Shown piece after piece: positions 1 through 33,904 of a stretch of DNA of 33,904 nt (position 1 is the first letter of the stretch; each line of letters begins with the position of its first letter). The stretch spans positions 1 through 33,904 of the forward strand of contig JAOAIJ010000051.1 of NCBI GenBank assembly GCA_026414765.1. The letters are read 5' to 3'. Under the pieces are notes generated by a model. The model was not told the DNA's origin. It searched no databases and saw only the letters and a list, made by a program, of their open reading frames with translations. A program made the position numbers and the translations under genes. Source of the DNA: Clostridia bacterium (lineage in GTDB: Bacteria > Bacillota > Clostridia > Acetivibrionales > DSM-27016).

Positions 1-3000
1 TGTCACTTTTGCCTTGAACTTGATACTGTTTATTACCCCTGTCCAGGCCTCGCCGGGGTCTACCGCCTTGTCCACCACAAACACAATCCTGCCCGGTGTG
101 AATTCCTTTATGGTTATGTCCGTACCCTCGATTTTCCCTGCAGTAAGCTCCGCTTTCCCGCTTAAGGTACAGAGGTCTGCCACTTCAATCACACCGGAAT
201 TATATGTAACAGTCATAGTGTAGCTGCTGAAATCCACTACATCGGTTGCCGTAAGCCCAAGGTCTACAGTATTGTTTTTCTTGCAATTTGCCTTTATTGC
301 ATTATTGATTATATATCCGCTCCAAGAGCTTGCACCTTCTACATTCCTTGTTCTTATCCTGTATCTGCACTCTACCCCCTGTGCTACTCTCCTGTGGGTG
401 TAGTTTGTCCTTGATATGTTTTGGACTATGGTAGTATTAGTCCCGTCAAACACTTCTATATCATAACCTGTAGCACCAAGCTCAGCTCCCCATGAAAGTG
501 TAGCTCCGGTCTGCATAGAATTGACTATTATCCAGTCTGGTGATTCTGGCTTGCCCGGCAATGTACGTATGCTCCGCTTTTCGCTCCAGTCCCCTGCTAC
601 TGCGGAGTTTCTAGCTCTCACCCTGTATGTATGAAGTGTAAACGGCTCCAATTCACTGTGGATATAAGTTGTAGTATTACTGTCATTTTCAATTATTACG
701 CCGTCAAGCTCTATATCATAACCTTCAGCACCGGTCACTAATGTCCACGACAGGGTTATGGTAGTATTTGATACAGCCGCATTTACATTTGAAGGAACTC
801 CTGGTTTTTCGGGGAGAGTAAATACAGGTATCTCCATACTCCAGCCGCTTTCTCCTGAAGACCCCACTGCTCTGATCCTGAGATTGTATTTTGTCTCCGG
901 CAAAAGATCTTTTTTAGTATATGATGTTCCGGTAATCCCGGTTATTATCTGGTTATCAAGGCTGATTTCATAGCTGGCAGCTCCTTGTACTGCATCCCAG
1001 CTAAAGGTTATTTCTTTATCGCTTTCCGTATATGCAATATTCTTTGGTGTATCAAGTATATACAGGGTTACGTTTATGAGGTTGCTCCATGGGCCTGCAC
1101 CCATGCTGTTTTTCGCTCTCACTTTATATGTATGGCTGCTTCCTGGCATCAGACCACGGCTTTCGAATGCAGCTGCCATGCCTGTATCTACCGGCTCACT
1201 GTCAATACTGTTTATAACCTCTACAACTTCATAGGATTCTGCGTCAGTTACCATGTTCCAGTTCAAAGTAACCGCTTCATTTGTATATGCAACCGTCGTA
1301 ACTTCAGGCGCTGTCGTAGGAATCCCCGACGTTGTCACAGCCGACTGAAGTTCACTCCACACTCCTACACCTTCCGTATTTTTAGCTCTTACCCTGTAAG
1401 TATGCTGAGTGAGAGGTTTCAATCCTGTATGAATATATGTTGTTGTGTTTCCAAGTGCTTTTATCTCACCGTCCAGCTCTATATCATAGTCTACTGCTCC
1501 TATAACGCCAGACCAGGTTATGGTTGCAGTAGTTCCCGTAGGGTTAACAACAACACTTGAAGGTGCATTGGGAGGAAGTTGTTTTGTTTTAGCTGATACA
1601 ACAGTACTCCAGTTACCCTGGGTTTCCCCGTTCTTCGCACAAACCCTGTATCTATGTACAGATCCTGCTTCTAGCCCAGTATGCTCATACCAAAGATTAG
1701 TACCTGCATCTTTAAGATTTGCAGCATCACCGTCAACTTCAACAAGATACCCTGCCGCACCCTCTACAAGCTTCCAGGTGATGCGAATTTTGCCGGCACT
1801 CTGCCCTGTGGCAGTCAATCCCTCAGGGGCCGGTAAAGGCGGTGTTTGTGATAGTGTTGATATGGAATTGCTAGGTTCTGTTTCTATCCCCTCAGCATTG
1901 CGGGCTTTCAAACGGAAAGTGTAGCTTGTCCCTGCCATAAGACCTGTAACTGTTATTTTTTTGTTGGTTAATGTTATCCACACAGGTGTACTTGTTAATT
2001 TGCCCAATTGGTTTATGTATTTACTTCCGCAGGTAATCTGATACTGGGTATACGCAGGGTTGCTGTCGGTTACAGTCAGGATAACCGAAGTTGCAGAAGG
2101 TGTAGTAGTCGTAAGTTTTGGTATTTCTGCTATTGTGTACACATCCTTTGTGTACGCCGTGATATTACCTGCACTATCTTTGGTTTCCAGTTTGACAGGG
2201 TATTTGGTGTTTGGTGAAAGATTTTCCTGTTTGAAGGATATTTCAGCACTTTTTCGCCACGTACCTCTGAATTTTATGGAAGGTGTCTGGTTGTCCTGCC
2301 ATATCATTATCGGGTCAGAGAAGTCGCGGTAGTTGTTGCAGGTCTGAGGGTAGCTCTGATTACCCGAAGAATTAGTCAATATAGTTTGACTGCTCCATAC
2401 ATTTCCTGTCCATACCATTTTCTTGATTTGGGTTAGCGACCCTATATTCATAATCCAAACTACATATACGCAGTTATTCTTATCTGACACAACGGAAGGG
2501 CTACCCTGATGCAGGCTGTTACCTGAAGTTAACTTTGTTGCTGCACTCCATGTTACTCCTCCATCTGTAGACTTTGCGTATCGTATATTATAGGCATTTG
2601 TATCTGTACTATCTAAACCATACCACACTGCGTGAATAGTACCATCCGGTGAAACATCTACGGATGGATTTTCTTGAGCATATGAGCTATTATTATAAAC
2701 AGTATAGTCAGTCCATTTTGTTCCATTAAATACAGAACACATAATTGGCTTAACTGTAGAATAATAGTACTGGTACAAGATTATCGGCAAATTATTTCTA
2801 ACAACAATACAAGGGTTTGTCATATTATAGCCCGTATAATCAGCATTTGTTACTTGTGTAGGAGCAGCCCAAGTCTGACCTCCATCTGTGCTTGAAGATA
2901 CTCTGATATTGAAACAGTTAGGATAACTTGCATTTTTACTACTCCACGCAGCCCACAGCTTGCCATTTGAGTCTACAGCTATTGAAATACCGCTGCCTAT

Positions 3001-5715
3001 CGAGGTTTGCCCTCTGTCTACTAAAGTAGAAGTAGTAACTAACGTATTAGTTTGTGTCAGTGTATCAAACATATAAAGATTAGTATCTGTTGATGATGAT
3101 TGAGTAACTATACAATAAATATTTGTACCATAAGACGTAAGTGCAAATGATACACCGGATGTCCATCCGTTTCCTGAATAGCACAATTGTGACCACGTAG
3201 AACCACTGTCTTTTGAAACAAAGAATTTTATATGTTGATTGATACTATCGTAAACACCAGTTACAAACCACCCATTACTCAGCCTTGTTATCTTTCTGCC
3301 ACCGTTTCCGCTTAAATCATAAGCACTTCCTGCTACTGTAGTTGGCGGTGATGGTACTGTTGCTGCATTATCCTGTCCATAGAAGCGTACTGCCCCAGAT
3401 ACGCTATCTTTCCATATGGTTAAAGGCACTGAAAAATCATTATAATCAGCACATACTTGCGGATAGGTATTATTTCCGTTTCCGGATGTAGTAATATCTA
3501 CTCTTGTACTCCATGTGCCACCAAGTGTTTTTTTCTTGTATCTAACAAACCAGTTTGTACTAGTGACACTATCCCAAACAATAAATACTTCATTGTTTTT
3601 ATTTGCTGTGATACTCGGATTTCTTTGAGCATTATTCCCGCCGGTCGTTTCTATCTTTGTGGGAGCTGACCAGGTAATTCCATCATCTATACTGTTTGAA
3701 TAGAATACAGTTTCATATGCACTATCAATACTGTCTTTACCTTGCCATGCTACATGGAATTCACCATTTGGTGATATGACGGCACTAGGGTTTGATTGAA
3801 CATAGGAATAACCCTTATAAATCCAGTTATTATTCCAACCCGCAGTAGAAGTCCACCCCTTAGTAGATAATGCAGTAGAAAATACACCTATTTCATTTTG
3901 ACTCGTAGAACCTTGAAACTGGCATATAATATAAGGAATACCGTTTTTAAGCACGATACTGGGATTTGTATACCCTGTTATTGTAGTGGTATCCTGTGAA
4001 ATTTGAGTTGGAGAATTCCATGTTACTCCACCATCTGTACTCTTAATGTATCGAATATTAAATAAATTAGGATATGAGCTATTTTTACTTGCCCAAGCGG
4101 CATGGATTACCCCATTTGAGTCTACTGCTATACTACAGCCATTAAATGCTGTTTGTGCTTCAATAAAAGTATTATTTAGTATACTTCCTTGTGTTACAGT
4201 TGTTGCATCAAATTTTAAGAAAGATGCACTTCCTACACTAAAAAAATATACATTTGTACCGTAACTACAGATTGCATAACTGTTCACACCTGCTCCTGTA
4301 TTACTGGAACATAGTAAAGACCATGTTTGTCCGCTATCCTTACTAATATGAAAATTAACAACACTACCTGTATAGGCTGCTGCTACATACCACCCATTAC
4401 TTAATCTGGTTATCTTCCTTCCACCATTTCCGCTTGTATCATAGGCAGAGTTCGCCACAAACGTTGGAATCGACGCAGCTATGTTTACAGTTTTACCGCT
4501 CATCCAATCACTTACATTGCCATTTATCGAAAAGCGGTATGAATTGTCGGCTACTATTGTTCCGCTTTCACTTGCCGGCTTTACGGCAATAACTGAATTT
4601 GTGGTAGATGATACTGCAAAATCACCTGATATTGCTTTACCTACTGTAAAGCTAACAGTTTGAGTCACAGGTGCAACACCATCCGATACTTCATATTTTA
4701 TGTTGTGATTGCCCTGAGACAATTTGCTCACGTCTATAGATGCAAACATTACATCCTGTGGAGATGCTGTGTTTGATATCACCCGCGTTTCACGAGGGGT
4801 ATCTTCTGTGTCGATATAATACCTGCATGTTAAAGTGCTGTTATCTGCATCGGATACTTGAATCGATGGAATAAACACATCATTTTCACTGAACACCTGA
4901 TTTGAAACAGGTGTTTTCACGGTTATTAAAGGGACGCTATTTGGATAATATTTATCCACTGGAGGCGTAAAATTTGATGTCCACCGGGCTATCCCTTTGG
5001 ATATACGTAGTTCATCAATATAACCATTAAATATTTTTGTTTCTCTACCACCAATTTGCAGATTATTATTTTGAACAACTAGCGATAAAGAGGATGTGAA
5101 ACTTGTAACCAAGTTACCGTTTTTAAAAATATAAAAAGTATTACCATTTCTTGAAATCGCCCAATGTGTCCATGTGTTTAAAGGAATTACTCCCATATCA
5201 ACATTACTGGCAATATCCCACGATGAACCATTTGATGACATAAACAATTTATAATTTCCACCATAGCATATTACTGCAAATGCTTCCCATGTATTTACAC
5301 CAGTTCTTGCAATTGCACTCATATTGTCACCTTTTGCAATTACATAATCCCACCAATCGATAGTAAAATTACCATTTCCAAAATCAAAATCTGTTGAGTT
5401 TGTGATACTTAAGTAATCCCCACTCCCATCAAAATACGCACTGCTTCCTCCAAATTTACTCTGTGCGGTACTTATCTGAGCATCCCCATAAGCTGTTACT
5501 GCCTTTCCGCTCTCTTCAGTAAACGATTTTGACCCATTTGCCCCGTCAAAATGCAGTAGAGCTTTTGTATACTGGTCATCTACGGCTGCATACGCTTTGC
5601 TGCCCAGTTCAATCAACTGTCCGCCTGCGTCAAAGTTGATTGTGACTCCTGTGCTTACGATCATTACAACTACCATTATTACTGCTAAAACCTTTGAGGT
5701 CTTTCTGCCTGGCAT
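1..5715 (-). CDS. Giant modular secreted surface protein (LamG, duplicated Asp-box propeller, FN3 array, cohesin-like), 3' part outside window
   Basis: The frame is open without a stop from an ATG at 5715 to the left edge, giving 1905 residues and no C-terminus. AAAGGGGG lies about 8 nt before the ATG. Visible order: a basic N-terminus and signal peptide (about 1-43, ending near AYAAVDD); a LamG/concanavalin-like domain (about 50-250, with FDGSGDYLSI and GYIDELRIS); a cadherin/Ig-like segment (about 255-360); two tandem 374-residue propeller modules (from 425 and 799), each with three Asp boxes of the S-x-D-x-G-x-T-W type whose Trp are at 465, 566, 682 and 841, 949, 1056; seven to eight FN3 domains about 85-90 residues apart (about 1150-1805); and the start of a cohesin-like beta domain (about 1812 on). 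The family context suggests an exported protein that binds glycans or other surfaces. FN3 plus cohesin-like domains ahead of a long C-terminus also occur in RHS/YD-repeat wall proteins, but no YD repeat is inside the window. No catalytic residues could be assigned. Confidence 0.88.
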   Translation of the reverse strand, partial: MPGRKTSKVLAVIMVVVMIVSTGVTINFDAGGQLIELGSKAYAAVDDQYTKALLHFDGANGSKSFTEESGKAVTAYGDAQISTAQSKFGGSSAYFDGSGDYLSITNSTDFDFGNGNFTIDWWDYVIAKGDNMSAIARTGVNTWEAFAVICYGGNYKLFMSSNGSSWDIASNVDMGVIPLNTWTHWAISRNGNTFYIFKNGNLVTSFTSSLSLVVQNNNLQIGGRETKIFNGYIDELRISKGIARWTSNFTPPVDKYYPNSVPLITVKTPVSNQVFSENDVFIPSIQVSDADNSTLTCRYYIDTEDTPRETRVISNTASPQDVMFASIDVSKLSQGNHNIKYEVSDGVAPVTQTVSFTVGKAISGDFAVSSTTNSVIAVKPASESGTIVADNSYRFSINGNVSDWMSGKTVNIAASIPTFVANSAYDTSGNGGRKITRLSNGWYVAAAYTGSVVNFHISKDSGQTWSLLCSSNTGAGVNSYAICSYGTNVYFFSVGSASFLKFDATTVTQGSILNNTFIEAQTAFNGCSIAVDSNGVIHAAWASKNSSYPNLFNIRYIKSTDGGVTWNSPTQISQDTTTITGYTNPSIVLKNGIPYIICQFQGSTSQNEIGVFSTALSTKGWTSTAGWNNNWIYKGYSYVQSNPSAVISPNGEFHVAWQGKDSIDSAYETVFYSNSIDDGITWSAPTKIETTGGNNAQRNPSITANKNNEVFIVWDSVTSTNWFVRYKKKTLGGTWSTRVDITTSGNGNNTYPQVCADYNDFSVPLTIWKDSVSGAVRFYGQDNAATVPSPPTTVAGSAYDLSGNGGRKITRLSNGWFVTGVYDSINQHIKFFVSKDSGSTWSQLCYSGNGWTSGVSFALTSYGTNIYCIVTQSSSTDTNLYMFDTLTQTNTLVTTSTLVDRGQTSIGSGISIAVDSNGKLWAAWSSKNASYPNCFNIRVSSSTDGGQTWAAPTQVTNADYTGYNMTNPCIVVRNNLPIILYQYYYSTVKPIMCSVFNGTKWTDYTVYNNSSYAQENPSVDVSPDGTIHAVWYGLDSTDTNAYNIRYAKSTDGGVTWSAATKLTSGNSLHQGSPSVVSDKNNCVYVVWIMNIGSLTQIKKMVWTGNVWSSQTILTNSSGNQSYPQTCNNYRDFSDPIMIWQDNQTPSIKFRGTWRKSAEISFKQENLSPNTKYPVKLETKDSAGNITAYTKDVYTIAEIPKLTTTTPSATSVILTVTDSNPAYTQYQITCGSKYINQLGKLTSTPVWITLTNKKITVTGLMAGTSYTFRLKARNAEGIETEPSNSISTLSQTPPLPAPEGLTATGQSAGKIRITWKLVEGAAGYLVEVDGDAANLKDAGTNLWYEHTGLEAGSVHRYRVCAKNGETQGNWSTVVSAKTKQLPPNAPSSVVVNPTGTTATITWSGVIGAVDYDIELDGEIKALGNTTTYIHTGLKPLTQHTYRVRAKNTEGVGVWSELQSAVTTSGIPTTAPEVTTVAYTNEAVTLNWNMVTDAESYEVVEVINSIDSEPVDTGMAAAFESRGLMPGSSHTYKVRAKNSMGAGPWSNLINVTLYILDTPKNIAYTESDKEITFSWDAVQGAASYEISLDNQIITGITGTSYTKKDLLPETKYNLRIRAVGSSGESGWSMEIPVFTLPEKPGVPSNVNAAVSNTTITLSWTLVTGAEGYDIELDGVIIENDSNTTTYIHSELEPFTLHTYRVRARNSAVAGDWSEKRSIRTLPGKPESPDWIIVNSMQTGATLSWGAELGATGYDIEVFDGTNTTIVQNISRTNYTHRRVAQGVECRYRIRTRNVEGASSWSGYIINNAIKANCKKNNTVDLGLTATDVVDFSSYTMTVTYNSGVIEVADLCTLSGKAELTAGKIEGTDITIKEFTPGRIVFVVDKAVDPGEAWTGVINSIKFKAKVT
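2200..3321 (-). repeat. Second copy of duplicated Asp-box propeller module
   Basis: Residues 799 to about 1172. It opens with YDLSGNGGRKITRLSNGWF and has the Asp boxes SKDSGSTW, STDGGQTW and STDGGVTW. The 15 residues SGNGGRKITRLSNGW are identical to the first copy, and other blocks (IAVDSNG, SYPNxFNIR, NPSxxxSPxG) recur at matching offsets. The downstream limit is approximate because the sequence merges into the first FN3-like domain. Confidence 0.75.
3322..4443 (-). repeat. First copy of duplicated Asp-box propeller module
   Basis: Residues 425-798 of the giant protein. The copy opens with YDTSGNGGRKITRLSNGWY and carries the Asp boxes SKDSGQTW, STDGGVTW and SIDDGITW. The next 374 residues open with an almost identical segment, so this is an in-frame tandem duplication of about 1.12 kb. 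The period is exactly 1122 nt between the matching Tyr codons (4443 and 3321). Each copy is long enough for a complete sialidase-like beta-propeller. Confidence 0.8.
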
Positions 5716-5909
5716 TGAATATTCCCCCTTTGAATATTTTTTATGTGAATTTTTTTTTGAAACCTTTAAAAACTGGCTTTGATATTGCTCTTTAGCATCC
5801 TTTGATGCTCAGGAAAATCAAACTTCACAGATGTTTTTACATTCAGATAAACTTTTCTTTTGAAAAAAATGTAATAAAAAGTAGTATTATTTGTTTTTAT
5901 GAGGACTTA

Positions 5910-5938
5910 ATTATATAACGTAATTGTGAAGGGCACAA
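5910..5938 (-). promoter_or_regulatory. Candidate sigma-A promoter for the giant surface protein
   Basis: On the minus strand a perfect TATAAT (-10, at 5910-5915) is preceded at 17 bp by TTGTGC (-35, 5933-5938; three of six consensus bases). It points at the giant gene, whose ATG is at 5715. Confidence 0.5.
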
Positions 5939-6085
5939 TGACCATATCATCCAAAATATTCTACATAATTCGACATTAATCGCAATTATTACAGTTATAT
6001 CCATGTACTAAATAAATTAGTAGCTTTTTTTATTGCAATATTTCAAATATTAACATATAATTTTCATGTTATTGGCAAAGATGCT

Positions 6086-6114
6086 TTAACAATATTTATT
6101 TTATTATCTATATC
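6086..6114 (+). promoter_or_regulatory. Candidate sigma-A promoter of the Rh-type channel gene
   Basis: TTAACA (-35, 6086-6091; five of six consensus bases), a 17-bp spacer, then TATATC (-10, 6109-6114; four of six). The predicted start near 6121 falls inside the inverted repeat that begins at 6115. Confidence 0.55.
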
Positions 6115-6149
6115 TTACTCATGTATGCAATGTGTGCATATATGAGTAA
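6115..6149 (+). promoter_or_regulatory. 15-bp inverted repeat at the predicted transcription start of the Rh-type channel gene
   Basis: TTACTCATGTATGCA (6115-6129), a 5-nt ATGTG loop, then TGCATATATGAGTAA (6135-6149). The arms are complementary over 15 bp with one G-U pair. It abuts the -10 hexamer and ends about 13 nt before the AAGGGGAG ribosome binding site. No T-run follows, so it is not a normal terminator. As DNA it resembles a repressor operator; as RNA it would be a 5' cap hairpin. Confidence 0.6.
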
Positions 6150-6172
6150 AAATTTGTTTCAAAGGGGAGATA

Positions 6173-7342
6173 ATGTTGAAAAAGAAGATTTGGTTTTCTT
6201 TATTTAGTTGTCTTATGCTGGCATTTTTACCACTTCAGGCTATGGCAGCGGAGGTGGAAACAAGTACGATAAGCGATGGTTTAAGACAGGTAGAGCAGTA
6301 TAACTTTTCAATTAACATTCTTGCAATGCTTCTTATCGGTTTCGGATTTCTAATGGTATTTGTGAAAAAGTACGGCTACAGTGCAACAACCGGAACATTT
6401 CTTGTAGTAGGTACAGGTTTACCGTTATATCTATTTTTACGTTCTACAGGTATAATATCTCTGGAAGTTATAGCTCCGGATAGTATTACAGCCCTTCTTT
6501 TTGCCGAATTCGCATGTGCGGCAGCGTTAATTGCTATGGGGGCTGTTCTTGGACGTTTGAGGCTTTATCAATATGGATTGCTTGCTATTTTGATTGTTCC
6601 TTTATATATGCTTAATGAATGGTTGGTACTCGATGGTGGCCTAAGTATAACAAAAGGTTTTGTTGATGCGGCTGGTTCGATTATAATACATGCCTTTGGT
6701 GCATACTTCGGTTTGGGTATGACCATTGCTTTGACAAATAGTATTGACAGCAAGAAGGTAATAGAGAGTGACGAAACTTCAGACAGATTCTCAATTCTTG
6801 GTTCAATGGTTTTATGGGTTTTCTGGCCTAGCTTTTGCAGTGCAATAGTTCCGCATTCACAGCTTTCACAAACAGTTATAAATACTATTTTGTCTTTATG
6901 TGGTGCTACAGTTACTACGTATTTGGCAAGTTCATTTTTGAGAAAAGGCAAGCCTTCTATTGCAGATATGGCAAACGCTGCTCTTGCAGGCGGGGTTGCT
7001 ATCGGTGCAACCTGTAATATTGTAACCGCACCGGGTGCATTTGGAATCGGGGTATTGGCAGGAGCTTTGTGTGTTGTAGGATATGTAGTTATTCAGCCAA
7101 AACTGCAGTCAAAACTTAGAATTGTTGATACTTGCGGAGTTCATAACCTGCATGGCATGCCTGGTGTTCTTGGAGGAATTATTGCCATATTTGTTGTGCC
7201 TGGAATAATGAAAGCCCAGATTATTGGTATACTTATTACTGTTGTACTTGCGTTTTTGGGCGGTATCCTAAGTGGTTTTGTTATCAAGGCTACCGGCAAA
7301 AAACAATTGGCATACGAAGATGAAGACGAGTTTACAATTTAG
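6173..7342 (+). CDS. Rh-type (Rhesus-like) ammonium/ammonia channel of the Amt/Rh superfamily
   Basis: 389 residues, with AAGGGGAG 4 nt before the ATG. A signal-peptide-like N-terminus (cleavage near QAMAAEV, about residue 26) is followed by about eleven hydrophobic segments, the usual Amt/Rh fold, carrying substrate across the inner membrane. The signatures are those of the Rh branch: VDAAGSIIIHAFGAYFGLG (about 164-182), LWVFWPSFCSA (about 214-224) and DTCGVHNLHGMPGVLGG (about 319-335). The conserved Asp is D165 and the paired pore histidines are H173 and H324. Classical bacterial AmtB proteins have DFAGG and a different histidine context. No glnK gene adjoins it, although Amt genes often have one. 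A short acidic tail (YEDEDEFTI) ends the protein. Transport of NH3/NH4+ is firm at family level; a role in CO2 or methylamine passage is only possible. Confidence 0.9.
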   Translation: MLKKKIWFSLFSCLMLAFLPLQAMAAEVETSTISDGLRQVEQYNFSINILAMLLIGFGFLMVFVKKYGYSATTGTFLVVGTGLPLYLFLRSTGIISLEVIAPDSITALLFAEFACAAALIAMGAVLGRLRLYQYGLLAILIVPLYMLNEWLVLDGGLSITKGFVDAAGSIIIHAFGAYFGLGMTIALTNSIDSKKVIESDETSDRFSILGSMVLWVFWPSFCSAIVPHSQLSQTVINTILSLCGATVTTYLASSFLRKGKPSIADMANAALAGGVAIGATCNIVTAPGAFGIGVLAGALCVVGYVVIQPKLQSKLRIVDTCGVHNLHGMPGVLGGIIAIFVVPGIMKAQIIGILITVVLAFLGGILSGFVIKATGKKQLAYEDEDEFTI

Positions 7343-7353
7343 TTGATAAATAT

Positions 7354-7391
7354 AAAGAACACTTTGGGTATTAACCAAAGTGTTCTTTTTT
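7354..7391 (+). terminator. Strong intrinsic terminator of the Rh-type channel gene, possibly bidirectional
   Basis: AAAGAACACTTTGG (7354-7367), a 7-nt loop, then the perfect complement CCAAAGTGTTCTTT (7375-7388) running into a T-run to 7391. The opposite strand has a weaker T-rich tail, so it may also end the convergent superoxide dismutase transcript. Confidence 0.9.
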
Positions 7392-7924
7392 CATAGTAAC
7401 ATTCCGTTGTTTGCTGCCTTAATCACACCGCAAGCCAGTCTCTTTCCCGCATTTCCTGCTGGCTGTGTCCTATAGTCATCAGGATTTTCATGTATGATGA
7501 CTGCTTTGCCTATTATATCCCTTATTCTGAACTTGTCAGTAAAAAAGCACATCCTGGCATAGCCATGGTTTGAAAAAAGTACCGGAAAGTCTCCTGCGTG
7601 ATTGCCATGTGGCTGTTTTGCCGGATTCCAGTGTTCGCCTGCAGACTTAAACGGTTCGGCCGGATCACCTACCTCGCAGCTGCCGTTTTCATGTATATGG
7701 AATCCGTGCGGTCCAATAGGAGAATTTCCATTCTGCGCAGGTTTGTAAGGAGGCAATCCTCTGACATCTATACAAACCTCTACACCTCCCGGTGCATTTT
7801 TAAACGTTACTACCCCCTCTATACCCGGTGATAGTGGTCCTCCTTTTATAATGGCTGCAGCATCAGGCGGCAAATAATTTAGAGCTACTTGCCTCATAAT
7901 AATATATGGACAATATGGAAGCAT
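7391..7924 (-). CDS. Cu/Zn superoxide dismutase family protein
   Basis: 177 residues; AAAGAGG lies about 8 nt before the ATG. The full SodC metal set is visible: GFHIHE (H76, H78), bridging H98 in AGEHWNP, H106 and H109 with D112 in PHGNHAGD, and H145 in VIIHENPDDY. The disulfide pair C83 and C165 and the active-site Arg R162 (GKRLACGVI) are also present, so catalysis (superoxide to O2 and H2O2) is plausible. Unusually, the N-terminus (MLPYCPYIIMRQV) is not a signal peptide, whereas most bacterial SodC proteins are exported; the product may be cytoplasmic or leave by another route. It is a single gene, convergent with the Rh-type channel gene. Confidence 0.9.
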   Translation of the reverse strand: MLPYCPYIIMRQVALNYLPPDAAAIIKGGPLSPGIEGVVTFKNAPGGVEVCIDVRGLPPYKPAQNGNSPIGPHGFHIHENGSCEVGDPAEPFKSAGEHWNPAKQPHGNHAGDFPVLFSNHGYARMCFFTDKFRIRDIIGKAVIIHENPDDYRTQPAGNAGKRLACGVIKAANNGMLL

Positions 7925-7938
7925 AAAATTTACCTCTT

Positions 7939-7952
7939 TATCAATATTGATA
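7939..7952 (-). promoter_or_regulatory. 14-bp perfect palindrome next to the superoxide dismutase ribosome binding site
   Basis: TATCAATATTGATA is an exact palindrome lying immediately upstream of the AAAGAGG ribosome binding site. It fits a dimeric repressor site or a short mRNA hairpin. It does not match the PerR or Fur box consensus well. Confidence 0.4.
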
Positions 7953-8111
7953 TTTTATTTTACGTTCCGGTTATTTTGGATGTTACTATGAGAAAACCAA
8001 ATCAACAAATTTACCATATATAAAGAGAATAAATATTTCACGATATACAAGTAACCCATTTTCCATCAAGTGAATAGTATATATTATCTTAGATTATAGG
8101 AGGTCAATAAA

Positions 8112-8222
8112 ATGTCAGACGGAATCAAAAATTTCTTTGGTGATAACAGCGAAATCTTATTTTTCATCCTTGTTTTTTTATTGTTGTTCTTTAACGGAAG
8201 GTATTACGATAAATGTGACTAA
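8112..8222 (+). CDS. 36-residue single-pass membrane peptide
   Basis: An ATG at 8112, preceded by AGGAGG (8099-8104), opens a frame of 36 codons ending in TAA. The peptide starts MSDGIKNFFGDNSEIL, then has a hydrophobic core rich in Phe and Leu (about residues 15-27), then the polar tail NGRYYDKCD. A strong ribosome binding site, independent position and a following terminator support expression. Small hydrophobic peptides with an SDGIKN-like opening are, from memory, common in clostridia and some are linked to sporulation, but no function is assigned. Nearby bases (GTGAATAGTATATATTATC, about 8072-8090) may hold its promoter, but no clear sigma consensus was found. Confidence 0.7.
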   Translation: MSDGIKNFFGDNSEILFFILVFLLLFFNGRYYDKCD

Positions 8223-8265
8223 AATATAAATCTACATAAGATAAATTCAGTAGTAAAAAGAAAAT

Positions 8266-8313
8266 AAGCTTCTTGCTAACATATCAACGCATTTGTGATA
8301 GCAGGAAGCTTTT
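8266..8313. terminator. Bidirectional terminator between the small membrane peptide and the VanW-family gene
   Basis: AAGCTTCTTGCTA (8266-8278) pairs with TAGCAGGAAGCTT (8299-8311) over 13 bp with one wobble, with a 20-nt loop. The plus strand has TTTT. The minus strand has a longer T-rich tail (complement of 8251-8265), so it mainly serves the VanW-family gene ending at 8355. Confidence 0.75.
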
Positions 8314-8354
8314 GCCATATGTGTATGGTAATTGGTAGTGACAGCTTTGAAAAT

Positions 8355-9965
8355 CTATTTTTTTACAGTCTTTTTTGTTCCTTTAAGTATTTCCTTATCC
8401 AATGGTTTATAATAGGAAGTGTATATCTTTGTCCTGCCTATTATCATACCATCCTTTTTTATTATCTTGTACGTGTCTACAGTATATCCTTTTGAACCTT
8501 TTTGCTTCACCTTGGTTTTCCCTTCTTCGAGAGTAGGATCAGTGATGTACCTGACAGAATTTTCTACAGTTTTTACTAATTTGGATTCGTATTCAGCTCT
8601 CCTCATATTCCCTTCATCAGTTCCTGCTATGGAAAACACAACCTTATTGTCTGCAGTTACACTGCTATAGATTTTTATAGGCCATTCAGATGAGTTTCTG
8701 AATTTGAAGTCAACTTGTCCATATGCTACAGCTGCATCCATTCCAAGTTCCGAATAATTTACGGTAAAACCATGGTTTCTACGTTCTATGACCTGAAATC
8801 CCAAAGGCAGAATACTATTATACAAAGTTGTAGATACCTGACAAATACCTCCTCCAAGCCCCGGTAAAACCTTTCCATCTACGTAGATGTAAGCATCCTT
8901 AAAGCCTGCTTGTTCAGTTCTCTTTCCTACAGCATTGTTAAAGGAGAATATTTCTCCGGGCGCAAGTATTCTTCCGTTGATTTTTGCCACTGCCAGTTTT
9001 ATATTCTGAGCGCGGTTTTTCTCGATTTCAGTATTTGTATTAAAACTTGTTTTCCATGTACTCAATAAGTTTTTAAATAGTTTGGCCTTTACCTCATTTT
9101 CTGTCTGCTTCGGAGCTATAAGCCTGAAGGGTATATCAGCCTGAGAATTTTCCGTCTTTTCGGCCTGAAATACTATCTCTTTCAGTAGGTTTTTGTCCAC
9201 ACTTCTGCCTGTCACATGAGGCACTACAGTAACCTTGGTGTTATTTTCTACCCTGGTATAAGCATCTGCCGGAGCCCGTGTTATTTGTGAGTAGTATTCT
9301 TCAATATTAATCTTTTCAGGCTTCACTGTTCTTACAGGTATAGCAATTTTTAAAGCCTGGCATTTACTGATAGAATCCTTTATATTTTCCATGAAGACAA
9401 CTCTGTCCAGTTCTTCCCCCGCATGACCCGAATGAACAGTTATCTTATCACCAGTTATACTCAGCTCTGCCTGTTTCACCGGTTTCAGATATTTGCTGCC
9501 AATATCAGCCAATAATGAATCAAGCTTATTTTGATCATACTTATATGCTAATTCGATTCTGAAACCTGAGTTTTTAGCCTTGAATATTTCGGATAATCTA
9601 TTTGTAAGTGTCCCTTTTCTCCCATACTCATAAGCTTTTTGAACTGCAGCTATGATATCATAGCTGACCCCTATATCGGAAAAATTCAATTTAGATACTT
9701 TTCCCTTGTAATCAAGAACAAGCTGGGTTGTCTTAACCTTATCCTTATAGCTTTTATTCAACAGATCCGTCAACTCCTGAGTTGTCAGCTTGCCAGCAGC
9801 ATGCCCATTTATATATACACCTTCATATATGGTACTTTTGTTTAGCATCATGGCAATTGTTATAGTCATAAAACCAAGTGTAGTAATAATGAGAGCCAGT
9901 AATATAACGGATATAGCCTTTATGTTTTTCTGTTGAAAATATGCTTTAAAATTTTGTGGTATCAT
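8355..9965 (-). CDS. VanW-family envelope protein with G5 domain
   Basis: 536 residues. One N-terminal membrane anchor (about 17-41) is followed by an extracytoplasmic region resembling tandem PG_binding_4 domains (about 45-290), the VanW domain (about 310-437, with GEIFSFNNAVG and GLGGGICQVSTTLYN) and a C-terminal G5-like domain (about 455-528). The architecture is that of peptidoglycan-associated proteins in Firmicutes. The VanW domain was named from vancomycin clusters but its reaction is unknown, and no vanHAX genes are here. GGGAG lies about 10 nt before the ATG. It follows the first histidine kinase gene after 117 bp, so it could be the last gene of that operon or have its own promoter. 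The domain calls are sure; the role in wall assembly is inferred. Confidence 0.88.
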   Translation of the reverse strand: MIPQNFKAYFQQKNIKAISVILLALIITTLGFMTITIAMMLNKSTIYEGVYINGHAAGKLTTQELTDLLNKSYKDKVKTTQLVLDYKGKVSKLNFSDIGVSYDIIAAVQKAYEYGRKGTLTNRLSEIFKAKNSGFRIELAYKYDQNKLDSLLADIGSKYLKPVKQAELSITGDKITVHSGHAGEELDRVVFMENIKDSISKCQALKIAIPVRTVKPEKINIEEYYSQITRAPADAYTRVENNTKVTVVPHVTGRSVDKNLLKEIVFQAEKTENSQADIPFRLIAPKQTENEVKAKLFKNLLSTWKTSFNTNTEIEKNRAQNIKLAVAKINGRILAPGEIFSFNNAVGKRTEQAGFKDAYIYVDGKVLPGLGGGICQVSTTLYNSILPLGFQVIERRNHGFTVNYSELGMDAAVAYGQVDFKFRNSSEWPIKIYSSVTADNKVVFSIAGTDEGNMRRAEYESKLVKTVENSVRYITDPTLEEGKTKVKQKGSKGYTVDTYKIIKKDGMIIGRTKIYTSYYKPLDKEILKGTKKTVKK

Positions 9966-10082
9966 AGCACAGCAGCTCCCGGAAATACATTATTGTAAAC
10001 CTTACACTACAATTGTTGCACTATTTTGAGCGATATACAATTAAATCTAAATCAATTTTGTATTTCAGTTTTCTTACATACA

Positions 10083-11477
10083 CTAAACCTTGTTTTTAGG
10101 CAGTGCAGCTATGAATTCCGTACCTTCACCAAAAACGCTTTTAACCTTAATACTTCCTTCATGTGCCTCCATTATTGTCTTTGATATGGTCAATCCGATA
10201 CCTGAGCCGCCAGTCAACCTATTTCTTGATTTATCAGCACGATAGAAGCGTTCGAAAATATAAGGAAGATCTTCCTGAGGGATTCCCGGACCGTTATCCT
10301 TTACTACAATCTCAGTAATATCCTCTGTTCCTTTAACCTTCACCTCTACAACACCTCCGACAGGAGTATATTTTAAAGCATTTGATAACAGATTGACTAT
10401 CACCTGGCTGATTTTATCCTTATCTGCAAAAATTATATCCTCCCTGCCAGATAAAATTAAGTTAATGTTCTTATTAAGAAAATCACTTTCAAAATTCTTG
10501 ATTATCTTCCCGACGAGCTCAAATAAATCAAATTTTTCCTTATTTATGATAAGATTCTCACCCTCGAATCTTGCAAGTCTTTCCAGATCTCCTACCATTC
10601 TACTTATTCTCATTATTTCCTCATGACAGCTCTTCAGCCTTTCCGTATCAGGCTTCCATATACCATCTATCATAGCTTCCATATGGCTTTGAAGTGTTGC
10701 AAGAGGTGTCCTCAGCTCATGTGCAACATCTGCTGTCAGCCTTTTTCTTAATAACTCCTGTTTTTCAAGTGTGCCGGCAAGATTGTTTATAGTATCCGTA
10801 AGCTGTACTATTTCCTTTGTATTTGATTTCACCGTAAGTCTATCGTTAAAGTACCCTTTTGATATCATCTGTGCTGTTTTTATTACTCTTGTTATAGGGG
10901 TACTAAGCCTTCTTGCCATAATCCCGCCAATTATCAGTGAGAAAAACAATGAAAATATTCCCACTATTACAAGCAGTTTGTTTAAGGTGTTTATAAAAGC
11001 CAGGTCGCTGTCTGTGTAGTAGTAAGGACCATAATACCCTATGATTATTTTACCGACTACATTTTTACCTGATAATACCGGATACTGATCCGAAGTATAG
11101 TTACCCTTCCAATTCGGGTAGCGGCTCATCATATTATGAGCCATATGCTCAAGCATCTGCTGGCATAAGCCGCTGTTATGAATTGTTGCATCCCATACCA
11201 CCTTGCCTTTTGAGTCCAATATCTTAATAATCATTCCTTGTTCAAGAGCGTTTATACCTATATTTTCAATATCCTTGCCATCCCACTGCTCATTGTTCCT
11301 GAACTGTTGACTGACCATAGAGACTATTTCCTTGTTTTTTCTCTCTTGGTTCTTTATTATATAGTCTTTAAAATGCTTTTCCAAAAGCACATTTGTGATA
11401 TAGCTGATCAAAGCCACGCATACGATGGCAACAAATATATATGACAAGGATAGTTTAGTTCTTAAACTGACTTTCAT
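10083..11477 (-). CDS. Two-component sensor histidine kinase (system 1)
   Basis: 464 residues. TM1 (about 8-31) and TM2 (about 166-188) enclose an extracellular domain of about 130 residues, then come HAMP (about 189-241), HisKA with the phosphorylated H253 in VAHELRTPLATL, and HATPase_c with N (LLSNALKYTP), G1 (DNGPGIP), F (IFERFYR) and G2 (GGSGIGL) boxes. The sensor region contains a cluster of possible metal ligands at 105-117 (C105, M108, H111, M112, H114, M116, M117) and an aromatic patch GYYGPYYYTDSD. It starts 17 nt after the regulator stop, so the two are co-transcribed and it should phosphorylate that regulator. The signal is not known; metal or envelope stress is a guess from the ligand cluster. 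Confidence 0.93.
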   Translation of the reverse strand: MKVSLRTKLSLSYIFVAIVCVALISYITNVLLEKHFKDYIIKNQERKNKEIVSMVSQQFRNNEQWDGKDIENIGINALEQGMIIKILDSKGKVVWDATIHNSGLCQQMLEHMAHNMMSRYPNWKGNYTSDQYPVLSGKNVVGKIIIGYYGPYYYTDSDLAFINTLNKLLVIVGIFSLFFSLIIGGIMARRLSTPITRVIKTAQMISKGYFNDRLTVKSNTKEIVQLTDTINNLAGTLEKQELLRKRLTADVAHELRTPLATLQSHMEAMIDGIWKPDTERLKSCHEEIMRISRMVGDLERLARFEGENLIINKEKFDLFELVGKIIKNFESDFLNKNINLILSGREDIIFADKDKISQVIVNLLSNALKYTPVGGVVEVKVKGTEDITEIVVKDNGPGIPQEDLPYIFERFYRADKSRNRLTGGSGIGLTISKTIMEAHEGSIKVKSVFGEGTEFIAALPKNKV

Positions 11478-11494
11478 TCAGATTTCACCTGCCC

Positions 11495-12196
11495 CTAAGT
11501 CCCTCCGAACTTATACCCTACACCATGTACTGTTAATACATATCTTGGTGATTTGGAATCGGATTCGATTTTTTGTCTTAGATTTTTTATATGCGTATCT
11601 ATTGTTCTGTCATAACCGTCATAATCCTGTCCCATAGCCATTGTGACCAGTTCTTCTCTTGTGAATGTTTTAGCGGGATATTTTATCATGGTCATAAGCA
11701 GCTTGTATTCATTGGGAGTAAGATTTACTATTTGCCCGTTTTTTCTGACTTCATAACGAAGTGTGTCTATTGATAAATCATCGTTATTAATTGATATTAC
11801 ACTAGATAAAGGAACCGCTTCGTCCTCGATTCTCCTTAAATGCGCCATTACTCTGGCTACAAGCTGCCGGGGGCTGAAAGGCTTTGTTACATAATCATCA
11901 GCACCTATATTCAAGCCCTTTAAAATATCCTCTTCTTCTATTTTAGCTGTCAGCATAATAATAGGAACACGTGATTTTTTTCTAAGTGTCTTACAAACCT
12001 CTTCGCCTGTCATGTCAGGAAGCATAAGATCCAAAACTACCAAAGAAGGATTTACCTTTTCAAAAACCTCGAGTGCCTGTATACCATTATATGCTTCAAA
12101 TACTGAGTAGCCGTCGTTTTCAAGATATGATTTTACAACCTCTACAATTTTTGTTTCATCATCTACAACAAGTATTCTCTTTGTGTTCTTAAGCAT
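11495..12196 (-). CDS. OmpR-family response regulator (system 1)
   Basis: 233 residues. The receiver domain has the acidic pair D12/D13, phospho-acceptor D56 (VVLDLMLPD) and K105 (VTKPFSP); the C-terminal winged helix includes the usual TFTREELV, RTIDTHIKNLR and VHGVGYKF segments. AGGAGGGG lies just before the ATG. A hairpin, a -10 box and an 11-bp-spaced direct repeat lie upstream and are listed separately; they suggest that the system regulates itself. Its neighbours are its kinase downstream and the ClC channel gene upstream. Confidence 0.94.
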   Translation of the reverse strand: MLKNTKRILVVDDETKIVEVVKSYLENDGYSVFEAYNGIQALEVFEKVNPSLVVLDLMLPDMTGEEVCKTLRKKSRVPIIMLTAKIEEEDILKGLNIGADDYVTKPFSPRQLVARVMAHLRRIEDEAVPLSSVISINNDDLSIDTLRYEVRKNGQIVNLTPNEYKLLMTMIKYPAKTFTREELVTMAMGQDYDGYDRTIDTHIKNLRQKIESDSKSPRYVLTVHGVGYKFGGT

Positions 12197-12220
12197 TTTC
12201 CCCTCCTAAAAAAGTAAGAT

Positions 12221-12247
12221 AAAACTCCTTCACTTAGAAGGAGTTTT
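12221..12247 (-). terminator. Perfect 11-bp hairpin between the ClC gene and response regulator 1
   Basis: AAAACTCCTTC (12221-12231), loop ACTTA, GAAGGAGTTTT (12237-12247). On the minus strand the stem is followed by TTTTATCTTACTTTTTT, an imperfect T-tract. It could end the ClC transcript. If the promoter at 12320-12325 is real, the hairpin also sits inside the leader of the regulator mRNA, 25 nt before the ATG, where it could act as an attenuator. Confidence 0.65.
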
Positions 12248-12319
12248 ATGTCATTGTTTCCCATACCGGATGTTTTATATCGATATTGTCACAGCATTAT
12301 TATGCTTAAGTTTTTTTAT

Positions 12320-12354
12320 ATTTTATCATACAATTGTGAAGTTTTTATGAAGTT
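12320..12354 (-). promoter_or_regulatory. Candidate activator-dependent promoter with 11-bp direct repeat for two-component system 1
   Basis: On the minus strand TGA-TAAAAT is an extended -10 (hexamer 12320-12325). The base positions 17 bp upstream (12343-12348) read ATAAAA, not a -35. Over that place lie two copies of AACTTCA(C/T)A (complements of 12335-12343 and 12346-12354) exactly 11 bp apart. This layout is typical of promoters activated by OmpR/PhoB-type regulators. Autoregulation by the adjacent regulator is inferred. Confidence 0.45.
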
Positions 12355-12359
12355 GATAT

Positions 12360-13706
12360 TTATTTATTTTCTTGATCTTTTGATGATGTTTTATTTAGCA
12401 TGTTTATAACTTTTTCCGGTCTTTTCTCTGTCTGTATTTCTTCAAGATTTCTGAAATCCTTCATTAATGGTAATGTAACTGAAGAACTTTTTGTTGTTCC
12501 CAATACCTGGCTCGGATATATACTTCTATGTCCTGATGCGATGTAACTTACCAAACAAGCTATTGCTGCATATGGGCTGATATGAGGTCCAAACATTTCT
12601 ACAGCTAGAACTGAAGCAGCTACCGGAGTATTTGCAACACCGGATAAAACTGACACTAAGCCAATAGCAGCAAAAAAACCCGTATCCATGTGAAATACTT
12701 GCGCAAAAGCACTTCCTGCTGTCACTCCGATAAAAAACACCGGGGTAAGTATTCCGCCGCTCCCGCCCATACTGAGTGTAATGACGGTAAATAATATTTT
12801 GGCCAAAAATGTATATAAAGCAACATCTTGCCCTTGAACAGTGCTTTCTATAGTATCAATTCCCAATCCAAGATATGCAGGAGAAAACACAAGTGTCAGT
12901 AGTACGAGTATTATACCTGCTATTAACCCCTTGAACGGTTTCCATATTTTTATTCTATCAGCCAGTTTTTCGCTGTATTTTAGTGCTTCTATCATTAATA
13001 AAGCAACCAAACCGAAGCATAATCCGCCTAGCATTACGTAAACAAATAATCCTTCAGTAGATTTGCTTGATACTACAATTGTCTGGTGAAAATAAACTAT
13101 GCCAAGAGATTTTGCCACATGGAAGCCTATAACGGCAGATACAAGAGAAGGGAAAAGAACTTCATGCACCACTTTTCCAAGAACCAGTACTTCAATTGCA
13201 AATAATGCACCGGCTACAGGAGTGCCAAAAACAGTAGAAAATCCTGCGCTTATTCCGCATATTACTATTTTTCGCCTGTCTTCTTTATTCAGCTTAATAA
13301 TATCCGATATTCCCGATGCCAGTCCCGCACCTATTTCAGCACAAGATCCTTCTTTTCCTGCTGATCCCCCACCTGTGAGAGTAATTATGGTTGCTGTAAG
13401 TTTTGCAGGAATTAGAGACAGGTTTATTTTTCCACCTTTTTTATGTACAGCTTCTATTACTTTGTCAGTTCCATTTCCTTCAGTATCCTGAGCCAGATAT
13501 TTTGTTACAAGGCTGCTTAGAAATAATGCCACTGGTAAAAATATGAAATAGTATCTGTATGACTGTACAGTTCCATTGGTCCATCCCAACAGCTTTATAA
13601 AAATAGCAGCGCCTGTTCCTGTAATCAAGCCGGTTACAGTTGATAATACTGCCCATTTTATTATGTTTACAAACAACAACGTTTCTTCAAGAAAAGTTTT
13701 CTTCAT
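12360..13706 (-). CDS. ClC-family chloride channel / H+-Cl- exchanger
   Basis: 448 residues with about ten or more hydrophobic segments. ClC hallmarks: GNGTDKVIEA (about 77-86, in the place of GSGIP), GGGSAGKEGS (about 112-121) with gating E119, and GGSGGILTPVFFIG in the position of GxFxP. The usual Pro of GKEGP is Ser here, and the first motif is the GxGTD variant seen in a prokaryotic subgroup, so the Cl- selectivity Ser is absent. Fluoride/H+ antiport (CLC-F) is an alternative, but its typical motifs were not recognised. The gene starts 9 nt after the PII-like gene, with AAGGTG as ribosome binding site. The product should move anions across the inner membrane; whether channel or exchanger cannot be read with certainty. 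Confidence 0.88.
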   Translation of the reverse strand: MKKTFLEETLLFVNIIKWAVLSTVTGLITGTGAAIFIKLLGWTNGTVQSYRYYFIFLPVALFLSSLVTKYLAQDTEGNGTDKVIEAVHKKGGKINLSLIPAKLTATIITLTGGGSAGKEGSCAEIGAGLASGISDIIKLNKEDRRKIVICGISAGFSTVFGTPVAGALFAIEVLVLGKVVHEVLFPSLVSAVIGFHVAKSLGIVYFHQTIVVSSKSTEGLFVYVMLGGLCFGLVALLMIEALKYSEKLADRIKIWKPFKGLIAGIILVLLTLVFSPAYLGLGIDTIESTVQGQDVALYTFLAKILFTVITLSMGGSGGILTPVFFIGVTAGSAFAQVFHMDTGFFAAIGLVSVLSGVANTPVAASVLAVEMFGPHISPYAAIACLVSYIASGHRSIYPSQVLGTTKSSSVTLPLMKDFRNLEEIQTEKRPEKVINMLNKTSSKDQENK

Positions 13707-13715
13707 TGCGACACC

Positions 13716-14075
13716 TTATTCATAACCCTCATCTTCTTCATTCAAGATTTCAGCAGTTCCATAGGCTTCCAGTACAGGTAAGACAAACATTATGCCTGTA
13801 CCGGGCTTTTCTATCTGTAGTTTGTTCTTTATGGTAAAGACAGCCTGCTTTAATACTCGGTCATCATCTATAACAGTAAATATTGTCTTATTATCCGGCT
13901 TCTGTATCCTTATGTATTCATCAATTTTAGAAAAGAATGGCAATCTTACTCCCAGAATACCGCCCATACCCACTGAATCAATAACGGTAGCGCCTCTTAC
14001 TCCAACTTGCGAAAGGCTTAGCAGCACTTCATCCACCTTTTTTTCATCATTGAGTACTAAAATCAGCATTTTCAC
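13716..14075 (-). CDS. PII-like signalling protein linked to the ClC channel
   Basis: 119 residues with a ferredoxin-like alternation of strands and helices. The opening MKMLILVLNDEKKVDEVL and the GVRGATVIDSVGMGG segment (about 25-39) resemble the first strand and the T-loop entry of GlnB/PII proteins. The canonical T-loop Tyr and the full PII signatures are missing, so it belongs with the divergent PII-like proteins, not GlnB. The start is GTG at 14075, because AAGGGGAG is 7 nt before it and 13 nt before the next ATG. It ends 9 nt before the ClC gene, with the GNAT gene 35 nt upstream. PII-like proteins commonly bind nucleotides and control a neighbouring transporter; control of the ClC protein is inferred from this linkage. 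Confidence 0.7.
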   Translation of the reverse strand: MKMLILVLNDEKKVDEVLLSLSQVGVRGATVIDSVGMGGILGVRLPFFSKIDEYIRIQKPDNKTIFTVIDDDRVLKQAVFTIKNKLQIEKPGTGIMFVLPVLEAYGTAEILNEEDEGYE

Positions 14076-14110
14076 GTTTTTTCTCCCCTTATATACCTCG
14101 ATTGCAATTA

Positions 14111-14677
14111 TTATGACATAAATATATTATTTTTTCTCCACTCTTTAGCTAAGATTCCATAACGCAGCTCGTTATCCCACTGTCCATTCTTATATCTGGC
14201 CTCTCTGAATTCTCCTTCTTTGATCATTCCGATTTTCTTCATTACTTTTTCAGACTGTTTGTTTCTTACGTTGCAGCTCGCTACTACTCTATGCAGCTTT
14301 AGATTCAAAAAGCATATCTCCAATAGAGTATTTGCTATCTCTGTAGCAAAGCCCTTTCCCCAAAATGGAGCCAGCAGAAAATACCCTATTTCTGCACTTG
14401 TAGCAATAGAGTTCTGATAATTCATTATAATATCTGCAACTCCTATAAAATTCAAGTCTTGTGATGAATATACGGCAAATTCATATGCTTTTCGGCTATC
14501 TACTGTCGAATTGTTTTTCAGTATTTCCTCAAAATATGGTTTTAGTTCCTCTTCACAGGAAACCTGGCATAGAAAAGCATATTTCATAATATTTTCATCC
14601 GACATGACCGAATAAAGTAAATGGAAATCATTTTCCTGGAATTCTTTCAGTATAAGCCGCGGACTTTTAAATTGCAT
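14111..14677 (-). CDS. GNAT N-acetyltransferase, RimJ/RimL-like
   Basis: 188 residues. The opening SPRLILKEFQENDFHLLY is typical of the RimJ/RimL/PhnO branch. The acetyl-CoA site is PFWGKGFATE (about 105-114), followed by LHRVVASCNVRNKQSEKVMKKIGM. It should acetylate an amine with acetyl-CoA in the cytoplasm; the acceptor cannot be read from sequence and could be a protein N-terminus or a small molecule. AAGGGGG lies about 7 nt before the ATG. It lies between the DUF454 gene (37-nt gap) and the PII-like gene (35-nt gap), so co-transcription is likely. Confidence 0.9.
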   Translation of the reverse strand: MQFKSPRLILKEFQENDFHLLYSVMSDENIMKYAFLCQVSCEEELKPYFEEILKNNSTVDSRKAYEFAVYSSQDLNFIGVADIIMNYQNSIATSAEIGYFLLAPFWGKGFATEIANTLLEICFLNLKLHRVVASCNVRNKQSEKVMKKIGMIKEGEFREARYKNGQWDNELRYGILAKEWRKNNIFMS

Positions 14678-14714
14678 TGTCTTGCCCCCTTATCATCTCT
14701 ATCAAAATAATTTT

Positions 14715-15095
14715 TTACTCATCACGTCTTGATGTCTTAATAGAAAGTAAGTGCATTGTTACTCCTGCAGCTATCAATAACAATATTATTTTAACATACG
14801 TGTTTTTTATTATAAATATAGTTGAATACCCTATCGATGTAAATAGCAAACATATTGAAATTATCTTTATACTTAATGGAATTCCTTTTCCTTGCTGATA
14901 ATCTGAAATATACCTGCCTAATATTTTATTGCTAACAAGCTTGCTATATAACCTTTCTGATCCTTTTAAGTAACATGCCGCACCAAGTAAAAGGAAAGGC
15001 GTTGTTGGAATCAAAGGAAGAAATATGCCCAAAATTCCGAATGCAATGAATATTGTACCTAAGAAAGTTATAATAAGTCTAGTAAATTTTTCCAT
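14715..15095 (-). CDS. DUF454 (YbaN-type) inner membrane protein
   Basis: 126 residues from the ATG at 15095, which has CAGGAG 5 nt before it; a longer frame from 15122 would put that ribosome binding site inside the gene. The DUF454 signature is clear near the N-terminus: LGIFLPLIPTTPFLLLGAAC (about 22-41), then GSERLY and an ISDYQQGKGIPLS turn, then two more hydrophobic segments. Function of the family is unknown. It is the first gene of the apparent operon with GNAT, PII-like and ClC genes. Confidence 0.88.
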   Translation of the reverse strand: MEKFTRLIITFLGTIFIAFGILGIFLPLIPTTPFLLLGAACYLKGSERLYSKLVSNKILGRYISDYQQGKGIPLSIKIISICLLFTSIGYSTIFIIKNTYVKIILLLIAAGVTMHLLSIKTSRRDE

Positions 15096-15146
15096 GTGTC
15101 TCCTGTGAAATAAATTTAGCAATTATATCAAAATTCTATTAATACA

Positions 15147-15183
15147 AAAAGTGATTTCTTATGTTTACGTGGAAACCACTTTT
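15147..15183 (-). terminator. Intrinsic terminator downstream of the small lipoprotein gene
   Basis: AAAAGTGATTTC (15147-15158) and GAAACCACTTTT (15172-15183) pair with a single A/C mismatch and a 13-nt loop. On the minus strand the stem ends in a T-run, as expected for the lipoprotein transcript ending at 15212. Confidence 0.7.
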
Positions 15184-15211
15184 GTATACCGGCATATCTT
15201 ATTTACTGAAA

Positions 15212-15514
15212 TTATTTATCATTCTTCTTTGATCTTTTCTTTCTTCCCAGGGATACTCCCCCAAATCCGCTTATTATGGCAATATAGAACCCAAAATCAT
15301 ACCACCAGCCGCTATTCATTACTTCATATATTCTGATGTTCTTTTTGAAAAAACCAATTATCAGTGAGACCGGCGCAATCCAGCCATGCCATATACCCCA
15401 GAAGAATCCTGCTTGTTTTTCCGGTGTATTTGTTCCGTCACCTGGAACACATCCGGTTAATGTAACTAATAATACTGTAATAATTGCAAATATCGCTATA
15501 ATCCTTTTTTTCAT
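15212..15514 (-). CDS. Small membrane-associated lipoprotein of unknown function
   Basis: 100 residues. The N-terminus MKKRIIAIFAIITVLLVTLTGC is a lipoprotein signal with lipobox LTGC and acylated C22. After a short polar stretch come GFFWGIWHGWIAPVSLIIGF (about 36-55), an aromatic-rich hydrophobic segment, and a second hydrophobic segment (about 69-88) ending in a basic tail RKKRSKKNDK. A lipoprotein with two extra membrane-embedding segments is unusual. GGAGGTG lies 5 nt before the ATG. It is a single gene between two terminators. I recognise a widespread clostridial type but no function. Confidence 0.82.
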   Translation of the reverse strand: MKKRIIAIFAIITVLLVTLTGCVPGDGTNTPEKQAGFFWGIWHGWIAPVSLIIGFFKKNIRIYEVMNSGWWYDFGFYIAIISGFGGVSLGRKKRSKKNDK

Positions 15515-15648
15515 AAATGCACCTCCACTACATTCATTTGATATACCCGCATGTGTGGTATAACGCTTTATTTAATGATAACAGGAAATTTTTATTAAAT
15601 CTACTAAATAATTATGTTTCTTTGATTAGTTATATTTCCTGAATAATT

Positions 15649-15674
15649 GAAAAAAGAGTCCTTACACGGACTCT
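15649..15674 (-). terminator. Intrinsic terminator of two-component system 2
   Basis: AGAGTCC (15655-15661) and GGACTCT (15668-15674) form a 7-bp stem with a 6-nt loop. On the minus strand it is followed by TTTTTT (complement of 15650-15655), just after the kinase stop at 15707. Confidence 0.85.
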
Positions 15675-15706
15675 CTCCTGGATATGCTATTAAGTTTTAT
15701 AGGAAA

Positions 15707-17197
15707 TCACATCATTTTTGCCTGATCCATTTCAAACCAGAACTCTACTCCTCCACCCACGTTTTCCACACCATATTGGTTTTGAGATGCTTCCTGGATT
15801 GCCTTTACAATTGACAATCCCAATCCTGTCCCTCCAAAACTCCTGGTGCGTGCCTTATCAACCTTATAAAAGCTTATCCATATTTTTTCTATCTCATCCT
15901 TGTCAATATGCGAGCCTGAATTAAACACCGAAATTCTTACCTTTCCGTTAACCTTCCTGATTGCAATCCTTATTTCTTTTTTTTCATTTATGTGGTCTAA
16001 TGCATTGCACAAATAATTTGTAAGAACCTGTTCAGTTTTATCATAATCCGCATTTACTCCGGTATTTTCTTCACAGTCTATCTTTACCTCAACATCTTTT
16101 TCTTTTAAGACTATCGAACTCTTTTTCAATACGCTATTAACCAGTTCCAGTACTTCAAAATCGACTTTTTCAAGCCCCGCAATTCCTGATTCAAGCTTAG
16201 ACAACTCAAGAAGCTCCTTTACCAGCTTATTCATTTTTTGTGTTTCATTCATTATTGTTTCACAATAAAAGTTCTTATTCTCTTCATCTTCATTCACATT
16301 TACCTTTAATCCTTCTGCATATCCTTGTATGAGTGCAATAGGCGTTTTAAGTTCATGTGAAACATTTGAAATAAATTCTTTCCTCATTTCATCGATTTTT
16401 CTTTCTTTCTCTATATCTTCCATAAGCTTTTTATTAGCCTGTTTAAGTTCAAGTATGGATTTTTCCAGCTGCTCCGACAGAGAATTGATACTTGAGCCCA
16501 GCTGGCCTATTTCATCCGTACTGTTTACATTATATCTTTTGCTAAAATCAAGTTCAGCCATTCCTTTGGTAATATTGTTCAACTCAAGTATGGGGCCAGT
16601 AAACCTTCCTGTTAGAAAATAAATTATTATACAACCGGAAAATATAGTAATAATACCTGTGAGCAGAAAGAACTTATTGGCAATATCTGCACTCTCCTGC
16701 ATGGCAGTCACAGATGTGTTTAGCACCAGGAAATCCCCATTGTTCAGTTTTGAAAAGAGTGTTATGAAATTAGTGTTCAATCTTGAATCTTTGCCAATTT
16801 CTATAAGTATTTTACCCTGCAACACCTGGCTGATTTTTGAATTCTTTAGCATATCACGTACTTCCATGTTCAGATTAGGCACTCTCGGACCATTTCTTCT
16901 TAATTTGGAATCTATGAATCTCTCATTAAAGAAGTATTTTATCTTAAATTCCTTGTCAAGTATGATAATACGCAATCCCTTATTGCTCTCGAATTTTTCA
17001 AGGTCCAGATAGATTGCTTCTGGATCGCCGCTATATGTATTATTTATTTGGTTATAGCAATCCATAAGAGTATTTTTTTTTGTGTAAATATAATACTTGT
17101 CAAGAAAAAAACTATTAAGCAGCCAGGACAGGAGCACAAAAAGAAGTATAAGCCCACTTATAGATAAGAACAGCTTTCTTTTAATAGAAAAATTCAT
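15707..17197 (-). CDS. Two-component sensor histidine kinase (system 2)
   Basis: 496 residues. TM1 (about 10-32) and TM2 (about 173-196) flank an extracellular domain of about 140 residues. HAMP (about 193-247), a short coiled coil, HisKA with H281 in SNVSHELKTPIALIQGY, and a HATPase_c domain (SFYKVDKARTRSFGGTGLGL) follow. The H-box context is that of VanS/PhoR-like clostridial kinases. It starts 26 nt after the regulator stop with GGAGA as ribosome binding site. No ligand residues stand out in the sensor domain. The MFP-ABC-SLH operon lies just upstream of the pair and is a plausible target. Confidence 0.93.
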   Translation of the reverse strand: MNFSIKRKLFLSISGLILLFVLLSWLLNSFFLDKYYIYTKKNTLMDCYNQINNTYSGDPEAIYLDLEKFESNKGLRIIILDKEFKIKYFFNERFIDSKLRRNGPRVPNLNMEVRDMLKNSKISQVLQGKILIEIGKDSRLNTNFITLFSKLNNGDFLVLNTSVTAMQESADIANKFFLLTGIITIFSGCIIIYFLTGRFTGPILELNNITKGMAELDFSKRYNVNSTDEIGQLGSSINSLSEQLEKSILELKQANKKLMEDIEKERKIDEMRKEFISNVSHELKTPIALIQGYAEGLKVNVNEDEENKNFYCETIMNETQKMNKLVKELLELSKLESGIAGLEKVDFEVLELVNSVLKKSSIVLKEKDVEVKIDCEENTGVNADYDKTEQVLTNYLCNALDHINEKKEIRIAIRKVNGKVRISVFNSGSHIDKDEIEKIWISFYKVDKARTRSFGGTGLGLSIVKAIQEASQNQYGVENVGGGVEFWFEMDQAKMM

Positions 17198-17223
17198 TTT
17201 TTATCTCCATTTCTTTTTTTCTT

Positions 17224-17901
17224 TCAGACTTTCACTTCAAATTTATATCCAAGTCCCCTGATAGTTTGGATATATTCTCCCCTGAAACCCAGTTTAAGTC
17301 TTAAATTCTTTATATGAGTATCCACTGTACGCACATCGCCATAGTAATCAAAATTCCATATTACATTCAATATCTTTTCTCTTGATAATGCAATACCTTC
17401 ATTTTCAGCTAAATATGCAAGCAGCTCAAATTCCTTAGGGCTTAATTCTATAATTCCGCCGTCTACATAAACCGTATGGCCTATTTCATCTATTCTTAAT
17501 CCTTCATAGTCCTTTATGGGTTTTTTCTCTTTTCCTGCTCTTCTCAACACGGCTTGAACTCTTGCCATCAGTATCAATGGGCTGAATGGTTTTGTGACAT
17601 ATTCGTCAACACCTATTTCAAACCCAAACAGTTCGTCAGCCTCTTCACCTCTGGCTGTAAGCATTATTACAGGCACTTTGGAAACTGCTCTTATTTCCCT
17701 GCAGGCAGTCCACCCATCCATAACCGGCATCATTACATCCAAAATCAGCAAATCTATGTTTTGTTCATTATGAAATATATTTAGAGCTTTTCTTCCATCT
17801 TCCGCTTCAAATACAATATATCCTTCTTTTTTTAAGAAATCTGACACCAGCTTTCTCATAGCCGGCTCATCATCCGCAATCAATATCCTGCCTTTTTCCA
17901 A
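17224..17901 (-). CDS. OmpR-family response regulator (system 2)
   Basis: 225 residues, starting at TTG (17901) with AGGAGG 8 nt before it; the ATG between them is out of frame. The receiver has D10/D11, phospho-acceptor D55 (LLILDVMMPVMDG) and K104 (VTKPFSP); the winged helix ends in IRGLGYKFEV. It is the partner of the kinase immediately downstream. A TATAAT (complement of 17974-17979) lies about 73 nt upstream of the start codon without a good -35, so this promoter may also need activation. Confidence 0.94.
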   Translation of the reverse strand: MEKGRILIADDEPAMRKLVSDFLKKEGYIVFEAEDGRKALNIFHNEQNIDLLILDVMMPVMDGWTACREIRAVSKVPVIMLTARGEEADELFGFEIGVDEYVTKPFSPLILMARVQAVLRRAGKEKKPIKDYEGLRIDEIGHTVYVDGGIIELSPKEFELLAYLAENEGIALSREKILNVIWNFDYYGDVRTVDTHIKNLRLKLGFRGEYIQTIRGLGYKFEVKV

Positions 17902-18050
17902 GCGTGCATCCTCCTTTCGGCAAATCTACCTCGTCAGTTTGAGAGAATATTTAGCTTGCATTTTATTAATATAATTATACACTAAAGTAATCAGTTTTTT
18001 ATATTTTCAGCATATCAAACAATTAAAAAAATTATAGCTCCCCAGATAAG

Positions 18051-18086
18051 GTGATAGGAACCAAATAACACTCTGGTTCCTATCAT
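18051..18086 (-). terminator. Long perfect inverted repeat after the SLH-protein gene
   Basis: GATAGGAACCA (18053-18063) and TGGTTCCTATC (18074-18084) form an 11-bp stem with a 10-nt loop, 26 nt after the stop codon. There is no T-run on either side, so termination would be factor-dependent, or the stem may protect the 3' end. Confidence 0.5.
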
Positions 18087-18109
18087 CTATAAAAACATAT
18101 ACTGCTTAT

Positions 18110-20440
18110 TTATTGCTTAACTATTATCACTTCTACTTTTCCTCCCTGTTCAACCGGCTTGTCAAGGTAAACGGAAACAGTACCATACATTACATTTGCA
18201 CTCAAATCTGCCAAACTCTTATGTGTCAGATTGCCTGCATAGTCAAGGAAGTAAACGGTTATGTTTTTATTGAACCACAATGTTTTTTCGTTTAGCTTTA
18301 TCCGTTTTGAATCAAAAGCCTGTACCGAAGTACCTGATACATCAGCATTCTTACACTTATTATCTACTATGGTTTCTATGCGTTTTTCCGACATCTTAAC
18401 TTTTACAACTGAACCAATATTGCTATCGTTGATATACGACTCACTATACTGATAGTCCTTACCATCCACAAGTAGAGTATAATTGTAGGAATATATTCCT
18501 TTTGGATTTTTAGTTACTGTCAGACTTTTTATTACAGCAGTTTTGTATTTTTCATTCAGCAAATCATCTGTCAATAATACATTAATATCTTCAAAAGCAC
18601 CTGCCTTATTTATGAAATACACCTTGCCATCAGGTATTGCACCCTCCGGTAAATCCCCAAAATCAAGCAGATTTGCCTGCACATCAACCCCTGCATCATT
18701 GGAAACAATGTTGAATATCCTTACATTATCCGCTACATAGCTTGTTCCAATATTTCTGGTCTTTTTGTCTACATATAGACCTTTGGGGAAATTGTAAACA
18801 AACTGCTCAAGCTTAACCTTCTGACTGTCTATCTTTGTAAACCTCACCAGTTTGCCTTTATACTGCGACGCATCAGAACCTACATCGTATGTTATTGTCA
18901 GCCCATCTGCTGTCAGAAGTTTAGCATAATAGGTAAAATTAACCGTTCCGTTATTATTTGAAGACACCTTATTGCTGCTGTTTAGTACCAAAGCATAGTC
19001 TGAATTATTTTCACTCCCCGGATAATCAAGTGCCACTATTTTTCCGTCGTAGCCAAGTAACGCAACTATTATATCGTCTATATTAAATGACCCTGGTGTG
19101 TAGTTCAGCTTGTTATACTCAATACTCTGGTCGAACTCATAGTTTATACCGTCAATCTGAAGTGTCTTTGGCGAAAGTTTATCAGGCAGTATAGCTGTTA
19201 TTTTCCCTCCCACTCTTTTGTTAAGTGCAAGTATATAGCTATACCTGTTCCAGATATCTGACACCTTGTATATTACATCCTTCTCCTGAATCAATGTTAT
19301 ATCTGACAAAGTCCCGTCTCTGACTACTGTGATGTTACCGGACAAGTCGATGGAACCGAGTCTTTTGCTTGAAGGGTCAAAAGATTTTGCTACTTCAGGC
19401 TTGCTGTACACTGGGTCAAAAATCACTGCATACTCATAGCCAGTTTTGTTCTTGTTATATGTAAATACTAGCGAGCTTCTGGTTTTTATTATGTTTTTCA
19501 AGTTTTCATACGGCTGTTTTACACCTTGATAGTAATATGCAGTATTATTGGGCAGTGTCCTGTATTTTATCTCTTCTCCAGAATTATATGAAATCCTTGT
19601 TTCTACTATATTATCTACAGATATGTTTTCAACAGTTTTTGAGCTATCATAGGCAGCATTGATTGTATCACCGTCAAAAACCAATCTGTAAGTCTTTCCA
19701 AGTTCCAGCTTTATATTTTTACTTTTCAGATAGAATATACCTCTGTCGGTCATTACCTGATTTTCTTGTAGTTTATCCGATATAGCAGAGTTTGCATATA
19801 CTATGCATTGAGTAAACAAACCCGATGCTTCAGCAAAACTTTTATCGGTTTCTGCAGAGCCTATCTTTTTTATGTTCGTATCTAAAAGTCTGTCTATCAT
19901 CAGTGCTAAAGCCCATTTCTCAACACTGTCACTGCTTTTTAGCTTAATACCCTCAGTCAGTCCCAGCTTTGCTGCTTTTTCTATATAGTTTTTGGGCCAC
20001 AAGCCTGTAACATCCTGGTCGGTATACCCTAAAGCCCTTACTGTAGCAGTACATACCTGTGCAAATGTAATTTTAGCTTTAGGCTGAAACCTGCCATCGG
20101 GCATCCCCGGAACATAACCTTTTTCAACTGCCAGAGCTATGTATCCCGAAGATGAACTTTTTGGATCAACATCAGGAAATATTGTTGAACCTTTTAGTGA
20201 ATCTGCAGTATCGGTAAGTCCCGTTGCTTTTACCATAATAACTGCAAATAATTCTCTTGTTATGTATTCCTGTGGCTTATAAGCATCTTTTGTCGCGCCA
20301 GGTATTATGCCAAGAGAATTAAGTCTGTTTGCAGCTTCTGTATAAGCTGCATTTTGAGGTATATCTCTAAAGTCTGCATATGCAATAGTTGAAATACATA
20401 TCAGCACCATCACCAAGGCCAGTGACATTATCTTTTTCAT
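18110..20440 (-). CDS. S-layer homology (SLH) domain protein encoded with an ABC efflux system
   Basis: 776 residues from the ATG at 20440. AGGAGG is 8 nt before this ATG and only 2 nt before the GTG at 20446, which is therefore less likely. A signal peptide (about 1-22, cut near IAYADF) is followed by three SLH repeats (about 24-75, 86-139 and 147-194), which anchor proteins to secondary wall polymer. The remaining 580 residues are beta-rich and Tyr/Asn-rich, with no recognised catalytic domain. It begins 42 nt after the permease stop, so it is the last gene of the membrane-fusion/ABC operon. That linkage suggests a wall-level partner or cargo of the transporter (inference). Confidence 0.87.
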   Translation of the reverse strand: MKKIMSLALVMVLICISTIAYADFRDIPQNAAYTEAANRLNSLGIIPGATKDAYKPQEYITRELFAVIMVKATGLTDTADSLKGSTIFPDVDPKSSSSGYIALAVEKGYVPGMPDGRFQPKAKITFAQVCTATVRALGYTDQDVTGLWPKNYIEKAAKLGLTEGIKLKSSDSVEKWALALMIDRLLDTNIKKIGSAETDKSFAEASGLFTQCIVYANSAISDKLQENQVMTDRGIFYLKSKNIKLELGKTYRLVFDGDTINAAYDSSKTVENISVDNIVETRISYNSGEEIKYRTLPNNTAYYYQGVKQPYENLKNIIKTRSSLVFTYNKNKTGYEYAVIFDPVYSKPEVAKSFDPSSKRLGSIDLSGNITVVRDGTLSDITLIQEKDVIYKVSDIWNRYSYILALNKRVGGKITAILPDKLSPKTLQIDGINYEFDQSIEYNKLNYTPGSFNIDDIIVALLGYDGKIVALDYPGSENNSDYALVLNSSNKVSSNNNGTVNFTYYAKLLTADGLTITYDVGSDASQYKGKLVRFTKIDSQKVKLEQFVYNFPKGLYVDKKTRNIGTSYVADNVRIFNIVSNDAGVDVQANLLDFGDLPEGAIPDGKVYFINKAGAFEDINVLLTDDLLNEKYKTAVIKSLTVTKNPKGIYSYNYTLLVDGKDYQYSESYINDSNIGSVVKVKMSEKRIETIVDNKCKNADVSGTSVQAFDSKRIKLNEKTLWFNKNITVYFLDYAGNLTHKSLADLSANVMYGTVSVYLDKPVEQGGKVEVIIVKQ

Positions 20441-20488
20441 CTTCACATCCTCCTGTGTCTTTTTATCTGTTTTCTTTATTTTGTGACA

Positions 20489-21667
20489 TTATTCAAACCT
20501 GAGTGCTTCAATAGGGTTAAGTTTCGCAGCCTTATAAGCCGGAAACATTCCGAATATCACTCCTACCAGCAACGAAATTCCAAAGGATAATGCAACCCAA
20601 AATGTAGAATATACAGGTGTAGTAATTTTAAGTCCGCCTATTACAAATTTAATTACCGACAAGCCTATAATTACACCGATAAACCCACCTATACCCGTAA
20701 CCATTATTGCCTCAATCAGAAATTGTATCATAATATTTTTTCTCTTCGCTCCAATAGCCTTGCGGATACCAATCTCTCTTGTTCTTTCCGTAACTGATAC
20801 CAGCATAATATTCATTATCCCGATACCTCCTACTATTAAAGAAATTGCGGCTATACCCCCAAGAACCACCATTAACGTACCTGTTATGCTGTTAAGCATG
20901 TCAATAGCCTGTGCTTGATTAAATACTCTGAATGTTGTTTCATCTTTGTAGATTTTGGTTAAAAATGTATTAAGCTTTTCCATCACATTTTCTACTACTT
21001 CTGGTGAAGCTGCCTGAACTGCAAAGTTTCTTATATTGGCCTCCTTGCTCAGTCTTTGCGCCACTGTAACAGGAATGATCACCTGATCATCAATAGATTG
21101 ATCCTGCCCGTTTTCTTTCTGTTCAAGTATACCCACCACCTTGAATACCTGTCCGTTTATTTTTATATTCTGTCCCAGAGGATTTCTCCCTTCAAACAAC
21201 TCGTTTACTATCCTCGTGCCTATTACCGCTACCTTCTGCCTATAGTCATTATCCAGAGTAAGGAGAAAACGCCCGGACTGAACATGTCTGCTCCTTATTG
21301 TTTCATATTCAGGACTGGTTCCAACCATGGAAGTATCCGTACTGTCTGTTCCTGCCTTTACAGTCACATTGGAGCTTATTTGGGGAGTTACGGCAGTAAT
21401 TTCACTGCTGTTTTCTTCTGCAAATTTCTGCAGATCTGTATATGTAACATTTCTATTACTGTTCCTACCAACAATAGATATTTGTATAAGATTTGTTCCC
21501 ATTTCCTCAAGAGAGCTTGTTATGCTTTTTGTACTTCCCTGTGCAAAGGCCACAGCTGATATTACAGAACCTACTCCTATTATTACTCCCAGCATTGTAA
21601 GAAATGATCGGACTTTATTGCTCCGTATACTCTTTATAGCCATCTTAAAGGCCTGTAAGAAGCTCAA
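20489..21667 (-). CDS. MacB/FtsX-type ABC transporter permease
   Basis: 392 residues. One N-terminal membrane segment (about 19-40, after SIRSNKVRSFLTMLGVIIG), a large extracytoplasmic MacB periplasmic-core-like domain (about 45-265), and three C-terminal segments (from about 270) with the FtsX signature VTERTREIGIRKAIGAKR. The start is TTG at 21667, directly after the ATPase TGA, with GGGAGGTGG upstream inside the ATPase gene, so translation is coupled. MacB-type permeases act by mechanotransmission with a membrane-fusion protein and export peptides, lipids or drugs, or confer resistance to them. Confidence 0.92.
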   Translation of the reverse strand: MSFLQAFKMAIKSIRSNKVRSFLTMLGVIIGVGSVISAVAFAQGSTKSITSSLEEMGTNLIQISIVGRNSNRNVTYTDLQKFAEENSSEITAVTPQISSNVTVKAGTDSTDTSMVGTSPEYETIRSRHVQSGRFLLTLDNDYRQKVAVIGTRIVNELFEGRNPLGQNIKINGQVFKVVGILEQKENGQDQSIDDQVIIPVTVAQRLSKEANIRNFAVQAASPEVVENVMEKLNTFLTKIYKDETTFRVFNQAQAIDMLNSITGTLMVVLGGIAAISLIVGGIGIMNIMLVSVTERTREIGIRKAIGAKRKNIMIQFLIEAIMVTGIGGFIGVIIGLSVIKFVIGGLKITTPVYSTFWVALSFGISLLVGVIFGMFPAYKAAKLNPIEALRFE

Positions 21668-22345
21668 TCAGCCCACCTCCCTGTCTTCAATGATTTCTCC
21701 GTCCTGAATTCTCACCACACGTTTAGCCTGATTAGCTATATTGTTGTCGTGAGTTATGAGAATAATAGTATTACCTTTATCATGAAGTTCTTTTAGGATT
21801 CTCATAATTTCGGTACCGGATTTTGAATCAAGGTTTCCTGTAGGTTCATCGGCAAGGATAATCGGTGGGTCACTCACCAAAGCTCTTGCGATTGCTACCC
21901 TCTGCTGCTGTCCGCCTGATAGTTCTGTAGGCTTGTGATGTATTCTTTCACCAAGACCCACAGTTTCCAGGGCAGCACTGCTTCTTCTATGCCTCTCTTT
22001 TGCTCCTATCCCCTGATATATCAATGGAAGCTCTACATTTTCCAGTGCTGTAAGCTTTTGGAGAAGATTAAAGCCCTGAAATATAAAACCGATTTTATTG
22101 TTCCTTATATCAGCAAGCTGGTTGTCATTTAGCTTGCTCACCTCAAAATTATCAAGGATATATGTACCTGACGTTGGAGTGTCAAGACATCCAAGCATAT
22201 TCATTAGCGTTGACTTGCCTGATCCGGAAGGGCCTATTATTGCTACGAACTCGTGCTTGTTTATTTGCAGTGAAACATTATTCAAAGCCTTTATCATATT
22301 GTCACCCATCCGGTATATCTTGCACATATTTGATATATGTATCAT
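21668..22345 (-). CDS. MacB/LolD-type ABC transporter ATPase
   Basis: 225 residues, complete ATPase: Walker [10 protein letters not shown] (38-46), Q-loop in FIFQGFN (about 87-93), signature LSGGQQQ (142-148), Walker B and catalytic Glu in IILADEPTG (162-170, E167), and the H-loop in ILITHD. This is the usual length for the MacB/LolD/SalX group. GGGAGG lies before the ATG. It starts 15 nt after the membrane-fusion protein stop and abuts the permease gene. Confidence 0.95.
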
Positions 22346-22360
22346 AATGTCCTCCCGGCG

Positions 22361-24262
22361 TTATTTTCTTTCACCCGAAGAATTATTACTTTGGGTATTA
22401 TTTCTATTTCTTTCGGGATTTCCGCCAAAACCACCGCCTAAGCCTCCCATACCACCTATGCCGCCTATGTTGCTTCGGACTTGCATATTATTCTGCGAAG
22501 AGCTATTGGCCAAAGGTGGTAAAATAACTTCGTCTCCTTCATTTAGACCACTGACTATCTCAATATACTGGTCATTGTTTGTTCCTACTTCAACAGGCTT
22601 CATAACGGCATTAGAATAATACTGTGCATAAGCTGGATTCATTCTCGAGATTCCAGCAGCAAAATTACCGGAATTTGTACCTGTTGAGGCACTATCTGAA
22701 GAATTCCTTCTTCCTCCGCCATTTCCATTACTGTTGTTTCCTGAATTGTTTCTTCTGATTCTGTTTCCATCACTTATTGCATCAGTGCTCTTCTCAACAG
22801 CACCATCTGCTGAATTTCCTTCCTTTTCCTTTACCATTACAAAGCTTCTGTTTCTCATTTTTTGAACAGCTTCAAGGGGAACCACCAGTATGTCTGTTTT
22901 TTCGCTTATCATGATTTCTGCGTCAGCATTCATTCCAACTTTTAAGTCGGCTGCTTCATTGACCTTTATAGTCACAGGATAAGTAGTTACTCCATTTGAT
23001 GATGTACCTTGAATTGCAATCTTTGAAACCTGGCCACCAATGGGCTTTAACAATGTTTCAGGTAATGCTGCAATTGTTATGTTTACTTTTTGTCCGACCT
23101 TTATTTTTGCTATATCAAGTTCATCTATAGAAACACTAAATTCCATATGCCCCGGGTCTGTTATTGTTGTGAGTACATCAGCAGGTTTCACGGAATTTCC
23201 GACTTTTATGTCCTGTAATACTATTACCCCATCTATAGGCGAATAAATCTTATATTCCGACAGCTGTTTTTCTGCGGCAGCAAGCTGATTATTCAAGTCC
23301 TGTATTTTTAAGCCTGTAGTCTGAACAGAAAGCTCCAGGTCATCATTCCTGAACTGTATAAGTGACTGACCTGCACTAACAAACTGATTTTCTTTAACAG
23401 TGATTTTCTCTATTACTCCACCGGAATCACATTTTATTACCTGTGAGTTTACATATTCCAATTTTCCGGTACCTGTGCTTGTGTGCGAACCTGTTTTTGT
23501 TTCAACCTCTACATTTGCACCCATACCAGCCTTTAGTGATCCGGGGTTTGAAAGTGTGATTTCTGCATCATAGACGGCTCCTCCTGTACTTGTAGTAGAA
23601 GGGTTTTTGCTTATGTATGTAACAATACCTTCGACTGACTGCATTAAGTCCTGCACATTTACAATGACTTTCTGACCAGTCTTGATTTCTTGTATGATAG
23701 CTCCGCTAAATGACGCACTTAACTTCAGCTTGGATACATCAGTTATTGTTAACACTGTTGCACCTTTATTAATTTCATCACCAACCTTGGAGAAGGTAAC
23801 GTTTGTTACCTGTCCATCAAAAGGAGCATTTACAATAAGGTTATTCATCCCCTTTTCATTACTGTCAGCTGTTAGCCGGGTCTGCGCTATACTATTCTTA
23901 ATCTTTTCTACATTCAATCTTGCATCGGAATCATCAAGATCAAACAGTAATTCACCGGCTTTTACGGTATCTCCCTCTTTATGATAGATTTTTGTGATTT
24001 TACCTGAAACAGCCGATGTTACCTCTGATTCATTGGAAGATTTCACAGGACCGGATCCTGTTACAGAAACACTAATGCTACCCTTTACAACCTTTTCGGT
24101 TCGCTGCTCTATAGCTGCAGTCTTAACGGAACCGAATCTAAGCACCAGAGCTACGATTATTGCTGTAATTAAGATAAAACAAATCACACCGATGATAACC
24201 GGCTTAGTTTTAATTTTTCTTAAAAGATTATTATTTAGCTTATGATTTGAGTATAATTCCAC
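22361..24262 (-). CDS. Membrane-fusion (HlyD/MacA-like) protein with two tandem lipoyl/barrel modules
   Basis: 633 residues from GTG at 24262. AAGGAGG lies 8 nt before it, whereas a start at 24283 would place that site inside the gene. One membrane anchor (about 17-41) is followed by two adaptor modules. The first (about 60-260) has EVTSAVSGKITKIYHKEGDTV and NAPFDGQVTNVTF lipoyl halves plus a beta-barrel. The second (about 265-470) has IKCDSGGVIEKITVKENQFV, a short hairpin (LNNQLAAAEKQLSEYKIYSP) and IDGVIVLQDIKVGNSV. An Asn/Ser/Gly-rich low-complexity stretch (about 490-535) and a Gly/Asn-rich tail end the protein. Typical MacA or YknX adaptors are shorter (roughly 370-420 residues) with one module. 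It heads the operon and should couple the ABC pair to the wall or outside. Confidence 0.9.
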   Translation of the reverse strand: MELYSNHKLNNNLLRKIKTKPVIIGVICFILITAIIVALVLRFGSVKTAAIEQRTEKVVKGSISVSVTGSGPVKSSNESEVTSAVSGKITKIYHKEGDTVKAGELLFDLDDSDARLNVEKIKNSIAQTRLTADSNEKGMNNLIVNAPFDGQVTNVTFSKVGDEINKGATVLTITDVSKLKLSASFSGAIIQEIKTGQKVIVNVQDLMQSVEGIVTYISKNPSTTSTGGAVYDAEITLSNPGSLKAGMGANVEVETKTGSHTSTGTGKLEYVNSQVIKCDSGGVIEKITVKENQFVSAGQSLIQFRNDDLELSVQTTGLKIQDLNNQLAAAEKQLSEYKIYSPIDGVIVLQDIKVGNSVKPADVLTTITDPGHMEFSVSIDELDIAKIKVGQKVNITIAALPETLLKPIGGQVSKIAIQGTSSNGVTTYPVTIKVNEAADLKVGMNADAEIMISEKTDILVVPLEAVQKMRNRSFVMVKEKEGNSADGAVEKSTDAISDGNRIRRNNSGNNSNGNGGGRRNSSDSASTGTNSGNFAAGISRMNPAYAQYYSNAVMKPVEVGTNNDQYIEIVSGLNEGDEVILPPLANSSSQNNMQVRSNIGGIGGMGGLGGGFGGNPERNRNNTQSNNSSGERK

Positions 24263-24330
24263 TATTATAGCCCTCCTTGCCAATCTTTGATGCGCCTGGA
24301 TTTGTCAAACAGCTGATTTAGAAGAGTTCG

Positions 24331-24370
24331 ATACTAAATTTACAATATGACTAAAACAATGATATATCAT
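24331..24370 (-). promoter_or_regulatory. Candidate promoter of the MFP-ABC-SLH operon with overlapping palindrome
   Basis: On the minus strand TTGTTT (24354-24359), a 17-bp spacer and TAGTAT (24331-24336) form a weak sigma-A promoter about 70 nt before the GTG start. The perfect 12-bp palindrome ATGATATATCAT (24359-24370) touches the -35. Confidence 0.4.
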
Positions 24371-24386
24371 GAATGTGATGGACTAG

Positions 24387-24412
24387 TGTGAAAAATGTTA
24401 ACAAACTGTAAA
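24387..24412 (-). promoter_or_regulatory. Three TTNACA direct repeats upstream of the MFP-ABC-SLH operon (OmpR/PhoP-type site)
   Basis: On the minus strand: TTTACA (24407-24412), TTAACA (24396-24401) and TTCACA (24387-24392), in the same orientation and stepped by 11 and 9 bp. This matches the layout of Bacillus PhoP boxes (TTNACA about every 11 bp). The site lies about 28 bp upstream of the candidate -35. Regulation by the response regulator at 17224-17901 is inferred. Confidence 0.45.
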
Positions 24413-24428
24413 CAAATACAGGTAAAAT

Positions 24429-24475
24429 AAAAACGAACTACCCGGTCATCTACAATACCGGACAGTTCGTTTTTA
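24429..24475 (-). terminator. Strong terminator of the Ca2+-ATPase gene
   Basis: AAAAACGAACT (24429-24439) pairs with AGTTCGTTTTT (24464-24474). A 2x2 internal loop and a second stem CCGGT/ACCGG lie inside. The minus-strand tail is TTTTTATTTT. It lies directly after the ATPase stop at 24497 and insulates the next operon. Confidence 0.88.
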
Positions 24476-24496
24476 TTTTCAATATCAGACTATAAA

Positions 24497-27166
24497 TCAA
24501 ACCTCTTCCCGCTGCCTTCTGTTCTGTACAATTTTAACTGCTTCGACTACAGGAATTATGGTAAACGAAGCTGCAAGCACAATTAGCCACTGTTCAGTAT
24601 TCAAACTGGTCACCTTGAATATTTCTCTAAAAAAAGGAACTACTATTACAATCAGTTGAAGAAATGCCGCTATTGCTATAGCCCCTATCAGATATGTGTT
24701 TGAAAATACTCCTATTCTAAATAGAGATTTTTCATTGGATCTTACATTTAATGAATGAGTCAGCTGTATTAATCCAAGTGTTGTAAATGCCATTGTTGTA
24801 GCAATCTCCTGTGTGTATAGCTGCAAGCCCAGAAAGAAGGCTGATAGAGTGAGCAGTCCTTTGAATATGCCCTGATATATTATACTTATTCCGTAGCCCT
24901 CAGAAAAAAAGCCGCTTTTCGCCTTTCTCGGCCTTTTCTTCATTATATCCTTTTCAGCAGCTTCCACACCCAGTGCTAAAGCCGGCAGAGTATCCGTGAC
25001 AAGATTTACCCAAAGAATGTGTATCGGAAGCAGTACAGTCCAGTTCAACATAGTACCCAGAAACAGGGTAACTATTTCTCCAAGATTTGAAGAGAGGAGA
25101 AACTGTATCGTTTTACGCATATTGCTGTATACCTTTCTGCCTTCTTCCACAGCAACTACAATTGTAGCAAAATTGTCGTCCGACAAAACCATGTTTGATA
25201 CGCCCTTTGCTACATCAGTACCCGTTATGCCCATTCCTATTCCTATATCAGCAGCTTTTAGTGCAGGTGCATCATTTACACCGTCTCCTGTCATGGCAAC
25301 GATTTTGTCATGTTGTTTCCATGCCTTTACTATTCTTACCTTGTGTTCGGGTGATACCCTTGCATAAACCGAATACTTTTTTACCTTTTCCTTAAATTCT
25401 TCATCACTTATAGTATTTAGTTCACTGCCTGTAATTACCTGTTCTTCACTTTGGATTATATTAAGCTCTTTTGCTATGGCTGCTGCAGTATCCTTATGAT
25501 CTCCCGTTATCATAATTGGTCTTATACCAGCCTCAGAACAGATACGTACAGCATCTCTTGCTTCTTCACGCGGCGGATCTATCATTCCTACCAGTCCAAG
25601 AAAATTCAAATTTCTCTCTATAACTTCACTCGACAGATTATCAGGTAATTCCACTGATTCTCTTACAGCTACAGCCAATACTCTTAAGGCTTTGCTTGCC
25701 ATCTCCCTGTTTGCCTCGCTTATTCTTTTCCTGTGCTCATCTGTAAGAGGTTCAGCACTACCATCGTCCTCCATTATACCGCTGCATCTTTCCAGAAGTA
25801 CATCTGGTGCGCCTTTAGTAATAATTCTCTGCTTGTCAGCAAACCTATTTATTGTAGTCATTAGTTTTCTTTCTGAATCAAAAGGTATTTCACCGATCCT
25901 GGGAATTTGCTCTTCAACACGGTCTTTTAAAAACCCCTTGTAATGCCCGAAGCTAGTAAGAGCAGTTTCTGTCGGATCACCTATAAATTCTACATTTTCT
26001 TTACCTGTTTTTGTTTGCTTCGAATCATTGCAAAGTACAAGAGACTGGATGAACAATAAAGCATTTCCGTCATTTTCACTCAATTCTTCTGCCTTTTTAG
26101 TCCTGCTGCCTACATATACCTCCTTAACAGTCATTTTATTCTGTGTCAAAGTTCCTGTCTTATCCGAGCAGATAATCTCCGTACTACCCAATGTTTCTAC
26201 AGCTGAAAGCTTACGAATTATTGCTTTTCTTTTAGCCATTTTCTGTACACCCAATGCCAACACAATCGTTATGACTGCGGGCAAGCCTTCCGGTATAGCC
26301 GCAACAGCAAGACTTATAGCTATCAGGAACATATCCAGGTACGCTCTTCCCTGTACAATTCCAGCCACAAAAATAATAACCGATATCAGTATTATTCCTA
26401 TCGTAAGGTATTTACTCAGTTCTGCAAGCTTTCTCTGTAGGGGTGTCTGCTGATTTTCTGACCTGGTCAAATGTCCTGCAATTTTTCCTACCTCAGTTTC
26501 CATTCCTGTAGCCATAACCACACCCATTCCACGTCCGTAAGTTATGCTGCTCCCTGTATATGCCATATTTCTCCTGTCACCTATTACAAGATCGGGCTTA
26601 TCAATTTTTACAGTAATTTTTTCTGCAGGAACGGATTCTCCTGTAAGTGCTGCTTCTTCAATCTTGAGACTTGCACTCTGCAGCAGCCTCATATCGGCAG
26701 GAACATAATCTCCTGCTTCCAGTAAAACTATATCTCCCGGAACAATACTCTCAGATTTTATTTGCTTTACAGTTCCGTCTCTTTTTACCCTGGCGTTTGG
26801 TGAAGACATCTTTTTTAGCGCAGACAATGCTTTTTCCGCTTTGCTTTCCTGCACTACGCCAAGAATGGCATTAATTACTACAACGGCGAGAATAATGAAT
26901 GAGTCTGTAATATCGTGTGTTAGTCCTGAAATCAAGGCAGCAATCAATAATACAATAACCATAATATCTTTAAACTGTTCTAAAAACATTATGATTATTG
27001 ATTTCTTCTTGCCTTCTTCCAACTCATTAGTGCCGTATATACTTGCCCTTTCTTCAGCTTCATGTTCAGATAACCCGTCAAGACTCGATTCAAGCTTCTC
27101 AAGGGTTGTTTTTTCATCTAATGTATGAAACAGAATTTCTTTTAAAGTTTTACTTTTATCTTGCAT
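24497..27166 (-). CDS. P-type Ca2+-transporting ATPase (SERCA/PMR1-like, type IIA)
   Basis: 889 residues from the ATG at 27166, with GCAGGAGGT 7 nt before it (a TTG at 27184 would include that site in the gene). The cation-ATPase N-terminal domain, ten membrane segments and all catalytic motifs are present: TGES (about 175-178), PEGLPA in M4 (about 292-297), phosphorylated D335 in SDKTGTLT, and GDGVNDAP. The Ca2+ ligands of M5 (SSNLGEIV) and M6 (NLVTDTLPALALG) match the SERCA pattern, so Ca2+ is favoured over Mg2+ or Na+/K+. It pumps Ca2+ out of the cytoplasm at the cost of ATP. It is a single gene with terminators on both sides. Confidence 0.93.
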   Translation of the reverse strand: MQDKSKTLKEILFHTLDEKTTLEKLESSLDGLSEHEAEERASIYGTNELEEGKKKSIIIMFLEQFKDIMVIVLLIAALISGLTHDITDSFIILAVVVINAILGVVQESKAEKALSALKKMSSPNARVKRDGTVKQIKSESIVPGDIVLLEAGDYVPADMRLLQSASLKIEEAALTGESVPAEKITVKIDKPDLVIGDRRNMAYTGSSITYGRGMGVVMATGMETEVGKIAGHLTRSENQQTPLQRKLAELSKYLTIGIILISVIIFVAGIVQGRAYLDMFLIAISLAVAAIPEGLPAVITIVLALGVQKMAKRKAIIRKLSAVETLGSTEIICSDKTGTLTQNKMTVKEVYVGSRTKKAEELSENDGNALLFIQSLVLCNDSKQTKTGKENVEFIGDPTETALTSFGHYKGFLKDRVEEQIPRIGEIPFDSERKLMTTINRFADKQRIITKGAPDVLLERCSGIMEDDGSAEPLTDEHRKRISEANREMASKALRVLAVAVRESVELPDNLSSEVIERNLNFLGLVGMIDPPREEARDAVRICSEAGIRPIMITGDHKDTAAAIAKELNIIQSEEQVITGSELNTISDEEFKEKVKKYSVYARVSPEHKVRIVKAWKQHDKIVAMTGDGVNDAPALKAADIGIGMGITGTDVAKGVSNMVLSDDNFATIVVAVEEGRKVYSNMRKTIQFLLSSNLGEIVTLFLGTMLNWTVLLPIHILWVNLVTDTLPALALGVEAAEKDIMKKRPRKAKSGFFSEGYGISIIYQGIFKGLLTLSAFFLGLQLYTQEIATTMAFTTLGLIQLTHSLNVRSNEKSLFRIGVFSNTYLIGAIAIAAFLQLIVIVVPFFREIFKVTSLNTEQWLIVLAASFTIIPVVEAVKIVQNRRQREEV

Positions 27167-27330
27167 GCAAATTACCTCCTGCAAGTAATATTAACTAATT
27201 GTAAAAAGTTTATTACTGATTGAGAATTATATTAAAAACGCTTAATGCTATATCATCCATAAATAAACTCATTTTATCTGCCTTTCTGAAAAAATGCCTA
27301 TATAGTGAATTTATTTACAGGAACAAACTA

Positions 27331-27382
27331 AAAAGAAAAACCAGTATCTTTAAGCTCATACTCACAAGCTTATAGATACTGG
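27331..27382 (-). terminator. Intrinsic terminator of the SH3b-protein gene
   Basis: CCAGTATCT (27341-27349) pairs with AGATACTGG (27374-27382), with an inner AAGCT/AGCTT stem. On the minus strand the stem is followed by TTTTTCTTTT. It lies 27 nt past the stop at 27409. Confidence 0.85.
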
Positions 27383-27408
27383 CTCATCAAGCAAATATTA
27401 ATTTATGA

Positions 27409-28158
27409 TCATGTCTTTATATATTTTCCTAAAACCCAGCCGGTTACACCTTTTGAGTTTTTAATCTTATACCATTCTCCATTCTTTGACAAGACAGTTA
27501 CTACTTCGTCCTTTGTCAGTTTTCCTACTACTTTAGATGTAGTATTTGCATTTTCCCGTATATTTAAAGCACTTGCCGTAACCTTTCCCTTTGTTGAGGC
27601 TGCAGTATCTTCCTTAACAGGAGGATTTTCTTTTTCCGTGTTTTTTATCTCTTCATCCGATAATCCTTGAATTGTATATGCTCCGCTTACAAGAATCCAG
27701 CAGTTGGTTGAAGTCTTTAAACCTCTTCCGTCATCTTGCGGGGAAATAAGCAAGTGATTGATTGATATCTGTGCTCCATTTCCAAGTTCTTTTGCAGAGG
27801 TTGTATCAGTGAGTCCCCCGTTCTTACCCTTTACTGCAATAGCTTTTCCAGATTTTAATATGATTTCAGTGCCTGATTTTGCATAAATCCTTTGTCCAGC
27901 TTTAACAGATACGGTTTCAAGTGTCTTTGACTGAGACCCCGTATCAGATTTCAGGGTTTTTATTTCTTCACGTAAAGCTTTTATTTCATTTTCATACTTT
28001 GCCATAAGCGAATCAACATAACTTTGTGATACCAGAGGGTCTTGATCAGAACCAGGGTCCGGATTTGTTTCGGGTACAGCCAGTACTATGTTGAAACAGA
28101 TAGATGTAATAAGTATCAGTATAAATACTCCCGCGATTATACGGAAATTTTTTTTCAT
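27409..28158 (-). CDS. Exported coiled-coil and SH3b-domain protein
   Basis: 249 residues. A signal peptide or anchor (about 7-27) is followed by a Pro/Asp-rich linker, a short coiled coil (about 49-74, YVDSLMAKYENEIKALREEI), a beta-rich middle domain (about 80-170, AGQRIYAKSGTEIILKSGKA) and a C-terminal bacterial SH3 domain (about 192-249, ALNIRENANTTSKVVGKL to WVLGKYIK). SH3b domains usually bind cell-wall peptides. GGGAGG lies before the ATG. It follows the DUF4846 gene after 114 bp of AT-rich DNA; co-transcription is possible. Confidence 0.88.
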   Translation of the reverse strand: MKKNFRIIAGVFILILITSICFNIVLAVPETNPDPGSDQDPLVSQSYVDSLMAKYENEIKALREEIKTLKSDTGSQSKTLETVSVKAGQRIYAKSGTEIILKSGKAIAVKGKNGGLTDTTSAKELGNGAQISINHLLISPQDDGRGLKTSTNCWILVSGAYTIQGLSDEEIKNTEKENPPVKEDTAASTKGKVTASALNIRENANTTSKVVGKLTKDEVVTVLSKNGEWYKIKNSKGVTGWVLGKYIKT

Positions 28159-28272
28159 ATGTATCCTCCCTGAAATGTTAATAAATGCATTTACATATCT
28201 AAATTATATACTATTAAGAGAGGATTTTTGTTACATTTTTCTTAAAAAAATATAACAATTCGATTTTTTTCT

Positions 28273-29190
28273 TTATTTATCTTCAAATCTTTTTATATCA
28301 CTTGTCTTAAATGTCCACTCAGGCGTAAATATTTCTTCACTGCCTTTTAAATAATACCAAGGGCTTATTTCAGGTCTTTCATTATTCTTTAGTACCTGTA
28401 TATCTTGTGCAGGCATATAACTCTGGGCAAAAATATAGACTTTTTCTCCCGTCGCTTCATTTTCAGCCATGTCCACAACAATCACACAATGTCCCGGACT
28501 TCCCCCCTGTATCAATACATCCCCTATGCGCATATCCTCCACAGATACCGTTTTAAGCTCTTTTGACAGGGATAAGGTTCCTGCATAAGCAAATACAAAA
28601 TCCAGATATTCTCTAAAACTCTTATAGTTATCGGAATTGTCTTCTTTGTTTACCCAAAAAGTCCTGTTGTTTTTATCGAACTTTATTCTTTTACCACTCC
28701 TCCATTTTACATATTCTGCATTAAATCCATTTGTCAGGTTAAAATGAATTCTATAGTATTGTTTGTTCTTATATAAATATTCAGCCCTTAAACGCATTAC
28801 TGCATCCGCACACTGTTGAAGGTCTCTTTTCCCTATATCCATATCTATTACTGCATCGTAAACTTCTCTGGTTTTTTCTTCCCCGTTAAAATAGTATACC
28901 CTTGAACCGTCAGGTTTAAGAGGAAGTGTCCTCAGATATTGTCCGAATGAAGCTGCATCGTTTTTTGTCCTCTTGAAACCTTCAGGTACTAAAAATCTTT
29001 CTTCTATGGTTTTTCCATCCTTGTTTATTAATGATGCTACTATACTGTTTATACTCACATTATTGTCTTTGACATCCGGATTACTTATAGTGCTTTTCAT
29101 ATCTGCGGATTCTTTTTCTTCAAGTACGCCTTGCTGTACCGAACAGGATGTCAGTATCAGAGGAATAATTAGTAGAAATATTTTTTTCAT
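28273..29190 (-). CDS. DUF4846 lipoprotein
   Basis: 305 residues from the ATG at 29190 (MKKIFLLIIPLILTSC); a TTG at 29202 lies within the GAGAGGG ribosome binding site. The lipobox is LTSC with acylated C16. The body matches DUF4846 from memory of the family: FGQYLRTLPLKPDGSRVYYF near residue 85, DLQQCADAVMRLRAEYLY near 130, and GSPGHCVIVVDMA with FAQSYMPAQDIQ near 230-265. The conserved GHC and YMPAQD segments suggest a possible Cys/His active site, perhaps NlpC/P60- or transglutaminase-like. That reading is speculation; the family has no proven reaction. It would act on the outer face of the membrane. Confidence 0.85.
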   Translation of the reverse strand: MKKIFLLIIPLILTSCSVQQGVLEEKESADMKSTISNPDVKDNNVSINSIVASLINKDGKTIEERFLVPEGFKRTKNDAASFGQYLRTLPLKPDGSRVYYFNGEEKTREVYDAVIDMDIGKRDLQQCADAVMRLRAEYLYKNKQYYRIHFNLTNGFNAEYVKWRSGKRIKFDKNNRTFWVNKEDNSDNYKSFREYLDFVFAYAGTLSLSKELKTVSVEDMRIGDVLIQGGSPGHCVIVVDMAENEATGEKVYIFAQSYMPAQDIQVLKNNERPEISPWYYLKGSEEIFTPEWTFKTSDIKRFEDK

Positions 29191-29292
29191 AAACCCTCTC
29201 AATATATATCTAAATATTAAAGTCCAAACATTTTCTTTCTAAATTTTATCAGAATAAAGGTGTTTCTTCTACACATGACTGAATTTAGGCAA

Positions 29293-29322
29293 TAAAAAAC
29301 AGCATATATAGAATATACTGTT
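29293..29322 (-). terminator. Intrinsic terminator of the DedA-family gene
   Basis: AACAG (29299-29303) pairs with CTGTT (29318-29322), extended by imperfect ATAT pairs. On the minus strand it runs into TTTTTT, 17 nt after the stop at 29339. Confidence 0.65.
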
Positions 29323-29338
29323 ACTAGACACCTTATGG

Positions 29339-29965
29339 TCAACCTTTTACTTTTTTCCTTTTTACTAATAAATAAATTCCTGCACACAAGACAGCTATAG
29401 CTATAAGAATAATCACAACTCCATTATATGTTTTTAAAATATCCTTTACATATCCCAGATTATTCCCAAGGAAGCGTCCAAGCATAAGTACCAGAATATG
29501 ATGTATCAATACGGAAACGAAAATGGAAGGATAGACAATCCGCGCCTTCATTTTGAAAATCCCGGAAGAAAGAAGCATTATTGCGTTTACACCCGGAACA
29601 AATTTGCTTACTATGATTGCGAATGACCCGTATTTTTCAAAAATTCTTTCTGTACGCTTTCTATGCTTTTCATCTATATATCTCTTTATTATCTTATAGT
29701 TAAAAACAGCACTTCCTTTACGAAGCCCGAATTCATAAACAATCAGTGAGCCTACGAAAGTACCGGTCATTGCATTCAAAAGAACCGGAACAAAACCGAA
29801 AGAATTACTTATTGTAGTTATATATCCTTCAAAGACAAGCACAACATCAGAGGGGAATGGCGGGAACACTAGCTGTAATACTGATGAAATAAAAAATATC
29901 ACATAAACCAGAAAAACATTTCTTTCCAATACATAATTTATAAAATCCAATATCAGTGCTTCCAT
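29339..29965 (-). CDS. DedA / VTT-domain membrane protein
   Basis: 208 residues from the ATG at 29965 (AAGGAG 6 nt before it; the TTG one codon upstream is too close). About five hydrophobic segments with the VTT/SNARE-associated pattern: FPPFPSDVVLVFEGY (about 34-48), GTFVGSLIVYEFGLRKG, and SKFVPGVNAIMLLSSGIF (about 120-137). DedA-type proteins are linked to flipping of undecaprenyl phosphate or phospholipids and to membrane-potential homeostasis. The Arg of the usual F-x-P-x-x-R motif is replaced here (PGVNA), and the acidic residue after PPxPS is Asp, so it is a divergent subgroup. Single gene. Confidence 0.85.
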   Translation of the reverse strand: MEALILDFINYVLERNVFLVYVIFFISSVLQLVFPPFPSDVVLVFEGYITTISNSFGFVPVLLNAMTGTFVGSLIVYEFGLRKGSAVFNYKIIKRYIDEKHRKRTERIFEKYGSFAIIVSKFVPGVNAIMLLSSGIFKMKARIVYPSIFVSVLIHHILVLMLGRFLGNNLGYVKDILKTYNGVVIILIAIAVLCAGIYLLVKRKKVKG

Positions 29966-30132
29966 CAACAGCTCCTTGTAATTATGTTTACCAGGTTATA
30001 AGTACTATACGAATAAAAAACTGTGTAGCCTGGTATTATTACACTGCAATTTCTCGAAAGTTTTTTATTGAGGAATGTCTAATTCAGTGCTTATTCTTGA
30101 CACCCTGTTGAAATTTAAACACTTTTACATTT

Positions 30133-30870
30133 TTACTTCGCGTGTTCAAATATCAGCTTGCATTTATCAGCACGGTATTTTGCTACCACATACTCTACTG
30201 CCTGTGAACTCTTTGAATGCAAAATATTCTCTATCCTTATCAACGCCTGGCCGGGTTGAACTTGAAGATATTGTGCATCACTCTGTACTGTGAATACTAT
30301 TTCAAGAGTGCTCTTGGATTTGACCGGTATAAATGGATATTTCCCTCTCAAAATATCGTAAGAAGGCTTACGCTCCTTAATATCTTCTACTATATCCGGA
30401 AACAGACTTAATGGTATATATGAAGTATTCAATGAAAATACTTCGCCATTGTATCTGGATACATAACTGATTTCCGCAAAATCAATCTTATTATTTGCTG
30501 AAATAGAGAATATTTCTTCAAGCCTTTGAAAGTCAGTATTTTTTACTATGTTTACCGATATAATATCCTTTTCACCGGGTACCTGACTATCCAGAATTGA
30601 ATCTGTGAAGCCAGAGTAATTTTTTATATCAATCCGTGATTTTGATTTTGAAACAAATGTACCTTTGCCTTTTTCCTTATATAAATAGCCATTATTAGTG
30701 AGTTCACTAATTGCCTGACGGACAGTTGGTCTGCTGATATTGAATAAATCACACAGTTCCTGCTCGGAAGGTATCTTTGAGTCTTCTTTATACTGGCCAC
30801 TTTCTATATTTTTGATTATAAGGCTTTTTAGTTGGCAATATAAAGGTACATCGCTATATTTATTTATCAC
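30133..30870 (-). CDS. GntR-family (HutC/UTRA) transcriptional regulator
   Basis: About 245 residues from GTG at 30870, preceded by GAGGGGG 9 nt upstream; an ATG at 30888 is possible but overlaps this site. The N-terminal winged helix (about 6-72) has IPSEQELCDLFNISRPTVRQ and EKGKGTFVS. The C-terminal UTRA ligand domain (about 90-240) includes ISYVSRYNGEVFSLNTSYIP and ends in VVAKYRADKCKLIFEH. UTRA regulators bind a small molecule (sugar phosphate, amino acid derivative and similar) and usually repress genes nearby. No transport or catabolic operon adjoins it, so the ligand is unknown. A perfect palindrome lies directly upstream. Confidence 0.92.
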   Translation of the reverse strand: MINKYSDVPLYCQLKSLIIKNIESGQYKEDSKIPSEQELCDLFNISRPTVRQAISELTNNGYLYKEKGKGTFVSKSKSRIDIKNYSGFTDSILDSQVPGEKDIISVNIVKNTDFQRLEEIFSISANNKIDFAEISYVSRYNGEVFSLNTSYIPLSLFPDIVEDIKERKPSYDILRGKYPFIPVKSKSTLEIVFTVQSDAQYLQVQPGQALIRIENILHSKSSQAVEYVVAKYRADKCKLIFEHAK

Positions 30871-30886
30871 AGATTGCTTCCCCCTC

Positions 30887-30902
30887 ATTTATGATCATAA
30901 AT
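30887..30902. promoter_or_regulatory. 16-bp perfect palindrome upstream of the GntR-family gene (candidate operator)
   Basis: ATTTATGATCATAAAT is an exact palindrome 17 bp upstream of the GTG start, ending against the ribosome binding site. Its size and symmetry suit a GntR dimer, which suggests autoregulation. It lacks the frequent GT-N-TA-N-AC core of HutC-family sites. Confidence 0.45.
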
Positions 30903-31159
30903 AAAAGTAGCAGTTCTTGCTACCAGGTTTTATATTCAATACTATTAACCAACCCTAATAATTCTCATTTATGCCTACACAAAATATCTTAAAACAAATT
31001 TATAGAATCCTTACCTAATATTTTACACTTTTATCAAAACAATACTATTAATCATCACATGACATTATTACATCGTAACTAATTTTACAATATAATTGTA
31101 AATAATTCAACATTATAATGCAATTTTTTACACTAAAAATCACTAAAATTTTTCTAAAC
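30903..31159. other. AT-rich intergenic region, no gene seen
   Basis: About 260 bp of very AT-rich DNA between the GntR gene and the terminator of adenylosuccinate lyase. A short stem GTAGCA/TGCTAC (30907-30923) lies next to the operator-like palindrome. No frame with a ribosome binding site was found. The GntR promoter should lie here, but no hexamer pair stands out. Confidence 0.5.
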
Positions 31160-31198
31160 AAAAAAGCGGATAACATGGATTTTGCAATGTTATCCGCT
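31160..31198 (-). terminator. Strong terminator of adenylosuccinate lyase gene
   Basis: AGCGGATAACAT (31165-31176) and ATGTTATCCGCT (31187-31198) form a perfect 12-bp stem with a 10-nt loop. On the minus strand TTTTTT follows. It lies 27 nt past the stop at 31226. Confidence 0.93.
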
Positions 31199-31225
31199 CT
31201 GGTCTCTCATTAAATCCTTTTATGA

Positions 31226-32653
31226 TTAAACTTTCAGCTCAACGTTTATATCCCCGACCTGATTTTTACTTAAAATTGGATTTACATATCCTGAAATAAA
31301 ATCTTCTACCTGTTCCGGTGATCTTCCTACATAATTTTGGGGATCAAGAACAGATTGTATTTCTTCCAAGGACATTCCAAACATCTTATCCCTTGCTATT
31401 CTTTCTATAAGGTCATTCTTATTCCCCTCAACCTTTACCTGCTTACCTGCTTCCATCGAATGAACCCTTATTCTTTCATGCAGTTCCTGTCTGTCTCCAC
31501 CACGTTTTACCGCTTCCATCATTATGTTTTCTGTTGCCATAAACGGAAGCTCTTCCATTACATGCTTTTCGATAACCTTTGGATAAACTACCAAACCGCT
31601 TGCTACATTTATATATATGTTTAATATAGCATCTACAGCAAGAAATGCCTCGGGTATGCTTATTCTTTTATTTGCAGAATCATCAAGTGTTCTTTCAAAC
31701 CACTGGGTTGAAGCAGTAATAGCCGGGTTTAGAGCATCTACTATTACATACCGTGCCAGTGAGGAAATTCTTTCACTTCGCATAGGATTTCTTTTGTAAG
31801 CCATTGCAGATGAGCCTATTTGTTTTTCTTCAAAGGGTTCCTCAACTTCCTTCATGCTTTGCAGAAGTCTCATGTCATTGCTGAATTTATAGGCACTTTG
31901 TGAAATACTGCTTAATACATTCAGTACTCTGCTGTCAAGTTTTCTTGTATATGTCTGTCCTGATACAGGGAAAACATCCTTATACCCCATTTTTTCTGCT
32001 ATAAGTTTTTCAAGCTTTTTTACCTTTTCATGATTACCGTCAAACAGGCTTAAGAAGCTGGCTTGTGTTCCTGTAGTGCCCTTTGAGCCTAATAATTTCA
32101 TGTTTGACAACAAGAATTCCAGATCCTCAAGATCAATAAGCAAATCCTGTATCCAAAGTGTAGCTCTTTTTCCAACTGTCACAAGCTGAGCCGGTTGATA
32201 ATGTGTAAATCCTAGCGTCGGCATATCCTTATATTTCATTGCGAATTCAGAAAGCTTTTTTATAGTACTCAATAATTTGTTTTTTACAAGCTTTAATGCT
32301 TCTGTCATTATTATTATATCCGTATTGTCGCCCACATAGCAGGAAGTGGCGCCCAGGTGTATAATACCTCTGGCAGAAGGACATTGTTCGCCATAAGCAT
32401 GAACATGAGCCATTACATCATGTCTGAACTCTTTCTCTTTTTTTTCTGCGAGCTCGTAGTTTATATCTTCCTTGAATTTTTTCAGTTCTTCTATCTGTTC
32501 TTCCGTGATATTGAGCCCTAATTCTCTTTCAGCTTCAGCAAGTGCTATCCAGAGCCTTCTCCATGTTCTGAACTTCATATCTGGTGAAAAAAGCTGCTGC
32601 ATCTCTTCGCTTGCATATCTTGCATTAAAAGGACTTTCATAAGTATTTTTCAA
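31226..32653 (-). CDS. purB: Adenylosuccinate lyase
   Basis: 475 residues, starting at TTG (32653) with TTGGAGG 8-9 nt upstream. It belongs to the fumarase/aspartase superfamily. The signature [11 protein letters not shown] (280-290) carries the catalytic Ser loop, [11 protein letters not shown] (146-156) carries the base His H151, and [12 protein letters not shown] (99-110) the substrate loop. The length and the YKRNP signature place it in the longer PurB type shared with eukaryotes. The enzyme releases fumarate from SAICAR and from adenylosuccinate in purine synthesis. It stands alone, with its own promoter and terminator, not in a pur operon. Confidence 0.95.
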
Positions 32654-32813
32654 CTGTTTCTACCTCCAATTCAGTATTTATGTTAATTATTAATTATTTA
32701 CCTGTAAGCTTTAACATTGTTTATTATACATATTTTTTTATCTTAAATCTATATATTAATCACTAAACCTTTATAATTTAGGAAACAAACAAATTTATTA
32801 ACATCAAATATTT
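32654..32813. other. Upstream region of purB, no gene seen
   Basis: AT-rich DNA between the aminotransferase terminator and the purB start. On the minus strand TATAAT (complement of 32723-32728) with the weak TAGATT 17 bp upstream (complement of 32746-32751) is the best promoter candidate, giving a leader of about 60 nt. No purine riboswitch consensus or PurR box was recognised. Confidence 0.4.
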
Positions 32814-32842
32814 CAAAAAAAGTGCGGGGTATATGCCCCCGC
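32814..32842 (-). terminator. GC-rich terminator of the aminotransferase gene
   Basis: GCGGGG (32824-32829) and CCCCGC (32837-32842) with a 7-nt loop. On the minus strand it runs through AC into TTTTTTT. A 14-bp perfect palindrome, ATATTCATGAATAT, follows at 32847-32860 between this hairpin and the stop codon. Confidence 0.85.
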
Positions 32843-32943
32843 CAAGATATTCATGAATATGAGATTGATATTAGGAAGTTCTGAATTTCTTCAGAAATCC
32901 AAAGACAATTATATTAAAGTTATTTAAACAAATCAAGATAATT

Positions 32944-33904
32944 TTATTTTGCAGCCAATACCTTTTGAGCACTTACAATCTGTACGCATATGCAAAGGAT
33001 TTCTATAGCCTTGCGAAGTTCTTCCAATGTCGGAAAAGTAGGTGCTATTCTTATATTTCTGTCTTTTGGGTCCTTCCCATAAGGGTAGGTAGCACCAACC
33101 TTGGTTAATGTAACTCCTGCTTCACTTGCTAATTCATATACTGCCTTAGCACATCCTTCCATGGTGTTCAGGCTAATAAAATATCCGCCGTTTGGCTTAT
33201 TCCACCATGCAATATCTTTCCCGCCAAGTTCTGCTTCTAATATTTCAAGAACTGCATCAAATTTTGGTCCGATTATCGCAGCATGTTTTTTCATTTGAGC
33301 CTCTACGTCTTTCATATTTTTTAAGAACTTTATGTGACGCAGTTGATTTATTTTATCAGGACCGATAGTCTGAATCGATAGTTGTTTTCGTATAAAGTTT
33401 ATATTGTTTTCACTTGCTGCCATAGCCGCAACACCAGCACCTGGGAATGTGATCTTAGATGTGGAAGTAAACATGAATACCCGATCTGCATTGCCGGCAT
33501 CCTTGCAAGCTGTTAGAATATTTTTCAACTGATCGTGTTTATCCGTTAGATGGTGTACAGCATATGCATTATCCCAGAATATTCTGAAATCATCAGCTGC
33601 TGTCTTCATTTTGGCAAGCCTGTCAACAACCTCATCGGAATATGTAATTCCAAATGGGTTACTATATTTCGGAACACACCAGATACCCTTTATAGCTTCA
33701 TCCTCGGCAACCAGCTTTTCAACAGTATCCATATCGGGACCGTCATGCTTCAGGTCTATCGTAATCATTTCAATGCCAAACAATTCACAAATTGCAAAGT
33801 GCCTGTCATACCCTGGGCTAGGACATAAAAATTTTACAGCCGGAAGCTTTCCCCATGGCTCTTCACTTCCCAGAACACCAAGCAGCAAGGCTCTGGCTAT
33901 AGAG
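32944..33904 (-). CDS. PLP-dependent aminotransferase, aspartate aminotransferase type Ic (MocR-C-like), 5' part outside window
   Basis: The frame is open to the right edge (ARALLLGVLGSEEPW precedes the first possible internal start), so about the last 320 residues are seen and the N-terminus is missing. Fold-type I aminotransferase features: CPSPGYDRH, the GIWCVPKYSNPFGITYSDE segment with the conserved Asn-Pro, FWDNAYAVHHL with the PLP-ring Asp, STSKITFPGAG with the Schiff-base Lys, and NIRIAPTFPT with the carboxylate-binding Arg. These segments match the group of aspartate aminotransferases related to PF12897. The expected reaction is amino transfer between aspartate and 2-oxoglutarate; the exact substrate is inferred. 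A GC-rich terminator follows the gene. Confidence 0.9.
   Translation of the reverse strand, partial: SIARALLLGVLGSEEPWGKLPAVKFLCPSPGYDRHFAICELFGIEMITIDLKHDGPDMDTVEKLVAEDEAIKGIWCVPKYSNPFGITYSDEVVDRLAKMKTAADDFRIFWDNAYAVHHLTDKHDQLKNILTACKDAGNADRVFMFTSTSKITFPGAGVAAMAASENNINFIRKQLSIQTIGPDKINQLRHIKFLKNMKDVEAQMKKHAAIIGPKFDAVLEILEAELGGKDIAWWNKPNGGYFISLNTMEGCAKAVYELASEAGVTLTKVGATYPYGKDPKDRNIRIAPTFPTLEELRKAIEILCICVQIVSAQKVLAAK

Follow-up and report, generated by a model that had tools for sequence, protein, structure and literature searches.

The window, a stretch of 33,904 nucleotides of clostridial DNA, carries on its minus strand a four-gene operon in the order adaptor (membrane-fusion protein, MFP), ABC ATPase, MacB-type permease and SLH protein. 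We read this operon as a four-component exporter of the MacB type (type VII ABC) whose fourth gene specifies an SLH-anchored, wall-level subunit in the slot of TolC, and we put the probability of this reading at about one half. The linkage of pump and SLH gene in most related operons, together with the swap to a TolC-like protein in two of them, suggests that the pump has a part at wall level.

Layout of the operon and its products

The features discussed here are the following, in the order of transcription.

24425..24478, minus strand: long hairpin with A and T runs on its flanks, between a Ca-type P-ATPase gene (upstream) and the operon (-27.4 kcal/mol for the stretch, z -5.6)
22361..24262, minus strand: MFP, HlyD-type adaptor (633 residues, GTG start preceded by AAGGAGG)
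21668..22345, minus strand: ABC ATPase of the MacB/LolD/YknY type (225 residues)
20489..21667, minus strand: MacB-type permease with MacB_PCD and FtsX domains (392 residues)
18110..20440, minus strand: SLH-anchored secreted protein (776 residues from the ATG at 20440)
20252..20371, minus strand: SLH repeat 1 (PF00395, 31 bits)
20054..20179, minus strand: SLH repeat 2 (PF00395, 43 bits)
18113..19858, minus strand: SLHc region, residues 195-776 of the SLH protein (582 residues), no Pfam family
18052..18085, minus strand: strong hairpin 3' of the SLH gene, lacking a T-run (-24.8 kcal/mol for the stretch, z -3.9)
17224..17901, minus strand: OmpR/PhoB-type response regulator (Pfam), 208 nt downstream of the SLH gene
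15707..17197, minus strand: HAMP-HisKA sensor kinase (Pfam)

Gene calls and domains confirmed the proposal of the earlier note that genes for an MFP, a MacB-type ATPase, an FtsX-like permease and an SLH protein follow each other, and its gaps of 15 nt (MFP-ATPase) and 0 nt (ATPase-permease) match the gene coordinates. Its pairing of a 776-residue SLH protein with a 42-nt gap did not stand. Each figure is correct, but 776 residues belong to the ATG, 48 nt from the permease gene, and 42 nt to an alternative GTG at 20446 that gives 778 residues. An alternative start is also listed for the MFP among the open reading frames (TTG at 24283, 640 residues). To judge from spacing only, the four genes are likely carried on one transcript, and the terminator-like hairpin at 24425..24478 would separate them from the upstream P-ATPase gene. 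The two-component system described as lying directly downstream is indeed encoded by the next genes on the same strand, but it may form a separate unit because the intervening 208 nt hold the strong hairpin (without T-run). It is probably tied to the pump by regulation rather than by a shared transcript.

By sequence criteria the ATPase and permease are a split MacB, with the MFP as an adaptor of two modules anchored in the membrane. The permease matches MacB_PCD (2.3e-43) and FtsX (2e-21), and its best solved structures are MacB (3.7e-60). Hydropathy places four TM helices at residues 22-40, 266-284, 321-339 and 356-374 with a domain of ~225 residues between TM1 and TM2, features by which a MacB (type VII ABC) permease is recognised. 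The ATPase (Pfam ABC_tran, 1.1e-34) has MacB as its best NCBIfam match at 285 bits, under a cut-off that is set for the fused protein; with its gene abutting that of the permease, it is the cognate MacB/LolD-type ATPase. The adaptor belongs to the HlyD/MacA superfamily, as in MacB exporters (Pfam HlyD_3, 1.4e-34 in two stretches; TIGR01730, 218 bits, above cut-off). It has one N-terminal TM helix (22-40), two tandem barrel-sandwich modules and a Gly-rich C-terminal tail. Its hairpin segments, one inside each module, are 37 and 36 residues long, lengths that recur in 53 and 59 of 72 MFPs, respectively. The window's MFP does not have the one long alpha-helical hairpin for tip-to-tip docking that characterizes MacAB-TolC; longer segments, up to 93 residues, were seen in 11 of the 72.

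The SLH protein has the features of a secreted wall-anchored protein. Pfam finds two SLH repeats (5.6e-21), and by our own reading of the sequence a third, degenerate repeat without a Pfam score is probably present. In excerpts of PMC6081394, the TRAE-type arginine of SLH repeats binds SCWP. The arginine at this position (TRxx) of repeat 1 is found in 50 of 51 aligned sequences, the window's protein having this SCWP-binding arginine; the presumed SLH3 position is Arg in 38 of 51 and Lys in the window, and SLH2 carries an aromatic or hydrophobic residue at the arginine position. The host genome encodes CsaB, associated with pyruvylated wall polymer (TIGR03609, 254.8 bits, above cut-off). An N-terminal signal peptide is the sole strongly hydrophobic stretch, leaving the SLH protein without any other membrane anchor, as assigned by hydropathy only rather than by a dedicated signal-peptide program. 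We found no Omp85 match in the host genome; no outer membrane is therefore expected, and this clostridium appears to have one membrane.

The SLHc region was modelled with uneven success. A structure of the whole region (582 residues, three sequences) reached a mean pLDDT of 44 and was dropped, and a structure search with it returned mostly small-barrel matches. The C-terminal 305 residues were predicted as a chain of small beta barrels (model score 75.7). Assignment of these residues to a fold family was rejected, as the candidates were common OB/SH3-like barrels with Z <8 and the Foldseek matches had low TM-scores. These barrels offer no clue to function, and lack of a structural match does not mean that the fold is new. 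A profile of 26 SLHc sequences gave a single match among solved structures (E 6.7, not meaningful), and comparison of the profile with itself gave no convincing internal repeat. Tandem SLHc copies occur in some relatives.

Conservation of the linkage and exchange of the fourth gene

The earlier note had raised the question of whether the SLH gene is absent from most orthologous operons. It is not: among 197 relatives, ranked by permease similarity only, an SLHc-type SLH gene ends 57 of the 80 testable operons. Taken from the other side, a MacB-type permease gene lies immediately upstream of 47 of 52 testable SLHc genes, the exceptions being five genes with no pump upstream (L053, L059, L067, L077 and L081). 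The median gap at the permease-SLHc junction is 22.5 nt (n=58, starts chosen mechanically), and 48 of the 58 are ≤45 nt. SLHc and pump stay together across many of the class's families, and also in several families beyond the class (f99, f105, f157 and f170). In a phylum-wide sample of 24 inspected places, 23 of them outside the class, SLHc follows a MacB-type permease in 16; eight SLHc-like places outside the class, mostly weaker matches, have no pump. One giant open frame seen in the wider survey proved to be a masked stretch and was set aside. On these sequence comparisons the operon is a recurrent arrangement and no local accident.

Neither SLHc nor a TolC-like protein adjoins the pump in 21 of the 80 testable operons, and the pump can thus evidently do without either. 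Loss of all SLH proteins was considered as the explanation for missing SLHc, and it fits only five of these 21, which lie in genomes without any SLH match (G060, G093, G127, G144 and G176).

In two loci (L107 and L108) the fourth gene specifies a TolC-family (OEP) protein (E 1.8e-11 and 5.2e-12), 11 and 46 nt from permease genes whose products are 68 and 67% identical to the window's. These loci have the secreted OEP-domain outer part that defines the TolC-like monoderm pumps. None of the window operon's four products matches OEP by Pfam, which sets it apart from both MacAB-TolC and the TolC-like monoderm pumps; OEP-family proteins are encoded elsewhere in the host genome. The MFPs of L107 and L108 are not among the 11 with longer hairpin segments, and no docking feature therefore follows the swap between SLHc and TolC-like protein. 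The Gly-rich MFP tail was also tried as a mark of SLH-type pumps and rejected: the Gly content of the last 60 residues averages 28% in the 55 loci with SLHc and 19% in the 14 lacking it, with overlapping ranges.

SLHc has also been re-paired with different pumps. One genome carries two pumps whose SLHc regions are 76% and ATPases 80% identical, with permeases at 36% and MFPs at 25%. SLHc is found behind divergent pumps and in other gene orders in L055, L061, L180 and L183. Because the ATPase moved with SLHc in the re-paired copies, duplication of a segment or gene conversion may account for part of this signal.

Roles considered for the SLH protein

The earlier note left two roles for the SLH protein, wall-level partner or exported product. 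The TolC-like swap and the re-pairing of SLHc favour the partner, with cargo and bystander roles remaining as alternatives.

An envelope-stress bystander, reinforcing the wall or trapping peptides and co-regulated with the pump through the neighbouring two-component system while forming no complex with it, is in our view unlikely. In 16 of 86 permease-bearing loci, a relative of the window's sensor kinase is encoded within 8 kb of the permease gene. In six of these, the window included, it is a close homologue (>550 bits), positioned upstream or downstream of the pump in the other five (L051, L060, L069, L111 and L113). The five SLHc genes without a pump are consistent with such a role, as is the lack of any recognised interaction domain in SLHc by Pfam. 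However, the linkage survives changed gene orders and the replacement of permease and MFP, in most cases with no two-component system linked to it, and a bystander predicts neither that the gene usually comes last in the operon nor that a TolC-like protein fills the same slot.

The SLH protein may instead be cargo, exported by Sec and then released or pushed through the wall by MacB and MFP, with one exporter for each S-layer-type protein. Last place in the operon, tight linkage and duplication along with a transporter all agree with this, and excerpts of PMC5985334 describe MacB-type systems as accepting substrates located outside the membrane and as able to deal with small proteins. SLHc also changes faster than the permease (52 vs 70% identity to the window in G001; 39 vs 73% in G005), and a mere product of the pump would do likewise. 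We nevertheless consider this role improbable. No MFP or MacB permease gene was found near any of the 13 other SLH genes inspected in the host genome (15 in total), and the protein in this slot in L107 and L108 is of the TolC family, members of which are known as pump parts, not as cargo.

Very unlikely is an effector role as in FtsEX-PcsB, in which nothing would be transported and the ATPase and permease would transmit force through the MFP to switch on an SLH protein activity on the wall. In its favour, excerpts of PMC5985334 and PMC5768738 describe mechanotransmission as the working principle of MacB-fold transporters, and partners other than MFPs for FtsEX and LolCDE. Against it, the window's system, unlike FtsEX, has an MFP, and no enzyme domain was found in SLHc by Pfam over the region or in its C-terminal half by structure search, residues 195-471 being poorly modelled.

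The proposed wall-level pump part among known exporters

The operon resembles Gram-negative MacAB-TolC in its four-TM permease with MacB_PCD, MacB-like ATPase and HlyD/MacA-type adaptor. It differs in that ATPase and permease are separate genes, that the adaptor has two tandem modules with hairpins of 37 and 36 residues compared with ~96 at the matching place in MacA (our reading of the alignment), and that the place that calls for a TolC is taken by an SLH protein. Split MacB systems with an adaptor are likewise found in two single-membrane Gram-positives, as YknWXYZ in Bacillus and Spr0693-0694-0695 in Streptococcus pneumoniae. Excerpts of PMC5985334 and PMC5768738 describe YknW as a membrane protein and the hairpin barrel of Spr0693 as 56 Å high, respectively, and in those excerpts no SLH partner is named for either system. 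TolC-like parts of tripartite pumps have been proposed in the S-layers of monoderm Firmicutes (PMC8809574, excerpts). The window's system shares with these a third part at the level of the wall or S-layer without an outer membrane, and L107 and L108 fit them directly, whereas the window's third part is SLH-anchored, beta-rich and no relative of TolC; the term SLH has no match in the main text of that paper. SpaA of Paenibacillus alvei (excerpts of PMC6081394) also has SLH repeats with the TRAE-type arginine. Unlike such SLH surface proteins, the window's gene is the last of an exporter operon and its SLHc belongs to no Pfam family.

For the four-component exporter we propose that ATP hydrolysis would drive the outer domain of the permease, pushing substrate from the outer face of the membrane or the sub-wall space into an MFP tube, presumably hexameric. 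The outer end of this tube would meet the SLHc barrels, which the SLH repeats would hold in the wall or S-layer through their binding to the pyruvylated wall polymer. Substrate would then be delivered into or past the wall rather than dropping back onto the membrane. By analogy with YknXYZ and Spr0693-0695, the substrate is most likely a peptide, antimicrobial or self-made, or else an envelope lipid. More tentatively, there may be a group of trans-wall MacB pumps in single-membrane bacteria with two interchangeable outer parts, the common SLH-anchored SLHc and a rarer TolC-like protein, in which SLHc could act as a docking collar or as an exit path in the wall.

We recognised no account of this operon in the open-licence literature on SLH with MacB, MFP or efflux, subscription papers lying outside that set. 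The role of MFP adaptors in Gram-positives, where there is no outer membrane, is raised as a question in a review (excerpts of PMC5985334). The SLH protein offers a concrete wall-anchored candidate for the adaptor's partner in such bacteria. If the more tentative reading with two interchangeable outer parts is true, the puzzle of an adaptor without an outer membrane would be answered by a wall-anchored counterpart of TolC with an unrelated fold.

The SLH operon and its products

The operon on the minus strand of the window comprises four genes, listed from the upstream end:

24262-22361, minus strand, membrane-fusion (MFP) adaptor
22345-21668, minus strand, ABC ATPase
21667-20489, minus strand, MacB-type permease with a MacB core domain
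20440-18110, minus strand, SLH protein (alternative GTG start at 20446)

The genes are separated by 15, 0 and 48 nt, the third gap being 42 nt with the GTG start at 20446. A Ca-type P-ATPase unit upstream of the MFP gene is closed by a terminator-like hairpin on the minus strand, and a two-component system lies 208 nt past the SLH gene, with a strong hairpin in that gap. Elsewhere in the window (8355-12196, minus strand), a VanW/G5 protein is encoded immediately 3' of a second two-component system. A 1905-residue open frame with Laminin_G_3, BNR repeats and five fn3 stretches (1-5715, minus strand) runs off the window's end; its product is a large surface protein or sialidase-like enzyme.

Hydropathy gave four transmembrane helices for the permease, one for the MFP and only a signal peptide for the SLH protein. 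The MFP has two barrel-sandwich modules, with short segments of 37 and 36 residues at the place of MacA's long hairpin, which spans about 96 residues in our own reading of the alignments. These lengths are shared by 53/72 and 59/72 MFPs, respectively; longer segments, up to 93 residues, occur in 11/72. The MFP tail is Gly-rich, with at least 9 Gly among the last 60 residues in 63/72. The polymer-binding arginine of SLH repeats, whose role is described in part of PMC6081394, was found in SLH1 of 50/51 proteins and at the presumed SLH3 position in 38/51.

The SLH repeats are followed by a 582-residue region (residues 195-776), here called SLHc. In the model of its C-terminal 305 residues (mean pLDDT 75.7) the chain forms small beta barrels, and structure searches with this model returned generic matches only; the first part of SLHc gave no usable model. 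Since the alignments in matching genomes of genus g5 start at about residue 150 of SLHc, its core is placed in the last ~430 residues. SLHc diverges faster than the permease (52 versus 70% identity in G001 and 39 versus 73% in G005).

CsaB, the enzyme for the pyruvylated wall polymer bound by SLH, was found in the window's genome, as were 27 SLH matches spread over 16 open frames. Two relatives carry names, one an uncultured Clostridia bacterium, the other a Hungateiclostridiaceae bacterium. A search of the genome for Omp85 gave no match, and an outer membrane is therefore not expected.

Conservation and re-pairing of SLHc with MacB-type pumps

The permease was searched against 197 genomes, the window's own included, and the best 85 rows were taken (E up to 1.8e-76). 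Exclusion of G049:C3 and of the contig-end cuts G029, G080, G076 and G162 left 80 testable operons. By hand tally, SLHc lay directly downstream of the permease in 57/80 (window included) and a TolC-like protein in 2/80; 21/80 had neither partner, and three of these (G093, G187 and G124) had a kinase and an NtrC-length regulator there instead. At L119, L120 and L123, genes for a sensor kinase and an NtrC-length regulator come after the same pump where SLHc would be. Neighbours were labelled from phmmer or profile scores with the window's proteins and their relatives, not from curated annotation. Among 85 permease open frames with neighbourhoods, a set chosen partly for having SLHc, 58 had SLHc, 25 did not and 2 were untestable. 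Such counts include related genomes rather than independent events and are a poorer measure than re-pairings and changes on the tree; the SLHc label required 8 changes on the permease tree versus 21.4 in shuffles.

Counted from SLHc, matches occurred in 52/197 genomes (own genome included). Of 55 genes with neighbourhoods (the window and L051-L104), three at contig ends (L079, L099 and L104) were untestable, and a same-strand MacB-type permease preceded SLHc in 47 of the remaining 52, the others being L053, L059, L067, L077 and L081. At L053:2632-11859 the genes for SLHc and a solute-binding-like protein sit within what by eye is a sugar-ABC-like permease cluster; downstream lie an MFP and a protein that matches MacB_PCD but not FtsX in Pfam. 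In the phylum sample SLHc matched 28/398 genomes, own included. Twenty-four places were inspected (window excluded; L187 within the class, the rest outside), leaving out one masked place and five weak matches; the permease or whole pump adjoined SLHc in 16 (L158-L162, L177-L185, L187 and L190), and the eight without a pump (L188, L189 and L191-L196) were mostly weaker matches. The window's genome has 15 further SLH genes, of which 13 were inspected as a control; 0/13 had an MFP or MacB permease in the surrounding stretch examined.

Genomes of family f157 carry the usual gene order with SLHc last (L177-L179, L181, L182, L184 and L185) and a second order, MFP-permease-ATPase-SLHc (L180 and L183). 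Between the two pump copies, identities for MFP, permease, ATPase and SLHc were 25, 36, 80 and 76% in G371 and 26, 32, 85 and 73% in G509. At L055 and L061, SLHc is 40-42% identical to the window's and is paired with permeases only 32-33% identical. From these re-paired copies we infer that SLHc keeps to MacB-type pumps despite pump change. Since the ATPase moved with SLHc in f157, segment duplication or gene conversion may account for some of this pattern. In-frame stop codons were flagged inside some tandem SLHc matches of this family (L163, L166, L167 and L168); they are probably at match edges, as the open frames are long (916-1075 residues).

TolC-like proteins in the SLHc slot and elsewhere

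Compared with the window's permease, those of L107 (G163) and L108 (G110) show 68 and 67% identity. The next gene, after gaps of 11 and 46 nt, encodes an OEP/TolC-family protein of 383 or 381 residues (E 1.8e-11 and 5.2e-12) with a signal-like N-terminus in both, and the SLHc search across the 197 genomes gave no match in either genome. On the permease tree the two loci adjoin the SLHc-bearing clade, with SLHc-bearing L062 and L080 just outside, a position consistent with replacement, its direction not proven.

The window's genome has six OEP domain matches: four in two side-by-side proteins on contig C29 (L145), both with signal-like N-termini; of the other two, one belongs to an MFP-like frame on C9 and one to the adaptor encoded in a second MacB cluster on C21. 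At L145 (C29:55014-59749) the two OEP genes are followed by an SLH plus Big_5 protein and a WalRK-like two-component system; similar OEP pairs lie near SLH genes at L201, L202, L211 and L213. In clostridial relatives (L205, L207, L209, L210, L212, L215 and L216) a gene of ~1030 residues, by length alone a probable RND pump, lies with genes for an OEP protein and an MFP. These seven loci agree with the published proposal that monoderms have TolC-like pumps.

A proposed wall-level pump subunit and its alternatives

Gene order, anchor, signal, conservation, swap and re-pairing of the SLH operon were all seen in the sequence data, and our main reading takes the SLH protein as a wall-level subunit of the pump. 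The MacB unit would take its substrate at the membrane's outer face and pass it to the MFP tube, whose outer end may be received or held by the wall-anchored SLHc barrels. Alternatively, the SLH protein could be co-regulated with the pump and form no complex with it, which we consider unlikely; that the transporter serves to release the SLH protein itself appears slightly less likely still. Parts of PMC5985334 treat the role of the Gram-positive adaptor as an open question and report that YknX binds peptidoglycan, and a passage of PMC5768738 regards delivery to peptidoglycan by the Spr0693 tube as possible. S-layers of monoderms may house TolC-like parts, according to a section of PMC8809574. 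A wall-level pump subunit of the SLHc kind would answer, by a second route, the need met by such TolC-like S-layer parts.
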